DNA of 64,000 bases, taken from NCBI RefSeq assembly GCF_000526215.1, contig NZ_JAFQ01000004.1, forward strand, positions 6,572,001 through 6,636,000, in the 5' to 3' direction. The notes under the pieces are model-generated. The model ran no database searches and had not been told where the DNA came from. It saw nothing but the letters and a program-made list of their open reading frames with translations. The position numbers and the translations under genes were made by a program. Below, piece after piece: positions 1-64,000 of the stretch (within the stretch, counting starts at the first letter, position 1; every line of letters starts with the position of its first letter). The DNA is from Nocardia sp. BMG51109. GTDB taxonomy: Bacteria > Actinomycetota > Actinomycetes > Mycobacteriales > Mycobacteriaceae.

Positions 1-92
1 TCACCTGCTACTACTCGTTGGCCGTCCTGGTGCCCGACGCGCTGGCCGTGCTGGAGAACGTTCAGCTCGGGAGCACCGATGATCGCGGCTGA
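1..92 (+). CDS. C-terminal end of an unidentified upstream gene (partial)
   Basis: Frame 3 is open from the window edge to a TGA at 90-92, giving 29 codons that end LGSTDDRG. The codons look coding (G/C at third positions), and the stop overlaps the start of the terpene synthase by 14 bp, as is common inside actinobacterial operons. The visible residues (tyrosine and leucine rich, then a short polar tail) are not enough to name a family. It may belong to the same terpene operon. Confidence 0.4.
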   Translation, partial: TCYYSLAVLVPDALAVLENVQLGSTDDRG

Positions 93-2205
93 ACCGGACG
101 CCGACCCCTTCACCCGCGCGCGCCGGCTGATCACTCCTGGCTTGCGGGCCGCGGCGGACAGGGTGAACTCGGCCACGCGCCAGGTCATCGGGTACCACTT
201 CGGCTGGTGGGACGAGCAGGGAAATCCCTTGGACGGCAATGGCGGCAAGGCGCTGCGGCCCGTCTTGGCGATGCTCGCGGCGGAAGCGGTCGGCGGCACC
301 GCCGAGCGGGCGACCAATGCGGCCGTCGCGGTCGAGCTGGCACACAACTTCTCGCTACTGCACGACGACATCATGGACGCCGACCGCACCCGCCGGCACC
401 GCCCCACCGCGTGGACCGTCTTCGGGGTCCCCGCCGCCATCCTCGCCGGCGACACGTTGACCACACTGGCGACAGAGGCGCTGGTGGCCGACGGCCCACC
501 GCTCGCCGTAGCAGGCGTGTCCCGGCTCGACGAGGCGATTCTGCGGCTCAACGACGGCCAGGCCGCGGATCTCGCCTTCGAAGGCCGCGCCGATGTGCCC
601 CTGGACGAATGCGTGACGATGGCGCGCGACAAGACCAGCGCGTTGTTCGCCGCCGCTTGCGAGCTCGGCGCCATGTCCGCCGGCGCGTCACCGCAACGGG
701 TCTGGCAGCTGCGACAATTCGGTGAGCACCTCGGCCTGGTCTTCCAGCTGGTCGACGACCTCCAGGGCATTTGGGGCGATCCGGCCGCGACCGGCAAGCC
801 GGTGATGGCCGACCTGCGTGCCCGTAAGAAGTCGCTGCCGGTGGTGGCCGCGTTCAACGGCGGCAACGGCGCCGCGGCACGGCTTGCGGAGCTGTATCTC
901 GGTGACGAGCCTCTGGACGACGACGCGCTCCGGACCTGCGCCGACCTGATCGCGGAGGCGGGCGCGCAGACCTGGGCGCACCAGGAGATACAGCGTCGGC
1001 TGGATTCTGCCCTGGCCTGCCTGCACGCCGCCAACCCGGAGCCCGCGGCCGCAGCAGCACTGGCGACGTTGGCCCGGCAACTGAGCACGGGACCGAGGAC
1101 ATCGCTTGCCGCGCAGCCGGAGTCGTACCGCATGCCGACCTTCGAGCTGCGCCCGGCCCGGCTGAGCCCGCACCTCGACTCGGCTCGCGCACATGCCCTC
1201 ACGTGGGCCAGGGACATGGGCCTGTTCGCGCCGCAGGGCGGCATCCCACCGTGGACCGAGGAGCAGTTCCGGAAGCAGGACTACCCGCTGCTGCTGTGCC
1301 ATATGTTCCCGGACGTTCCCGCCGACAAGGTCGATACGCTCGTCGACTGGTGCACGTGGTTGTTCTACCTCGACGACTTCTTCGCCGAGACCTGCCGGCG
1401 CACCGGCGATGCGGCACCGACGAAGGCCCACCGGGCCAGGCTGCGGCAGTTCATGCCGCTCGACCCGACGCAGGACGTGCCGGTGGCGGCCAGTCCTACC
1501 GAACGCTGTCTCACCGACCTGTGGCTGCGCACCGTACCGGCTATGTCGCGGGAATGGCGGTGCCGCACACGCGAACTCATCGAGGAATGTCTCGGCGGCA
1601 ATCTCCGGGAACTGCGCAACGCCACGAGCGGACACCCCACCGACCCGATCGAGTACCTGGAGCTGAAGCGCAGGACCAACGCCGGTCCGCTGGCCGCGAG
1701 CCTGGCCGAATACGGCCGGGCGGCGGAGCTGCCCGGCGCGGTCGCGGACGCTCCGCCGATCCGTTCGCTGATCGAGTGCCTCGGCGACGCGAGTCTTCTG
1801 GTCAACGACCTCTACTCGTACCCGGCGGAGGTGGCGAGCGGCGCCGAGCCCGCCAACATGGTGCATGTGCTGCGGAAGTTCCTCGGCTGCGATCTCCAGC
1901 GGGCGGTGGACACGACGGCCGACCTGGTCCGCTCCCGCCTGGACCGGTTCGAGCACGTCGCCGGCGTCGAGGTGCCGACGATGCTCGAGGAGTACGGCCT
2001 GAGTCCGGCCGACAGCGCCGATGTGCTCGAATACATCGACGTTCTGCGGGATTCGGTGCCGGGCTGGCACGCATGGTTCGAGCGAACCGCGCGATACTCC
2101 CGGGGTGCGGTGCCCGCCCACGACGATCCGGCCACCACCCGCCGTCTCGCCGGCCCCACCGGCCTGGGCACCTCCACCGCACGGCAGCTGCGCCAAAAGA
2201 ATTGA
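79..2205 (+). CDS. Polyprenyl diphosphate synthase-terpene cyclase fusion
   Basis: This 708-aa protein joins two isoprenoid enzymes. Residues ~1-330 are an E-type polyprenyl diphosphate synthase with the first Asp-rich motif DDIMD near residue 96 and a second one in FQLVDDLQGIWGD near 226. Residues ~345-690 are a class I terpene cyclase with the metal site LDDFFAE near 432, the NSE triad NDLYSYPAE near 576 and a terminal ARY near 673. By family knowledge the first half should elongate IPP/DMAPP to FPP, GPP or GGPP and the second should ionise and cyclise it. The chain length and product cannot be read from sequence. The start ATG overlaps the end of the upstream ORF. In characterised fungal chimeric synthases the cyclase is N-terminal; here the order is reversed. 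A 224-bp piece of the cyclase half recurs at 16190. Confidence 0.88.
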   Translation: MIAAEPDADPFTRARRLITPGLRAAADRVNSATRQVIGYHFGWWDEQGNPLDGNGGKALRPVLAMLAAEAVGGTAERATNAAVAVELAHNFSLLHDDIMDADRTRRHRPTAWTVFGVPAAILAGDTLTTLATEALVADGPPLAVAGVSRLDEAILRLNDGQAADLAFEGRADVPLDECVTMARDKTSALFAAACELGAMSAGASPQRVWQLRQFGEHLGLVFQLVDDLQGIWGDPAATGKPVMADLRARKKSLPVVAAFNGGNGAAARLAELYLGDEPLDDDALRTCADLIAEAGAQTWAHQEIQRRLDSALACLHAANPEPAAAAALATLARQLSTGPRTSLAAQPESYRMPTFELRPARLSPHLDSARAHALTWARDMGLFAPQGGIPPWTEEQFRKQDYPLLLCHMFPDVPADKVDTLVDWCTWLFYLDDFFAETCRRTGDAAPTKAHRARLRQFMPLDPTQDVPVAASPTERCLTDLWLRTVPAMSREWRCRTRELIEECLGGNLRELRNATSGHPTDPIEYLELKRRTNAGPLAASLAEYGRAAELPGAVADAPPIRSLIECLGDASLLVNDLYSYPAEVASGAEPANMVHVLRKFLGCDLQRAVDTTADLVRSRLDRFEHVAGVEVPTMLEEYGLSPADSADVLEYIDVLRDSVPGWHAWFERTARYSRGAVPAHDDPATTRRLAGPTGLGTSTARQLRQKN
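1391..1614 (+). repeat. Direct repeat copy A (inside terpene cyclase)
   Basis: These 224 bp of the cyclase coding sequence recur at 16190-16413 in the same orientation, 14,799 bp away. By eye I find two mismatches: G to A in the GGCGATGCGG stretch and A to G in the CTCACCGAC stretch. Copy A lies in an uninterrupted reading frame and is presumably the parent. Confidence 0.95.
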
Positions 2206-2401
2206 GATCCGGTCCCCCATCCCGTCGCGCGGCTTCCAACAACCTTGCCAGCCGCCGCACCACTCGGCTGTGCACCGGACTCTGGGCCATCAACCGAACG
2301 ACCCGGCCATCGACGATCTCGATGTCACCGAGCCCGTCGGCCGCCCCGTCCGCGAACTCCGGGGCCGTCAAACGCAGTTCAGGTTGGTCCGGAGCACTCA
2401 T
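2204..2401 (-). pseudogene. N-terminal fragment of a Uma2-family (DUF820) protein
   Basis: The minus frame starts ATG at 2401 and gives about 66 residues, including DIEIVDGRVVRLM, SPVHSRVVRRLARLL and GGPDL. This is the typical opening of Uma2/DUF820 PD-(D/E)XK-like proteins, which are usually about 190 aa. After GGPDLN the frame enters the antisense of the terpene synthase and loses similarity. Roughly two thirds of the gene, including the nuclease-like core, is missing. The break coincides with the terpene gene's stop, so this marks a recombination junction. It is unlikely to be functional. Confidence 0.6.
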
Positions 2402-2453
2402 AACCAGACATCATTGCAGGCCGTCCCAGACCCGACCGCCGGCTGGCGTGGGT

Positions 2454-3125
2454 TCACGAATCGTGCGCGGGGGTGGTGTCGAGGGCGCGTAGCTGGCCGG
2501 GGTCGATGGCGCGCAGGGCCGCCAGCGAGGCGGTCACGGCGAGGTCGCAGGCCGCGCCGATGTCCGCGCCGCCGACGGTGACCGCCCGGTAGGCGATGTC
2601 GAGACTGATGCCGAGCAGCATGGTGGCGAGGGTGTCGGCGCCGCGGCCGATGGGGGTTCCGCGTTCGGCGTAGTTGGCGCGCAGTTCCTCGGCGATCCGG
2701 GGTTCGAGTGCGGCCGAGAGCCGCCGCCCGGGACGGGTGTCGGCGTATCGGTTGTCCAGCAGGACACGGAAGCCGCGGGGGTGGCGGCGTGCGTAGTCGA
2801 ACAGCGACTCGATCGAGTACCTGGCCCGCTGGCCGTAGTGCATCGCCTCGCCGTGATCGTAGATCTCGAACATCCACGTGGTGAGTTTCTCGAGTTCGCG
2901 TTCGATCACGGCGTGGACGAGGGCATCGCGCGAGCCGAAGTGGGCATAGAGCGTCACCCGCGAGGTGTCGGCACGGCGGGCGATGGTGTCCATGGTGGCG
3001 CGATCGACGCCGACCTCCGCCATCACCGCACACGCCGCGTCCAGCAGCTGGGTGTCGGTCGGACGGTTGCGGGTGCTACGGCGCGGGGGCGCGCCCCCGC
3101 GATCCCGGTGTCCGCTCTCGATCAC
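2454..3125 (-). CDS. TetR/AcrR-family transcriptional regulator
   Basis: This 223-aa protein has an N-terminal TetR DNA-binding domain at residues ~22-70, including ATMDTIARRADTSRVTLYAHF, the usual helix-turn-helix with its YxHF end. A C-terminal ligand domain follows. The start is a GTG at 3125 with a GGGGAG ribosome site six bases upstream. It lies 47 bp downstream of the ABC ATPase gene on the same strand, so it may be the last gene of that transcript and could control it. The ligand is unknown. Confidence 0.85.
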   Translation of the reverse strand: MIESGHRDRGGAPPRRSTRNRPTDTQLLDAACAVMAEVGVDRATMDTIARRADTSRVTLYAHFGSRDALVHAVIERELEKLTTWMFEIYDHGEAMHYGQRARYSIESLFDYARRHPRGFRVLLDNRYADTRPGRRLSAALEPRIAEELRANYAERGTPIGRGADTLATMLLGISLDIAYRAVTVGGADIGAACDLAVTASLAALRAIDPGQLRALDTTPAHDS

Positions 3126-3172
3126 GTTCGCTCCCCTTTCCGGCTTGCGAAGTCCTCGATCAGGGGCGAACG

Positions 3173-3943
3173 TCAGTTCTCCGCCGGACCTTCCGCAGCG
3201 TTCCCGAGGTTACCGAAGTACGCCGCCTCGACCCTGTCCCGGCGCTCCCGCAACTCCGCCGCGGAACCGGTCAGCGCTGCCCGGCCGTGGTGGAGCACCA
3301 CCGCCGAGTCGGCGATCGACAGCGCCAATCCGATGTGCTGTTCGACCAGCACCACGGCCATGTGCTGGTCGTCGGCGATCTCGCGCAACCGAGGCAGCAA
3401 CTCCTCCACCGCGAGGGGGGACAACCCGAGGCTGAGTTCGTCGATGAGCAGTACCTTCGGCGCGCACAGCAGCGCCTTCGCCAGGGCGAGCATCTGCTGT
3501 TCACCGCCGGAGAGGGTGCCGCAACGGCGGCCGCGCAGCGGGCGCAGCTTCGGGAAGTAGTCGAGCACGTCGTCCAGGGCGGGACTGTTCTTGCGGCGGG
3601 CCAGGCGCAGGTTGTCCTCGACCGGAAGGCGGTGGAACACCCCGCGGCTGTCGGGCACCAGGGTCACGCCGCGGCGCGCGTTGCGTTCCACGCGCCGGTC
3701 CACCGGTTCGCCGAGCGCGGTGATGGTGCCGGAGAGGATCGGCAGCGCACCGACCGACGCCAGCAGGGTGGTGGTCTTGCCCGCGCCGTTCGGGCCCAGC
3801 AGTGCCAGGATCTCACCCGGCCCGACCTGTGCGTGCAGGTCGCGCACCGCGGGGATGCCGCCGTAGCCGACGGTGAGCCCCTCGATACTCAGGGCGGGTG
3901 CGGTCCGCGACCGCGCCGGGCGGGCCGCGGCGGGACCGGTCAT
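3173..3943 (-). CDS. LivF-like ABC transporter ATP-binding protein
   Basis: This 256-aa ATPase belongs to the branched-chain amino acid (HAAT) importer class. Visible are Walker A GPNGAGKTTT, signature LSGGEQQMLALAKALL and Walker B VLLIDELSLGL. The ATG at 3943 overlaps the stop of the LivG-like gene by four bases (ATGA), implying coupled translation. It should power uptake of an amino acid, amide or other small polar solute with the permease and binding protein upstream. The substrate cannot be told from sequence. The Walker B region reads DELSLGL rather than the usual DEPSLGL. Confidence 0.88.
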   Translation of the reverse strand: MTGPAAARPARSRTAPALSIEGLTVGYGGIPAVRDLHAQVGPGEILALLGPNGAGKTTTLLASVGALPILSGTITALGEPVDRRVERNARRGVTLVPDSRGVFHRLPVEDNLRLARRKNSPALDDVLDYFPKLRPLRGRRCGTLSGGEQQMLALAKALLCAPKVLLIDELSLGLSPLAVEELLPRLREIADDQHMAVVLVEQHIGLALSIADSAVVLHHGRAALTGSAAELRERRDRVEAAYFGNLGNAAEGPAEN

Positions 3944-4749
3944 GCGCTCTCTCCTGCCGGTCGATCGGCCGCCGCCGGTGGTCGCGCGGCCTCGCCGGGT
4001 GCGGCGGTGCCGAGATAGGCGGCGATCACGCGGGGATCCTCCCGGATCACGGCCGGTTCACCGCCGGCGATGACGACGCCGAAGTCCAGGACGTACAGCC
4101 GGGCGCAGATGTCGAGCACCAGCTGCATGTCGTGGTCGATCAGCAGCACGCCGATACCCGAGGCCGCGACCCGGCGCAGGTGTCGCCCGAATTCGACGCT
4201 CTCGTGGGTGTCGAGCCCGGCGGCGGGTTCGTCGAGCAGCACCACCCGCGAGCCCCCGACGAGGGCGCGGGCGACGCCGACGAGTTTCTGCCGGCCCAGG
4301 GCGAGTTCGCCGGGGCGGTGGTCGCCGACACCGGGCACGCCTACCAGATCCAGTGCGGCGTCGATGATTTCGCGCGGTGGCGCCGACCGCCCGGCGATGT
4401 CGGTCAGCACGGAACGCAGACCGGTGCGTTGCAGCGCGACGGCGAGGTTCTGCTCCACGGTCAGGTCGCCGAACAGTTCTCCGGCCTGCCAGGTCCTGGC
4501 CAGCCCGGCGCGGCGGCGGCGATGCGGTCCGAGCCGGTCGAGCGCGACGCCTACGAGGGTGACGTGCCCGGTCGAATCGGTAAAGCCGGTGACCGCGTCG
4601 ACGAAGGTGGTCTTGCCCGCGCCGTTCGGCCCGATCAGGCCGACGATCTCGCCGGCACCGACGGTGAGATCGATGTCGGAGTTGGCGACGACGCCGCCGT
4701 AGCGCACCGACAGTCGCTCGGTCCGCAGCAGGGTCGTGGTCTCAGGCAT
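3940..4749 (-). CDS. LivG-like ABC transporter ATP-binding protein
   Basis: This second ATPase of the HAAT importer is 269 aa from the ATG at 4749. That start overlaps the permease stop by eight bases and removes an Arg-only leader present in the longer open frame. It has Walker A GPNGAGKTTF, Walker B VVLLDEPAAGLD and a divergent signature, LALGRQK, of the kind LivG subunits carry instead of LSGGQ. It pairs with the LivF-like protein as the nucleotide-binding dimer on the cytoplasmic face of the fused permease. Confidence 0.87.
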   Translation of the reverse strand: MPETTTLLRTERLSVRYGGVVANSDIDLTVGAGEIVGLIGPNGAGKTTFVDAVTGFTDSTGHVTLVGVALDRLGPHRRRRAGLARTWQAGELFGDLTVEQNLAVALQRTGLRSVLTDIAGRSAPPREIIDAALDLVGVPGVGDHRPGELALGRQKLVGVARALVGGSRVVLLDEPAAGLDTHESVEFGRHLRRVAASGIGVLLIDHDMQLVLDICARLYVLDFGVVIAGGEPAVIREDPRVIAAYLGTAAPGEAARPPAAADRPAGESA

Positions 4750-6751
4750 GCGCCGCCGCCTTCTCCTTCGCACCCGGCGCCGGTGCGGCAGCGGGCGCGC
4801 GGCCTGACCGGCGGGCGATCGCCGCCTTCAGACGGTGTGTCGTCCCGGTGATCGCGCCCGCCACACCGACCGGGTTGAGCACCGCCATCAGCAGCAGCAC
4901 GCCCGCGGCGATGAGGTCGTAGTAGTCGCCGAGTTCGAGTGTCTGACTGAGGAATACGTAGCCGACGCCGAGCGGGCCCGCGGTGCCGGCGATCAACGCG
5001 CCCGTGACGGAGGTGATGCCGCCGACGTAGGTCATCGCCAGCATCGTCAGGCCGATCATCACCGTGAACGACCCTGCCGAGAGCTGCCCGCGGCTGTAGC
5101 CGATGAGGCAGCCCCCGATGCCGGCGAGGAAGGCCGAGACGGCGAACCCGAGCAGTTTCGTCGCCGCGACGTCGATACCGACCGAGGCCGCCGCCCGCTC
5201 GTTGGAACGCACCGCCAGCAGCGCCCGACCGGTGGCGCCGCCCATGATCCGCATGACCCCGAGCGTGCAGAGGGCGACCACCACCAGCACCATCAGCGCG
5301 AACCGCAGGGTGACCAGGTCGGTGCCCTCGCGGACGCCGAGATCGATGCCGAAGAGCGTCGGGTCGGCGATGAGATTGCCCTGCGCCGGCGTCAGCGACG
5401 GATTGTTGAATACGAAACTCTGGATGGCCAGGGCGGCCGCCAGGGTCACCACCGCCAACTGCGCGCCGCGGATGCGCAGCGCGGGCACGCCGACCATGAT
5501 GCCGAGCGCCGTGGCGACCAGCGCCGCCGCGATCATGCCGAGCGGGAACGGCATGTGCCAGTTGTCCGCCAGTTTCGACAACGCGAACCCGGCGGCGCCC
5601 GCGAAAGCCGTACTCGCAAGGGATATCTGACCGAGGTAGCCGGTCAGCAGCACCAGCGAGAGCGCGATCAGCGACAGGATGATCGAGGTGACGACGCCGA
5701 ACCGCCAGGTGCCCGTGGTCGCGACGATCGCCGCGACGGCGATCGCGACCACGGCCAGCGTCGGCAGCACCCGGATCCGGGGGACCGTGACGGCGGGCAT
5801 TTTCACCGATCCGAGCGAACCGCGCGCCGGGATCCGCCCGCCGAGCAGGAACAGCGCGATGATGACGATCACGAAAGGCACCGCGTCGCCGAGCCCGGCC
5901 TGGGCCCAGTTCGGCCAGAAGTCCTTGGTGTCGGCCCAGAGGATGACCGCCTGGAACGACCCGAGCACCAGTCCGGCGGCGCAGGCCGCGCCGAACGATG
6001 CGAGCCGCCCGACCAGTGCCGCGGCCAGCGCGGGGATCACGTAGAAGGTGTAGCTCGTCTCGTCGAGGCCGATGGTGTAGGCGGCGAGGACGCCGATGAG
6101 CCCGCAGGCCGCGCCGGTCATCACCCACACGATCGCGGCGAGCCGGTCGGGCGCGTAGCCGGTCAGCCGCGCCGCGAGCTCGTCCTCGGAACCTGCGCGG
6201 GTGGCGATCCCGGCCGTGGTAAGCGTGAAGTAGGCGCGCAGCCCGATCGCGACGGCGATCGCGACCGCGGCCAGGATCAGGTCCGACACATTGACCGTCG
6301 CACCGGCCACGGTCACGGTGTTCTCCGGCAGAATCGGTGTGGCGAAAAGGTTTTCGGTGTCGAACCGCAACCCGACCAGGGCCTGGATGAACAGCATGAG
6401 CCCGACCGATGCCACCACCTGAGCCAGCACCGGCGCCCGGCGCAGCGGCCGGAACACCAGCAGGTGCGCGAGCAGCGCCCAGACCGCCGCCGAGGAGACG
6501 CCGAGCACCGCGGCCGCCACCATCGGTGTCGGCTGGTCCGCACTACCGAGGGAGATCGTGCCGACGGGCAGGACGAAGGTGCCGTCGGTGCGCAGCGCGG
6601 CCACGACATAGACCGCCCACAGCGCGAAGGCGCCCTGCGCGAAATTGATGATTCCCGTCGCGGCGTGCACGCCGACCAGCGAGGAGGCCAGGACGGCGTA
6701 TACCGCGCCGGTCGACAGACCTAGAAAGACGAACTGCAAGAACTGGGCCAT
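4742..6751 (-). CDS. Fused LivH-LivM branched-chain amino acid-type permease
   Basis: The 669-aa protein joins two permeases usually encoded separately. Residues ~1-310 are LivH-like, starting MAQFLQFVFLGLSTGAVYAV and containing the GIINFAQGAFAL signature. Residues ~340-640 are LivM-like, with LTGYLGQISLASTAF and the internal permease loop GRALLAVRSNERAAASVGID. Both halves are strongly hydrophobic with many membrane segments. The ATG at 6751 was chosen because the LivH signature begins there; the longer frame reads into non-conserved sequence. The Ala/Pro-rich tail (APAAAPAPGAK) is low complexity. It forms the membrane channel of the importer. Confidence 0.88.
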   Translation of the reverse strand: MAQFLQFVFLGLSTGAVYAVLASSLVGVHAATGIINFAQGAFALWAVYVVAALRTDGTFVLPVGTISLGSADQPTPMVAAAVLGVSSAAVWALLAHLLVFRPLRRAPVLAQVVASVGLMLFIQALVGLRFDTENLFATPILPENTVTVAGATVNVSDLILAAVAIAVAIGLRAYFTLTTAGIATRAGSEDELAARLTGYAPDRLAAIVWVMTGAACGLIGVLAAYTIGLDETSYTFYVIPALAAALVGRLASFGAACAAGLVLGSFQAVILWADTKDFWPNWAQAGLGDAVPFVIVIIALFLLGGRIPARGSLGSVKMPAVTVPRIRVLPTLAVVAIAVAAIVATTGTWRFGVVTSIILSLIALSLVLLTGYLGQISLASTAFAGAAGFALSKLADNWHMPFPLGMIAAALVATALGIMVGVPALRIRGAQLAVVTLAAALAIQSFVFNNPSLTPAQGNLIADPTLFGIDLGVREGTDLVTLRFALMVLVVVALCTLGVMRIMGGATGRALLAVRSNERAAASVGIDVAATKLLGFAVSAFLAGIGGCLIGYSRGQLSAGSFTVMIGLTMLAMTYVGGITSVTGALIAGTAGPLGVGYVFLSQTLELGDYYDLIAAGVLLLMAVLNPVGVAGAITGTTHRLKAAIARRSGRAPAAAPAPGAKEKAAAHA

Positions 6752-6838
6752 GTGATCCCGTTTTTCTCTTGAATGGCCGTAGTCGTGAAGGGCAGGCCGC
6801 TCGACTGCGAACGGCCCGCCCACGGTCACCTCGGTCGG

Positions 6839-8095
6839 CTACGCCGCGCCCGGGACCAGTTTCAGGACCTCGGGGCTCGGCGTGAGGAAACCACCGGTCA
6901 CCGGCGCCTGCTTCTTGTCCGCGGTGACCTCGAACAGCAGCATCTCCGTGGTGCAGTTCGGGCTGGTCGCCTTGCCGCAGGTCAGTTTCGGGCCGAGGAA
7001 ACTCTGGTAGTCGGCGAGCCCCTGGAGGGTGGCCAGGATCGCGGGTCCGGTGAATTCGGCCGGCGGCTTCGCGGTGAGTGCCCGGGCGACATCGACAAGT
7101 GTGGCGAAGGTGCCGTAGGCGTAGAAACCCCCGGTCCCGCCGGCGTTCTCGATGAATTGCTCGGCGATCTTCAGATTGGCCTTGGCGGGCTCGGGAGCGG
7201 CGTCGACGGCAGGCGGCAGCCACACCGGCGAATAGGTCTGCGAACCGACGGCCTGCGGACCCAGCACGTCGACGAATTCGGTGCAGGCGGCGAGGAAGAC
7301 CGTGCCCGTGTACTTCACCGACTTCAGGGCCTGGGCGAGCTTGTTGCAGGTGTTGTCGTTGGGCGCGGTCATCAGGCCGCCCGCGGCGGGATTGCCCTCG
7401 GCGATGGTGGAGGCCAGCGCGGTGAAGTTGGGCGAGGCGGGCGGATAGTAGGCGCTCTTCACGTCGATGCCGAGCTGCTTGCCCACCGGGGCGAGGAGCT
7501 GGTCGAACACCTGATGTGCCTGGGGCAGATCGGAATTGACGAGAGTCAGCGAATTCTTCCCGGCCTGCCCGAGCGACTGCAGGAAGCCGACCAGGAAGGC
7601 AGCCGGGGGCGGGCCGAAGTACACCCGGTTCTCGGTGACCGCTCCGGTGGCGGTGTTGAACGGAATCTGGCCGATCAGCGGTATCCCCGCCGAGGTCAGA
7701 ATCGGCATGGCGGCCGCGGATTCGACGTTGTAGCCGTCGATCGTCGCGACCACCCCGGCCTGCACGAACTGATTGGCGCAGGAGATGGTGGATTCCGGCG
7801 AGGTGTTGTCGATCCCGCAGTCGACGACCTCGATCGGGCGGTCGTTGATGCCGCCGATCTGCTTGTTGATGTATTCGACCGCGGCGTTCTTGCCCGTGGT
7901 CACCCCCGCCTGGGTCGCCGGCCCCTTCGACGGATTGAACAGCCCCACCTTGATCGGTGCGCCGCTCGCCGCGGCCCCCGGCGCGATGGACGATCCCCCG
8001 CCATCGGAGCTGCTGTCGTCGCTACACGAAACGACGGAGAACACGCATACCGCGGCCAATGCCGCAGCGGCGATTCGACCGGTTTTGATACCCAT
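6839..8095 (-). CDS. Substrate-binding lipoprotein of the Liv-type ABC importer
   Basis: This 418-aa secreted protein opens with a lipoprotein signal peptide (basic MGIKTGR, hydrophobic stretch, lipobox VVSC at Cys24) and a Ser/Asp/Gly-rich linker. A type I periplasmic-binding fold follows (KVGLFNPSKGPATQAG, then a second Rossmann-like lobe), as in LivK/Leu-Ile-Val receptors. It should be anchored outside the membrane and deliver solute to the fused permease. It is the first gene of a five-gene minus-strand run (receptor, permease, LivG, LivF, TetR), with 87 bp between it and the permease. Confidence 0.87.
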   Translation of the reverse strand: MGIKTGRIAAAALAAVCVFSVVSCSDDSSSDGGGSSIAPGAAASGAPIKVGLFNPSKGPATQAGVTTGKNAAVEYINKQIGGINDRPIEVVDCGIDNTSPESTISCANQFVQAGVVATIDGYNVESAAAMPILTSAGIPLIGQIPFNTATGAVTENRVYFGPPPAAFLVGFLQSLGQAGKNSLTLVNSDLPQAHQVFDQLLAPVGKQLGIDVKSAYYPPASPNFTALASTIAEGNPAAGGLMTAPNDNTCNKLAQALKSVKYTGTVFLAACTEFVDVLGPQAVGSQTYSPVWLPPAVDAAPEPAKANLKIAEQFIENAGGTGGFYAYGTFATLVDVARALTAKPPAEFTGPAILATLQGLADYQSFLGPKLTCGKATSPNCTTEMLLFEVTADKKQAPVTGGFLTPSPEVLKLVPGAA

Positions 8096-8380
8096 TCTGA
8101 ATGCCTTTCCAGGCCGGTCGGGGCTCGGGCGTGAATGCCGAACCGCCCCGTCGAGCGACCGATTCCGCGCCGCACCGCAGCCTCTGCGGTTCCGGCGGCC
8201 CGGATCCAGATTGTGATCTGGGCCACCTGAAGCTAGCCCGGCCTTACAGGCGTGTCAAGCTTGATTCGGACAGCGGTTCACGGCCGGGGAAACGGGCACG
8301 ATCGGCCCCCTATGGCAAGCTGAACGCCGGGCCTCGAATGTCACCACCGGACGACCGATACGCCAGAAGCGGCCGGTGCG

Positions 8381-8416
8381 AAAATGACGAAACCCCCCAG
8401 CTCGGACTGGAGGGAT
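8381..8416 (-). terminator. Rho-independent terminator after the sulfatase operon
   Basis: Read on the minus strand, CCCTCCAG and CTGGGGGG form an eight-pair stem (one G-U) around a six-base loop. A T-rich tail, TTTCGTCATTTT, follows. It lies about 310 bp past the sulfatase stop and before the ABC operon, so it should end read-through from the sulfatase genes. Confidence 0.6.
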
Positions 8417-8421
8417 TTAAT

Positions 8422-8477
8422 GTAACTCTGAGTTACAGACACTGTGTCCGGAGTAAAGACGTGTCCGGAGTAAGGAC
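8422..8477. promoter_or_regulatory. Palindromes plus tandem 17-bp repeat, possible operator
   Basis: GTAACTCTGAGTTAC (8422-8436) is a perfect palindrome with seven-base arms and one central base. GACACTGTGTC (8438-8448) is a second one. They run into a head-to-tail repeat, GTGTCCGGAGTAA(A/G)GAC at 8444-8460 and 8461-8477, with one mismatch. The cluster is about 330 bp upstream of the binding-protein gene. A TetR-type dimer could bind the palindromes; the nearby TetR gene is one candidate. Confidence 0.5.
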
Positions 8478-8726
8478 TTCAGTCACTGTTTCCATCCCGC
8501 AGCAAGGCTGCGAGTGTTCATGTCATCGACGGTAGCCCGCGGATCGGCGCACGGTCAAGCAGACTCGGAAGGCTCGGGGCACCGCGCGTTCCGGGCTCCG
8601 ACACCTACGCGCAGCGGGAATTATCGACCTGGCCGGACGCACCGCCAGGGCCACCAACGGCGTCTACGCCGCCACCCAATGGGGTATCAACGGTGGTGGC
8701 CGACCCGGCGGTATCGGTCGCGGTGG

Positions 8727-11066
8727 TCAGTCGCGTTCGTACATGGCGGCCAGTTCTCGTTCGTAGTCCATGGATACGTCGTCGCCGGTGGTGAGTACGA
8801 CGCTGCCGATTGTCGCGCCGGTGATCGGGAAGGGGCCCGTGTAGTCGGAACTGACGGCTTGGCCGCGGTCGCGGCCGATGTTCGATCCTTCCCCGGTGAG
8901 GGAGAAGTATCCGGGTTGAACCCTGATGGCGGCACTCATGGCGGTGTCGTTGTCGATGTGGAGTGTGGCGGTGCCGGTCGGAGAAGGTCCGTCGACGCCG
9001 GTTTTGCGGAATTCCACACCGACGACGACCTCGCCGGCCGGCAGCGGTGTGGGGGCGGTGACTTTCTGTTCGAGTTCGCCGAGCCAGTTGTAAACGTAGT
9101 GCAGGACACCGTCGAGCAGGTAGAGGGCGTGGCCGCCGAATCGTCCGCCGCTGGCGAAGACCACTCCGTTGGGTTTCGGTTCGGTGATACGCAGTGCGGC
9201 GGTGATGGAGAACGAACGGCCGACGATCGAGAAGGATCGCTCGGGCACTTCCGAGGCGCCGGGGAACAGTTCCATGCGGCCGGCCTTGCCGGCGACGCTG
9301 GGCTGATCGAGTTGGGCCAGGTCGGCCGCGGTGCGGTCGTCGAGGGGGTATCCGTGGTACTTCTCGGCTTCGTGTTCCCACAGTTGTCGTAGCTCCGCGA
9401 GGATTTCGGGATTCTCTGCGGCGAGGTCGTGCAGCTGGTTGCGGTCTCGGTCGAGGTGGTAGAGGCGCCACTCGTCCTGATCGAAATGCGACCAGCCGCT
9501 GGGAGCCGGCGGGTGAACAGCGTTGGCGTGCCAGCCATCTCGCCAGATCGCGCGCGTGCCGAAGATCGAATAGAACTGGGATCGTTTCGGGGAGGACGCG
9601 GCAGGATCGTGCAATACCGGCGCCATGCTGACCCCCTCGAGGGGGCTTTGCGGTACCGAGCGCACCGTGTCGGGTGCCGTGATGCCGAGGAGTTCGTAGA
9701 TGGTGGGAACCAGGTCCTCGGCGTGCAGATAGTGGTCGCGGACTTCGCCGCGGGCGCTCACGCCGCGCGGCCAGGACATGATCATCGGGTCGGCGGTGCC
9801 GCCTTCCCAGGCTGCGTTGATCTTGTACATCTTGAACGGGGTGTTGAACGCCATCGCCCACCCGTTGGAGAAGTGCGGGTGAGTGGTCTCGGTGCCGAGC
9901 TCGTCGAGCACTGTCAGATTGTCGTGGATGTTCTCGGCGACGCCGTTGTACCAGCGGTTTTCGTTCACCGAACCTTCTTGACCGCCCTCGGCGGAGCAGC
10001 CGTTGTCCGACAGCGCCACGATCAGGGTGTTGTCGAGCTGGCCGGTGTGTTCGAGGTAGTCGAGCAGCCTGCCGACCTGGGCGTCGGTGTAGGAGGCGAA
10101 TCCGGCGTAGACCTCGGCTTGGCGGATGAACAGTCGTCGTTCGTCGTCGCTCAGTTCGCCCCAGGGCCTGACGATGTCGGAGATCGGCCACGGCGCTCCG
10201 TCCGCGCTGGTCTCGGCGGCGAGGGGATTGATGTCGGGCAGTTGCACCGAATCCGGGACCAGGCCCAGCCGTTTCTGCCGGGCCAGGACCGCCTCGCGGT
10301 ATTTTTCGTAGCCTTCGTCGAAACGGCCGCGGTACCGGTCGGACCACTCTTGAAACACATGGTGTGGCGCATGGCAGGCGCCGGGACAGAAGTACATCAT
10401 CCACGGTTTGCCCGGAGCGGTGGCGCTGGAGTCGGCCAGGAACTCGATCGCGCGGTCGGCGAGGTCGCTCGAAAGGTGGTAGCCCTCGCTGGGGCGCGCC
10501 GGCGGATCGATCTGGTGGTTGTCGTACCAGAGGTCGGGGTACCACTGGTCGGTCAGGCCGCCGAGGAATCCGTAGAAGCGATCGAACCCTCGTTGCAACG
10601 GCCAGGTCCGCTTCGACGCACCCATCGACATCTCCGTGGCCGGCGACAGATGCCACTTCCCGATCGCCATGGTGTTGTAGCCGTGTTCGCGCAGCACCTC
10701 GGAGATGAATCCGTTCTCCGGGGGGATCAGGCACGAGGAGTTGGGGAACCCGTCGGCGAACTCACCGACCACCGTCATCGCGTTGGTTCCGGCACTGCGC
10801 CCGGTCAGCAGGCACGACCGTGTCGGTGAGCACAGGGCGGTGGTGTGGAACTGGGAGAAGGTGATCCCGGCGTCGGCGATACGCTGCATGTTCGGCATCT
10901 CGATCAGGCCGCCGAACACATCCCACGACCCGAAGCCCATGTCGTCCCACACGATGTACAGGACATTCGGCGCGTCCTTCGGCGCGGCCGGCTCCACATA
11001 CGGGGTCCAGTCCGGGACCGAATCCCGAACGTCGTGGGCGATCTTCCCGGCGAACTCCGCGGCCAT
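8727..11066 (-). CDS. Arylsulfatase-family sulfatase
   Basis: This 779-aa sulfatase hydrolyses a sulfate ester, substrate unknown. Near the N-terminus NVLYIVWDDMGFGSW supplies metal-binding Asp residues. CSPTRSCLLTGR near residue 85 is the CxPxR sulfatase signature whose Cys is converted to formylglycine. ALSDNGCSAEGG later supplies Asp/Asn metal ligands. A C-terminal extension of about 200 aa, predicted to be beta-rich, is longer than in minimal sulfatases. The ATG at 11066 has GGGAG seven bases upstream. No signal peptide is visible, suggesting cytoplasmic location. Its maturation enzyme is encoded 47 bp upstream on the same strand. Confidence 0.9.
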   Translation of the reverse strand: MAAEFAGKIAHDVRDSVPDWTPYVEPAAPKDAPNVLYIVWDDMGFGSWDVFGGLIEMPNMQRIADAGITFSQFHTTALCSPTRSCLLTGRSAGTNAMTVVGEFADGFPNSSCLIPPENGFISEVLREHGYNTMAIGKWHLSPATEMSMGASKRTWPLQRGFDRFYGFLGGLTDQWYPDLWYDNHQIDPPARPSEGYHLSSDLADRAIEFLADSSATAPGKPWMMYFCPGACHAPHHVFQEWSDRYRGRFDEGYEKYREAVLARQKRLGLVPDSVQLPDINPLAAETSADGAPWPISDIVRPWGELSDDERRLFIRQAEVYAGFASYTDAQVGRLLDYLEHTGQLDNTLIVALSDNGCSAEGGQEGSVNENRWYNGVAENIHDNLTVLDELGTETTHPHFSNGWAMAFNTPFKMYKINAAWEGGTADPMIMSWPRGVSARGEVRDHYLHAEDLVPTIYELLGITAPDTVRSVPQSPLEGVSMAPVLHDPAASSPKRSQFYSIFGTRAIWRDGWHANAVHPPAPSGWSHFDQDEWRLYHLDRDRNQLHDLAAENPEILAELRQLWEHEAEKYHGYPLDDRTAADLAQLDQPSVAGKAGRMELFPGASEVPERSFSIVGRSFSITAALRITEPKPNGVVFASGGRFGGHALYLLDGVLHYVYNWLGELEQKVTAPTPLPAGEVVVGVEFRKTGVDGPSPTGTATLHIDNDTAMSAAIRVQPGYFSLTGEGSNIGRDRGQAVSSDYTGPFPITGATIGSVVLTTGDDVSMDYERELAAMYERD

Positions 11067-11113
11067 GAGCGACTCCCGGCGGTTAGGTGAAATGCTGTGA
11101 TGGACAGGCGTTC

Positions 11114-12082
<969 letters not shown>

Positions 12083-12235
12083 CCCGCTCCCACCATGTCC
12101 TTACCCGAGCTTAGGAGATGTTCGAGCGGACGTGGCTCACCCGATCCGGGTGAAATTCCCGTGTCGGGCCGGGCTCGGTCGGGTCGCGGGACGCTCACCG
12201 ACACGCCCGTATCCGCGAGCGGCTCGACTGCTACT

Positions 12236-12432
12236 GTGACGGCGCGCTGGTTACCGCCTGTCCGTGACGGGCGGTTCGCAAGAGGGAATCCGGTGGGAAT
12301 CCGGAGCTGCCCCGCAGCGGTATGTGGAAACGACCGCGGTCATCAGCACTGGGCCGGTAGCCCGGGAAGCGACCGCCAGTAGGCGACGCCGGTCGGCGTC
12401 CCGTCCACGAGCCCGAAGACCTGCCCGCGTGA
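12236..12432 (+). ncRNA. Cobalamin riboswitch
   Basis: The leader contains the conserved adenosylcobalamin aptamer: GAATCCGGTGGGAATCCGG followed by GCTGCCCCGCAGCGG near 12290-12325, and the B12 box AGCCCGAAGACCTGCC at 12410-12425. A GC-rich hairpin candidate lies between the B12 box and the permease start (about 12495-12530) and could be the expression platform. It should lower expression of the three downstream transporter genes when cobalamin is plentiful. The boundaries are approximate. Confidence 0.93.
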
Positions 12433-12551
12433 CCGAGCCGACGGCGCGGTCCCTTGTCGACTCCGAGGGAGCGGTTGACCAGAGATGAGCTGTACGGCGC
12501 GCGCCTGCGTGCGCGCACCCGAGATCGGGACGGCACGGTAGAGCCGGTCCG

Positions 12552-13604
12552 ATGAGAACTGTCGATAGGCGGCGGCTGTCCGTCGCCGTGCTGGTCCCGG
12601 TCCTGATCGTGGCGCTGGCGGTGGTCTCCGTCCTCGCGCTGACGCTGGGCGCCGCACATATCCCCTGGCGCGACACCGTGTGGTTCCTGTGGGCCGAACT
12701 CACCGGAGGCACCGTGACGGCCGACGATGTGGCCGACTATCGGATCGTCGTCGACTCTCGGTTGCCCCGTGTGCTGTTGGCGGCGCTCGTCGGGGCCGGT
12801 CTCGGCGGGGTCGGCCTGTTGGTGCAGGCCATGGTGCGAAACGCGCTCGCCGACCCCTACGTCCTCGGAATCTCCTCGGGGGCATCGGTGGGCGCCACCG
12901 CGGTCGTGCTCTTCGGAGTCTTCGGCGCGCTCGGTATCTACGCGCTCTCGACCGCGGCCTTCGCCGGGGCGCTCGGTGCCACGCTGCTCGTGTACCTGAT
13001 GGCGCGGTCGGCCGCCGGGCTGGTACCGCTGCGGCTGGTGCTCACCGGTACCGCCGTCGGCTACGGTTTCTCCGCGGCGACGACGGTGCTGGTGTTCCTC
13101 GCCCCGTACGGAGATGCCGCACGTTCGGTGATGTTCTGGCTGCTCGGCAGCTTGGCCGGGGCAACCTGGCACATGGTGCCCCTGATCGCCGCGGTGGCCG
13201 TCACCGGACTGACGGTCATCACCGTGTGCGCACGACACCTCGACGTACTGTCGATGGGAGACGAGGTCGGCGCCGCACTCGGGATGAACGCCTCCCGGTT
13301 CCGGCTGCTCCTGTTCATCGTCTCCGCCGCGATGACGGGATGTTTCGTCGCGGTATGCGGGGCCATCGGCTTTGTCGGCCTGGTGGTTCCACATATCGCC
13401 AGACTGCTGGTGGGCGCCGGCCACCGGCGGCTCACCGTCGTGACGCCGCTGCTCGGCGCGGTGTTCCTGGTGACCGCGGACCTGGTGGCGAGGACCCTCG
13501 TACCACCGCAGGAGCTACCCCTGGGCGCGATCACCGCCGCGGTGGGGGTCCCCGTGTTCGTGCTGCTGATGCGCCGCCGCGGGGCCCTGGTGGAGCACAG
13601 CTGA
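12552..13604 (+). CDS. BtuC/FecCD-family ABC permease (cobalamin-type)
   Basis: This 350-aa membrane protein of the FecCD/BtuC family has about nine or ten hydrophobic segments. It shows the family signatures LGAAHIPWRDT, DSRLPRVLLAALVGAGLGGVG, NALADPYVLGISSGAS and GAIGFVGLVVPHIARLL. It forms the channel of a vitamin B12 or related corrinoid importer. The riboswitch upstream is the main evidence for the substrate, since the same fold also carries siderophores. Its TGA overlaps the ATG of the ATPase by one base. Confidence 0.88.
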   Translation: MRTVDRRRLSVAVLVPVLIVALAVVSVLALTLGAAHIPWRDTVWFLWAELTGGTVTADDVADYRIVVDSRLPRVLLAALVGAGLGGVGLLVQAMVRNALADPYVLGISSGASVGATAVVLFGVFGALGIYALSTAAFAGALGATLLVYLMARSAAGLVPLRLVLTGTAVGYGFSAATTVLVFLAPYGDAARSVMFWLLGSLAGATWHMVPLIAAVAVTGLTVITVCARHLDVLSMGDEVGAALGMNASRFRLLLFIVSAAMTGCFVAVCGAIGFVGLVVPHIARLLVGAGHRRLTVVTPLLGAVFLVTADLVARTLVPPQELPLGAITAAVGVPVFVLLMRRRGALVEHS

Positions 13605-14374
13605 TGCGGGTCGACTACGAGAATGTCACGGTCGAGTTCGACGGCGCGACGGTCGTCGACGCGGTGACCCTGGCTGCCGAGCCGGGACAGTTCATCGGCA
13701 TCGTGGGCCCGAACGGCAGCGGCAAATCCACCCTGCTGCGCTGCCTCTACCGCGCACTGTCTCCGACGACGGGACGAGTCCTGGTCGACGAGACGGATAT
13801 CTCGGCGATCAGCATGCGGGACAACGCCCGCCAAGTCGCGGCGCTCACGCAGGATATGACCACGCCGTTCGATTTCACCGCCGCCGAGGTCGTCGCCACC
13901 GGCCGACTACCGCATACCGCACTGCTGCGCGGCACGCACCGTCACGACCGGGAGATCTGTGCCGCGGCGATGGCGACGGCCGACATCGGTCATCTCGCAT
14001 CGCGCGGCTTCCTGTCGCTGTCGGGCGGTGAGCGGCAACGGGTTCTGATCGCGCGGGCACTGGCCCAGCAGCCCCGCGTGCTGGTCCTGGACGAGCCGAC
14101 CAATCACCTCGATGTCCATCACCAGTACAGCGTGCTGTCCGCGGCACGAGATCTGGGCATCACCGTGGTCGCGGCGCTGCACGACCTCAATCTGGCCGCC
14201 CAGCACTGCGACCGGATCTTCGTCCTGCACGCGGGCCGGCTCGTGTGCTCGGGCCACCCGGACGAGGTGATCACCACGGAGACGATCACCCGTTGGTTCT
14301 CGATCGGCGGCCATATCGTCACCCATCCCCGGCTGGGCGTCCCGCAGATCATCTTCGACGAGGAGGAACGGTAG
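13604..14374 (+). CDS. BtuD-like ABC transporter ATP-binding protein
   Basis: This 256-aa ATPase has Walker A GPNGSGKSTLL, signature LSLSGGERQRVLIARAL, Walker B VLVLDEPTNHLDV and switch His in VAALHDLNLAAQHCD. This set is typical of iron-siderophore/B12 importer ATPases. Translation is coupled to the permease (TGATG) and followed directly by the receptor gene (TAG then ATG). It should energise corrinoid uptake. Confidence 0.9.
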   Translation: MRVDYENVTVEFDGATVVDAVTLAAEPGQFIGIVGPNGSGKSTLLRCLYRALSPTTGRVLVDETDISAISMRDNARQVAALTQDMTTPFDFTAAEVVATGRLPHTALLRGTHRHDREICAAAMATADIGHLASRGFLSLSGGERQRVLIARALAQQPRVLVLDEPTNHLDVHHQYSVLSAARDLGITVVAALHDLNLAAQHCDRIFVLHAGRLVCSGHPDEVITTETITRWFSIGGHIVTHPRLGVPQIIFDEEER

Positions 14375-15385
14375 ATGAGATCCACCCGGCTGGTTCCGGC
14401 GATGGCCGTCGCGTGCGTGGTCGCCACGACAGCGTGCGGCGCCGACGTGCAGCAGGCCCCGAAGAACACGACCGGCGGACCGGTGACGATCACGAACTGC
14501 GGCGCACCGCTCACCGTCGACGGTATCCCCGAGCGCGTGGTCACCAACGACACCGGGATCACCGAGATGATGTTCGCCCTCGGCCTGGCCGACCGGCTGG
14601 CGGGCTACACCAGCTACCCCGGTAAGGAACGCGATATCGCCACCTCACCGTGGCAGGCCGACTTCGAACGCGTCACGGCGCTCGGCGACGCCTTCACCCG
14701 CGAGGTCGTCCAGGCCGCCGCACCCGATTTCGTCTTCGCCGGCTGGAACTACGGGTTCAAGGAGTCCACGGGCCTCACCCCGGACTGGGTGCGCTCGATC
14801 GGCGCGGTGCCGTACCAGCTGACCGAGGCGTGCCGGCAGTCCGGAACGACGCGCCGCGGGGTGATGGAACCGCTCGACGCCCTGTACGCCGACCTGGCCA
14901 ACCTCGGCGAGATCTTCGATGTGCGCGAGAAGGCAGACGAACTCATCTCCCAGTACCGTGACCAGGTCGCCGGGGCCGCCGACAGCGCACCGGCCGGACA
15001 GAAACCGGCCCGGGTCTTCCTGTTCGACAGCGCAACACCGGAGCCGTTCACTTCGGGCCGCACCGCCGCACCGTCGCAGATCATCCGCGAGGCGGGTGGC
15101 ACCAACATCTTCGACGACCTGAACGACTCGTGGACCACGACCTCGTGGGAGGCCGCGGCACAGCGCGATCCACAGGCCATCGTGATCGTCGACTACGGCG
15201 CCGGCCCCGAGAACTCGGTACAGGCGAAAATCGATCAGTTACGCGCCCAGCCCCTGATGGCCGGTACGACCGCCGTCCGCGCGAACAACATCATCGCCCT
15301 CCCCTACGCCGCACTGGTCGAAAGCCCACGAAACCCACAGGCCGTCGTCACGGTCGCCGATTTCCTCCGTTCCAAGGGTTTCTGA
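14375..15385 (+). CDS. BtuF/FepB-like substrate-binding lipoprotein
   Basis: This 336-aa protein has a lipoprotein signal (MRSTRLVPAMAVACVVA, lipobox TTAC at Cys22). A type III binding fold follows, with ERVVTNDTGITEMMFALGLADRL in lobe one and an alpha-helical linker before lobe two (RVFLFDSATPEPF). It should capture a corrinoid or a similar chelate outside the cell for the permease. Related actinobacterial receptors have been proposed to bind F420-0 or iron chelates, so corrinoid specificity rests on the riboswitch. Confidence 0.85.
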   Translation: MRSTRLVPAMAVACVVATTACGADVQQAPKNTTGGPVTITNCGAPLTVDGIPERVVTNDTGITEMMFALGLADRLAGYTSYPGKERDIATSPWQADFERVTALGDAFTREVVQAAAPDFVFAGWNYGFKESTGLTPDWVRSIGAVPYQLTEACRQSGTTRRGVMEPLDALYADLANLGEIFDVREKADELISQYRDQVAGAADSAPAGQKPARVFLFDSATPEPFTSGRTAAPSQIIREAGGTNIFDDLNDSWTTTSWEAAAQRDPQAIVIVDYGAGPENSVQAKIDQLRAQPLMAGTTAVRANNIIALPYAALVESPRNPQAVVTVADFLRSKGF

Positions 15386-15538
15386 GCAGGGCCGCGCGGC
15401 GCCGGGAGAACAAGGGCCGCATGACTTCTCCGCCGATCTACGAAGGAGGCCGCCTGACGCTGGCCCCTTCTACAAGGAATTGACGATATCTCGTGTGGCG
15501 TCGCGATGAGTTTTGCCCTCCGGCGCAGTCTGATCTGC

Positions 15539-16105
15539 ATGGGCACACTCATCTATGGCTTCAACGTGTCGGTGGACGGGTACATCGCCGACGCGCAAGG
15601 CAGCATCGACTGGTCCGATCCGAGCGAAGAACTTCTCCAGTACTGGAACGACTTCGAGCGGGAGACCGCCCTGTCGTTCTACGGGCGGCGGCTCTACGAA
15701 CTGATGTCCGCGTACTGGCCGACCGCCGACAAGGCCCCGGACGCCACCCCTCTGATCGTCGACTTCGCCCGCATCTGGCGCGACATGCCCAAGGTCGTGT
15801 TCTCGCGCACCCTGGAGTCGGTCGATTGGAACTCCCGCCTGGAACGCGGCGATCCGGTCGAGGTGGTGACGAAACTGAAAGCCGAAACCGATGGCAGGCT
15901 GGAGGTGGCCGGCGCGACGCTGGCCGCACCGATCGTGCAGGCCGGTCTGGTGGACGAGTACCGGATCGTGGTCACGCCCACCGCCGTGGGCGGCGGCACC
16001 CCGTTCTTCCCGACGCTGCCGTCATGGATCTCGCTGCGACTGTTGGAGAACCGCACCTTCCCGGGCGGCACGGTCCTGCTGCGCTACGAGGCGAAACACG
16101 ACTGA
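15539..16105 (+). CDS. RibD C-terminal/dihydrofolate reductase-like protein
   Basis: This 188-aa protein of the RibD_C/DHFR-like fold begins MGTLIYGFNVSVDGYIAD, the family opening. YGRRLYELMSAYW, PKVVFSRTL and the glycine-rich GGGTPFFP follow. Such proteins are NAD(P)H-dependent reductases, mostly of unknown substrate. The ATG at 15539 is preferred to the upstream in-frame start because the fold begins here. It stands alone 153 bp after the ABC operon, and just downstream lies the terpene fragment region. Confidence 0.82.
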   Translation: MGTLIYGFNVSVDGYIADAQGSIDWSDPSEELLQYWNDFERETALSFYGRRLYELMSAYWPTADKAPDATPLIVDFARIWRDMPKVVFSRTLESVDWNSRLERGDPVEVVTKLKAETDGRLEVAGATLAAPIVQAGLVDEYRIVVTPTAVGGGTPFFPTLPSWISLRLLENRTFPGGTVLLRYEAKHD

Positions 16106-16551
16106 CACAGCCAGGCGCGCCCTGCGGACGCACTACGAGGTACACGACCCGAGCGGCAGCCCGCTACTGCGCGACGGCCTGTTCGACATCCTGCCGGCGC
16201 ACCGGCAATGCGGCACCGACGAAGGCCCACCGGGCCAGGCTGCGGCAGTTCATGCCGCTCGACCCGACGCAGGACGTGCCGGTGGCGGCCAGTCCTACCG
16301 AACGCTGTCTCGCCGACCTGTGGCTGCGCACCGTACCGGCTATGTCGCGGGAATGGCGGTGCCGCACACGCGAACTCATCGAGGAATGTCTCGGCGGCAA
16401 TCTCCGGGAACTGTCACCGGTGACCGCAACCTGGTGTTGTCACGGCTGTTCCAGCACATCGAACAAAATCGTCACCTCCGCCGGATCGTCGAGAAGCAGT
16501 ACGCGGCGATGGACCGTGCGGACCCCGGTATGTGTGCGGGGCATGATTTCG
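16106..16551 (+). pseudogene. Scrap region around a terpene cyclase fragment
   Basis: No complete gene is present between the reductase and the radical SAM gene. The centre (16190-16413) is the cyclase fragment. Both flanks show coding-like codons in one frame: left, an ALRTHYEVHDPSG-type stretch; right, NLVLSRLFQHIEQNRHLRR. I do not recognise the family. The flanks could be halves of one older gene broken by the insertion, but the frames do not rejoin exactly if 224 bp are removed. Confidence 0.5.
16190..16413 (+). repeat. Direct repeat copy B: 224-bp terpene cyclase fragment
   Basis: This is a near-identical copy of 1391-1614 (two mismatches), covering cyclase residues ~438-512. It excludes both metal motifs and has no start or stop of its own, so it cannot encode a working cyclase. 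Its frame runs on into the radical SAM frame without a stop, which makes an artefactually long ORF. Confidence 0.93.
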
Positions 16552-17754
16552 ATGCGTCACATGGCTTCTGCACCCTCCGAACGCGTGCGACATTGGCTCT
16601 ACAACCGCCGCCTCGAGAAGAAGAAGATCGTGAAAAAACAAGTCGATATCGAGTTGCGCCCCAGCCGGGATCGGCTGCTACGCCGCGTGACCGAACTGAC
16701 CGACAACGACCCCGGCCTGCGGGAACGGCTTCAAACCGTCAAATCCTTCTCCGCGGGTGTGCGTTCGGCCGAGGTGTTCATTACCAACGCCTGCAACCTG
16801 CGATGCCAGGGCTGCTGGTTCTTCGACCACGATATGGACCAGATGGCCGCCGAAATCCGTGATCCGGCGGATGTGCGGAACTTCGCGGAGAAGCTCGAGG
16901 CGGCGGGAACAACGCACGTCTTCCTGATCGGCGGAGAACCGGCCTTGTTCCCCGATCGCATGGCGGTATTCGCCGAGCGGTTTCCCTATGTCACCGTGGT
17001 CAGCAACGGAACTCGGCCGATCCCGTACCGGAATTTCGAGCACCTCCAGGTGTTCATCTCGGTCTGGGGCGGCGGCCCGATCGACGACGAACTGCGCGGA
17101 TACCGCACGAACGGCAAGCGGATCACGGGTCTGTTCGATCTCAGCCTGCGCGCCTATCGCGACGATCCCCGCATGGTATGGGCATACACCCTGAGCCAGG
17201 ACAGCCTGCCCTATATCGAGCCGACCGTGCGGGCTGTCCACGACAACGGCAACAAGGTCATATTCGGTTACTACAGCGACTACGTCTCCGGCGCGCCGAC
17301 GAAACTTCGCGACGAGGATCGGGCGGTGGAGGAGATGACTCGCATGCGGGACACCTACCCCGACACCGTGATCGGGCATCCCTACTATTTCCGGACATTG
17401 GTGGGCGGAGACACCCACTGGGACAGCTTCGGCTACGACACCTGCCCGAGCATCAGCGTCGACCACCCCGCACACGCCGAGCGCATCGCCAACGGCAACC
17501 CGGTCTTGCGCGGCTTCAACACCTACCGCACCGACCACACCCTCCAGTTCTGCTGCACCTCGGGAGATTGCGCGCAATGCCGTGACAGCCAAGCGATCTG
17601 GAGCTGGATCCTGGTCAACATGCACCACTTCCTGGACTCCACCGAGCAGCTACGCACCTGGGTGGAGATGGCCGAAACGTTTTACCGTCAGTATTACTGG
17701 TCGCCCTACCGTTCCTCCGGGGATCAACTGCTGACCACCGCCACCGATGCCTGA
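16552..17754 (+). CDS. Radical SAM enzyme
   Basis: This ~400-aa enzyme has the CxxxCxxC iron-sulfur motif CNLRCQGC near residue 81, in the context VFITNACNLRCQGCWFFDHD. VFLIGGEPALF matches the GGEP SAM-binding motif. A Cys cluster near the end (FCCTSGDCAQC) could hold an extra cluster, as in SPASM/twitch-type proteins. The reaction is unknown. Starts at 16543, 16552 and 16561 are all possible; none has a strong ribosome site. Its stop overlaps the P450 start by eight bases, so the two enzymes probably act in one pathway. No precursor-peptide gene is evident beside it. Confidence 0.85.
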   Translation: MRHMASAPSERVRHWLYNRRLEKKKIVKKQVDIELRPSRDRLLRRVTELTDNDPGLRERLQTVKSFSAGVRSAEVFITNACNLRCQGCWFFDHDMDQMAAEIRDPADVRNFAEKLEAAGTTHVFLIGGEPALFPDRMAVFAERFPYVTVVSNGTRPIPYRNFEHLQVFISVWGGGPIDDELRGYRTNGKRITGLFDLSLRAYRDDPRMVWAYTLSQDSLPYIEPTVRAVHDNGNKVIFGYYSDYVSGAPTKLRDEDRAVEEMTRMRDTYPDTVIGHPYYFRTLVGGDTHWDSFGYDTCPSISVDHPAHAERIANGNPVLRGFNTYRTDHTLQFCCTSGDCAQCRDSQAIWSWILVNMHHFLDSTEQLRTWVEMAETFYRQYYWSPYRSSGDQLLTTATDA

Positions 17755-19009
17755 CGACCACACGGCCACAGAACATTCCCGACCGCACGCCGACGGGCAG
17801 GTCGGCAGCGCGGAACACGGCGACGTCGGCGCCCGCATCCTGCGGCTCCCGCCGGGCGCCGACGGCCACCACCTCTTCCGGGAGGTCCGCCGGCGCGGCC
17901 CGCTGGTGCACAGCCGAAAGGGCCTGCTGTTCACCGCCTCGTGGACCACCGCGAACGCCATCTTGCGCAGCAAGGACTTCGGCGCGGTGCCGACCATGGT
18001 TTCGGGAAGCAACCTCCCCGACTGGGGAAACCATCTGGTCCACCCGCTCGACGATTCCTTCTTCTCCCTCGACCCACCGCACCACACCCGCCTGCGCGCC
18101 GCCGTCGCACCGTGGTTCGCACGAAACAGCGCCCCGGCCTGGGGAACTCATATCGAGAGCGTGGTCGATTCCTGTCTGGACTCCCTCGCCGACCGTGACA
18201 GCGCCGACCTGATCCGGACCCTGGCCGAGCCCGTGCCCGTGTTCACCATCTGCCGGCTGCTCGGCGTCCCGGCCGCGGACCTGCCGACCTTCACCCGGTG
18301 GGGGCACGCCATCACCGCCCTGATGGATGGTCCCCGCAGCGACACGGAAGCCCGCCGAATCCGCGACGTGTGTGCCGAGATGACCGACTACTTCCACCGC
18401 CGCATCACCGCGACCGCCCACCAGCCGGGGCAGGGGGAAGGGCTTATTGCGGGCCTGGCCGCACGCTGCCCCGTCGACATGGCCGAACGCGACGTCGTCG
18501 CCACCTCGGGGATGATGCTGCTCGCCGGATTCGCCACGACCGTCAACCTCATCGGCAGCGGCTTACGCATCCTCCTCGCCGATGCCGGCCAACGCCGAGC
18601 CGCTCGCGGCAACTGGGGAGCCGTCGTCGAGGAAACCCTGCGGCACGCATCCCCGGTGCAGTACGTCGTGCGACGCGCGATCCGGCCGACCCGGGTACAG
18701 GGGATCCGGGTCCCGGCACACACGCCCGTGGTGATCCTCCTCGCCGGCGCGAACCGCGACCCTTCCGTCTTCGCGCACGCCGAGGACTTCGACCCCACCC
18801 GGACCGATGTCGGCCACCATCTGACCTTCGGCACCGGAATCCACTACTGCATGGGTACCGCCCTCGCCCGAGCCGAAGCCCACGCCGTACTCGGCCGCTT
18901 CTTCACCCGTTTCCCCGACGCCGCCCCGAACGGCCCCGCCACACCCAGACCGTCCCGCGTGCTCCACGGCCCGGCCACCCTCCCGGTCCGATTGACCGCC
19001 CCGCGATAG
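17747..19009 (+). CDS. Cytochrome P450 monooxygenase
   Basis: This 420-aa soluble bacterial P450 has the I-helix oxygen motif LLAGFATT, the ExxR motif in EETLRHAS and the haem-ligand loop FGTGIHYCMG with Cys near residue 367. It should oxidise a small molecule with electrons from a ferredoxin, though no ferredoxin gene lies nearby. It is translationally coupled to the radical SAM gene. The pair may tailor a terpenoid, given the cyclase remnant next to it, but that link is inference. Confidence 0.93.
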   Translation: MPDDHTATEHSRPHADGQVGSAEHGDVGARILRLPPGADGHHLFREVRRRGPLVHSRKGLLFTASWTTANAILRSKDFGAVPTMVSGSNLPDWGNHLVHPLDDSFFSLDPPHHTRLRAAVAPWFARNSAPAWGTHIESVVDSCLDSLADRDSADLIRTLAEPVPVFTICRLLGVPAADLPTFTRWGHAITALMDGPRSDTEARRIRDVCAEMTDYFHRRITATAHQPGQGEGLIAGLAARCPVDMAERDVVATSGMMLLAGFATTVNLIGSGLRILLADAGQRRAARGNWGAVVEETLRHASPVQYVVRRAIRPTRVQGIRVPAHTPVVILLAGANRDPSVFAHAEDFDPTRTDVGHHLTFGTGIHYCMGTALARAEAHAVLGRFFTRFPDAAPNGPATPRPSRVLHGPATLPVRLTAPR

Positions 19010-19254
19010 GGTGCCCGACAACCGTAGGGGGCGAAGGGATTCCGCGGCACAGCACCCCCAGCCGAACCGGCACCGGAGCGGGCGCGTGGTGTGCCCGGGT
19101 AGTGCGTGGTGACCCTCGTATGCCGCAGCAGCCGGTTCCGCCGGCCCGTGGTCGCCGTTGGATGCGCCGGGCACGATCGACTGCGCCAGCCCTTGCAGTT
19201 CGGCGTAATCGAGCCTTCCCATCCCACACCGGTCCCAACTGCACCCCCAGGCGT
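19010..19254. other. Non-coding or decayed sequence after the P450 gene
   Basis: I see no gene start or conserved motif here. It leads into the DUF5753 remnant and probably holds decayed upstream parts of that gene. Confidence 0.4.
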
Positions 19255-19592
19255 CGCCGTACCGGACCGTCGGCGACGACGGCATCATGCGCGGTCAACT
19301 CGATCGGCTCCACGCCATCCTCGGTATGCCACGGGTGGCTTTCGGCATCGTGCCGCTCATGGCCGATGCCCGGGTGACGGTGGACAATTTCGTCCTCTTC
19401 GACAACCGCAAGGTCATCGTAGAAGGAGCCACCGCCGAGCTGACCATTACCCAGCCGCGCGAAGTCGCCATCTATGGGCGGGCATTCAATGTTCTGACCG
19501 AACAGGCCGCTACGGGCGAGGAGGCCAAAGTGCTGATACGCCGAGCGTTGGATGCTCGACGTTGGCAGCCATGGCCACCTCGAGCGGAGGCG
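19255..19592 (+). pseudogene. C-terminal remnant of an XRE/DUF5753 regulator
   Basis: Frame 3 reads YRTVGDDGIMRGQLDRLHAI, then MPRVAFGIVPLMADARV and LTITQPREVAIYGRAFNVL, the end of the DUF5753 domain that follows an XRE helix-turn-helix in actinobacterial regulators of about 280 aa. No N-terminal DNA-binding part is in frame, and the frame has no stop before it enters the antisense of the next gene. It is truncated at both ends and not functional. Confidence 0.65.
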
Positions 19593-20810
19593 TTAGACCT
19601 TCTCCGCCACCATCCCCAAGAACTCACGAACTTCAGGCACGCCGAGATGAGGCCGAACGGCACGCTCGATGCTGCCGAGCGCCCACCACAGGCGAGTCGA
19701 GGTCAAGCCGTCGAACTCATGGAAGTTTGTGGTGAGCATGGAGCACCCTTCGGCGATCTCACCTGCCTTGACCAGGTTTTCGGCCGAACGGATACGCCAG
19801 TGGGCGCGCTCACGCGGCCAGGACACGGACTCGTCAATTGCCGTCTGCAAATGCGACGTCGCCCGACGGTGATCACCGACCTGCATGTACGCCATGCCGG
19901 TCAGGCCATGCAATTCTGCCGGAGGCAGAAATACCCATCCAGGGTCGTAGCCGTGGCCGGACTCATAAGCGTGGTAGGCACGGTTGATCGCCTTGGTCAT
20001 GGCGGCTCGGTCGCCTGCGGCGCCAGACGCCTCAGCCTCGCGAATGGCCCCGAGCGCCCGCAACCTCGGTCCCCCTCGCCGCGACGCTGCCGACTGAGCG
20101 GCTTCGACCAGGTGAATACCTTCCCGGTGACGTGCCTTTTCTTGGTAGTTGAGGACGCCGGCATTGAGCAGGGCGTGCGAACCAGCGATCCCGTCATCGG
20201 CGGTCGTCGCAGCTTGAGCGGCGTCCGCATAGTACCGTCGTGCCTGGTCCAGATGACCGGCTTCGTAGTGGACCCATCCTGCGGCGGTCATCATCTCGGC
20301 CGCCGTACTGGCGAGTACCCGACCAGCGTCATCGCTGTAGCTGCCGCCATCCAGCAGCTGCTGGACGTAGCGTGTTTGTCCGGCCGCCAGATAGCACAGC
20401 CGGTCACCACCGACGATCAGGTCAAGTTCGTGGAGTTGGCTGACACTGCGCTGTATCTCCGCGATATCTGCGGCACCAATCCGGCCTGCCCCCGCTGCCG
20501 ATACCTCGGTATTTGTACGTTGCATCGCACCGGCACCGACAGTAGCTCCCGCCCCAATAGCCCCGGTTCGTAGGAAGTTGCGACGGTTCACATCCGCCTC
20601 CTCGTTCGACTCCACTACCAGTATGGCAAGCGGTACCTGCAGCGCTTTGGCCACACGACGTAGTACCCGCACATCGTGCACGGCGGCACCGTCGTGTTCC
20701 AGCTGCGAGATGGCGGGCTGGGTGTAACCGAGAACGGCCCCGAGTTCACTCTGGGTCATCCCGAGCGACTTACGAATCCGGCGGATGACCTCGCCGGTTG
20801 TCATGTGCAT
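19593..20810 (-). CDS. XRE-family regulator with TPR-like C-terminus
   Basis: About 405 aa from the ATG at 20810, which has GGAG six bases upstream; a longer start at 20885 is less supported. Residues ~4-60 form an XRE helix-turn-helix (MTQSELGAVLGYTQPAISQLE). Next comes the stretch NRRNFLRTGAIGAGATVGAG, which resembles a twin-arginine signal although the protein has an N-terminal DNA-binding domain. The rest is alpha-helical TPR-like repeats (AAEMMTAAGWVHYEAGHLDQARRYY). Similar actinobacterial proteins often sense metabolites or peptides, but the ligand here is unknown. Confidence 0.85.
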   Translation of the reverse strand: MHMTTGEVIRRIRKSLGMTQSELGAVLGYTQPAISQLEHDGAAVHDVRVLRRVAKALQVPLAILVVESNEEADVNRRNFLRTGAIGAGATVGAGAMQRTNTEVSAAGAGRIGAADIAEIQRSVSQLHELDLIVGGDRLCYLAAGQTRYVQQLLDGGSYSDDAGRVLASTAAEMMTAAGWVHYEAGHLDQARRYYADAAQAATTADDGIAGSHALLNAGVLNYQEKARHREGIHLVEAAQSAASRRGGPRLRALGAIREAEASGAAGDRAAMTKAINRAYHAYESGHGYDPGWVFLPPAELHGLTGMAYMQVGDHRRATSHLQTAIDESVSWPRERAHWRIRSAENLVKAGEIAEGCSMLTTNFHEFDGLTSTRLWWALGSIERAVRPHLGVPEVREFLGMVAEKV

Positions 20811-21061
20811 CCTGCTCTCCGCTCTTTTCTGATGAACGTGCATACGCAAGATCGACGGAAACGCTCGGGACCCGTTGCCGGTCAAGGGGTTTCAACCCCC
20901 TGAGACGCACCTTATACGGCTCCGGCTATTTTTCAGAAGCTTTGCCGATTCCGGCCGGTAGCGGCCCGAAAACCCGGCTTACGGTCAGGCCGGTACCCGG
21001 CGCCAAGCCGACGCCGCAGCCCCTCGGGCGCAGCATCCACCCCACCGCAAACCGGCGGAGC

Positions 21062-21385
21062 GTGGTGGCCGACGCCTACGACCTGTTGATCGCGGACATT
21101 GCAGCGGGCCACCGGATTCCGCCGGAGCGTCATGCGCCATGCGGCCTCGCCGCCTCCCGCGGCCATTTGCAGCGGGTTCGCCGCATCCACATCGAATCCG
21201 GCGCTTCGAGCCTGGACTTCCAGGCGAGTGCCGAGCAAGCCGAGAACATGGCCGATCAACTGGCGCAAGGCTTTCCGGAGTTCATTGTCACGGTCGATGA
21301 CGAGGTGCACCCGGATCTGCTGCGGTTACCTTGTGCTGCGTGTGCGCCACGAGGCGCCGAGTTCAACGATCCGATCACCGAATGA
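21062..21385 (+). CDS. Small hypothetical protein
   Basis: This frame of about 107 codons, from a GTG at 21062, has coding-like codon use and contains RVRRIHIESGASSLDF and QLAQGFPEFIVTVDDEVHPDL. It sits beside the XRE regulator and ends 11 bp inside the convergent AfsR-like gene. I do not recognise a family. The start is uncertain, the Cys-rich tail is unusual, and it could be a remnant. Confidence 0.4.
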   Translation: MVADAYDLLIADIAAGHRIPPERHAPCGLAASRGHLQRVRRIHIESGASSLDFQASAEQAENMADQLAQGFPEFIVTVDDEVHPDLLRLPCAACAPRGAEFNDPITE

Positions 21386-24300
21386 GCGGCGGCGGGCCGC
21401 ACTCTCCTTCGGCGGTCACGATGTACGAAGGGCTCTCCATGTCGAGGGGCGGCGAAATATCACCGCGAATCGAGAAGGCGGCGACGTGGAACTCCGTCGA
21501 ATGAGACAGGGCGGATCGAGTCGCTTGTTCGGTAGCAAAATCCGGGTCGACGGCTCCCAGTCGGCCTACGATTCGCTGGGCCTCGGACACCCCCAGATTC
21601 GAGGCCACCGCCAGGGCCTTCTTCCAATAGCGACGAGCGTCGACAACTCGAGCCGTATGAAAATAGACAGAAGCGATGCCATCATACGCGAGCATCTCCT
21701 CATAGGGAGATGCGGTGACGCGAGAAATGGTCAGCGCTCGGGTGTAGTGTGCGACCGCGGTATGGTACCGACCTTGCTGTCGATACACGTTACCCATTCC
21801 CAGATGCGCGTAGCATTCCGGAATCAGGTCTCCGTTCTTCTCGGCGAGCCCCAAAGCCTTTCTCAAGTTGTAGAGTGCCGCCCGGTGCTGCCCCAGGCAG
21901 TAATGCGCGTTGCCGATCTGCACCCATAGCCAGTTATGGAAAAGTGTATTCGGAAGCAGCGGCGCCAGAGCCTGACGAGCCGCCTGCAGGTACACGAGAA
22001 CCTGATCGGATCTCCCCATTCGTAGGTGGATTTCTCCCACTCGAATCAGGGCTGAGGAGCGTAGATAGACATTCTTCGTCTCATCGGCGACACGCAACGC
22101 CTGCCGAATACAGGACAGCGCCTCGTCATAGAAGTCCATCAATTTGTATACCAGACCCAAGCCGTTCAGCGCATGACCTTCGTAGAACCGGTCGCCGACG
22201 GTCCGTGACAACAAGAGGGCGCGGTGGTAGCTGATCAAGGCATCGCAATATCGACCCAAACGGAAGTAGACCAGTCCACAATGGTGCAGCGCCCGGATCT
22301 CGGCGGCACTGTCGCCCCTGGCATGAGCCAGATGTGCGGCCTCGCTCAGCATCGATAGAGCCTGCGGACCATGGCGAGTCCGCCACAGCGTGAACCCGAG
22401 ATTGGTCAGCAGTCGGCACTCTTCCCCCCATTCCCCCGCGCGGCGAGCGACGTCGATGGCATCGGAATGCAATTCGACTGCTTCGTCCGAACAATGTATT
22501 CCGGTCAAGTAGTGGCAGAGAATCTCGGAGAACTGCTTCGTGTATCCGTTCCACGACGCTCGCGCGGCATATTTGGCGACGGCCAGGAGGTTCGGGCGCT
22601 CGCTGTGCAACCATGCGATGCAATCACGCGGATCGGTGAGCGCGGGGACGGCCGTCGTAGGCTCGACCGGGTCGAGGGAACGCACCGCTGCGTCGGGAAA
22701 AATGACCGTGCTGGCAGTCCAGGCGGCGTATCGGTAATAATCGAAGAGGCGCGTCATGGCCGTTTCGCAGTCGGAATCGGATTGCTGAGCAAGGATGGTG
22801 GCATATTCTGCGACCAGGCCATGCAGGCTGTAGCGCCCGGAAACTGCCTGCTCCAGAAGATGGACATCGATCAGTGCTTCGAGGATTTGCTCGACGATGA
22901 CGACATCCATATCGGCCAGGGCGGCGGCAGCGCAAGCGTCGAAATCCGGCCCGGGGTGCAGCCCGAGTAGCCGGAATACCTGTTGGTGATCGCCGGGCAG
23001 ATCGTTGTAGCTCACGGTGAGAGCGGCGGTCACGCTGCGCGAGCCCGCGGTGAGATGATCGAGCCGACGGCGCGGTTGGCGTAAACGCTCCGCCATCTCA
23101 TGAACGCGCCAGGCCGGCCGCGCGCGGAGCCGACCGGCCGCGATACGAATTGCCAACGGGAGATGGCCACACAACAGGACGATCTCCGCCACCGCGGCGG
23201 GTTCTGCCAACCCCCGGTCGTCACCGACGATCGTCGCGAACAACGTCACGGCGTCCTCGCGTGGCAGCACATTCAGCGACAGGGTGGTGCACCCCTCCAG
23301 GTCGATCAGCCGGCGCCGGCTGGTGACCAGTACGAGACAGGTGGGCGTGCCGGGAACCAGCGGACGAACCTGATCGGCGTCCGCCGCGTTGTCCAGCACG
23401 ATCAGAGCCGAACGGCCCGCGAGTTTGCTGCGCCACAAGGACATTCGCTCGTCCGGCTCGCCGGGGATCAACTCGCCCGGTACTCCGATCGCTCGCAACA
23501 AGGTATCGAGCGCCGCGGCCGGCTCGGTCGGTCGCCGCTCGGCCGCGTTCCCATGCAGATCGATATAGAGCTGTGCGTCGGGGTAGCGGCTGCGCAGCCG
23601 ATGAGCCGCGTGCACCACCAGCGCCGTCTTGCCGACCCCCGCCATGCCGTCGACGGCCTGCACCAACACGGTTGCCTGTGCCTCGTTCCGCGGTATGGCG
23701 GCGAGCAGCCGGCGCATCTCGTCCTGACGACCCGTGAAGTCCGCGATATCGCCCGGCAGCTGATTCCTGCCGACCAGCACCTCGGAATGAGGATGCCGAG
23801 ATCGTTCGAACTCGCCACGGAGCACTTGCTGCTGCACGCTGCGGAGATCGGGCCCGGGCTCGATCCCCAGTTCCTCGCTGAGCCGACGACGAGTGTCCTG
23901 GAACACCGCCAGGGCTTCGGCTTGCCGGCCGCAGCGTTGCAAGCCGATCATGAGGAGGGCCTGGAACCGTTCTCGAAGGGGGTGGGCCGCCGCCAATCGG
24001 GACAACTCCGCCACCGCGTCCGCGTAATGATGCAGGTCGATATCGGTCGACGCTCGACACTCGAGGGCAGCGAGATACCTTTCCGACAACCTCCGGCGTT
24101 CGGCTTCGACGAGCGGACCGTCCAGACCGGTGAAAGGCTCACCGCGCCAGAGGTCCAGCGCCGCCTGGATCTGTTCGGCCGCGGCGGTGTGATCACCGTG
24201 GCGCCCGCTCAGTTCCGCGGCGGCCATGTGGCGCTCGAACTGGACGTGATCCACCAGCGCCGGATCGCCTCGCAACACATACCCGCGTTCGGTCCACAGC

Positions 24301-24572
24301 AGGGCAGGTCCAGGCTCGCCTGCCTCCCGCCCGAGCCTCAGGGCACGCCGAAGCCGGCTGATGTAGGTCTGGACGGCGTTGCGCCCACCCCCGGGCCCGC
24401 TCTCACCCCAGACCGCATCGACGATCGAATGCACCGATACCGGACGGTTCATTTCCAAGAGAAGTGTCACGAAAACGGCCTGTTGTCTCGCCTGCCCGAG
24501 ATCGAAGGTTTCCGCATCCCGCGAGGCCGTAACCGGGCCGAGCACTCTGTAATGTATCTGCTGCTGTGTCAC
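21375..24572 (-). CDS. AfsR-like SARP regulator with NB-ARC and TPR domains
   Basis: This 1065-aa multi-domain activator has an OmpR-type winged helix (residues ~8-100, VLGPVTASRDAETFDLGQARQ), a bacterial transcriptional activation domain (~105-250), and an NB-ARC ATPase with P-loop GMAGVGKTALVVHA near 309 and LIVLDNAADADQV. TPR repeats run from about 680 to 1000. AfsR-type proteins switch on secondary-metabolite genes by binding direct repeats near -35 sites. It reads away from the DUF1772/SARP gene run and lies about 17 kb from the head of the polyketide operon, a plausible but unproven target. Confidence 0.9.
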   Translation of the reverse strand: MTQQQIHYRVLGPVTASRDAETFDLGQARQQAVFVTLLLEMNRPVSVHSIVDAVWGESGPGGGRNAVQTYISRLRRALRLGREAGEPGPALLWTERGYVLRGDPALVDHVQFERHMAAAELSGRHGDHTAAAEQIQAALDLWRGEPFTGLDGPLVEAERRRLSERYLAALECRASTDIDLHHYADAVAELSRLAAAHPLRERFQALLMIGLQRCGRQAEALAVFQDTRRRLSEELGIEPGPDLRSVQQQVLRGEFERSRHPHSEVLVGRNQLPGDIADFTGRQDEMRRLLAAIPRNEAQATVLVQAVDGMAGVGKTALVVHAAHRLRSRYPDAQLYIDLHGNAAERRPTEPAAALDTLLRAIGVPGELIPGEPDERMSLWRSKLAGRSALIVLDNAADADQVRPLVPGTPTCLVLVTSRRRLIDLEGCTTLSLNVLPREDAVTLFATIVGDDRGLAEPAAVAEIVLLCGHLPLAIRIAAGRLRARPAWRVHEMAERLRQPRRRLDHLTAGSRSVTAALTVSYNDLPGDHQQVFRLLGLHPGPDFDACAAAALADMDVVIVEQILEALIDVHLLEQAVSGRYSLHGLVAEYATILAQQSDSDCETAMTRLFDYYRYAAWTASTVIFPDAAVRSLDPVEPTTAVPALTDPRDCIAWLHSERPNLLAVAKYAARASWNGYTKQFSEILCHYLTGIHCSDEAVELHSDAIDVARRAGEWGEECRLLTNLGFTLWRTRHGPQALSMLSEAAHLAHARGDSAAEIRALHHCGLVYFRLGRYCDALISYHRALLLSRTVGDRFYEGHALNGLGLVYKLMDFYDEALSCIRQALRVADETKNVYLRSSALIRVGEIHLRMGRSDQVLVYLQAARQALAPLLPNTLFHNWLWVQIGNAHYCLGQHRAALYNLRKALGLAEKNGDLIPECYAHLGMGNVYRQQGRYHTAVAHYTRALTISRVTASPYEEMLAYDGIASVYFHTARVVDARRYWKKALAVASNLGVSEAQRIVGRLGAVDPDFATEQATRSALSHSTEFHVAAFSIRGDISPPLDMESPSYIVTAEGECGPPPLIR

Positions 24573-24878
24573 GTAGCCTTTCCTCCCACCATCCCTCGAG
24601 AAGTCAGCCTAAGTGCAACCCGAAGCGGGAGCCACCCCCGTGCAACCCGGCGCAGACCAGCCGGTTAGGCGCTAGTTCAGCGACAGTTGCGCGCCTGAGG
24701 GAAACCTCGATGGTGTCGGGGCCCGCACCGGATCGGAAGTTTCCGGAAGAAAGCTGTTTCGAAGGCTGTCAAGGCTTCCTCGAGAAAACAGGCGAGATGT
24801 CGGCGCTAGCGTGAACTTTGCCCACGTACTACCGAGCGACATCCCCGAGAGGGCGTCACCACGTCGGAAAGGCCGATC
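24573..24878. promoter_or_regulatory. Divergent promoter region between AfsR-like and DUF1772 genes
   Basis: These 306 bp separate two divergent genes, so promoters must face both ways. A direct repeat GTGCAACCCG occurs at 24613 and 24640 (27-bp period), and CGGAAGTTTCCG at 24734-24745 is an inverted repeat with five-base arms. SARPs bind direct repeats, so the first pair is a candidate site, though its spacing is longer than the usual 11 or 22 bp. Confidence 0.4.
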
Positions 24879-25352
24879 GTGCAATATCTGATCAAGGTTC
24901 TGGGAACGGTGTCCGTCATTGCCAATGCCGCCATTTATGGCACCGACTTCTTCTGCGCGACCGTTCAGCGCCCCGGGCTGACGCAGGTCGACGATCGTAC
25001 GCTGACAGCGGTCATGGGGCACATTCATCGGTACGGAGACAAGCGGATGCCCGTACCCGGCGCGATCGGCGTGACCACATCGGCCCTCTGTGCGGCGGCC
25101 GCGATCCGCGACCGGAATACGGTTTCCGCCGTGTCCGCGAGTGTGGCAACAGCAGCACTGCTGGCGTGGCTGGGCATCTACGCCACGATCAGCGCACCCG
25201 TCAACAAGAAACTGACCCGGGCGGCGGTCGATCACGTCGTCTCCCCTGATGCCCGGGAATTGCAGCAGAAATGGGACAGCGTGATCAACGCTCGACTCGC
25301 ATTGCAGGGTTCGGCGCTCGCCGGACTGTGCATCGCGATTGCTCATATTTAA
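24879..25352 (+). CDS. DUF1772 (anthrone oxygenase-like) membrane protein
   Basis: This 157-aa protein starts at a GTG with GGAAAGG six bases upstream. It has an N-terminal hydrophobic segment, then FFCATVQRPGL and two further membrane segments in the middle and at the C-terminus, the layout of DUF1772. Some members act as cofactor-free anthrone oxygenases in polyketide clusters; most are uncharacterised. It lies 30 bp before the second SARP gene. It could be a tailoring oxygenase of the nearby pathway. Confidence 0.7.
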   Translation: MQYLIKVLGTVSVIANAAIYGTDFFCATVQRPGLTQVDDRTLTAVMGHIHRYGDKRMPVPGAIGVTTSALCAAAAIRDRNTVSAVSASVATAALLAWLGIYATISAPVNKKLTRAAVDHVVSPDARELQQKWDSVINARLALQGSALAGLCIAIAHI

Positions 25353-25382
25353 TTATGCAGGATGCAGTCTCGAGGGAAATCA

Positions 25383-27224
25383 GTGATCGAATTCAGATTG
25401 TTAGGCCCTGTCGAGCTCCGAGTACTAGGGCGTCGCGTCGACCTCGGACCTCCTCGGCAATGCGGAATTCTGGCGGCACTGCTCGCCGAACCGGAACGCC
25501 CGCTGTCGATCGAATCACTGATCGATCGAGTCTGGGACGACGAGCCTCCGGAAGCGGTGCGGAGCGTCGTGTACACCTATATCGCGCGGCTGCGGCGAGC
25601 ATTGAAGGCCGCAACAGAATGTACCGGCCGACCGGTGACGGTGTGCAGAAATGGCGGAGGCTATTTCTTGGACGTGCAACCCGACCAGATCGACCTGTCG
25701 AATTTTCGAGGGCTGTCCGACGAGGCACGCGCGTTACCGGCCGATGACCCGCTGCGTGCCGAGTATCTGGCACGCGCCCTGCGACTGTGGCGCGGCGAGG
25801 CGCTGGCCGGATTGACCAGCAGGTGGGCCCGCCGATTCAGCGATACGCTCCGGCAGCTCAAACTCGAGACCATCGCGGAATGGGCCGATGCGGAACTCCG
25901 CGGCGGCCGCTATTCCTATGCCATCGTCGAACTGCGCAAGGCCCTGCTCGATCAGCCACTGGCCGAGGAGTTGCACGAGCGGCTCATCCGCGCGTATTAC
26001 CTGGGTGGCCAGACCGCCGAGGCGCTACGCCAATACGATCGCGCGCGACGCTGCATCGCCGACGAACTCGGGGCCGATCTGGCACCCACGATTCGCAAGC
26101 TCCACACGATGATTCTGCAGGGACGGCCGCTCGTACCGCCCGGCAAGCCACCGACCGATACCCGGATCGTCTCGGCAGCAGATCGGGCGCCCGATCTGCT
26201 GCCCATGGACATCTTGGATTTCGGTGGGCGCGATCGTGAGGTCGAGTGGCTGAACGAGGAATTGTCCCGTCGTGCCGACTCCCGCCCGGTCTTGGTCACC
26301 GGAGGCCCGGGTGTGGGTAAGTCGGCACTGGCGGTCCGGACCGCACACCGTGTGCGACCGGCGTTTCCCGATGGCTGCCTCTACGCCGATCTGCGCGCCA
26401 CCAACGCCCTGCCGGCCAATCCGGGGACAATCCTCACCAGGTTTCTACGGGCGCTCGGCACGCCGCCCGGCGCGATACCCGCCGATCTCGACGCTCGCGC
26501 CGAGTCGTATCGGAGCCGGGTAGCGGGCCGCCGGATCCTGATCGTGCTGGACGATGCCGCCGATGAGGAACAGTTGCGGTTGTTGTTGCCGGGCGGACGC
26601 GGCAGCGTGGCGCTCGTGACGAGCCGAACATCCCTCTCCATCGCGGGGGTGTGCCGGCACACCGTGGGTGAACTGTCGGTCGCGAACAGCGTGGACATGC
26701 TGTGCCGAATCATGGGGCGGGCCCGGGTGCTCGGCGAACGGGACGCGGTCGAGGAGCTTGCCGGGTACTGCGCGGGCCTTCCGTCGGCTCTGCGCATCGT
26801 GGCGAGCCGGATGACGAGCCGGCCGCATCGGACGTTCCGCCAGCTGAACGCTCGTCTCGCCGACGAGACCCGTCGCCTGGACGAGTTGTCGTTCGGTTCG
26901 ATGGATGTGCGCGCCTACATCGGCTCGAGCTACCACCGGCTCGACCGCCGATCGGCGCGCATGTTCGTTCACCTCGGCAGCAACCTCCGGCCGGGCGAGG
27001 TCACCACATCTCCCGGTCTCGGATTCGACCGGATGATCGACGTCGAGGAGGCGTTGGATCGACTGGTCGATGCGCATCTGCTGAACGTCGTCGGGCTCGA
27101 CCCGGTCGGGCGAATCCAGTACAGCATGCTGGACGTGTACCGAATCTACGCCGCGGAGCGGGGCCGTCGTCCGCACCTCTCCGCCGCCTCTCGCGCCGAC
27201 CACCTCCAGGTAGTCACCAATTGA
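25383..27224 (+). CDS. SARP-family regulator with NB-ARC domain
   Basis: This 613-aa regulator has a winged helix (residues ~1-95, FRLLGPVELRVLGRRVDLG), a BTAD (~100-245) and an NB-ARC domain with P-loop GGPGVGKSALAV near 311 and LIVLDDAADEEQL. It lacks the long TPR tail of the AfsR-like protein and ends shortly after the winged-helix part of the STAND module. The GTG at 25383 is preferred because AGGG lies seven bases upstream; the ATG at 25362 has no such site. As a pathway-type SARP it is the closest candidate activator for the polyketide operon. Confidence 0.88.
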   Translation: MIEFRLLGPVELRVLGRRVDLGPPRQCGILAALLAEPERPLSIESLIDRVWDDEPPEAVRSVVYTYIARLRRALKAATECTGRPVTVCRNGGGYFLDVQPDQIDLSNFRGLSDEARALPADDPLRAEYLARALRLWRGEALAGLTSRWARRFSDTLRQLKLETIAEWADAELRGGRYSYAIVELRKALLDQPLAEELHERLIRAYYLGGQTAEALRQYDRARRCIADELGADLAPTIRKLHTMILQGRPLVPPGKPPTDTRIVSAADRAPDLLPMDILDFGGRDREVEWLNEELSRRADSRPVLVTGGPGVGKSALAVRTAHRVRPAFPDGCLYADLRATNALPANPGTILTRFLRALGTPPGAIPADLDARAESYRSRVAGRRILIVLDDAADEEQLRLLLPGGRGSVALVTSRTSLSIAGVCRHTVGELSVANSVDMLCRIMGRARVLGERDAVEELAGYCAGLPSALRIVASRMTSRPHRTFRQLNARLADETRRLDELSFGSMDVRAYIGSSYHRLDRRSARMFVHLGSNLRPGEVTTSPGLGFDRMIDVEEALDRLVDAHLLNVVGLDPVGRIQYSMLDVYRIYAAERGRRPHLSAASRADHLQVVTN

Positions 27225-27245
27225 AATCCAGGAGCGGAACAGATC

Positions 27246-27770
27246 ATGCCCACAGAGGTTGTCCGAATCACCGAATATCCTTTCCCGGCGGCCGAACTCC
27301 ACGATGCCCTCCTGAACCGGACATACTGGGAGGCACGGGTCGCGGAGATCGACGGCGCGGAAGCGTCACTGGATTTCTTCGAATCCGACGGCGCCACCGT
27401 ACGGCTGGCGGTCTCGAAACTCATTCCACCGGAACGAATGCCGGACAAGGCAGCGTTGCTGCGCCCCTCCGGGATCCGGTTCGAATACTCCGAGGAGTGG
27501 TCGGCTCTGGTCGACGGATGCGCCGAGGGCCGGACGGATGGCCGTGTCGTCGGTGCACCTGTTACGGTGTCGGCGAAACTGCTGCTGCGGGGAGATGATT
27601 CACGATGTGATCTCCGCTTCGCCGGCACCGTCACGGTGCACATCCCGGTCCTCGGCAAGCCGATCGAGGACCGGATGATCGACGGGGTCGCCGAAGACGC
27701 CGACGACATAGCATCGTTCACCCGACAATGGGTGCGAGCGCAGCACTGTCCGTCGACAGGGGGAAGCTGA
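27246..27770 (+). CDS. DUF2505 (SRPBCC-like) protein
   Basis: This 174-aa protein opens VVRITEYPFPAAELHDALLN and ends with VLGKPIEDRMIDGVAEDADDIASFT, as in DUF2505. This family is related to START/SRPBCC folds with a hydrophobic cavity. Its function is unknown; relatives bind or cyclise lipids and polyketides. AGGAG lies upstream of the ATG. Its TGA overlaps the ATG of the SDR gene, so the pair is co-translated. Confidence 0.75.
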   Translation: MPTEVVRITEYPFPAAELHDALLNRTYWEARVAEIDGAEASLDFFESDGATVRLAVSKLIPPERMPDKAALLRPSGIRFEYSEEWSALVDGCAEGRTDGRVVGAPVTVSAKLLLRGDDSRCDLRFAGTVTVHIPVLGKPIEDRMIDGVAEDADDIASFTRQWVRAQHCPSTGGS

Positions 27771-28672
27771 TGTCCGGATGGTTCGTCATCACCGGTGCGT
27801 CGTCCGGCCTGGGTTCGGCGACCGCGAAGGAACTCGCGAAGGCGGGCCACAACACGATCCTGGCGTGCCGCGATCGCGCCAAGGCAACCGCGATCGAACA
27901 CGAGATCCGTGCCGTCGCCTCGGCCGCGGGCGTGCGGATCGTGCCCATCGACCTCGCCTCTCTATCCTCGGTTCGCCACGGAGCGCGGATCATTGCCGAC
28001 CACGAGCTGGCCGGGATCATCTGCAACGCCGGGTTGCAGGTCGTGCACGGGGTCCGAGAATCGGCGGACGGATACGAACTCACCTTCGCGACCAACCACC
28101 TCGGCCACTTCCAGTTGGTCACACAACTGACCGACGGATTGCCGGCCGGATCGCGGATTCTGGTGGTGTCCAGTGATGTTCATCAGGGACCGCGAAAGTC
28201 GATGGGTTTCCCGGGGCCGGCGTGGACACATCCGAGCGATCTCGCCGACATCCGAGTTCAGCGCCATCGCACGTCCAGCCACGCCGGACGGGTACGCTAC
28301 GCCACCTCCAAACTGGCCAATGTGTATTTCACGTACGAGCTGGCCGAGCGTCTGCGTCCGCGCGGAATAGCCGTCAACGCTTTCAACCCGGGTCTGATGC
28401 CGGAGACCGGGCTGGCTCGCGACTATCCGACAGCGATGCGGCAGACCTATCGGTTGCTGGCCCCCGCGGTGCGGCGCCTGCTCCCGATCGGGCGCAGCGT
28501 CGCCGAGTCCGCTGCCGACCTCGCGTGGATCGCGACCGCCCCCGAACTCTCCGCCGTCACCGGTAGCTATTTCACCGGGCGAACACCGGTGGCGAGCGCG
28601 CCGGCCTCCTACGACCGGACGCGCGCCGAACTTCTGTGGAGGGCTTCGGAAGAGCTCGTGCAGGGGGCCTGA
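27770..28672 (+). CDS. Short-chain dehydrogenase, protochlorophyllide reductase-like
   Basis: This 300-aa SDR has the nucleotide motif TGASSGLG at the N-terminus, CNAG (IICNAGLQ), an active-site Ser near VVSSDVH and the YxxxK pair in YATSK. The length and the FATNHLGHFQLV motif match the light-dependent protochlorophyllide reductase/WW-oxidoreductase-like branch, which in actinobacteria serves general ketone or alcohol oxidoreduction. The ATG at 27770 is coupled to the DUF2505 stop. It converges on the minus-strand operon, 25 bp away. Confidence 0.87.
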   Translation: MSGWFVITGASSGLGSATAKELAKAGHNTILACRDRAKATAIEHEIRAVASAAGVRIVPIDLASLSSVRHGARIIADHELAGIICNAGLQVVHGVRESADGYELTFATNHLGHFQLVTQLTDGLPAGSRILVVSSDVHQGPRKSMGFPGPAWTHPSDLADIRVQRHRTSSHAGRVRYATSKLANVYFTYELAERLRPRGIAVNAFNPGLMPETGLARDYPTAMRQTYRLLAPAVRRLLPIGRSVAESAADLAWIATAPELSAVTGSYFTGRTPVASAPASYDRTRAELLWRASEELVQGA

Positions 28673-28697
28673 CCGGAGCCTCGATCCCGTAGTGCCG

Positions 28698-29102
28698 TCA
28701 ATCCCGTAGTGCCGCAGCCACGATCACACCGCCGACGAGTCCCGCCGCGGTCAGCAATTCCCAGGCATCCGGATGTCCGGTGTTGCCGAGGCGGTAACGT
28801 TTGTTCACCGTCACCGACGCATCGATGAGTTCGATTGCGACACCGAGCGTGAACCAATGCCGGACCGGTTGCCCCCGGCGCAGCGACCACAGTGTGCCGA
28901 TACCGATCACGGCGTCGCGCAGGCCGAGCGCCCGCATCGGCAGATGCACGGCCGCAGCATCGGCAGCTCCCGTCCAGGAGCCGACGACCGGCGTGGGCGC
29001 CACGAACATCGACGTGCCGATCAGTACTCGTGCCACACCTTGTGACCAGGCCATCTGTTTCACCAGCGGCTGCGCTCGCAGCACGAGCCGAGCCTCATTC
29101 AT
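28698..29102 (-). CDS. DUF4267-like small membrane protein
   Basis: This 134-aa protein has about four hydrophobic segments, the motif ALGLRDAVIGIGTLW and a membrane tail ending AALRD. It resembles DUF4267-type integral membrane proteins, whose function is unknown. It is the last gene of the long minus-strand operon and overlaps the oxidoreductase by eight bases. A role in the pathway is possible but not shown. Confidence 0.6.
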   Translation of the reverse strand: MNEARLVLRAQPLVKQMAWSQGVARVLIGTSMFVAPTPVVGSWTGAADAAAVHLPMRALGLRDAVIGIGTLWSLRRGQPVRHWFTLGVAIELIDASVTVNKRYRLGNTGHPDAWELLTAAGLVGGVIVAAALRD

Positions 29103-30069
29103 GGATTTCTCCCGTCCGTGGCTCCCGCCCGCCCGTGATCGACTCGTCGACGATCACCACGATCTTGCCGCGGGTGTGGCCGCCTTGGCTCAGGCGATGC
29201 GCCTGAGCGGTTCGGGACAGCGGAAAGACCGTGCTCACCTCGACCTGTATCACGCCATCGGCCGCCATCTGTGCCACCTCTTCCAGGTCGGGACGGTGTG
29301 GGCGCGCCAGCACATAGTGACCACCGGCCGAGCGGACTTTCGGATCGACGACCGAGGCCAACCTGCCCCCCGGCAAGAGCAGCGGTCCGAGCGCACGTAC
29401 CGTCCGTTTGCCCGCGGCGTCGAGCACCGCGTCGACTCCGCCGGAAGCCAGCGCCCGAACCGATTCCGCCAACCCGTACCGGTAATCGACAGGTTCGGCG
29501 CCGAGCGATTTCACGAACTCGTGGTTGTGCGTGCCGGCCGTACCGATCACTCGTGCACCGCGATGGGCCGCGATCTGAACCGCGAAGCTGCCCACCCCAC
29601 CCGCTGCGGCATGGACCAGCACGGTCTGTCCCTTCCGCACGTCGAGCACGCGCACGACCGCCTGATACGCCGTAATACCGGCCAACGGCAGTGCTGCGGA
29701 CTCGAGCCAGTCCAGTCCCGGTGGTTTGTGCGCGACCGCGCGGGTGGGCACCACGGCGATGTCGCCGAACGTGCCGTGGGACAGGTAGTCGTCACGTTGG
29801 AATCCGATCACCTCGTCGCCCGCGACGAACTCGGTTACGCCGAGGCCCACATCCACGACGACGCCCGCGAAGTCGCAACCGGGGACGACCGGAAACATCG
29901 TGTCGCAGACGGTGTCCAGATATCCCTCCCGCGCCTTCCAGTCGACGGGATTCACGGCCGCCGCCTTGACTCGAATCTTCACGCTGTCCAAGCCCATCTT
30001 CGGTTCCGGCAGGTCGCCGTACTCCAGGACGTCCGCGTCACCGAAGCGGTGGTAGAAAACTGCTTTCAT
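29095..30069 (-). CDS. NADP-dependent zinc-less MDR oxidoreductase
   Basis: This 324-aa medium-chain reductase of the quinone oxidoreductase type has an N-terminal GroES-like fold (AAAVNPVDWKAREGY, FPVVPGCDFAGVVVDVG) and a Rossmann fold AAAGGVGSFAVQIAAHRGA near residue 140. The structural-zinc Cys cluster of alcohol dehydrogenases is absent. It should reduce an enone or quinone with NADPH and could act as a stand-alone enoyl reductase for the polyketide operon. The gap to the methyltransferase is only two bases. Confidence 0.85.
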   Translation of the reverse strand: MKAVFYHRFGDADVLEYGDLPEPKMGLDSVKIRVKAAAVNPVDWKAREGYLDTVCDTMFPVVPGCDFAGVVVDVGLGVTEFVAGDEVIGFQRDDYLSHGTFGDIAVVPTRAVAHKPPGLDWLESAALPLAGITAYQAVVRVLDVRKGQTVLVHAAAGGVGSFAVQIAAHRGARVIGTAGTHNHEFVKSLGAEPVDYRYGLAESVRALASGGVDAVLDAAGKRTVRALGPLLLPGGRLASVVDPKVRSAGGHYVLARPHRPDLEEVAQMAADGVIQVEVSTVFPLSRTAQAHRLSQGGHTRGKIVVIVDESITGGREPRTGEIHE

Positions 30070-30071
30070 CG

Positions 30072-30800
30072 TTACTCCTCGACGCCGTCGCCCAGGCGCC
30101 GGGCGACACTCATATACGTGGCCGATACATCAGGGGTCCGCAAGAAAATCAATCGGCCGTCCCTCCTTCGACCGAGGATCGACAATCCGCGCATCTTGTC
30201 CGCCGGCACCAGACCGGCGTCCGCGAGATACCGGCGCATCTCCTTCGGCGTGATGAAGTCCTGCCAGGAGTGCGCCCCACGGGGGACGATCCGAGTCAAA
30301 TACTCGGGAATCCAGATCATCACGAGCCGCGACCGCATTGTCCGGTTGATCGTGTCGTAGAGGAACAGACCACCGGGTTTCAGAACGCGTGCGATCTCGC
30401 CGACCGTGCGTGCCGGATCCCGCACGTGTTCGAGGACGTCCACACAGGTGACGACGTCGAAACGGCCGGCGTCGTACGGCAGTTCCTCGGCCCTTCCCAC
30501 GGTGTAGGCGATCCGTTTGCCCGTCTGTTCGGCGTGCCGCCGCGCCGCTGCTATCAGTCGCGGCGACGGGTCGATCCCGGCGACATCGGCGCCGCGCTCG
30601 CACAGGAATTCGGTGGTGAACCCGCCACCGCAACCGACATCGAGTACCTGCTTGCCCGCCCATTCCCCGAGGAAACGGTCGAAGTATCGAAACCGCGGGG
30701 TTTGGAACGACGCCAGGCCCCGCATCCGTGAATCACTGTCCCACCAGCTGTCGGCGAACGCGCCGAAAAAGTAGTCGTCGTTCACGATGTGATCGGCCAT
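30072..30800 (-). CDS. SAM-dependent O-methyltransferase (UbiG-like)
   Basis: This 242-aa class I methyltransferase has motif I VLDVGCGGGFTTEFL near residue 55, the acidic end of strand two in GADVAGIDPS, and the post-motif VLEHVRDPARTVGEIARVLKPGG. The N-terminus (FADSWWDSDSRMRGL) resembles UbiG-type 3-demethylubiquinol O-methyltransferases. It probably methylates a hydroxyl of the operon's product. The ATG at 30800 lies inside the monooxygenase gene (19-bp overlap). Confidence 0.87.
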   Translation of the reverse strand: MADHIVNDDYFFGAFADSWWDSDSRMRGLASFQTPRFRYFDRFLGEWAGKQVLDVGCGGGFTTEFLCERGADVAGIDPSPRLIAAARRHAEQTGKRIAYTVGRAEELPYDAGRFDVVTCVDVLEHVRDPARTVGEIARVLKPGGLFLYDTINRTMRSRLVMIWIPEYLTRIVPRGAHSWQDFITPKEMRRYLADAGLVPADKMRGLSILGRRRDGRLIFLRTPDVSATYMSVARRLGDGVEE

Positions 30801-32011
30801 CGGTTCTCTTCTTCCGTACTCGGCATCGGCGGGGGCGGTGGGCTCCACCGCCTCGCGTAGGCGATCTGGTTGTGCTCGGCGATGCGGAACGCCAGCGCCG
30901 GCCACACGAGACGCATGAACACTTCTCGTGCGGCGATCAGCAGTGGATGCTCCACCGCGCCCATCCGACCGATCAGCCAGGCGACGCGTTGCATCGAGGC
31001 GGTCCGGCCGCGCCGTTCGCGCTCGTAGCGGCGTAATGCGCGTCCCGGATCGTCGCGGCAGGCATCCAGGCGTTCGGCGAGGACGAGCGCGTCCTCGAGG
31101 GCCTGGCAGGCCCCTTGGCCGATGTTGAACGTGATCGGGTGCACGGCGTCGCCGAGCAGCGTCACCCGGCCGATTCCCCAGCGGCGGTCCGGTTTACGGT
31201 CGAACACGTCGCTGCGGATGATGTCCTCCTCCGGGCTGGCCGCGAGGATGTCCTGGACCGGCGGCATCCAGCCCCGATGCCGCTCGGCGAGCATGGCCGC
31301 GACCCCGCGCTCGTCGTGACCTCCGGCCGGCCCGTTGGCCACGCTCATCCAATGCACGACGCCGGGCGCGACGTCGTAGTAGGTGAATCGGGTGCCACGA
31401 CCGAACAGTGCGTAGAAGCTGCCCGGCGGGATCAGCTCGTGCTCCAGGCGCCCTTTACCGCGCCAGGCGATATAGCCGTTGAACCGGGCCGGTGTGTCAC
31501 CGAACAGCCCGGCGCGGACGACGCTGTGGATACCGTCGGCGCCGATGAGGATGTCGCCCCGCTCGTGTCGTCCGTCGGCGAGCCGCACCGTGACCCCCTC
31601 CGAGTCCTGGTCGAAGCCGACCACTCGGGCCCCCGTGCGAACCGGATCACCGTGCAGCGCATCGTGCAGGATCGAATGCAGTACCGATCGCTCGACGGCG
31701 AGTGTCGGCCGGCCGTACTCGGTCACGAAATCACCGACCGGCCACGCACCGAACATCTCGCCCCGCCAGGTGCCGAAGTGACAGATCTGCTGTGCGGGCG
31801 CGACTTCCAGTACTGGGCCGGCGACGCCGAGGCGATCGAGGACGATCGTTCCGTTGGTCCATATATGCAGTCCGGCGCCGCCGTCCCGGAGCGCATCGGC
31901 GCATTCGAACACCGTCACGCCGAAACCCTTGCGCTGCAGGGCAAGAGCGGCGGCCAGACCACCTATCCCGCCTCCGGCGATCAGGACTCGCCGCACCGGT
32001 CGCGTCGGCAT
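30782..32011 (-). CDS. FAD-dependent monooxygenase (PHBH-like)
   Basis: This ~409-aa group A flavoprotein monooxygenase has the FAD dinucleotide motif VLIAGGGIGGLAAALALQ, the DG motif DILIGADGIHSVVR and the second FAD motif LLGDAVHPITFNIGQGACQALEDA. It should hydroxylate an aromatic or conjugated substrate using NAD(P)H and oxygen. The ATG at 32011 was chosen because AAGGAG lies just upstream; an earlier ATG at 32053 would overlap the SnoaL-like stop (ATGA). It is a likely tailoring enzyme. Confidence 0.88.
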   Translation of the reverse strand: MPTRPVRRVLIAGGGIGGLAAALALQRKGFGVTVFECADALRDGGAGLHIWTNGTIVLDRLGVAGPVLEVAPAQQICHFGTWRGEMFGAWPVGDFVTEYGRPTLAVERSVLHSILHDALHGDPVRTGARVVGFDQDSEGVTVRLADGRHERGDILIGADGIHSVVRAGLFGDTPARFNGYIAWRGKGRLEHELIPPGSFYALFGRGTRFTYYDVAPGVVHWMSVANGPAGGHDERGVAAMLAERHRGWMPPVQDILAASPEEDIIRSDVFDRKPDRRWGIGRVTLLGDAVHPITFNIGQGACQALEDALVLAERLDACRDDPGRALRRYERERRGRTASMQRVAWLIGRMGAVEHPLLIAAREVFMRLVWPALAFRIAEHNQIAYARRWSPPPPPMPSTEEENRWPITS

Positions 32012-32049
32012 CGTGGTATCTCCTTCGCCGAGGGCCGGATCGGTGGCGG

Positions 32050-32880
32050 TCATCGCCGCACCGCCCGAGCGGGAGTCGACGTCCGCCATTCGTGCGCGGG
32101 ATGCCCTGGGTCGTCGATGAACCGAGCCCAAGGATCAACCCCGAACACGCTTCTCGCCGCCTCCCGCAGCCAGCTGTCGAACGGATCCGTGGATCCGGTC
32201 AGCCGCCGCATCGCACGGCCCGGACTGCGGGCCTGCACGCTGTGCACCACGACCTGCATCCCCTGGACTTCCTGCTGCCGAAACCACTCGCCGACGATTC
32301 CCCCACGTCGTCGCGATGCCTGATAGTCCTCCGCCTTCGAGCCCGCGAGTTGCTGTCGCAGGGCACTCCAGCGTGCCGATGCGCCGGGCACGATGGGCAG
32401 AACCTGCGTGACGAACTGCGGTGGCGACAGGACGGCGGCCCGGCCCGGCCCGGCCGCCCCCGAGGCGAGCCAGCCCAGCCCCAGCGCGGACAGCATGCTG
32501 GATTCGACGCCGATCCCCCACCGCTCGGCAATGAGTCCGTCGGCCAGCCGCCAGACGACGACGCCTCGGAACTCGACCGCCCGACCCGTCGCCGGTAGCC
32601 CCAGGAACTCACCGAGATGCGTTCCGCGCCAGGTGTTGTGGATGACCACGTAGTCCCGGTGGGCGCTCATCTCCTCGATCGTGACGTGCAGGTCCGGAAA
32701 CCCGGTGCGCAATCCCGCGATGGTGTACTTGACTCCGTCGCGTCCCTGGGGCGCGCCCGGTAGCGGCTGGTGATCGACCACATCGGCCCGGTAGATCTCG
32801 TCGACGACGGAGAAGTCACCGCGGTTGACGAACTCGTCGAAGACGCGGCGGATGACGACCTTGTTGTATTCCTCATGCAT
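32050..32880 (-). CDS. SnoaL-like/ester cyclase family protein
   Basis: Of 276 aa, residues ~1-135 are a SnoaL-like NTF2 fold (FDEFVNRGDFSVVDEIY, HQPLPGAPQGRDGVKYTIAGL, GLPATGRAVEFRGVVVWRL). Members include polyketide cyclases and many proteins of other function. The remaining ~140 residues (with DPFDSWLREAARSVFGVDPWARFI) are an extension I do not recognise and are not usual for SnoaL. It overlaps the KAS III-like gene by eight bases. Ring closure of the polyketide is one possible role. Confidence 0.75.
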   Translation of the reverse strand: MHEEYNKVVIRRVFDEFVNRGDFSVVDEIYRADVVDHQPLPGAPQGRDGVKYTIAGLRTGFPDLHVTIEEMSAHRDYVVIHNTWRGTHLGEFLGLPATGRAVEFRGVVVWRLADGLIAERWGIGVESSMLSALGLGWLASGAAGPGRAAVLSPPQFVTQVLPIVPGASARWSALRQQLAGSKAEDYQASRRRGGIVGEWFRQQEVQGMQVVVHSVQARSPGRAMRRLTGSTDPFDSWLREAARSVFGVDPWARFIDDPGHPAHEWRTSTPARAVRR

Positions 32881-34000
32881 GGCGCACCGTCCCCGCCGGT
32901 GTCCGCGCCTCCCATTCCAGGGTCAGGCCCGCGTACACATAGCGGCTCGCCTCGACGCCGAGCAGCAGCACCGTGGCGCCGGGGCGGATCCTGCCGCTCA
33001 CCCAGCCCGCGTCGAGCGCCAGGGGAACCGCGGCCGAACCGGTCGCCCCGACGTCGGAGAGGTTCTCGACGATGCATTTCTGCAAGGCGGCACGGTCCTC
33101 ACCGGAGATGCCCACGTCGCCGAACCCTTCCGCGAAGTAGTCCGCGTTGCCCTCCGGCAGGACACACGCGTCGATATCGGAGAGCGCCAGTCCGCTGCGG
33201 GCGAGCATGTCGCGCAGGGCCGTGTGGAAGACCTGCGGGCCGACCGTGGTCGTACCCGCGACGTCGAGTTTGATCTCCACCAGGCGCTTACGTCGCGCCT
33301 GCTCCGAGGCGGGCAGATCGGTGCCGCCTCCGACGATCTGCATCCCCGGCCGGCGCATACCCCCCAGGCACTGTGTGCCGAACGCGTACCTTTCCGGCTC
33401 TCGCCGCGCCGAGTCCCGAGGCTGCGCTCGCAGCACCGCGGCACCGGCACCGTCGCCGAAGGTGTACAGGGTGAGCCGGTCCCGCATCCGAATCCGCTGC
33501 GGATCCTGGCCCAGGTAGAGGGGAACGAGCAGTGGCGAAATGGACTCCGCGCCGATCACCACCGCGGTGTCGTAGGTGCCGTCGGCGAGTAACCGCCGCG
33601 CGTAGTCCATGCCCTGCACGAATCCGGCGCATGCCGCCCGGAATTCCATTGTGGCGCACCGTTGCAGCCCCAGTTGCTCCTGCACGTAGGTCGCGGCCGC
33701 GGGCAGGGGATACTCCGGGCTCGCCGTCGACATCATCAGCAGATCCACCTCGGACGGATCCACTGCGGCGCGGTCGAGCGCCTGCCGTGCGGCGGCGACG
33801 GCCATTGCCGAGGTACCGGTTCGGTGCGAACCGGTTTCGGGGTCGGCGATCCAGTGCCGGGAGCGCACCTGAATCCCGTCGGCCACCTCCTCGGGCAGTG
33901 GCCCGCACAGGTCTGCGAGCCTCGCATTGTCGATCGGCGCACCGGGCAGGTGAGCTCCGGTGCTGAGGACGGACACATGTCGGTCGGTGGTAGTGGGCAT
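32873..34000 (-). CDS. KAS III-like protein lacking the His/Asn pair
   Basis: This 375-aa thiolase-fold protein of the FabH type has the nucleophile in FRAACAGFVQGMDYA near residue 122. Where FabH has the His of its HQAN motif, this protein has LPEGNADYF; where FabH has the Asn of its GNTSAAS-like motif, it has VGATGSAAVP. A Cys with neither partner should not decarboxylate malonyl-ACP normally. It may instead load or transfer an acyl group, as some KAS III-like acyltransferases do. It lies six bases after the fused KS gene. Confidence 0.82.
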   Translation of the reverse strand: MPTTTDRHVSVLSTGAHLPGAPIDNARLADLCGPLPEEVADGIQVRSRHWIADPETGSHRTGTSAMAVAAARQALDRAAVDPSEVDLLMMSTASPEYPLPAAATYVQEQLGLQRCATMEFRAACAGFVQGMDYARRLLADGTYDTAVVIGAESISPLLVPLYLGQDPQRIRMRDRLTLYTFGDGAGAAVLRAQPRDSARREPERYAFGTQCLGGMRRPGMQIVGGGTDLPASEQARRKRLVEIKLDVAGTTTVGPQVFHTALRDMLARSGLALSDIDACVLPEGNADYFAEGFGDVGISGEDRAALQKCIVENLSDVGATGSAAVPLALDAGWVSGRIRPGATVLLLGVEASRYVYAGLTLEWEARTPAGTVRHA

Positions 34001-34006
34001 ATGCGA

Positions 34007-36364
34007 TCACTCCGATTCACGAATGGGCGGACACAGGACCAAACCGGTGTGCGTGCCGCCGAGCGACGAAGAGTTGACGAGTGCCGGCCCGTAGGGAAAT
34101 CCGTTGTGCCAGCTCGCCATCGCCAGGGCGGCGCACAACTGCGCTCCGGCGCCACCGGGCTCACCGAGGATGCGCTTCGGTCGTTCGACGCGGCAGGAAC
34201 CCGGCAGACCGAGGCGCGCGATGGCCCGGTTCTCCGGGTTGTCGGCTACACGCAGCCCGGCCGCGTTGGCCCAGACGGCCGCGAGTCGATCCGCCCGCAC
34301 CCCGGCCTCCCCGAGCGCCCCACGCATGGCGCGCTCCAGCCCGTGGCCGCGCCGGTCCCAGCGGCCGATGCCGACCGCGTCGGAGGCCGTCGCGTATCCA
34401 CCCAGACCTGCCAGAATTCGGGCGCCCCGCGCACGAGCGAACGAGGATCGTTCCAGCAGCAGGGTGATGCTGCCTTCCGCGAGGAGATAGTCGCGCCCCG
34501 CGCGCCCGACGAGCAGCGACAGACCGCGATACGCGTCGATGGCGTAGTCCGACAGTTCGTCGACGGCGCAGCACAGGATCGCCTCGGCATGCCCGGCCCG
34601 CAACAGATCGGCGGCGACGGTCACCGCGGAGGCCCCCGACGAATGCCCCACTGTCGTGGTGGATGTGGGCCCCTTGGCGCCGAGCACCATCGCTACCTGC
34701 CCCGCGGCCGCATTGAAGACGGTGTTGGGAAATACGGCGGGATTGGCCATCGCGGGCCCGCCCGCGACAACCGGCAGGAAGAAATCTCCGATGCTCTGGA
34801 TCGGGCCGATTCCGGTGCCGAGGACAACGCCGATTCGCTCGTCGGCATCCAACCCGGCCTGTTCGAGCGCACCCCGGCAGGTCGCCACCGCAAGCTGTCC
34901 GAACCGGTCCATCCGGCGTCGTTCCCTCGGCGCGGTGTAGCGGCTCAGGTCGTCGGTGATCCGGGCGACCCGCAGACCGTCTTCGTCGCGCCCGAGCGTG
35001 CGGCCCGCGCGATAGGCCCGCCAGAGTTCGTCGACCGAGGTCCCGGCCGCGCTCACCACCGCGACGCCGGTGACGACGACGTCGTCCACCGGGAACCCGG
35101 CACTCGGGCGGGGGCGGGTCCCCGGCCTGGCGTAAGCGACGGTCGCGTTGGCTCCAGCGAAGGCGAAATTGTTCGACAGCGCGACATCCATGGCCAGCGG
35201 GCGGCCTTCGTTGGGTGCGGCGTCCAGCCCGCACCCGGGATCGGCACCGGTGAATCCCGCGGTCGGCGGGGCCCACTGCTCCTGTAGCGCCTTGACCGTC
35301 ACGATCGCCTCGACCGCACCGGCCGCGCCGAGCAGGTGCCCGATCATCGATTTCGTGCTGCTGAGCACCACCCGCTGCGCGGCATCGCCGAGCGCCGCAC
35401 GCACCGCATTGCTCTCCGCCGAGTCGTTCTTCGGCGTGCCGGTCCCGTGCCCATTGATGTACGCGACATCGGCACCGGACAACGCTGCCCCGGACAACGC
35501 GCTTCCGATCGCGCGCGCCGCCCCCTCACCGGCAGGGTGCGGGGCGGTCGCATGGTATCCATCGCCGGACATGCCGTAGGACAGGATCTCGGCAAGTACC
35601 GGGGCACCGGCGGCGTGCGCGATATCGGCACGAACGACGACGAGCATTCCGCTTCCCTCGCCCAGCGACAGGCCGTCGCGACTGCGCGAGTACGGCGCGG
35701 CCGGACGAGCCGACAACGACTCGACGCTGCCGAATCCCGCGTAGGCCATTTCGGTGAGCGCATCGCTGCCGCCCACCAGCATCGCGTCGGCACGGCCGGC
35801 GCGAATGATCTCGACGCCGTGTGCCAGGGCGTGAGCACTCGAGGCGCAGGCGGTATTGACCGTCAATACGGGCCCTCGAAGTCCGAATGCCGCGCTCAGT
35901 GCCTCCGCCATGGCGTGCGGCGGCACCATCAGCAGATGCCTGTCGTCCCGCGGCTTCGTGTCCCGCTCACGGGCTCGCCGCAAAGCCATTTCGCCGCTGC
36001 GTATTCCGCCGTTGCAACTGCCGAACGAGACACCCCAGCGAGTCGAGGGCACCTCGACGCCCGCACCGGACATCGCCTCCTCCGCGGCGACGAGAGCGAA
36101 ATCCAGTGCGGGCTCGGGATAACGGAGACCGAGCCGAGTCAGATAGTCGTACTTCGGCCTCCGCAACGCCTCGACCTCACCACCGATCGGAGCATCGAAC
36201 CCGTCCAGCCGAAGTCCGCGTATCGGGCCGATTGCCACGTGTCCGTTACGCACCGCTTCCCACAGGCTCGCCACGCCGGCACCGTGCGCCGTCACCGCAC
36301 CGAGCGACGTGACGACAACCCGCGAGCCCGAGATCCACTCGTCCATCTCGTAAAGCCCTCTCAT
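34007..36364 (-). CDS. Fused ketosynthase pair: active KS plus Cys-less KS (KS-CLF-like)
   Basis: This ~785-aa protein carries two ketosynthase domains. Domain one (~6-410) has the nucleophile in TVNTACASSAHAL near residue 168, His in INGHGTGTPKND and SSTKSMIGHLLGAAGA. Domain two (~425-785) has VGHSSGASAV at the nucleophile position (His instead of Cys) and no matching GHGTGT, so it resembles a chain-length factor. In type II systems these halves are separate genes forming a heterodimer. The ATG at 36364 overlaps the upstream stop (ATGA); an alternative ATG at 36346 has AGAGGG upstream. Confidence 0.87.
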   Translation of the reverse strand: MRGLYEMDEWISGSRVVVTSLGAVTAHGAGVASLWEAVRNGHVAIGPIRGLRLDGFDAPIGGEVEALRRPKYDYLTRLGLRYPEPALDFALVAAEEAMSGAGVEVPSTRWGVSFGSCNGGIRSGEMALRRARERDTKPRDDRHLLMVPPHAMAEALSAAFGLRGPVLTVNTACASSAHALAHGVEIIRAGRADAMLVGGSDALTEMAYAGFGSVESLSARPAAPYSRSRDGLSLGEGSGMLVVVRADIAHAAGAPVLAEILSYGMSGDGYHATAPHPAGEGAARAIGSALSGAALSGADVAYINGHGTGTPKNDSAESNAVRAALGDAAQRVVLSSTKSMIGHLLGAAGAVEAIVTVKALQEQWAPPTAGFTGADPGCGLDAAPNEGRPLAMDVALSNNFAFAGANATVAYARPGTRPRPSAGFPVDDVVVTGVAVVSAAGTSVDELWRAYRAGRTLGRDEDGLRVARITDDLSRYTAPRERRRMDRFGQLAVATCRGALEQAGLDADERIGVVLGTGIGPIQSIGDFFLPVVAGGPAMANPAVFPNTVFNAAAGQVAMVLGAKGPTSTTTVGHSSGASAVTVAADLLRAGHAEAILCCAVDELSDYAIDAYRGLSLLVGRAGRDYLLAEGSITLLLERSSFARARGARILAGLGGYATASDAVGIGRWDRRGHGLERAMRGALGEAGVRADRLAAVWANAAGLRVADNPENRAIARLGLPGSCRVERPKRILGEPGGAGAQLCAALAMASWHNGFPYGPALVNSSSLGGTHTGLVLCPPIRESE

Positions 36365-37644
36365 CCCATCTTGTTCAGCGCCACCGCGACCGCCTGCCCC
36401 TCCAGGCCGCGCGCCAGCGCGAGCGCGCCGTTCGGACGCGACTGCCGGGCGGCGCCCGGAACGAAATCCAGATCGCAACCACGCGCCGGTGTCCGCAGGT
36501 TCCGCGTCGCGGGCACGATGCCCGAATGCAATGCCATGGCCGCGACCGCCACGTTGAGGGCACCGGCGCCGCCGACCAGATGTCCGGTCTGCGGCTTGAC
36601 ACTGCTGATCTGCGCGTCCCGGGCGGCCGGGCCCAAAGCGGCATGCAGGGCCCGGGTTTCGGACACGTCGCCGGCCGGAGTGGCACACCCGTGCGCGGCG
36701 ATGTAGTCGATCGCGTTCGACAGTTCGCCGGCATCGGCGGCGGCGTACCGAATCGCTCGCGACAGACCACGGCCTCGCGGATCCGGTGCCGGGGGGCGCC
36801 TGCCGTCGTTGCCCGCGCCGAAACCGGTGATCTCCGCGTAGCATCGAGCGGCGCGTTGATGTGCCCGATCACGCTCCTCGATGACCAGCACGACCGCGCC
36901 TTCCCCCAGCACGGATCCGCTGTGGTCCCGGTCGAAGGGCCGGAAGGCCCGCTCGCCCAACTCGTTTCGGTGGGTGAGCACGCCCAGCCCGTCCATTCGT
37001 GACATCGCCCACCAGGTCGTGGCGTCATCGAAACCACCGGCGAGCGACAGATCGACCACACCGTGCCGCACGGCACGCATCGCACGCCCGATCGCGGTCG
37101 CCCCGGCATCCGCGGTGCCCGCATAGAAGCAATTCGCGCCTCTGATACCGAATTTCGACGACACGTGAAAGACGGCGCCGTTCTGCAGACCTTCCACATA
37201 TGCCAGCGGCGGTATCAGCGTCGCGGCATTCTCTCCGAGTGCACGCAGATCGACCGTGCCGTCGGGCTTCCGGATCCGGCCGAGTTCGGCGATCGTCTCG
37301 TCCCGATGACAAATGTCTTTGTTTCCCCCGAGGAACAGCCCCGCGCGGTGGCCCAGCTCCGCTTGTCCGAGCCCGGCGTCGTCGAGTGCCAGCAGGGCCG
37401 CGGCCACGGCCAGCTGATCGCCACGCGTGGACATCTTCCGTGCACGCGAGCCGAGATACCGGGACGGAACGAAATCGAGGATTTCCGCACCCAGGTGGGT
37501 GCGCAACGGGGTCGGGTCGAACAGCCGGAAATGGCCGATCGCCGTGCGGCCCGCCACGATGGCCGACCAGTTGTCCGCCACGCCGGTCCCGAGCGCGGTG
37601 ACGATACCGATGCCGGTGATCACCGCGCGACGCGGCGCCGTCAT
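36361..37644 (-). CDS. Ketosynthase-like protein without the catalytic Cys
   Basis: This 427-aa FabF-like protein opens RRAVITGIGIVTALGTGVADNW. At the nucleophile site near residue 175 it reads CFYAGTADAGATAIG, with Ala or Asp (depending on alignment) instead of Cys. It keeps AAHGCATPAGDVSETRAL and SVKPQTGHLVGGAGAL. This pattern fits a KS-beta/chain-length-factor partner, most simply for the intact KS encoded two genes upstream. Stop and start overlap both neighbours by four bases. Confidence 0.85.
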   Translation of the reverse strand: MTAPRRAVITGIGIVTALGTGVADNWSAIVAGRTAIGHFRLFDPTPLRTHLGAEILDFVPSRYLGSRARKMSTRGDQLAVAAALLALDDAGLGQAELGHRAGLFLGGNKDICHRDETIAELGRIRKPDGTVDLRALGENAATLIPPLAYVEGLQNGAVFHVSSKFGIRGANCFYAGTADAGATAIGRAMRAVRHGVVDLSLAGGFDDATTWWAMSRMDGLGVLTHRNELGERAFRPFDRDHSGSVLGEGAVVLVIEERDRAHQRAARCYAEITGFGAGNDGRRPPAPDPRGRGLSRAIRYAAADAGELSNAIDYIAAHGCATPAGDVSETRALHAALGPAARDAQISSVKPQTGHLVGGAGALNVAVAAMALHSGIVPATRNLRTPARGCDLDFVPGAARQSRPNGALALARGLEGQAVAVALNKMG

Positions 37645-38078
37645 GGCGCACTCGTTTCGACCGGAGATATCCGGGCCAACCGCAGTGCTCGTACGCTCGC
37701 CACCACACGACCGTCGACTGTCGCCGTGCCGCGCCAGAGCCCGGCCGCGGGTCCGGCCGCGTCGGTGGCGAACACGACCTGGTCTCCCGGAACGACGAAC
37801 CGCCGGAAACGCACCGCGGTCGCGGTGCACAACCGCCATTCGCCGGTGCCCGACGCCCGGGCCGCGAGCGCGATCATGCTTTCCAGCAGCAGCACGCCGG
37901 GCATGATCGGATATCGCGGAAAGTGATCCGCGAACAGCGGCAACGTTCCCGGGATGTTCCGGATCGCGACAGCGCGGATGCCGGGCTCGAGTTCGACGAT
38001 CCGGTCGAATCCGGGGACAGCGATCGACGCCGGTACGACGGCGACGACGTGTGCGGCATCGAGTTCGGCGGCGGTCAT
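37641..38078 (-). CDS. FabZ-like 3-hydroxyacyl-ACP dehydratase
   Basis: This 145-aa hot-dog protein has the FabZ signature FADHFPRYPIMPGVLLLESM. The catalytic His lies in DHFP and the acidic partner in LLLESM. It should dehydrate 3-hydroxyacyl-ACP to the trans-2-enoyl form, producing double bonds in the growing chain. It sits between the KS and KS-like genes with ATGA overlaps on both sides. Confidence 0.87.
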   Translation of the reverse strand: MTAAELDAAHVVAVVPASIAVPGFDRIVELEPGIRAVAIRNIPGTLPLFADHFPRYPIMPGVLLLESMIALAARASGTGEWRLCTATAVRFRRFVVPGDQVVFATDAAGPAAGLWRGTATVDGRVVASVRALRLARISPVETSAP

Positions 38079-39346
38079 GGCGAGTCCTCCCGGTGGGAAG
38101 CGATGACGAGGCTCGTGTTCGCCCCGCCGAAGGCGAGTGCGTTGATCAGTACCGTCGATACGCGCATGGACCTGGCACAGTGCGGCACGTAGTCGAGATC
38201 CAATGCACGATCGGGGATTTCGAGGTTGATCGTCGGCGGCACCGTGTATTCGCGCAGTGCCCCGACGCCGACGAGCACGTTCAACGCGGCCGCGGCGGCC
38301 GTCAGATGACCGGTCATCGACTTGGGAGAGGTGACCGCGAGGCGATACGCGTGGTCACCGAACACCTTCTTGATCGCCCTGGTTTCCGACACGTCGTTGC
38401 CCTGCGTGCCGGTGCCGTGCGCGACGACGACGTCGATATCGCGGATGTCCGAGCCGGAGTCGTCGATCGCGGCCTCCATCGCCTCGATCGCGCCCGCGCC
38501 GTCCGGCGGCGAGTCGGTGATCCGCCAGGCGTTGAGACTCGCTCCGTAGCCCCGGATTTCGGCATGGATATGCGCTCCCCGGGCCCGCGCCGATTCCCGT
38601 TCCTCGACGACGAACGCTACCGCGCCCTCCCCGATCACGAAGCCGGACCGTTCGTTGTCGAAAGGCCGCGACGCCGCACGGGGATTGTCGTTGTACCGGT
38701 CCGTCATCGCGCCGAGCAGGCCGAACCCCAGGATGTCGGCCCAGGTGGTCAGCGAGTCGTAGCCGCCGGCCACCATGAGCCGAGCGTCGCCCTCCTGGAT
38801 CATCCGCAGCGCCTCACCGATCGCATGACCGGAGCCCGAGCAGGCCGTGTGTATACCGACCATCGGCCCGGACGCACCGAGCATGCGCGCCATCGCGTTC
38901 AGTGCGAGGTTCTGATCGTCGGCCATGACCCGCTGCGGCGGCTGTGTCACGAATGCCGTGGGATCGCCGGATGTGCTTCGCACCCTGGCGATTTCGAGGA
39001 GGTGAGGCAGGTCGGGGCGCCCGACGCTGGCACCCATGGCGAGGCCCCGTTCGTCCGGCGGATACGCCGCGGCGCAGTCCGCGTCCGCGAGCGCCTCCGT
39101 CACGGCGGCGAGGCCGAATCGGCCGGGCCGGCCGATCCAGCGACGGTCGGCATCCGGCCGGATCGCGGAGTCGGGGTCGAAATCGTCGGGCACCTGTCCA
39201 CCGATTCGCACCGGAAAGCCGGTGCAGTCGAAGGTGGTGAGGCGTCCGACACCGCTGCGACCGGCGATGAGGCCGCGCCACGTCGTCTCGGCGTCGACTC
39301 CCAGTGGAGTGACCGCCCCCATTCCGGTGATGACCGCGCGTCTCAT
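38075..39346 (-). CDS. FabF-like beta-ketoacyl-ACP synthase
   Basis: This 423-aa condensing enzyme has an intact triad: Cys in GIHTACSGSGHAIGEA near residue 166, His in VVAHGTGTQGND and His in SPKSMTGHLTAAAAA. It opens MRRAVITGMGAVTPLGVDAETTW and closes NALAFGGANTSLVI. It should extend acyl chains from malonyl-ACP, probably as a partner of the Cys-less KS-like protein. The ATG overlaps the upstream stop. Confidence 0.9.
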   Translation of the reverse strand: MRRAVITGMGAVTPLGVDAETTWRGLIAGRSGVGRLTTFDCTGFPVRIGGQVPDDFDPDSAIRPDADRRWIGRPGRFGLAAVTEALADADCAAAYPPDERGLAMGASVGRPDLPHLLEIARVRSTSGDPTAFVTQPPQRVMADDQNLALNAMARMLGASGPMVGIHTACSGSGHAIGEALRMIQEGDARLMVAGGYDSLTTWADILGFGLLGAMTDRYNDNPRAASRPFDNERSGFVIGEGAVAFVVEERESARARGAHIHAEIRGYGASLNAWRITDSPPDGAGAIEAMEAAIDDSGSDIRDIDVVVAHGTGTQGNDVSETRAIKKVFGDHAYRLAVTSPKSMTGHLTAAAAALNVLVGVGALREYTVPPTINLEIPDRALDLDYVPHCARSMRVSTVLINALAFGGANTSLVIASHREDSP

Positions 39347-39795
39347 TGCGTCGCTTCCTTGCCCAGCAGATGTCGTGCCGTGGTACGGGTCTCGGCCGGA
39401 CTCTCCAGATTCTCCGCGTCGATGAGCGCGCACATGATGTCGCGAGCCTCGAATACCGTGGTCCCGTCCACCTCTATGCGCCCGTCGACCACAGCGGCCG
39501 CACTGTTGGTGGCGACGACGTCGACGTGCATGCGGAGTATGTCGCCCGGTCGCGGGTCCCGGTGGGCCGACGCCTCGCCCACTGTCAACAGTGCCGCCCG
39601 TTTGGTGTGTTCCGAGCTGAGTAACACCAGCCACGCACCCGCTTGGCAGAGTGCTTCGAGCGCCATCCCGAACGGCAGCCGTGGCCCGTTTTCCGTGAGC
39701 TGCCAATAGTCCTCGTAGACAGAGGTGACCTTGCTGGCGGTGATGGACCGCATCGACTCCCAGGATTCGATTCGGTCGACGAGGTGGAATCGCAT
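39343..39795 (-). CDS. Hot-dog (FabA/FabZ-like) protein lacking catalytic His
   Basis: This 150-aa protein opens RFHLVDRIESWESMRSITASKVTS, like FabZ-type dehydratases, but where the DHFP motif is expected it reads EDYWQLTENGPRLPFGMALEAL with no His. It may be a non-catalytic partner of the FabZ-like protein, as in two-subunit dehydratases, or act on another thioester. It lies 27 bp after FabG and overlaps the KS gene. Confidence 0.75.
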   Translation of the reverse strand: MRFHLVDRIESWESMRSITASKVTSVYEDYWQLTENGPRLPFGMALEALCQAGAWLVLLSSEHTKRAALLTVGEASAHRDPRPGDILRMHVDVVATNSAAAVVDGRIEVDGTTVFEARDIMCALIDAENLESPAETRTTARHLLGKEATQ

Positions 39796-39822
39796 ATCTG
39801 CCTTCCTGGCGAACTCGAGGCG

Positions 39823-40608
39823 CTAGCGGTGTGCGTTGGCGTTCAGGATCACGCCGAGCCGACGCGATATGCCGCCGTCGACGCGAATGAGCTCGCCGGT
39901 GATATAGGAGGCTGTAGGACCGGCGAGAAAGGCGACCGCCGCCGCGATGTCCTCGACAGTTCCGTACCTGCGCATCGGGACCTGCAGGTGGCCGCGACCG
40001 TCGTCGCGGACCATGACATGGGAAATGAGATCGGTCGGAATGATCCCGCCCAGAACGGCGTTCACGCGCACGCCGAACCGGGCGAACTCGACCGCCGAGG
40101 CGTAGGTGAACGAATTGATCGCTCCCTTGGAGGTCGAATAGTTCGACTGTCCGGGTAGTCCGAAATCTCCCGTGATCGAGGACACGTTCACGATCACCCC
40201 GTCGTACTGGCGCATGAAATGCTCCGCTACGGCGTTGGTGCAGTTGAACGTCCCGCCGAGGTTCACCTCGAGCACCTTCCACCAGTCGGCGAAGGTGGTC
40301 TCGTAGATCAGCCCGTCCGCGGCGGTGCCGGCATTGTTGACCAGGATGTGCAGACCACCCAGCCGCGTCGCGGCCTGGTGCACCAGCCGCCGGGCCTCGC
40401 GGGCGATCGAGACGTCCGCGCCGAGCGCGACGGCCGTGCCACCCCGTCCCCGGATCTCGCGCACCACTTTCTCGGCATCCTCCACGCGAGTGCGGTAATT
40501 GACGGCGACGGCCGCGCCCTGCTGCGCCAACTCCTGCGCGATCGCCCGGCCGATACCGCGAGAAGCCCCGGTCACCAGGGCGCTGCGGCCTTCCAACGGA
40601 GCCGCCAT
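39823..40608 (-). CDS. FabG-like 3-oxoacyl-ACP reductase
   Basis: This 261-aa SDR has TGASRGIGRAIAQEL for NADP(H), NNAG in ILVNNAG, active Ser in NVSSITGDF and YSTSK, and the closing GELIRVDGGISRRLG. It should reduce 3-oxoacyl-ACP to 3-hydroxyacyl-ACP. The start at 40608 sits two bases after the ACP stop. The longer open frame upstream of it is antisense reading of the ACP gene region and was not used. Confidence 0.9.
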   Translation of the reverse strand: MAAPLEGRSALVTGASRGIGRAIAQELAQQGAAVAVNYRTRVEDAEKVVREIRGRGGTAVALGADVSIAREARRLVHQAATRLGGLHILVNNAGTAADGLIYETTFADWWKVLEVNLGGTFNCTNAVAEHFMRQYDGVIVNVSSITGDFGLPGQSNYSTSKGAINSFTYASAVEFARFGVRVNAVLGGIIPTDLISHVMVRDDGRGHLQVPMRRYGTVEDIAAAVAFLAGPTASYITGELIRVDGGISRRLGVILNANAHR

Positions 40609-40610
40609 GA

Positions 40611-41021
40611 CTATCGCACGGCCTCGGTGGCGGCACGGTCGACGACGAGGTCGATCAGGTTCTGCACCGTGATCAAGCCGAGTACCTGATCCGCCTTCAA
40701 CGGACCGTCCAGCTGGCTGCGATCGAACTGTGGGAGAACCTTTTCCAGATGTGCCAGGCCGACGTCGCTGACCACCTCGTTCTCGTCGCCGAATTCCTCG
40801 TCCGGGATTCCTCCCTGCAGCAGGGCGGCCACATCGGATACGGCGATCTTGATCCCGGTATCGCGCTGAACGCGGAACATGATGTCGAGTAGATCGATGC
40901 TCTCGGCACCGAGCTCGTCGATCAGGGTGGCCTCGGGAACCACCTCCGCCGGGTCGAGGCCGAGCGCGTCCGCCACGGCGATCTGCACGATGCGTTCGTA
41001 ATCGCTGATGGTACTTGTCAT
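40611..41021 (-). CDS. Acyl carrier protein
   Basis: This 136-aa ACP has the phosphopantetheine Ser in ELGAESIDLLDIMF near residue 40. It is longer than the usual 80 aa; after the four-helix core it has an acidic stretch (DEEFGDENEVVSDVG) and a C-terminal extension. It should carry the growing chain for the KS, KR and DH enzymes of this operon. The ATG overlaps the FabD stop (ATGA). No phosphopantetheinyl transferase gene is in the window. Confidence 0.9.
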   Translation of the reverse strand: MTSTISDYERIVQIAVADALGLDPAEVVPEATLIDELGAESIDLLDIMFRVQRDTGIKIAVSDVAALLQGGIPDEEFGDENEVVSDVGLAHLEKVLPQFDRSQLDGPLKADQVLGLITVQNLIDLVVDRAATEAVR

Positions 41022-42043
41022 TTCCGTACTGCCTTTCGATGAGATGCGACTGGGACCGACAGATTGCGGAGCGCCGCGGCAAGCCGACGAGCGTCGCTGG
41101 TGCTTCGCACCGTGGCGTTGGCACCGCTGCGGTCGACGAAGCCACTCAGCACGCGACCCGGCCCCACCTCGAGGTAGTAGTCGATCGCGAACCACTGTGC
41201 GGTGCAGAGAAGTTCGGTCCACCGAACCGGCCCGGCCAGTTGACAGCGGAGCAATCGTCGGGCATGCTCGCCGTCCTCGACCACGCCCGCGGTCACCGAA
41301 CTCAGCACCGGAAAACTCGGGTCGGAAAAGGTGACGGCAGCCAGTTCGTCACTGAATTCCTCTGCTATCGAAAGCATCAGCGAGCAATGGAACGGTGCGC
41401 CGACATCGAGTGGGACGGTGCGATCGGCACCGGCCTGCCTCGCTTCCCGCGCCGCCGCCGCGACCGCGGCGCGACTGCCGGAGATAACGGTCTGCGTGGG
41501 CGCGTTCAGGCCCGCCACCTCTACGATCCCCCCGGTCGCTGCCGCCACGTTCACGCAGATCCGCTCGACGTCACCCGCGGGAATTCCGACGATCGCCACC
41601 ATCGAGCCGGGTATTCGATCGGCTACCTCACCCATCAATTGCCCTCGCCGGCGAACCAGCGTGAGCGCATCGGCGAAGGCGAGAGCTCCGGCCGCCACGA
41701 GGGCGCTGAACTCACCGAGGCTGTGCCCCGCGACCACGTCGGGGCGAAAACCATTCGCCACCAGGACCGAGTAGGTCGCGATGCTGGTGGTCACGATCGC
41801 CGGTTGTGCGACCTCGGTGCGGGTCAGGGTGTCCGGGCCGCCCGTGACGCACAGTTCGATCAGCGGAAGCCCCAGCGCCTCCTCCGCTTCGGCGAAGATC
41901 GGTCTCGCCGTCTGCGGATGCTCCCGGAGCAGATGATGGGCCATCGCCGCACGCTGGGAACCTTGGCCGGGGAACATCGCGAGTACTCGGGCGGGCGTAA
42001 CCTTCCCCCCGCTTCCGAGACCCGACACGGAAACTGTCGACAC
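41018..42043 (-). CDS. Malonyl-CoA:ACP acyltransferase (FabD-like)
   Basis: This 341-aa acyltransferase has AMFPGQGSQ, the nucleophile GHSLGEFSALVAAG near residue 104, a conserved Arg in RRRGQLM and His in GAPFHCSLM. It should load malonyl units on the operon's ACP. It is the first gene of the minus-strand operon. The start is a GTG at 42043, eight bases after a strong AAGGAGG site. Confidence 0.9.
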   Translation of the reverse strand: MSTVSVSGLGSGGKVTPARVLAMFPGQGSQRAAMAHHLLREHPQTARPIFAEAEEALGLPLIELCVTGGPDTLTRTEVAQPAIVTTSIATYSVLVANGFRPDVVAGHSLGEFSALVAAGALAFADALTLVRRRGQLMGEVADRIPGSMVAIVGIPAGDVERICVNVAAATGGIVEVAGLNAPTQTVISGSRAAVAAAAREARQAGADRTVPLDVGAPFHCSLMLSIAEEFSDELAAVTFSDPSFPVLSSVTAGVVEDGEHARRLLRCQLAGPVRWTELLCTAQWFAIDYYLEVGPGRVLSGFVDRSGANATVRSTSDARRLAAALRNLSVPVASHRKAVRK

Positions 42044-42170
42044 TGCCTGAGCCTCCTTAACCGGCGAACGAGATGCACCGCTGGACCCTCTGATTCAAAG
42101 GGGGGAAGCTGGACAGGATTCTTGAATCTTTCTCGAGCGCATCAGCACCCCGCTCCCCCCTTGCTTTACC
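42044..42170. promoter_or_regulatory. Divergent promoter between the polyketide operon and the MMPL gene
   Basis: All transcription of the 13-kb minus-strand operon and of the exporter appears to start from this short region. It contains GATTCTTGAATC (42117-42128), an inverted repeat with five-base arms, and an extra GATTCAA at about 42092. An activator such as a SARP, or a repressor, could use these repeats. No -10/-35 pair is clear by eye. Confidence 0.5.
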
Positions 42171-42212
42171 GTGGCAGCATCCAGTCACCGGTCTCGAGCG
42201 GCAGGGGCCGCG

Positions 42213-44426
42213 ATGCTCACTCGAACAGCCACCCTCGCACTGCGCATACCGCGCACCATCCTGTGGGGCGCGGTGCTGATCCTCGTCCTGTCGGGAGTAT
42301 TCGGTTCATCGGCCGCAGCACATCTTCGGGCCGGTGGATTCACACCCGCCGATACCGAATCGGCCCGGGCGACCGATCTGCTCGCCGACCGATTCCACGG
42401 TGGCGCCCCGAATCTGGTTCTGCTCATGACCGCCGACGGTGGCGTCGACGGCCCGGCGGCGCGAACGGCCGGCGCCACCCTGACCGGCGCACTGCACACC
42501 GATCCGAATGTTACTGCGGTGCAGTCGTATTGGTCGGTCCCACCCGACCTCGCACCCGGGCTACGGTCCGCCGATCGCCATCATGCGATCATTGCCGCGC
42601 GGGTGGCGGGCGACGATTCGGATGCACCGCACAACGCTGCGGCGGTGGTGGACCGCCTGCCCCAGGTCGGCCCCGACGTTACGGTCCGCGCGGGCGGCGA
42701 GGCGATCGCACTCGATCAGATCAACAAACAATCCGCGACCGATGTCGTGGTCGCCGAAGCCATCGCCGTTCCGCTGGTCGGGATTTTCCTCGTCTGGGTC
42801 TTCGGCAGTCTGATCGCCGCATTGTTCCCAATCGCCATGGGAATCCTCGCGATTGTCACGACATTGGCGATTCTGCGGCTGCTCACGATGGTCACGGATG
42901 TGTCGATCTTCGCACTGAACATCACGACGGGCATGGGCCTCGCGCTCGCGATCGACTACGCCCTGTTCCTGGTGAGCAGATTCCGGGAAGAACGCGGCAA
43001 CGGACTCGGAGTGGACGCCGCAGTGGTGCGGACCGTCCGGACCGCCGGCCGCACCGTGCTGTTCACAGCCTTGGCCGTGGCCGCCTCGCTACCGGTGCTG
43101 GCGATCTTCCCGCACTACTTTCTCAAGTCTTTCGCCTACGCGGCCCTCGCGGTCGTCGTCTCCACCGCATTGTCGGCGCTACTGCTACTTCCGGCCGCGT
43201 TGGCACTGTTCGGGCGGCATATCGACGCCCTGGACATCCGTCGCCCCCTGCATCGGCTGATGCACCGGCCCCCGCGCCGGATCGAGTCGGAGAGCAGGTT
43301 CTGGTATCGCCTGGTCCGCGCCGTGACTCGCCGGCCGGTACCGGTGGCAACCGCGGTGGTTCTCGTACTTCTGTTGCTGGGCAGCCCATTTCTGTCGGTG
43401 CGATTCGGTTTTCCGGACGACCGGGTCCTGCCGACGTCGGCATCCAGCCGGCAAGTCGGCGATGTACTGCGCACCGATTTCACGCCCGATCCGGCCAACA
43501 CGATCTACGCCGTTCTGCCGGACCTGCCGGACGGATCCTCCGATCTCGCGTCCTACGCGTCACAGTTGTCTCGAATCGAGGGCGTGGCGTGGGTTGCCTC
43601 CGGTTCGGGCACCTTCGTTTCCGGGGTTCGAGCGGCGTCGGCTCCACCGGAACAGACCACCGACGGCGCCGGTGCGGTAGTCGCCATCGGCACCAGGGCC
43701 GGCCCCTACACATCGGCCGGCGCCGACCAGCTCGAACAGCTCCGAGCCGTAACTGCCCCGGCCCCAACGTTATTCACCGGAGCTGTCGCCCAGAACCAGG
43801 ATTCCCTGGCTATGATAAGAGCCAGGCTGCCGTTGGCGATCGGGCTGATCGTACTGATCACCTTCGTGATCCTGTTCCTGTTCTCGGGAAGTCTGGTGCT
43901 GCCCGTCAAAGCACTCGTGCTCAACCTGCTGTCGCTGTCGGCGACGTTCGGCACGATGGTCTGGGTGTTCCAGGACGGCCATCTGTCCGAGCTGCTGGGG
44001 TTCACATCGACCGGCTATCTGGTACCCACCATTCCGATCCTGATGTTCTGCCTCGCGTTCGGGCTGTCCATGGACTACGAGGTGTTTCTGCTGTCCCGGA
44101 TCCGCGAGGAGTGGCTCGCCTCCGACCGCACCGCCTCGGCGAATACCGAATCGGTCGCGCGCGGACTTGCCCGGACCGGTCGAATTGTCACCGCCGCAGC
44201 GGGATTGATGGCCATCGTGTTCTTCACGATGGTCTCGTCGAAGGTGTCGTTCATCCAACTGTTCGGTCTCGGCCTGACGGTCGCCGTCCTGGTCGACGCA
44301 ACACTGGTCCGGGGAATTCTGGTGCCGGCGCTCATGAAACTGATGGGGCGGTTCAACTGGTGGACGCCCCTGCCGACCCACAGGCCCCCCGACCGCACCG
44401 AGCTCACATCGGGCGACGCCCTGTAG
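42213..44426 (+). CDS. MMPL-family RND exporter
   Basis: About 737 aa from the ATG at 42213, which has AGGGG upstream; a GTG at 42171 is an alternative. It has the MMPL layout: one N-terminal membrane helix, an extracytoplasmic domain (PADTESARATDLLADRF), five helices with GMGLALAIDYALFLVSRFREER, then the second repeat with GLSMDYEVFLLSRIREEW. Proteins of this type export lipids and polyketides using proton motive force. Its divergent pairing with the polyketide operon points to export of that product. Confidence 0.92.
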   Translation: MLTRTATLALRIPRTILWGAVLILVLSGVFGSSAAAHLRAGGFTPADTESARATDLLADRFHGGAPNLVLLMTADGGVDGPAARTAGATLTGALHTDPNVTAVQSYWSVPPDLAPGLRSADRHHAIIAARVAGDDSDAPHNAAAVVDRLPQVGPDVTVRAGGEAIALDQINKQSATDVVVAEAIAVPLVGIFLVWVFGSLIAALFPIAMGILAIVTTLAILRLLTMVTDVSIFALNITTGMGLALAIDYALFLVSRFREERGNGLGVDAAVVRTVRTAGRTVLFTALAVAASLPVLAIFPHYFLKSFAYAALAVVVSTALSALLLLPAALALFGRHIDALDIRRPLHRLMHRPPRRIESESRFWYRLVRAVTRRPVPVATAVVLVLLLLGSPFLSVRFGFPDDRVLPTSASSRQVGDVLRTDFTPDPANTIYAVLPDLPDGSSDLASYASQLSRIEGVAWVASGSGTFVSGVRAASAPPEQTTDGAGAVVAIGTRAGPYTSAGADQLEQLRAVTAPAPTLFTGAVAQNQDSLAMIRARLPLAIGLIVLITFVILFLFSGSLVLPVKALVLNLLSLSATFGTMVWVFQDGHLSELLGFTSTGYLVPTIPILMFCLAFGLSMDYEVFLLSRIREEWLASDRTASANTESVARGLARTGRIVTAAAGLMAIVFFTMVSSKVSFIQLFGLGLTVAVLVDATLVRGILVPALMKLMGRFNWWTPLPTHRPPDRTELTSGDAL

Positions 44427-45118
44427 CACTGCCATCGCCGCCAACCGGCCACCACGCCTTCGGCGCTGCGGCTCGACCGGAGATGCGGAGGACGCGGACG
44501 GAGCGGTGATCGACGGTGTTGTGCCGCCCTGGGGGAACGCCGGAACCGCTGGTAGAAGATTCGTCGGGACCGTGTTCTAAGGCACTGGAGCACGGGACAC
44601 GGTTCGTGTGTTCGTAGTCCCTGAGCTGGCTCTTCTCGTCCCTCGCGGGGCCGGGGCTGCAGCGAGCCCGGCAGGTAAATTTCCTTCAAGACACACGGTT
44701 TGCCACCTCGTAACTTCGGCAGCGGCGGGCCGGGTTCCGGGTCGAGAGTTGGGAGTTCGCCGTTATCGAAGCGGGTGCATACGCCGACATGCGTCTTTCG
44801 GCCAATGAAGAAGGTGCGATGAACGGTAGGAACGAGGATGCTGGATAGCGACACGTTTCCGTCGAATTCCGAAGCGTGGACGTTCCCGCGGCCGGGGCGG
44901 TTGCTCCGGGCCCCTTGCCTTCTCAGCTGTACGATGATCGTCGGACCCGATCGCGATCGGGACGCTGAGTGGCCGTCGCCTTCATGTTCGGGTGCTGTTG
45001 ATGGGATGCGAACTGCGCCGTGGGGTGTTATGGCGTGTTCAGTTGGTGGCAATCATGCGTTGGTAGGCAGGAGCCGCGATCCCGTGGAGCGGCTGCCCAG
45101 GAACGCAGGAGGTGTGCA
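44427..45118 (+). other. Gene-free stretch between MMPL and AraC genes
   Basis: No ORF here shows conserved motifs or convincing codon use. It contains a perfect 16-bp palindrome (listed separately). Promoter elements for the AraC gene should lie in the last 200 bp. Confidence 0.5.
44946..44961. promoter_or_regulatory. Perfect 16-bp palindrome upstream of AraC gene
   Basis: CCCGATCGCGATCGGG is fully self-complementary and lies 157 bp before the AraC start. It could be an operator, but G/C-rich palindromes also occur by chance in this genome. Confidence 0.35.
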
Positions 45119-45925
45119 GTGTTTACCTGTGCCGAGGCGGTTGGTGCCGCCGGTTCGGGTCAGGCGACGCGAATCGACGTTCATCCGCACCCGCAATTGC
45201 GGCCTGCCCTGCTACAACAGTATCGCGGGTATCCGATCACGAGCACACCGCACCGACGAGACTACGTGCCCGCCGGCACGGTTGTTCGCCTTATCATCAA
45301 GCTCGTCGATTCGGCGCAACGCCCGCCGGAGTTTCTCATCGGGGCCCGCGACCGATACGTTCCCATCGACGGTCCTTGTGCGCCGTCCTATATCGAGCTG
45401 TCCTTGAGCCCGCTGGGTGCGTTCACATTGTTCGGCATCCCGGGTATCGAATTGAACAACCAACTGGCCGATCTCTCGGACGTCATCGGGTGCCGTTACC
45501 GCGGCGTGGTCGAGCGCATCCGAGACCAGCACACCTGGCATGGCCGGTTCAACCTGCTCGACAATTTCCTGCTCGAACGCCTCGAGAACGGATCCCGGCC
45601 GCTGCCGGAGGTACAGCAGGCCTGGTCTCTGCTGTCCGCCACCGGCGGAGCGATACCGATCCGCCGGATCGCGCAGGATGTGGGATGGAGCCATAAACAT
45701 CTGATTACAAAGTTCACTCATCATGTCGGATTGACTCCGAAGACAGCGGCGCGGCTGATCCGATTCGACCGGGCCCGGCAGCACATGCTCCTCGCCCCGC
45801 AGGCGCGATTGATCGATATCGCGGCAACCTACGGGTATGCCGATCAGTCTCACTTCACCCGCGAATTCCGTCAATTCACGAGTACCACGCCGACCGGGTA
45901 TCTCGGGTCGAACCCAGAACCTTGA
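45119..45925 (+). CDS. AraC-family transcriptional regulator
   Basis: About 268 aa from a GTG at 45119, which has AGGAGG six bases upstream. The N-terminal ~150 residues are a sensor domain of unknown ligand. The C-terminal two helix-turn-helices are seen in IRRIAQDVGWSHKHLITKF and LIDIAATYGYADQSHFTREFRQF, the AraC/XylS signature. It converges on the type I PKS gene, 189 bp away, and is a candidate regulator for it. Confidence 0.87.
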   Translation: MFTCAEAVGAAGSGQATRIDVHPHPQLRPALLQQYRGYPITSTPHRRDYVPAGTVVRLIIKLVDSAQRPPEFLIGARDRYVPIDGPCAPSYIELSLSPLGAFTLFGIPGIELNNQLADLSDVIGCRYRGVVERIRDQHTWHGRFNLLDNFLLERLENGSRPLPEVQQAWSLLSATGGAIPIRRIAQDVGWSHKHLITKFTHHVGLTPKTAARLIRFDRARQHMLLAPQARLIDIAATYGYADQSHFTREFRQFTSTTPTGYLGSNPEP

Positions 45926-46114
45926 GCGACTCCGTACGGCGGGCAACGGGGAACCGGCCGCCGAGAGTGTGCCCATCGCTCCGTCGCCGAGCATCCGCTC
46001 GACGCGGACGACCCGACTTCCGTCCAAGCGAGCAGCGCCACATCGGCGGGACAGTCGCAGCCCAAGCCGATAGCACCCTGCCCGAAGGTCGCGGACCGAG
46101 CCGACGCTGCAACC

Positions 46115-49100
46115 CTACGACAGCTCGGCCGCGATCGTTCGCATCACCCCTGCTCCTGGATTCCGGACGAACAGATGGTCGCCGACGACGGTCGTGAACG
46201 AGAAGGTTCCGCTCGTCATGTCTTCCCATGCCCGCAGGCGCCCCTCGTCGAACAGCGGGTCCTCAGCGCCACGAAGCACCGTGATCGGCGCCTGCACCAC
46301 GACACTGTTCTCGAAGCGGTAGTTCCCGAGCATCCTCAGGTCCGCCCGGATCGACGGCATCAGCGGCTCGACAGACGCGTCGTCGACGTCCGCTGTGAAC
46401 AGGCCGTTGTCGCGCAGCGCCCGCAGCACTCCGACGTCGGATTCACGGTCGATGTCGAAGCCATCGAGGCGTTCGAAGTTGCGCAGGTACCGCTCGACGA
46501 GCGCGGGGGACGGCCAGCCTGCCACAATGAGCTTCCTCGGAATCTCGGCGTACTGCCGCTCGAGATACTTCGTGAGCTCGTAGGCGAGCAGCCCGCCCAT
46601 GCTGTGCCCGTAGATCGCGAAAGGTCTGTCGAGGTGCGGCAGCATGGCATCTGCCAGGTCGGCGATCAGCGCCGGCATAGAGTCGATCGGAGCCTCGTCG
46701 ATGCGTTCCTCCCGACCCGGATACTGAATTGCCACTACCTCGATGGAGTTGGGCAGGTGGTCAGCCCACGGGCCGAAGACCGAAGCGCCGCCACCGAAGA
46801 AGGGCAACGCGAAAACCCGCAGCGAAGAGGTGTCCGATCGGTCCCTCGTCGTCCGGAACCAGCGCTGCGGGCCGGAGGTCTCCGGCGCCGACGCGGGGAG
46901 GTCCTCGGTGCCGGCAACCTGAGCGAGAACCTCGGCCGCGAGTTCGGTGAGGGTCGGTCCACGCATCAGGCCCATGGTCGGGAAGTCGATCTCGAGATGC
47001 TTGGCAAGCGCATTGCGGATCTGGCCCGCCATGAGCGAGTCCATACCGAGATCGGTCAGAGAGACGTCCAGCGCCAGCCGTTCGACCGGCATATCGAAGA
47101 TCCGGGCGATCTGCCGGGACAGCGCCGAGACGAGCCGCGATTCGCGTGCGTCCGAGGGGAGTTCGAGCAGCTCGGCCCGCATGCCCTCGGTACCTGATGT
47201 GGCAGCAGAGCCGGTGGGGTCCTCCAGGGAGAGATGCGCCAGCCGTGGCGAGCTGCGAATGATCGGCATGACCTGGCTGATCTTCGCCCAGTTCACGCCG
47301 AATACGCTGGCGCGGCTGATCCCCTGGGCCAGACATCTTCCGACGAAGCCGAGCGCATGGTCGGGAGAGATCGCTGTCCAGCCCATCCGTGTGAGCGTGT
47401 CGAGCTTGGTGCGGGCGACGAACCCGACCTCGCCCAGGGCGCCCCAGTTGATCGTCAATGCGGGCAATCCGAGTTCGCGACGATGAATCGCCAGTGCTTC
47501 CAGGAAACCGTTCGCCGCCGCGTAGTTGGCCTGTCCGGGCGTTCCGATATACCACGTCATCGACGAATACATCACGAACGCATCCAGGCCGAGCTCACGC
47601 GTCTGGTTGTGCAGATGCCACGCGCCGTCGACCTTCGGCCGGACGGCTCGAAGGAACTGCTCCTCGGTCATGGTGGCCAGTGCCACGTCCTCGAGCACCA
47701 TCGCGGCATGGAAGACGCCGCGCAGTGCCGGGAGCGATGCCATCCGCTCGAACAGGCTCGCGACCTCGGCCTCGATCGACACATCGGCACGTTCGAGCAC
47801 CACGGTGGCGCCCTGTGCCCGCATCGTCGCAATCGGCAGATCGTTCTCGGCGTCGATCCGAGCCCGGCGCCCGACCAGCACCACTGTGCGCGCGCCTGCG
47901 CCGACCAGCCATTGGGCGGTCCGCAGACCGAAACCCGTGTAGCCGCCCGTCACCAGGTATGTGCCATCGGCATCGAACGTCAGGTCACCAGCCGAGGCCG
48001 GATGGACGAGTACTTCCGTATCCGGTGCGATGTCGACGACGACCTTGCCGATCTGCTTCGCAGAGGCCATGTATCGGAATGCGGAAGCCACGTCGGCCAC
48101 GCCGAAATCGGTATGCGGGAGCGGGGGCAGCACACCCGATGCAACGCGCTCGAGAACCTTCGTCATGGCATCGCGACACAGCGCCGGCTCGTCGAGCAGC
48201 AATCGGTCGATGTCGATCGCGGTGTAGCTCAGATTGTTGCCGAAGGGCTTCAAGCCCAGCTTGTAGTCGTCGTAGATGTCCTTCTTCCCGATCTCCAGGA
48301 AACGCCCGCGTGGGCGAAGGAGCTCGAGACTCTTCGGAATTTTCTCTCCCTGAAGGGAATTGAGCACCACATCGACACCGTCGCAATGCTGCCGGATCGC
48401 TTCGGCGAATGTCGAAGAGCGAGAGTCGAAAACAGCCTCGACACCCAGCGATCGGAGGTAGTCTCGCTTGTCGTCGCTGCCGGCGGTGGCAACGACGGTA
48501 GCGCCGAGTGAGTGTGCGATGTGCACCGCGGCGAGCCCCACACCGCCGGTGGCCGCGTGGACGAGAACCCGCTCGCCCGCACGCAGCCGGCCCACTTCCA
48601 CCAGGGCGTACCACGCGGTCAAGTACGCCATCGGCAGCGTCGCCGCCTCGATGGCCGACACAGTCGACGGTACCGGGAAGGCGAGCCGGGCATCGGTGCG
48701 CGCCGTGGAGCCGAAGCAACCCCGCGCGAAGGCCACGACGCGATCGCCCGGGACGAGTCCCTCGACATCGGGTCCGACCTGCGTGACGACGCCGGTGCAT
48801 TCCATTCCGAGATTGTCGTCGTAGAGCCCTCCGAAAGTCGCTCCCTCCGACAACATTCCGAGCGACAGCATGACATCGCGGAAGTTCAGGCCGACGGCGA
48901 GCGGCCGGACCACGACGTCGCCCGGACCGGGGACGGGCGAGGCCTGTCGTTCGTACCGCAGCCGCTCGATCTCGGGCTCGGCGGGGACGGCCAGCGCGAA
49001 GGGGATCTCGTCCGATACCCGAGCGGGAATCGCGGCGGAAACCTCGAGGTCCTGCAGGGAGATGTGCTCGAGCCGGTCGACGAACCGTGCGTCCCCGCGG

Positions 49101-52100
49101 AAGGCGACTTCGTCTTCGGCCGTCTGCCCGTGCAGCAGCTCATCGAAGAGCTGCGCCGCGCGCTGTGCAGCGTCGGTCGCCGGGTCGAAGTCGATGATCT
49201 TCGCCCGCAGGCTGCTGCGCTCGCTCAGCAGAACCCGTAGTACGCCCCAGATCGGAACCTGCGTCAGCGCAATACGATCCTCGCGATCGAGGACATGCGC
49301 CCCACAGGTCGCCATCCAGAACCGCGGAGTCGTAGACCAGTCCAACTCTTCCACCGCCTGCACCAGCGCTACAGCACTGTAGGCTCCGTGACTTTCCATC
49401 TCGGGCAGCAGCTCGGTGGTGAGCTCCGAACCCTCGAAATCCAGATTCCACAGATGCAGGACGCCGGCCACGTCCCCGGCCTGTTCCCGCACCCGCTCCA
49501 GCACGCGCTTCAGATCCGCGCTGCTCGTCGCGCATACCCGGAATCTGTGCTCGTCGACCTGCTCGAATTCCGCACCGGGCGTGACGACAACGCCGGCGGC
49601 GCCGGCCTCCCCCACCAGGGACAGGTAGTGGTCGGCAACGCCGCCCGCGTCGGCCAGCACGACCCAGGCCCCCGGTTCGGCGCGCGGCCGATGGAGCTCG
49701 AAATCCACCTCCGGCCCGCGTGCCACGATCACCGAGTTGCACGACTCCCGCGGTGTAGCCCTATCGGAGAAGATCTGGACTTTCCCGAATCCCTTGGTGG
49801 GCAGAAAGTTTCGCCACGTCGCTTCCGACATCAGCGGATAGGTGGGCCGCAGTTCGTGATCGCCGAACTTCCACCACCCGTCGGTCGTACCGAAGGTCAG
49901 ATCCACCCAATGCGGCTGCACTGTCGCCTCGACGATCAACAGCATCCCCCGCGCTGTCAGCAGGCGCCTCACATTGTCGACGGTGGCGCCGAGATTCTCG
50001 GTGGCGTGCAGGACATTCGATGCGATGACGATGTCGAAGTAGTGCGGATCGAAGCCCTGCTCCTCGACATCGAGCTCGATGTCGAGGATTCGATAATCCA
50101 CGAAGTCGAGGTGGGCGAACCGCTGGCGTGCCTTGGCGAGGAACAGCTGTGCGACATCGGAATACACGTATTCCGCACGGTCGGCCGGCAGCTCGGGCAG
50201 CACGTAGCCGGTGGTGCCTCCCGTGCCCGCGCCGATCTCCAGCACGCGCACCGGCCGGTCGTCCGGCAGCGTTCGGACGCACTCCGCGACGACCTCGCGG
50301 ACGATTCGGTTGTACTTACCGAAAGAGAACGAAATGTCATAGAGATCGACGACCGATTGGAACTCCCGCTCCGGGAAGATGAGCTCGATAGGATTGACCC
50401 GGTTGCGGAGGACAGCGTCTTGCTCTGTTCCGCAACGCTCCAGTACGGCGTACTCGCACTGCCATTCCGGATGCTGCTCACGCAACAGGGCCAGCATCGA
50501 GCTGGTATCGACTCGGGCGGGCTCGGACCGTATCTCCCACATGTCGGCGTCATCGGCGGTAATACCGTGCAGCGTAAGCAATTCCAGCAAACGGCCGAGG
50601 TACCGGCGGTGCTTGTCGTGCACCCCCATCTCGCGCGCGGCCTCGTCCAGCGTGAAGCGCCGCCCCGCCGAGAGATCCATGCCCAGCCGGTGGAATGCCT
50701 CGGTCACGTAGGCGATGCACAGCCGGTTCATCTTCGATTCCGTCACGGCGTGGTACTCGCGGTTGAGCGGCCAGTTCCGCAGCTCGTCGATCACCGGTTC
50801 GACGGCTGAGAGCAGGGTCGCTTCGGAGGGGAGGAAATCGGCCGACATGCGGGTCTTCGTGCGCACCGGAGCCGGCCGCCAACGGTGTTCGTAGCACCAC
50901 TGGACGAGCGCGTCGCCCTGATCGGTGAGCTGGGTGATGGACTTGCCCTTGAAGCCTTCGAGCTCGGCCACGAGCGTGCCATCGTCGGCGACGATCCACA
51001 GATCGCTTTCGCAATACATGGGGACCTCGCTCGGGCGCACTCGTCCGTAGCAGTGCACGCGACCGCTCGCCTTCGCATAGAAGCTGAGCCGTTCGACCCC
51101 GACCGGCAGGTAGAGCGTCTTGGCTTCGCTGTTCGGTTCGTTGTCCATCGCGACGGTCAGCGACTGGAAACACGAATCGAGGACCGCCGGATGAATCGCA
51201 TGGCGTGGCGCCTCGTCCTGCAGCGACGTCGGCGTTTCGATCTGCCCGACGGACCTCAGATCAGCGTACGCGAGCTCGACGATCGCCTTGAAGGTCGGGC
51301 CCAGCAGCAAGCCGTTGTTCCGGAGCTTGCCGTAAAGTTCCGCGGGATCGACCTCGACGGGCAGGTCGTCGCGCAGCTGCGACAACGACGCCGGGAGCGC
51401 GGCGTCGGGTGCACCGCGGCGAAGCACGCCGACCGAATGCAGACTCCAGTCCTCATCGCCGTGCTGACGGCTGTACACCGAGTAGTGCAGCGCCGGTGTC
51501 AGGACCACCTGCACGACGGGAGCCGGGCGGTCGTCGAGGACGAACAGTGCACGGCGGAACTCGACCTCTTCGAGCGAGTAGCGGCCCGCGCCGAAGGCAT
51601 CTTCCGCACAGCCGAGCACCATGTCGAGGTACGCCGCTCCAGGAAAGACGATGGGCCCCTGGACTCGGTGATCCTCCAGCCACGGAAATCGGGCCGGATC
51701 GAGGACCAGTTCCCAGACGTATTTGCCCGGCTCGTCCGCAACGTGGCTCTCGGCGCCGACGAGCGGATGCTTCAGCGCCGGAAACCGCCGGCCGCGTGAG
51801 GACGGCGCTTCGAGCCAATACGTTTCACGCTGCCACGGGTAGAACGGCACCGGTACGCGTTCGCGGATACCGTCGAACAGGGTGTCCCATTCCACGTCGA
51901 ACCCCTTGGCGTACAGCGCGGCGAGGGACGTCAGGAGGGTGACGCGATCGTCCTGGTTCCGGTGCAGCGACGGCACGACGACGCCCTCGGCTCGCTGCCT
52001 CTCGAGTAATTCGGCGATGGCGGTCGTGTGAATGGGGTGCGGGCCCAGCTCGACGAATGCCAGGTGCCGGTCCTCGATGAGGCGATCGATGGTGGGCGCG

Positions 52101-54505
52101 AACCGCACGGGTGCGCGAACATTGCGCCACCAGTATTCGGCATCGAGCGCTCCGGTCGCGACGACATCTCCCGTGACCGTCGAATACATCGGAATGGTTA
52201 CCGGCCCCGGGGTGAGCCCGGACAGCGCGGCGAGCAACTCGTCCCGCAGCGGATCCATATGGTGGCTGTGGAACGCCACACCGACCTGCAGTACGCGGCA
52301 GAAGATCTTGTCCCGCTCGAGGTCACGCACGATCTCCTCGAGCGCGTCCGGATCGCCGGCGAGGGCGACCGATTCCGGGCCGTTCAGTGCCGCGACGGCC
52401 ACCCGCCCGCGATACGCGGTGATCCGGCGTTCCGCCTCGCTGTGCGGCAGACCGACCGCGAGCATCTTCCCCTTGCCGGATGCCTTCTGCTGCAACCGGC
52501 TTCGATGAAAGATCACCCGCACCGCGTCCTCGAAGGACAGCATCCCCGAGACGAAGGCGGCCGCGACCTCACCGATACTGTGACCGACGACGGCCGCGGG
52601 GACGATTCCCCAGCTCTGCCAGAGCGCCGCCAGTCCGAGCTGGACCGCGAAGAGGGCCGGTTGCGCGATGTATGTCTCGCCGATTCGACTGTCGGCTTCA
52701 TCCCGGAGTAGCTCCTCGACCACGCTCCAGTCGGCGTACCTGCACAGCTCGGCATCGACGCGGCCGACGGTCTGCCGGAACACCGGGTTCCGGTGGAGAA
52801 GCTCACGCGCCATACCCCACCATTGCGGGCCCTGGCCCGAGAACACGAAGGCCACGTCGGGGGTGCCGGGCGCTTTCACGCCGCGGCGGACCGCATCGAG
52901 CGGCGAACCCGCCACCACATCACGAAGGGCGGTGCGCAGCTCGTCCGCCGACGAGCACACCATGGCGAGACGGTGGTCGTAGTGTGTACGCGCCCGCGCC
53001 TGCACCGACGCGACGGCGGGCAGCAGAGCCGCTGTCCCGGGCTCTCCGAGGAAGTCGGCGTAACGGTCGGCATACGCCCGCAACGCGGCCTCCGTCTTCG
53101 CGCTCAGCACGAACAGCACGGGCTGATGTATTTCGCCATCGATCTCCACACCGGAGCACGCCGGCGCATCATCCGGAGGCCCCTCGAGGACGATGTGCGC
53201 ATTGGATCCACCGAACCCGAACGAATTCACACACGCCAGGCGGGGCCTGCCTTCGGGCCACGGTTGGCGTTCCTGGGCAAGCCGCAGGCCCAATTCTGGA
53301 AACCGAATCGTCGTATTCGGTTGCTCCGCATGAATATTCGCCGGAATTTCACCGTTTCGCACAACTAGGCACGCCTTGATGATTCCGGCGATTCCGGCGG
53401 CCGACTCGAGATGACCCAGATTCGATTTCACCGCGCCGACGATGCAGGGGTCGTGCCCGTTTCGCCCGGGAGACAGTGCCATCCCGAGAGCGCGCGCCTC
53501 GATCGGATCACCGACGGCCGTTCCGGTCCCGTGTGCTTCGACGTAGCCGATGTCCGAAGGCGCAACGCCGGCATCGCGGCAGGCATCGATGATCATTTGC
53601 GCCTGCGCGCCCTCGCTGGGGACCGAGAGGCCGTTCGTGCGACCATCCTGGTTGGTCGCGCTTCCACGGATCACGGCGTAGATACGATCGCCGTCGGTGA
53701 TCGCCGCCGACAGCGGCTTCAAGACGATTGTGCCCGATCCCTCACTGCGAACATATCCGTCACCTGCCTGACCGAACGACTTGGACCGACCTTCGGGTGA
53801 CAGGAATGTCCCCTGACTGAACCCGATGGTCGCCTCTGGACTCAGTAGCGTGCTGACGCCACCGACGATCGCCATCGTGGCTTCGCCGGAGCGGAGGCTG
53901 CTGCAGGCGAGGTGAACGGCGACCAAGGAGGACGAGCACGCCGTGTCCACGGTCATACTGGGTCCCCGAAGATCGAGCAAGTACGAGACACGATTCGCCA
54001 CAATGCAATTCGTGACACCGGCCATCGTATGACCACCGATGAGGTAGCGGTTCTCGGGATTGAGCTGGATGATCCCGTAGTCGTGACCGGAGACCCCGGC
54101 GTAGACCGCGGTCTTGGTGCCGGCAAGGCGTTCGGGAACGATGTCGGCATCCTGCAGTGCTTCCCATGTCGTCTCGAGGAAAAGGCGCTGCTGCGGGTCG
54201 ATCCGCACGGCCTCGGCAGGGGTGATACCGAAGAAGTGCGCATCGAACGACGTGACGTCGTCGAGGTATCCGCCGGATTCGGTGCAGAGATGTCCGGGGC
54301 GGCCCACAACGCGATCGTAGAAGGCGGTGTTCGTCCATCGATCCGCTGGAACCCCTCGGACGGCATCCTGCTCATCCAGCAGGAGTTGCCAGAATTCACC
54401 AGCAGTGCGGGCCTGCCCCGGGAAACGACAACCTATCCCCACGACGGCAATGCCCTCGCGTGCGGCGGAGGTAGTTTCGCTCGAGGAGTTGTGCACAGAA
54501 TCCAT
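46115..54505 (-). CDS. Type I polyketide synthase KS-AT-DH-CMT-ER-KR-ACP-TE
   Basis: This 2796-aa single-module PKS shows: KS with DTACSSSL near residue 187, EAHGTGT and NLGHLE; AT with GHSIGE near 641 and VAFHSHHM near 742, a malonyl-type pattern; DH with DHRVQGPIVFPG near 946 and HPAVLDSC; C-methyltransferase with LEIGAGTGG near 1420; ER with HAATGGVGLAAV near 1979; KR with TGGYTGFG near 2182 and a Tyr in QANYAAANG near 2324; ACP with GMDSL near 2487; TE with GHSMGG near 2634, DPLF and GDHLF. All sites look intact. This is the full set of a highly reducing, methylating iterative PKS that releases its own chain. The ATG has AAAGGTGAG upstream. Confidence 0.95.
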   Translation of the reverse strand: MDSVHNSSSETTSAAREGIAVVGIGCRFPGQARTAGEFWQLLLDEQDAVRGVPADRWTNTAFYDRVVGRPGHLCTESGGYLDDVTSFDAHFFGITPAEAVRIDPQQRLFLETTWEALQDADIVPERLAGTKTAVYAGVSGHDYGIIQLNPENRYLIGGHTMAGVTNCIVANRVSYLLDLRGPSMTVDTACSSSLVAVHLACSSLRSGEATMAIVGGVSTLLSPEATIGFSQGTFLSPEGRSKSFGQAGDGYVRSEGSGTIVLKPLSAAITDGDRIYAVIRGSATNQDGRTNGLSVPSEGAQAQMIIDACRDAGVAPSDIGYVEAHGTGTAVGDPIEARALGMALSPGRNGHDPCIVGAVKSNLGHLESAAGIAGIIKACLVVRNGEIPANIHAEQPNTTIRFPELGLRLAQERQPWPEGRPRLACVNSFGFGGSNAHIVLEGPPDDAPACSGVEIDGEIHQPVLFVLSAKTEAALRAYADRYADFLGEPGTAALLPAVASVQARARTHYDHRLAMVCSSADELRTALRDVVAGSPLDAVRRGVKAPGTPDVAFVFSGQGPQWWGMARELLHRNPVFRQTVGRVDAELCRYADWSVVEELLRDEADSRIGETYIAQPALFAVQLGLAALWQSWGIVPAAVVGHSIGEVAAAFVSGMLSFEDAVRVIFHRSRLQQKASGKGKMLAVGLPHSEAERRITAYRGRVAVAALNGPESVALAGDPDALEEIVRDLERDKIFCRVLQVGVAFHSHHMDPLRDELLAALSGLTPGPVTIPMYSTVTGDVVATGALDAEYWWRNVRAPVRFAPTIDRLIEDRHLAFVELGPHPIHTTAIAELLERQRAEGVVVPSLHRNQDDRVTLLTSLAALYAKGFDVEWDTLFDGIRERVPVPFYPWQRETYWLEAPSSRGRRFPALKHPLVGAESHVADEPGKYVWELVLDPARFPWLEDHRVQGPIVFPGAAYLDMVLGCAEDAFGAGRYSLEEVEFRRALFVLDDRPAPVVQVVLTPALHYSVYSRQHGDEDWSLHSVGVLRRGAPDAALPASLSQLRDDLPVEVDPAELYGKLRNNGLLLGPTFKAIVELAYADLRSVGQIETPTSLQDEAPRHAIHPAVLDSCFQSLTVAMDNEPNSEAKTLYLPVGVERLSFYAKASGRVHCYGRVRPSEVPMYCESDLWIVADDGTLVAELEGFKGKSITQLTDQGDALVQWCYEHRWRPAPVRTKTRMSADFLPSEATLLSAVEPVIDELRNWPLNREYHAVTESKMNRLCIAYVTEAFHRLGMDLSAGRRFTLDEAAREMGVHDKHRRYLGRLLELLTLHGITADDADMWEIRSEPARVDTSSMLALLREQHPEWQCEYAVLERCGTEQDAVLRNRVNPIELIFPEREFQSVVDLYDISFSFGKYNRIVREVVAECVRTLPDDRPVRVLEIGAGTGGTTGYVLPELPADRAEYVYSDVAQLFLAKARQRFAHLDFVDYRILDIELDVEEQGFDPHYFDIVIASNVLHATENLGATVDNVRRLLTARGMLLIVEATVQPHWVDLTFGTTDGWWKFGDHELRPTYPLMSEATWRNFLPTKGFGKVQIFSDRATPRESCNSVIVARGPEVDFELHRPRAEPGAWVVLADAGGVADHYLSLVGEAGAAGVVVTPGAEFEQVDEHRFRVCATSSADLKRVLERVREQAGDVAGVLHLWNLDFEGSELTTELLPEMESHGAYSAVALVQAVEELDWSTTPRFWMATCGAHVLDREDRIALTQVPIWGVLRVLLSERSSLRAKIIDFDPATDAAQRAAQLFDELLHGQTAEDEVAFRGDARFVDRLEHISLQDLEVSAAIPARVSDEIPFALAVPAEPEIERLRYERQASPVPGPGDVVVRPLAVGLNFRDVMLSLGMLSEGATFGGLYDDNLGMECTGVVTQVGPDVEGLVPGDRVVAFARGCFGSTARTDARLAFPVPSTVSAIEAATLPMAYLTAWYALVEVGRLRAGERVLVHAATGGVGLAAVHIAHSLGATVVATAGSDDKRDYLRSLGVEAVFDSRSSTFAEAIRQHCDGVDVVLNSLQGEKIPKSLELLRPRGRFLEIGKKDIYDDYKLGLKPFGNNLSYTAIDIDRLLLDEPALCRDAMTKVLERVASGVLPPLPHTDFGVADVASAFRYMASAKQIGKVVVDIAPDTEVLVHPASAGDLTFDADGTYLVTGGYTGFGLRTAQWLVGAGARTVVLVGRRARIDAENDLPIATMRAQGATVVLERADVSIEAEVASLFERMASLPALRGVFHAAMVLEDVALATMTEEQFLRAVRPKVDGAWHLHNQTRELGLDAFVMYSSMTWYIGTPGQANYAAANGFLEALAIHRRELGLPALTINWGALGEVGFVARTKLDTLTRMGWTAISPDHALGFVGRCLAQGISRASVFGVNWAKISQVMPIIRSSPRLAHLSLEDPTGSAATSGTEGMRAELLELPSDARESRLVSALSRQIARIFDMPVERLALDVSLTDLGMDSLMAGQIRNALAKHLEIDFPTMGLMRGPTLTELAAEVLAQVAGTEDLPASAPETSGPQRWFRTTRDRSDTSSLRVFALPFFGGGASVFGPWADHLPNSIEVVAIQYPGREERIDEAPIDSMPALIADLADAMLPHLDRPFAIYGHSMGGLLAYELTKYLERQYAEIPRKLIVAGWPSPALVERYLRNFERLDGFDIDRESDVGVLRALRDNGLFTADVDDASVEPLMPSIRADLRMLGNYRFENSVVVQAPITVLRGAEDPLFDEGRLRAWEDMTSGTFSFTTVVGDHLFVRNPGAGVMRTIAAELS

Positions 54506-54570
54506 CGCCTCACCTTTGTATCATGACTCGCAACCGTGCCCGAAAAGGGGCGAAGGAAACGCCGACGACA

Positions 54571-54837
54571 TCAATTGAACCAACGGACATACCAATCCCG
54601 TCGAAAACCCTTGTCAGTAGTTGACCGACATATGAGACGCCAGCACCGAACCTCATGACTACGAGAATTATTCTCAATCTTTCCGGTCCATCCGGTCGCA
54701 GGCACAGGCGTAGGTGCGCCTAACAATCCATAACGATCGAGAAGAAACTCGAGGTCCTCCGAAGTCGGCCCACAACCGGCAGCGGCACAGGGAGCCTCCA
54801 GATGCCACGTTTCGCAAATTTCGTTCGTTGTCGACAT
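54571..54837 (-). CDS. Small hypothetical protein upstream of the PKS
   Basis: An 88-codon frame from ATG 54837 begins MSTTNEICETWHLEAPC, contains DLEFLLDRYGLLG and ends RRDWYVRWFN. It has several Cys and Trp and a lower G/C than its neighbours. It lies 65 bp upstream of the PKS on the same strand. No family is recognised. A longer frame from 55017 exists, but the conserved-looking part begins at 54837. It could be a real small gene or chance. Confidence 0.35.
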   Translation of the reverse strand: MSTTNEICETWHLEAPCAAAGCGPTSEDLEFLLDRYGLLGAPTPVPATGWTGKIENNSRSHEVRCWRLICRSTTDKGFRRDWYVRWFN

Positions 54838-55044
54838 CGGACCTATGACCGTAATCAAGGTAAGCACCGACCTTACGCTTTCCCGGAACGATTCAAGCCC
54901 CCGAAATCTGTACAGCAAATACCGGCAGTCGGACACCGCGCAGACGCCATTAATGCTCTGGCGCGAACCATCCCTGTCCCCAACTGCTGCCACCGACCCC
55001 GCGGCCGGGCCGATCAAACAATCCCATCACAAGATACAGAGGAC

Positions 55045-55287
55045 CTAAGGGCCGTGTCCGCTCACCCACAGCTCCGAATAACCGACCTGGGTCGGTGGAC
55101 GCCACTCGCAGGACGCGTAGTACCCGCGATTGAAGTAATCATTCTTCAAACGCTCACATTCAGGATCGGGGTAGACGCCAACCAGCCTCGCCGTGCCGGC
55201 CACAGCGGCGGGAGACGATACGAGCCCGAGTACGAGTACAAACGCGGCGGTGGCAAATCCTATCGTGATTCGCAAAATCGACTGCAT
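55045..55287 (-). CDS. Small secreted protein with signal peptide
   Basis: This 80-aa protein has a clear Sec signal peptide: MQSILRIT, a hydrophobic core FATAAFVLVLGLV and an AVA cleavage site near residue 30. The mature part of about 50 aa has two Cys (PDPECERLKNDYF and YASCEWRPP) that could form one disulfide. Many small secreted actinobacterial proteins look like this; the function is unknown. Confidence 0.65.
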   Translation of the reverse strand: MQSILRITIGFATAAFVLVLGLVSSPAAVAGTARLVGVYPDPECERLKNDYFNRGYYASCEWRPPTQVGYSELWVSGHGP

Positions 55288-55605
55288 TCAGGTTTCCTTA
55301 CACTCCGAGCACACAACCCGTTCTTCGGGTCATTTATGCTCACTTTCGGCGATGACGTGCTGTCGAATAGTATCCGCACCGATCCGAGGCGTCTTGAACA
55401 TCTTTCACCTCGCCCCGACCGGGTGGAACAACTCGACATCTCCGCAGGACGGTCACAAGCACAGAGCACTACGCGTCCGTCCTTCCCCTCTGGTTTGCCC
55501 GAGTGCCGCTATGGCGGGTTTGATTAATGATGTAGCTGCCGGAGCACTCGTCTCGCCTGGTCCTCACAGGTCTGCCCAATCTCCCCGACGGCCAGGAAGC
55601 CGGAT
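55288..55605. other. Gene-free stretch before the IS630 remnant
   Basis: I see no gene or strong motif. It includes the upstream region of the small secreted protein and the presumed left boundary of the insertion-sequence remnant; I cannot find a terminal inverted repeat by eye. Confidence 0.4.
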
Positions 55606-56335
55606 GTGTTCGTCAGAGCGGTGACCTCGGAAGAAGGCCGCAAGCTGGCTCAGATCGTGCGTCGCAGTAAGCAGCCGGTGCGGATGCGGCGCGCGGTGGT
55701 GGTGATGGCCTCGGCGCAGCATCAGCCGGTGGGGCTGATCGCGAAGCTGATGCAAGTGTCGGAATCGTAGGTGCGGCAGGTCGTTCACGACTTCAACGAG
55801 AAGGGTTCGATGCACTGGACCCGAAATGGAACAGGGGCAGGCCGGCGAAGACCGATCGAGCGACGCGTGATCGGATCTGTCGGATCGCCCGGTCTGCCCC
55901 TGCGATTTGCAATGGCCGTTCTCGGTGTGGAGCTTGTCGAAACTTCGGGATGTGTTGCGTATCAACGGTATCGCCGATATCAGCAGGGAGACGTTGCGGC
56001 AGATCCTCAAAGCCGGTGGGGTGTCGTGGCAAGCCACCAAAACCTGGAAAGCCGGCAACGACCCCGAGTTCACGACCAAGATGGCGCGAGTGCTCGACCT
56101 CTACGACCACCCGCCCGACGACGGCCGGGTGGTCTGTGTGGACGAGTTCGGGCCGTTGAACCTGCAGCCGCGTGCCGGTCGCGGCTGGTTCCCGAAACGC
56201 CGGCCGGCACGACTGCGAGCGACCTACCACCGCACCCAGGGTGTGCGGCACATGTTCGGCGCACTCGACCTGGCCACCGGCGGGCTCTACTACCATCCAG
56301 CCGCCTGCATGACCGGTCGCCGACAGCCCTTCTGA
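55606..56335 (+). pseudogene. Decayed IS630-family transposase
   Basis: The reading frame starts at GTG 55606 (RKLAQIVRRSKQPVRMRRAVVV) and meets a TAG at 55768 where relatives have a Tyr. After a lost base it resumes as FDALDPKWNRGRPAKTDRATRD in another frame, then shifts again to 55907-56335 (KLRDVLRINGIADISRETLRQIL, VVCVDEFGPLNLQPRAGRGW). The Asp of the first catalytic strand (CVDEFGP) remains, but the C-terminal part with the other acidic residues is missing. It cannot make a working transposase. Confidence 0.8.
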
Positions 56336-56381
56336 TCGACGAGCCCGTCGGTGCTGTGCCAGCGACCGGCAACGGCGCGGG

Positions 56382-56702
56382 TCATTCGCCGGCCGGTGGT
56401 TGGTCGTGGATCGGGATCGTCCATGTCCACATAGTGGTTTCGCCGGTGCGAGATACCGTCGCACCGCCGTCGAGTTGCCGGAAACGGAGCAGGCCGGTGA
56501 GAAACCGGCCCGTATGCCAGCCTGCCGGGAAGATCGCGCTAGCGTGCTCGCCCAGCGCGACCACGGTACGGGCAACGTTGATGCCGCCACCGCCGGGGTC
56601 GAACCGCGGTGTGGCACATCGCATCTTGTCGGTCGCCCGCACCTTGTCGGTGCGGGTGGCGATGTCGATCGCGGGATTCATCGTGAGCGTGACGACCGAC
56701 AT
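56382..56702 (-). pseudogene. pfkB: Truncated PfkB-type phosphofructokinase
   Basis: The first ~106 residues of a ribokinase/PfkB-family sugar kinase remain: TLTMNPAIDIATRTDKVRATDKMRC and FDPGGGGINVARTVVALGEH. The ATP-binding DTSG-type motif and the C-terminal two thirds are missing, because the frame ends beside the IS630 remnant. In mycobacteria a pfkB gene lies near hspX within the DosR dormancy regulon, and here the fragment lies 50 bp downstream of an Hsp20 gene. Confidence 0.75.
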
Positions 56703-56752
56703 CGGCGCACCTTTCCGACGGCGCGGCCACGCGGCCGCACTGTGCCTGCCGG

Positions 56753-57175
56753 CTATTCGCCGGGCTTGACCTCGATCTTCTTGACCTGTTCTTTCGGTTC
56801 CTTCATCGGCACGGAGACGGTGAGAATGCCCTTGGCGTAATTGGCCTCGACACCCTGGTCCTGGGCGCCCGTAGGCAGTGTCACCGTGCGGACGAACGAG
56901 CCGTAGCTGAACTCGGAACGACCCTTCTCCTCATGCCGTTCGCTGCGCTCGGCCCTGATGGTGAGCTGTCCGTTGTGCACCGACACCTCGACATCCTTCG
57001 CCGGATCGATGCCGGGAATCTCCGCGCGCACCACGTAGTGGCCGTCGTCGACGGTGTCCTCCACACGCAACAGGTGGGTGCCGAAGACCGGTACCATTCC
57101 GGGCGGGAAGGCGTTCCACAAATCGGTGAATTCGGACAGCAGCGAACCCCGGCGGTGGGCGGGAAGCAGACTCAT
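56753..57175 (-). CDS. Hsp20/alpha-crystallin family chaperone
   Basis: This 140-aa small heat-shock protein has an alpha-crystallin domain from about residue 40 (LRVEDTVDDGHYVVRAEIPGID) through KGILTVSVPMKEP. The ATG at 57175 follows GGAG with a six-base spacer. It should hold unfolding proteins during stress. It lies between the decayed GH65 gene and the pfkB fragment on the same strand, an arrangement recalling the hspX/pfkB neighbourhood of dormancy regulons. Confidence 0.92.
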   Translation of the reverse strand: MSLLPAHRRGSLLSEFTDLWNAFPPGMVPVFGTHLLRVEDTVDDGHYVVRAEIPGIDPAKDVEVSVHNGQLTIRAERSERHEEKGRSEFSYGSFVRTVTLPTGAQDQGVEANYAKGILTVSVPMKEPKEQVKKIEVKPGE

Positions 57176-57226
57176 GATCACTCCTCGAGAGGTTGAATGT
57201 GTTCTGACACTGTCGATTTCACTCGA

Positions 57227-58864
57227 TCACCGATTCCCCGAGTAGGGCATCGGGTAGTTCACGGCGATGACCGAAGTCCCCCGCGCCTCCGGCACGAGCA
57301 TCACCGGGACCGCGGCCTCGGCCACCGTTTCCGGACCCGCGAAACCCACGAGCAAAGCCTGCCAGACTCCGCCGAGGGTGGCCATGTGCAGCCCGGCGGC
57401 GGTGGTGGCCGTGCGGTCGTCCAGATCCAATCGGAGTGCGGGACGAAGCATCTCCAGGGCCTCGTCTGCGCGGCCGGCACGCGCGAGCAGGGCGGCCATG
57501 ATCGCCGGCGACAGCGAGGATCCGTGGGTGGTGCGCGGTCCGTAGAACTCCAGGTTCGGTACCAGCGAGCCGGGAGCGACCTCTTCGGGCACGAGATGGT
57601 GCAGCATCAGCACGTCCGGCTGTTTGATCAGCTGGGAACCGGCCACGCGGGCCTGTCCGAGCAGTACGTCCGCGGCGACCGGGCGGCCGGCAACCGCGGC
57701 GGCGGTCAGCGGCTCGAGATCGAAGTACCCGGTGAACTGCTCGTAGCGGCCGTCGGAGTACAGCTGATCCACGATGCCGTCGGCCAGCTCGTTCCATTGC
57801 TCGAATTCCTCTGCCTCCCAGGTGTTTCTGGGCGCCAACCGAGCCGCGCGCCGCAGATTCCAGCGCGCCATCACATTGGTGTAGGCGTTGTCGTCGACGT
57901 ACTCGTGATATTCGTCGGGGCCGATCACGCCATCGATGTGCCCACGGCCGTCGCGGTCGGTCCGTGCCCGCGACGCCCAGTACCGGGCCGTCTCGGTCAG
58001 CAATTCCCGCGCCGGAGCAGTACCGGACCATTCCGCGTAATGGTGTGCCGCCCAAGCGATATCGGCGGTGATGTGTTCCTCCCTGGTGCCGGTGAGGATC
58101 GGCACCGGGACTCCGCCGAGGTATCCGCTGCGCGGGGTGACATCGGTGCCGTCGGCGGCCGATTCCCATGGAAAGCGAGCGCCACGCCGACCGTCCGACC
58201 GGGCCCGTTTCCGCGCCGCATCCAGCCGGTGCACGCGATACGCGACCATAGCGCCGGCCGCGGCCGTGTCGATACTCACCAGCGCGGGCAGGACGAAAAC
58301 ATCCGAGTCCCAGAAGATGTGGCCGCGATAGCCGGGGCCGGAGATCCCGCGGGCACCCACCGCCGATTCGCCGTGGATGCTGCCGGTGTTGCACCACAGT
58401 TGAAACAGTGCGAAACGCACGGCGAGTTCGGTTTCCGGATCGTCGGGCAGTTCGATACCCACGTCCCGCCAGCGCCGCGCCCAGGTGTCGCGGTGGGCAG
58501 CGAGCAGACCGTCGACGCCGGTCCGCCAGGCGTGCCGCAGGCTGTGCAGGACACGCCCGGTACCGGTCCGATCGGGAGAGTCCGCGACGCAGGTCACGAT
58601 CCGGTCCACGCGGACATCCGTGACTCGCTGCGCACCTGCCGCCGCCAGCGCACCGATCGCGGATTCGACTCGCAGACAGCTCGTTTCACCGGCCGTACCG
58701 AGCGACGGCGCCCTCCAGCAGATGCTGCTCCGGACCCACACCGGTGTACACCCCGGCTGCGAACAAGCCCTGGGAGCCGAGTTCCTCCGGCGCACCCCGT
58801 GTCGCGAAACCGCGGGAACCGACGACGAACACCGACGCATCGGATCCTCCCGGATCGTCCAGCG
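57227..58864 (-). pseudogene. Frameshifted, shortened glycoside hydrolase family 65 gene
   Basis: The main frame (57227 to about 58697) gives the GH65 catalytic barrel, with FWDSDVFVLPAL and the acid GVIGPDEYHEYVDDNAYTN, then YGPRTTHGSSLSPAIMA. The family N-terminus (VVGSRGFATRGAPEELGSQG, AAGVYTG) lies in another minus frame between about 58697 and 58864, so a shift separates them. Most of the N-terminal beta-sandwich (~250 aa in relatives) is missing. Intact relatives are trehalose, maltose or kojibiose phosphorylases or hydrolases. Sequencing error could explain the shift but not the missing segment. Confidence 0.65.
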
Positions 58865-58917
58865 TGGATCGCCTCGTACGCCCCCGCCGAGGCGCTCGTC
58901 CCCGCTGGACCGGAGGC

Positions 58918-59010
58918 TCACATGTGCATCGGCATCGGCGGCAGGATTCCGCACATTTGCAGGCACATCATCATCCTGTGCATCATCTGCATCGGATCGG
59001 ATTGCATCAT
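58918..59010 (-). CDS. Methionine-rich micro-ORF (30 aa)
   Basis: This 30-codon ORF starts with ATGATG at 59010, seven bases after a strong GAGGAG site, and ends TGA. It encodes 12 Met, 2 Cys and 2 His. It opens MMQSDPMQMMHR, has an MMMCLQMC core and closes with a PPMPMHM tail. Met and Cys of this density suit soft-metal binding such as Cu(I), or oxidation sensing. I know no named family for it. It heads the minus-strand GH65, hsp20 and pfkB run, behind a DosR-like site. Confidence 0.6.
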   Translation of the reverse strand: MMQSDPMQMMHRMMMCLQMCGILPPMPMHM

Positions 59011-59093
59011 CGTTCATCTCCTCGGTTCTCGATTCCGTCGGGCAGTTGTACGTTGCGCCTTCGACGGTGCTCCACAGGTGCCACCGGGGGCCA

Positions 59094-59107
59094 GGGCCGG
59101 ATGTCCC
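59094..59107. promoter_or_regulatory. DosR-like box
   Basis: GGGCCGGATGTCCC matches the core GGGNCNNNNGNCCC of the mycobacterial DosR (dormancy regulator) site. It lies 84 bp upstream of the Met-rich ORF and about 190 bp upstream of the divergent flavodoxin gene. A weaker look-alike, AGGACTTTCGGCAC (59230-59243), is nearer the flavodoxin start. Confidence 0.45.
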
Positions 59108-59299
59108 TTCCATCTACCCCGATACAGCCCCGCGTTCGCTCTCACCCGTTCCCGGTGGATTCCGGTCGAAGGCACGCGCCGGGAAGGACGGGCGCCGCCG
59201 GACCACACACTCTTCGGCCCGGTGCCGCCAGGACTTTCGGCACTGGTCGGCCACCGTCGGCAAGGCGTCGAATAAGGCATCGCAAGGAGGTTGATGACA

Positions 59300-59812
59300 A
59301 TGAAGGAAGATCCGGTTCTGGTGGCCTACGGCTCCAAGCGCGGCGGAACGGCCGAGATCGCGGAGTGGATCGCGGCAGCGCTACGATCGGAACACGTTGC
59401 CGCCGAATCGAAGTCGGCCGACGAAATCCACTCCCTCGACGGTTACTGTGCCGTCGTACTCGGCGGCGCCCTCTACGCCGGCCGCTGGCATGGACAGGCT
59501 CGCCGCTTCACCCGGCGGTTTACTCGGCAGCTGCGCGAGCGGCCGGTCTGGTTGTTCGGCAGCGGTCCGCTCGACGACTCCGCCGATCTGTCCGACCCGC
59601 GAAAGGTCCCCGGCACCAACGGGGTTCGCAAGGCCGCCGAGCGCCTCGGTGCCCGCGAATACGCGATCTTCGGCGGCCGGCTCACCCCCGACGCACGTGG
59701 ATTCCCGGCTTCGGCAATGGCGAAGACCCACGCGGGCGATTTCCGGAACAAGGAGCGCATCACGGCCTGGGCCGCCGATATCGCGACGCAGCTCACGTAC
59801 CAGACGCGCTGA
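59300..59812 (+). CDS. Flavodoxin-domain protein (HemG-like)
   Basis: This ~170-aa flavodoxin-fold protein has the FMN phosphate loop VAYGSKRGGTAEIAEWI and later VVLGGALYAGRWHGQARRF and PVWLFGSGPLD. It resembles flavodoxin-like protoporphyrinogen oxidase (HemG) and other stress-linked flavodoxins. AAGGAGG lies nine bases before ATG 59300; an ATG at 59294 is also possible. It is divergent from the Met-rich ORF across the region with the DosR-like sites. Confidence 0.82.
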   Translation: MKEDPVLVAYGSKRGGTAEIAEWIAAALRSEHVAAESKSADEIHSLDGYCAVVLGGALYAGRWHGQARRFTRRFTRQLRERPVWLFGSGPLDDSADLSDPRKVPGTNGVRKAAERLGAREYAIFGGRLTPDARGFPASAMAKTHAGDFRNKERITAWAADIATQLTYQTR

Positions 59813-60062
59813 CAGACATCGCCCACCGCATCGACTCGGCATCGACTTTCGGAGCCGCCGGCCGACCGGGCACCTGACCTACGTCGTAGAGCCCGTCGCC
59901 GAAGGCAGCGTCCTCCATCATCGGGAAACGGTGCGCCCGCGCGCGATCCCGTGATGGCGCCGACCTTCCCTGTGGCAACAGCCTGCCTCGGAGTTCGGTA
60001 ACGACATCGTGCCGTTGTGACTGCAATGCCGATCCGCTGGTCGAGTCTGCCGAGGTGATTGC
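59813..60062. other. Gene-free stretch between flavodoxin and TetR remnant
   Basis: No coding feature or clear repeat is seen in these 250 bp. Confidence 0.4.
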
Positions 60063-60485
60063 GTGAGTGGCCCTGTTCCCCGCGTCCGGCGCGATGAGGT
60101 GCGCCGCCGCCTGCTGGACGCGGCGGCGGAGGTTTTCGCCGAGCGTGGCTATCGGGCCGCACGGCTGGACGAGGTCGCCCAGCAGTCCACCCGCGACCCC
60201 GACCTTCGCCAGGTCTATGTCGGCGTCCGCCGGTCCCTGCGCAACGAACTGGCCGCCACCCTCGCCGAAGCCTGTGACCAGCTCGGCATCGAGCTCACCG
60301 TGCCGACCTCGCAGCTGGCCCTGACGCTGCAGTCGCTACGGCTCGGCCTCGCCCTCGAGCACGGCACGGATCCCGATCTGGTAGATCGAGCCGCCATCAC
60401 GGCCGTCTTCACCAGCACCCTGCGCGGCGTGATCCGCGCGCCGGATTCCGCAGCCACGAAGCCCCCGACCGGCCGAACCCGCTGA
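60063..60485 (+). pseudogene. TetR-family gene with an internal deletion
   Basis: The 140-codon frame begins like a TetR protein (RVRRDEVRRRLLDAAAEVFAERGYRAARLDEVA). It jumps at once to QQSTRDPDLRQVYVGVRRSLRNELA, from the middle of the ligand domain. The recognition helix (usually GxxxxxxYxxF) and about 40 residues are absent, but the frame is kept. The product could not bind DNA normally. The junction points to a clean in-frame deletion. Confidence 0.65.
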
Positions 60486-60544
60486 GTAATACCGCCGTTC
60501 GACCGCATGCTGTCGAAACTACTTGTACTCCAGGAGACTTCACC

Positions 60545-60876
60545 ATGACCTCCCCCGAACCGACGCAGCCGCGACCACTCGGGCACCGTGGTCGCCGACT
60601 CGCCGCCGGGTGCTGGCCATGATGGCTGCCGCTCCGGCGCTCCCCGCCCTGGGCGGGTTCGCGCCGTCCACCGCGGCGGCCCCGCCGTCCCGGCGCCCGA
60701 ACATCTTGGTGATCATGACCGACCAGCAGCGCACGGACGTGCCGCTACCGCCGGGTTTCACACTGCCCGCGCGGTCCCGAATCGACGGCAGCGGAGTACG
60801 TTTCGCCATGCACCACACCCCGACGGCACCGTGGTTCGGCATCGTGTCCACCGAGTGTGTGAAGGCCGGGCGATGA
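60545..60876 (+). pseudogene. Broken arylsulfatase N-terminus
   Basis: The ATG at 60545 opens a frame that stops after ~25 codons. A second frame then gives a twin-arginine-like signal (TRRRVLAMMAAAPALPAL) and the sulfatase opening RRPNILVIMTDQQRTDVPLP, FTLPARSRIDGSGVRFAMHH. Where the CxPSR formylglycine motif is expected the sequence reads TAPWFGIVSTEC and ends. The remainder of the enzyme (~400 aa) is missing, so it is a remnant of an exported sulfatase. Confidence 0.7.
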
Positions 60877-61041
60877 CTTTCGGACCCGCGACCAAGGAAT
60901 TTCGCCTCCGGAACGATTCCGCGCACCCAGCAACACTGAGAACGTCGGATAACCGGCAGTTCGCCTGAGGCAACGGACACCGTATCGAGGCCCACAAGCC
61001 TGATTTGCCCCGGCGGGCGAGATCGAAGGAGAAACGCGGAG

Positions 61042-61800
61042 GTGACGATCATCGACCGAATTCACCTGCGCACCAGAGGGTTCAGCGCCTTGCAGTATTG
61101 CCACCCGCTTCGGTACGGGTGGTTGGCGCTCGGCGGCGTCGTCGCAACCGGAGCTGCCGTCTGGGTAGTCCGGACCGGCGTTCTCGATGGCACGGATCGA
61201 AGTCTCTTCCGCTGGTTCAATTCCGCGCCGGACGGGCTGTATCGGCCACTGTGGGCGATGCAGCTCATCGGCGTGCTCGGCGCGCCGCTGGTGGTCGCGG
61301 TCGGCGCGGCTACTGCCCGCCGATACCGATTGGCGGCGGCAATGATGCTGCTCCCCCTGGTGAAACTGGCGGTGGAGTTCGACATTCTCAAACAGCTGGT
61401 GTGGCATCCTCGCCCGGGCGCCGCGATTTCCGGTGCAGTTCTGCGCGATGTCCCGTTGGCGGGTCCCGCGTTCCCGTCGGGGCACGCGATCATCCTTTTC
61501 GGGATGGCTACGCTGTTGTGTCCGTACCTCGGTATCCGGTGGTGCAGTGTGGTTTTCGGTGCCGTCACGGCGGCCGTCCTGGTTCGGGTCTACTTGGGTG
61601 CGCACACCCCGCTGGACGTACTCGGTGGAGCCGCCGCTGGTCTCACCGTGGGAGCCGCGCTGAATCTCGTTGTCGGCGTCCCTGGTACGGGTGCCGGCGC
61701 GGGATCGCCCATCGGTCATGCGGAGACGAGGCCAAAGACTCTGCCCGCCCGCGGGACCCGGTGGCATCGTGCCGGTGAATCGAGAAAGGGCCGCACATGA
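61042..61800 (+). CDS. PAP2-superfamily membrane phosphatase
   Basis: This 252-aa phosphatidic acid phosphatase type 2 protein has the three motifs KQLVWHPRP, FPSGH and RVYLGAHTPLD and five or six hydrophobic segments. It should dephosphorylate a lipid phosphate or diphosphate at the outer membrane face. The GTG at 61042 has AAGGAG upstream. The C-terminal ~30 residues are polar and Arg-rich. Its TGA overlaps the ATG of the next gene (ATGA), so the two act together. Confidence 0.88.
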   Translation: MTIIDRIHLRTRGFSALQYCHPLRYGWLALGGVVATGAAVWVVRTGVLDGTDRSLFRWFNSAPDGLYRPLWAMQLIGVLGAPLVVAVGAATARRYRLAAAMMLLPLVKLAVEFDILKQLVWHPRPGAAISGAVLRDVPLAGPAFPSGHAIILFGMATLLCPYLGIRWCSVVFGAVTAAVLVRVYLGAHTPLDVLGGAAAGLTVGAALNLVVGVPGTGAGAGSPIGHAETRPKTLPARGTRWHRAGESRKGRT

Positions 61801-64000
61801 CTACCGAAGCGATGACCAAACCACCGGCGGCGGCCGATTCGGCCCGAGCGCGGCGTCGCCGACCGGTCGAACGGCACCTCGGCGACGCGATCCGCGTGCT
61901 CCTCGGAGTCTTCGCCGTCGCGATCTCCGCGATTGTCGCGCACTACACCCGCGTGCCGCAGCTCGAGGTCGACCTGTTCCATCTCGTCAACGACCTGCCG
62001 GGCTGGGTGCAACCGGCGCTGTGGCCGGTCATGCAGCTGGGCACCATCGGAGCGGTCGGGGTGGCGGCAGCGGCAGCTCTCGTCTTCCGGCGAGTCGGCC
62101 TCGCACGCGATCTCGCCGTCGCGGGAACTCTGGCCTATCTCCTGGCGCTGGTGGTGAAAGACGTTGTCGGACGGGCACGTCCGGACGTCCTGATCCCCGA
62201 TCTGGTGCTGCGCAGCGAACAGGGCGGGCTGGGGTTCGTGTCCGGGCATGCGGCGGTGGCGGCAGCTCTGGCCGCGGCGGCGGGCCCGTGGTTGCCACGG
62301 CCGTGGCGGCGCACCGTATGGGCCGCGGCGGCCATCGTCGGCCTTGCGCGCGTGTTCATGGGCGCGCACCTCGTGCTGGACGTCTTCGGCGGCGCTGCCC
62401 TGGGCTGGACCATCGCCGCCGCGCTGCACCTGCTGTGGGGCGCACCCGTCCACCGCGCCGAGGCGCCCGACCTGCGGCGAGCACTCGCCGCCGTCGGCTT
62501 CCGGCCCGTCGACATCGTCCCGGTGCAGGAGGACGCCCGCGGCTCCCGCCCCTTCACCGTGACCACCGAAACCGGGACCGATCTGTTCGTAAAGATCATC
62601 GGATACCACGAACGCAACGCCGACCTGTTGTTCAAGACGTTCCGGCACACAGTGTTCCGTGAGGTCGAGGACGAATCACCCTTCGCCACACCGAAACAGC
62701 AAGCCGAGCACGAAGCATTCATCGCTCTGTTGGCGCGCCGGGCCGGTGCGCGCACCCCGGACATCGTCGGCGTCGGAGTCACCGACCGAGGCGATGCCTG
62801 GTTCGCCGAAACCTGCGTTCCCGCACGGAATCTCGCGCGCACGACCGAAGCGGTATCCGACGACACCCTGTGCGATGTCTGGTGCCAGCTCGCCCTCCTG
62901 CGCGATGCCCGCATCGCGCACCGCGACCTGCGCCTGGCCAACGTGCTCGTCGACGCGGACGGACACGCGTGGATCGTCGACTTCGGCTTCGGCGAATCAG
63001 GCGCCACCCGGCACCGCCTCGACTCCGACGTGGCCGAACTGCTGGTCTCCATGAGCCTCGCCGTCGGCACGCGACGCGCCGTCGACACCGCACTGCGAGT
63101 CCTCGGCCGCGCCGCCCTCGTCGATGCCGCGCCGCAGCTGCAGCCCCTCGCACTCGCGGCCGCGACCCGTAGCGCCGCCCGCAGGCAGCACGGCCTGCTC
63201 GACGAGCTGCGCTCGGTCCTCGCCGACGCGACCGGTTCCGAACTCGCGCCGCCGGAGGTGATGGTTCGAGTGCGCTGGCAGACCCTCGGCTGGATAGCCG
63301 CCACCGTATTCGCCACCTACATCCTGCTCCCCCAGATCGACCAGCTCGGCGCCACCATCACGGTCCTGGACGACGCCCAATGGGCCTGGCTGGCAGGCGC
63401 ATCGGCGATGGCGGCGGCGACCTATTGCACAGCCGCCCTTGCCTTGATGGGCGCCTCCCCTCGCCCACTCGCCTTCGGGCGCACGGTCAAAGTCCAACTG
63501 GCGTCGTCCTTCGCCAACCGGCTCGCCCCGTTCGGCATCGGCTCCACCGCCGTCAACGAGCGATACCTGGAACGCTCGGGACTGTCGCGCACCAGCGCCG
63601 TCGCCGCCATCGCGCTCATCGTGAGCTCCGGATTCATCCTGCATTTCCTCGAACTGATCGGCGCCGGACTCTGGCTCGGCCAGACGCGCCTGCTGCTCGC
63701 CTCGGCGCTACCCAGTGGTTGGGGTCTGCTCATCGGATTCGTCACCGTCATGGCAGTTCTCGGTGCGGCCGTATGGGTGTTCCTCGAGCGACCCGGCTGG
63801 TTCAACCAGCTCCGCGGTACGGGCCGAGCGATCGTGTCGATCGCCCGGTCGCCGCGCCAGGCCCTGCTGTTGTTCGGCGGACAACTCGGTACCAATATCT
63901 TCTACGTTGCGGCACTGGGCTTTTCGGTGCATGCCTTCGGCGGCACCCCGGCACCCGCGCTGCTGGCCGCGGTCTTCCTCGGCGGCGCGGCACTCGGCGC
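61797..64000 (+). CDS. PAP2-kinase-LPG-synthase-like membrane fusion (partial)
   Basis: The frame is open for at least 734 codons and leaves the window. Residues ~30-215 are a second PAP2 domain with KDVVGRARP, VSGHAAV (Val for the usual Pro) and ARVFMGAHLVLDVFGG. Residues ~225-480 are a kinase-like domain with VKII, HRDLRLANVLV near 376 and VDFGFGE near 392. From ~500 a multi-helix region (QLASSFANRLAPFGIGSTAVNERYL) matches the lysylphosphatidylglycerol synthase/flippase-like (UPF0104) family. Such fusions occur in Mycobacteriales and are linked to envelope lipids. Substrates are unknown; the C-terminus is not visible. Confidence 0.85.
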   Translation, partial: MTTEAMTKPPAAADSARARRRRPVERHLGDAIRVLLGVFAVAISAIVAHYTRVPQLEVDLFHLVNDLPGWVQPALWPVMQLGTIGAVGVAAAAALVFRRVGLARDLAVAGTLAYLLALVVKDVVGRARPDVLIPDLVLRSEQGGLGFVSGHAAVAAALAAAAGPWLPRPWRRTVWAAAAIVGLARVFMGAHLVLDVFGGAALGWTIAAALHLLWGAPVHRAEAPDLRRALAAVGFRPVDIVPVQEDARGSRPFTVTTETGTDLFVKIIGYHERNADLLFKTFRHTVFREVEDESPFATPKQQAEHEAFIALLARRAGARTPDIVGVGVTDRGDAWFAETCVPARNLARTTEAVSDDTLCDVWCQLALLRDARIAHRDLRLANVLVDADGHAWIVDFGFGESGATRHRLDSDVAELLVSMSLAVGTRRAVDTALRVLGRAALVDAAPQLQPLALAAATRSAARRQHGLLDELRSVLADATGSELAPPEVMVRVRWQTLGWIAATVFATYILLPQIDQLGATITVLDDAQWAWLAGASAMAAATYCTAALALMGASPRPLAFGRTVKVQLASSFANRLAPFGIGSTAVNERYLERSGLSRTSAVAAIALIVSSGFILHFLELIGAGLWLGQTRLLLASALPSGWGLLIGFVTVMAVLGAAVWVFLERPGWFNQLRGTGRAIVSIARSPRQALLLFGGQLGTNIFYVAALGFSVHAFGGTPAPALLAAVFLGGAALG

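Follow-up and report, generated by a model that had tools for sequence, protein, structure and literature searches.

Highly reducing (polyene) type II PKSs such as the ishigamide system (KS/CLF, PDB 6kxd) combine a ketosynthase (KS) and its Cys-less partner (CLF) with a discrete ketoreductase (KR) and dehydratase. Reducing type II clusters with several KS-CLF pairs are not new: the o-dialkylbenzene cluster mbg (BGC0002441) has four, named as separate proteins with no fusion mentioned in the accessible part of PMC13311259, and Amycolatopsis region 2.11 (pachycephalamides) has two, which the accessible text of PMC11446937 proposes to act sequentially with differing degrees of reduction. The logic of region 2.11 is the nearest published one that we found to the two-stage model proposed below, although its pairs are separate genes (ctg2_1671/2 and 1674/5), an ER is present and a fatty acyl chain is made for an NRPS; both likenesses are of description rather than of gene sets (mbg) or sequence (region 2.11).

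The operon described here lies in a 64,000-nucleotide stretch of Nocardia sp. BMG51109 DNA (the window) and comprises 14 genes, all on the minus strand at 28698–42043 and without internal stops, in the order given by the first-pass annotation, which had also recorded the divergent MMPL exporter (Table 1). That annotation called the junctions mostly ATGA overlaps, which was slightly strong: seven of the 13 overlap, but only four of these share ATGA (FabD/ACP, where the ACP begins at 41021; HD1/KS1, KS1/HD2 and HD2/CLF1), and three overlap by 8 to 19 bases. Gene content and residues support its assignment of the operon to the reducing type II PKSs and its count of two KS/CLF-type pairs. The operon shares with the ishigamide system a KS with a Cys-less CLF and, as a highly reducing type II PKS requires, both a discrete KR and a dehydratase, and it holds the minimal KS/CLF/ACP set of an aromatic type II PKS; it differs from the ishigamide system in a fused KS and CLF, a second KS/CLF pair, a KASIII-like protein and one long ACP. 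The one-gene KS-CLF fusion, the altered KASIII active site and a natural deletion series among relatives go beyond the earlier annotation.

Table 1. Genes of the operon and its flanks, in positions of the window.
Feature	Position	Strand	Evidence
FabD-like malonyl-CoA:ACP transacylase, 341 aa, GTG start	41018..42043	-	TIGR00128 265.8 bits, above cut-off; Pfam Acyl_transf_1
Acyl carrier protein (ACP), 136 aa, motif GAESIDLL	40611..41021	-	PF00550; start ATG overlapping FabD stop
FabG-like ketoreductase (KR), 261 aa	39823..40608	-	family profile matches
Hot-dog protein HD1, 150 aa	39343..39795	-	PF07977
KS1, active ketosynthase by motif, 423 aa	38075..39346	-	TACSGS, AHGTGT, KSMTGHL
Hot-dog protein HD2, FabZ-like dehydratase, 145 aa (HFPRYPIMPGVLLLE)	37641..38078	-	PF07977
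CLF1, Cys-less KS partner, 427 aa	36361..37644	-	Ala in place of Cys; Lys and both His retained (placed by eye on KS motif)
Fused KS-CLF, 779 aa	34007..36346	-	active KS in N-half (TACASS); KS in C-half inactive, with His for Cys and Glu for the second His
KASIII-like protein, 375 aa	32873..34000	-	Cys124 retained; FabH catalytic His and Asn missing; Pro-Glu283-Gly
SnoaL-like cyclase with C-terminal extension, 276 aa	32050..32880	-	PF07366 113.7 bits, residues 9–123
FAD-dependent monooxygenase (FMO)	30782..32011	-	PF01494; start 32011 after GAAGGAG; alternative ATG at 32053
SAM methyltransferase (MT), 242 aa	30072..30800	-	PF08241
Zinc-type/quinone-oxidoreductase-like (MDR) reductase, 324 aa	29095..30069	-	PF13602, PF08240
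Small protein	28698..29102	-	no Pfam match
MMPL-family exporter, divergent	42171..44426	+	PF03176 263 bits; 85% in N. transvalensis L034
SDR oxidoreductase	27728..28672	+	also adjoins operon in L034, L043, L044
DUF2505 protein	27246..27770	+	domain match
SARP-type regulator (BTAD, NB-ARC)	25362..27224	+	84% in L034
Second SARP-like regulator, reading frame 1065 aa	21375..24572	-	34% to first SARP over 22851–24566

Two active and two Cys-less KS units had been reported, and the residues bear this out, with Cys-His-Lys-His present in KS1 and in the N-half of the fused protein (KS2) and the Cys absent from CLF1 and from its C-half; the four units are however encoded by three genes, since KS2 and the Cys-less unit paired with it form one protein. 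Each active KS thus has a Cys-less partner, adjacent (KS1/CLF1) or fused (KS2). Across the family, counted on sequences of 0.75–1.3 times the query length from L034-L116 with L121-L143 left out, the catalytic Cys, two His and Lys of KS1 are conserved in 49/49 sequences and those of KS2 are complete in 50/50, while the corresponding CLF1 positions hold Ala in 46, His in 42, Lys in 47 and His in 47 of 49. The fused KS-CLF has 1027 homologues at E<=1e-20 and an AF2 model with mean pLDDT 82.6 and pTM 0.90; among the structural matches listed, residues 5–409 are covered, and for the C-half the comparison is at sequence level only. Every KS unit scores best with FabF in phmmer, above the ishigamide KS, the order for KS2 being FabF (270 bits), ishigamide KS (171) and ApeO (161). 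PDB entry 9s5h is a further KS-like match to these units.

Ordinary ACPs are of about 75–95 aa, and those of this family are of 130–155 aa (n=47 passing the 0.75–1.3 length filter); of 139 PF00550 matches genome-wide (150 of 162 candidates scored), two fall in the window, one in the operon and one in a type I PKS. HD1 carries a Glu and a Gln (LEALCQ) in 42/42 family sequences and presumably lacks a His at the FabZ catalytic place, judged by eye against the FabZ motif, while HD2 has the His in 42/42 and a Glu or Asp in 34/42. No PF03364 (Polyketide_cyc) aromatase/cyclase and no PF00221 aromatic lyase was matched in the window (6.572–6.636 Mb), the 12 and three genome matches lying elsewhere, the latter at 5.48 and 8.12 Mb. 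The reported lack of an aromatase set therefore stands, with the SnoaL protein as the only cyclase there, and so does that of a tyrosine-derived starter gene, none being present in the window. We infer that the small protein that ends the operon is the counterpart of an annotated DUF4267 protein in a Streptomyces cluster (L114). The type I PKS at 46115–54505 was considered as a cluster member and rejected; it is probably separate, since it finds only domain-level matches of 27–34%, in three N. transvalensis stretches (L129, L144, L145).

FabH-type KASIII enzymes use a Cys-His-Asn triad. In 51 family sequences of the KASIII-like protein, which do not include L102 and L105, two weak relatives with the motif PQAN, the FabH His is absent throughout, its position being taken in pairwise alignment by Pro or a deletion with the adjacent Gln changed to Glu, and the Asn is replaced by Ala in 46; the Cys is present in 36, including that of the window, and a Pro-Glu-Gly motif is invariant. 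On these residues the protein (AF2 pLDDT 88.9) should not act as an ordinary FabH. Tetronate-forming AbyA1 (PDB 5by7), its second-best PDB sequence match at 97.9 bits, likewise lacks the FabH His and has a common C-terminal Glu-(Ser/Ala)-Ser-(Lys/Arg) motif but retains the Asn; a Pfam scan of 19 genes (the 14 of the operon and five flanking) found no glyceryl-loading or glyceryl-ACP supply genes. Ring closure by a KS-like partner has a precedent in the cispentacin pair AmcF-AmcG, a KS with a partner for which the authors propose the name ‘cyclization factor’ in the accessible part of PMC10698177, although there a single C2 extension leads to a five-membered ring, the genes are separate, and in profile searches the Nocardia operon proteins fall short of the AmcF and AmcE cut-offs. 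A role for the KASIII-like protein in ring closure or release is a guess; 15 of the 51 sequences lack even the Cys.

The cluster was first put forward as a candidate undescribed one, a term that can hold for the pathway and product only, and possibly does, because the same gene stretch occurs in N. transvalensis (79–96% per gene) and remoter copies occur in many actinomycetes. Among 107 tabulated loci, assigned by best tblastn match, 61 are complete for the core set (55 of 100 once duplicates are removed) and span Actinomycetota, one cyanobacterium, one ktedonobacterium and Bacillota. Three Nocardia loci (L121-L123, in genomes G050, G057 and G070) retain FabD, ACP, KS1, CLF1, KASIII-like protein, SnoaL, FMO, MT and SARP at 46–72% identity; KR, HD1 and HD2 were not found in their 20-kb stretches, nor was the fused KS-CLF in their whole genomes at E<=1e-60 (seven candidates scored per genome). 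The four missing genes occupy three separate positions in full clusters. In a midpoint-rooted tree of the 64 loci with KS1, CLF1 and KASIII-like matches that were left after exclusion of eleven names (duplicates L126, L128, L129 and L131-L134; fragmentary L070, L074, L077 and L088; some without a match anyway), the three form one clade (support 1.0) that joins the L043/L044/L125/L127 group (0.924) and then the window cluster (1.0). Because this clade is nested among full clusters, loss is likelier than gain, and the joint loss of KR, HD1, HD2 and the fused KS-CLF suggests that they form a single functional module; the losses belong to one lineage and hence are one piece of evidence. Eight of the 64 tree loci were scored as having KS2 but no reducing set; of these, L067 and L142 lie outside subgroup B, in which no KR was found, and each retains one of KR, HD1 and HD2. 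Conversely, 18 of the 107 loci, from Bacillota, Chloroflexota and some actinomycetes, have a KR, a FabZ-like protein and a fused KS-CLF (36–44% to the KS half in the window) without KS1, CLF1 or KASIII-like protein, 16 of them also with FabD. These would represent a similar, though distant, reducing module standing alone, with KR and hot-dog matches (27–44%) that may be general family likeness. Gene divergences correlate over 21 gene pairs with rho 0.63 to 0.94 (1326 locus pairs, not independent), most highly between the KASIII-like protein and the fused KS-CLF.

The reading that we prefer, and to which we give about an even chance, is that of a type II PKS of two modules, for which we infer the order of the stages, the polyene character, the ring closure and the product. 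FabD would load malonyl onto the single long ACP, and the fused KS-CLF, the KR, HD2 and its partner hot-dog HD1 would run cycles of condensation, reduction and dehydration; because the operon has no dedicated enoyl reductase, the MDR reductase at 29095 being the sole candidate, the resulting chain should be a conjugated polyene. KS1/CLF1 would next extend the chain by a few ketide units without reduction, the KASIII-derived protein and the SnoaL cyclase would form a ring from the unreduced end and release the chain, the monooxygenase and methyltransferase would decorate the ring, and the MMPL protein would export the product of a cluster switched on by the SARPs. SnoaL, FMO and MT probably act on the KS1/CLF1 part, since they are retained with KS1/CLF1 and the KASIII-like protein after loss of the reducing module. 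The two-module reading draws mainly on the losses in L121-L123, and further on the stand-alone modules, the intact catalytic residues of KS1 and KS2 and the correlated divergence of the genes.

The operon had earlier been likened to aryl polyene systems, an analogy that its starter genes and ACPs do not support, although its KR, paired hot-dogs, KS-CLF and second KS do occur together in APE clusters (ApeQ, ApeH-ApeP, ApeO-ApeC and ApeR in the accessible part of PMC8358021). It could accordingly be imagined as a one-stage polyene maker in which the two KS pairs share the elongation of a single reduced chain from a non-aryl starter, one of them raising throughput as ApeR does, but we think this improbable. 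Aryl polyene synthases, whose second KS (ApeR) is a FabB-like homodimer, have two ACPs whereas the operon has one, with no aromatic lyase in the window; both active KSs here have a Cys-less partner; the FabF score of KS2 exceeds that with ApeO; and the persistence of KS1/CLF1 in L121-L123 without KR, hot-dogs and fused KS-CLF implies that it works without reduction. What speaks for a single stage, and counts against the two-module split, is that six actinobacterial loci (L046, L055, L056, L059, L087 and L115) hold a fused KS-CLF with no KR or HD1 found within 10 kb (18 kb for L115) and a single weak HD2 match (31%, in L056); the fused KS-CLF can therefore work without them, or with some of them elsewhere, and the KS pairs need not always be divided by reduction. 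It is just as unlikely that the operon is an R1128-like aromatic type II PKS, with a short starter acyl group supplied by the reducing module together with the KASIII-like protein and elongated fully by KS1/CLF1 to an aromatic polyketide: the window has no PF03364 aromatase/cyclase, a KASIII-like protein without the FabH His and Asn is unlikely to prime as ZhuH does, and a complete second KS-CLF exceeds the need of a short starter. An envelope lipid pathway, in which a dedicated FAS supplies a long or unusual acyl chain for export through the MMPL protein, would suit the mycolate envelope of Nocardia, the FabF-like scores of all KS units and the adjoining exporter, but is very unlikely given the SARP regulators, FMO, MT and SnoaL, a KASIII-like marker in only 22 of 148 Nocardia genomes, many related loci without an MMPL match as far as their stretches reach, and deoxysugar genes near two Streptomyces relatives.

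The two-module reading can be extended to a widespread, multi-phylum class of type II PKS, in which a fused KS-CLF and a separate KS/CLF would act in sequence on one long ACP, the KASIII-derived protein (Pro-Glu-Gly, no FabH His) would be a dedicated non-decarboxylating cyclase or release factor, and loss of a module would leave a plain ring compound in place of a polyene-ring hybrid; we regard this extension as possible but rather doubtful. Because the subunits of type II systems are separate proteins, KS-CLF pairing and the hand-over between reducing and non-reducing cycles are difficult to investigate there. Here the fusion fixes the pairing of one unit, and naturally matched clusters that have or lack the reducing module make the division of labour testable by comparison of products. 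The KASIII-like protein would, if the proposal is true, put the thiolase fold to a new use, and the products are likely to be new chemistry in Nocardia, Streptomyces, Frankia and others.

Isatropolone and rubrolone clusters have conventional aromatic type II sets, and on this ground tropolones, a candidate raised by the deoxysugar genes of the two Streptomyces relatives examined, were set aside. Flavoaffinins were considered as products of the simple Bacillota clusters, and no link was made, the accessible part of PMC11839114 giving no gene cluster. In the literature searched, mostly open-access, we found no description of the fused KS-CLF or of the cluster family and no match to a characterised cluster, and two lists of the best 120 homologues (for the fused KS-CLF, the best 120 of 1027) name no characterised source, the names being generic where given. 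The Nocardia ‘aryl polyene’ family GCF 8, present in 82 of 101 genomes according to the accessible part of PMC7413640, is far commoner than the cluster family marked by the KASIII-like protein.

The fourteen genes that the first-pass annotation placed on one strand are all present on the minus strand, free of internal stops, in the order FabD, ACP, KR, hot-dog protein HD1, KS1, the FabZ-like hot-dog protein HD2, CLF1, fused KS-CLF, KASIII-like protein, SnoaL-like cyclase, FAD monooxygenase (FMO), methyltransferase (MT), reductase and a small protein. Gene families in the operon were assigned by Pfam and NCBIfam profiles, the last small protein having no Pfam match. KS1 and CLF1 are a separate active KS and its Cys-less partner. 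The stretch from the MMPL exporter gene to the SARP regulator gene is matched in N. transvalensis (L034) at 79–96% identity per gene.

Features of the window and of other loci discussed in the text
Feature	Location	Position	Strand or orientation	Remarks
Fourteen-gene operon	window	42043 to 28698	minus	
Fused KS-CLF gene	window	34007-36346	minus	779 aa
MMPL gene	window	from 42171	divergent to operon	Pfam
SDR, DUF2505 and SARP genes	window			past operon end opposite MMPL
Second SARP-like reading frame	window	21375-24572		
Single iterative-type PKS, 2796 aa	window	46115-54505	minus	past MMPL; KS-AT-DH-MT-ER-KR-ACP-TE (Pfam)
Clustered ACP, two KS frames and Polyketide_cyc match	own genome	C4:8073438-8077284		
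KS (423-aa frame)	own genome	C4:6698417-6700500		Polyketide_cyc match nearby; about 62 kb beyond window end
GcvT-like aminomethyltransferase gene	L116 (Priestia plasmid)	8904-9986		between FabZ and fused KS-CLF
GcvT-like aminomethyltransferase gene	L097 (S. curacoi)	8889-9908		between FabZ and fused KS-CLF

The gene content of the operon includes the KS-CLF, KR and DH features of the highly reducing type II PKSs, as these are defined in PMC10698177, but in sequence comparison against solved structures every KS unit scores nearest to FabF. The window contains no match to the PF03364 aromatase profile, which bears out the absence of an aromatase set claimed at first pass. The likeness to aryl-polyene synthases proposed alongside it is not supported by two tests: the operon differs from those systems in having one ACP, and no aromatic lyase is found in the window. 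The use of successive KS-CLF pairs is not new as a principle, since two such pairs have been proposed to act in turn in an Amycolatopsis cluster (PMC11446937) and four validated pairs are described for mbg (PMC13311259). Our literature search found no account of this KS-CLF fusion, of the altered KASIII-like protein or of the natural deletion series.

In the proposed pathway the fused module would make a reduced chain, which KS1/CLF1 would then extend without reduction; ring closure would come next, followed by oxidation, methylation and export. We infer this order of the stages, as well as the polyene nature of the chain and the ring.

The division of labour between the two modules is addressed by three Nocardia loci (L121–L123) in which, from the core set, only KS1, CLF1 and the KASIII-like protein remain, with about 100 bases or fewer between successive matches to ACP, KS1, CLF1 and the KASIII-like protein. 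The fused KS-CLF, present in 19 of the 22 Nocardia genomes having the KASIII-like protein, was not found at 1e-60 in the genomes of these three, which form one clade nested within full clusters in the tree. The reduced loci retain SnoaL, FMO, MT and SARP, and the four absent genes map to three places; this pattern says that KR, HD1, HD2 and the fused KS-CLF share one task and that the tailoring enzymes serve another part of the molecule. However, six loci from another clade (L046, L055, L056, L059, L087 and L115) contain the fused KS-CLF, and in them KR and HD1 were not found and HD2 gave one weak match only; one of the six has an aldo-keto reductase within the operon. These loci count against a simple story.

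Tabulation of 107 loci (the window, L034–L116 and L121–L143) showed KR, HD1, HD2, fused KS-CLF, KS1, CLF1 and the KASIII-like protein together in 61, or in 55 of 100 once seven loci on duplicate contigs, six of them full, were removed. Many actinomycetes carry the full set, and so do, among others, Tengunoibacter (L057), Brevibacillus (L090), Paenibacillus (L073, L080) and the cyanobacterium Atlanticothrix (L049). Frankia and Protofrankia are among the carriers of the family (L040, L053, L074, L088); to judge by its isolate name, L074 may come from a root nodule. The 3.6-Mb genome G286 has two KASIII-like genes of the operon's family (L142 and L143); for L143, the 20 kb examined contain nothing that matches KS-CLF. 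Linear Streptomyces plasmids (L114, L115) hold family members adjoined by deoxysugar and acyl-CoA carboxylase genes, and 16 plasmid records, all from Streptomyces, match the fused KS-CLF at a coverage of at least 80% or are listed as doing so.

Other PKS genes lie in the same genome. Nothing that clearly corresponds to the iterative-type PKS in the window was seen in the stretches of N. transvalensis compared, and the ACP, KS and Polyketide_cyc cluster elsewhere in the genome is likely to be an aromatic type II PKS of the classical kind. A further 18 of the 107 loci contain exactly KR, an HD2-like protein and the fused KS-CLF, and both of the two such simple clusters inspected, L116 and L097, have a GcvT-like gene between the FabZ-like and KS genes.
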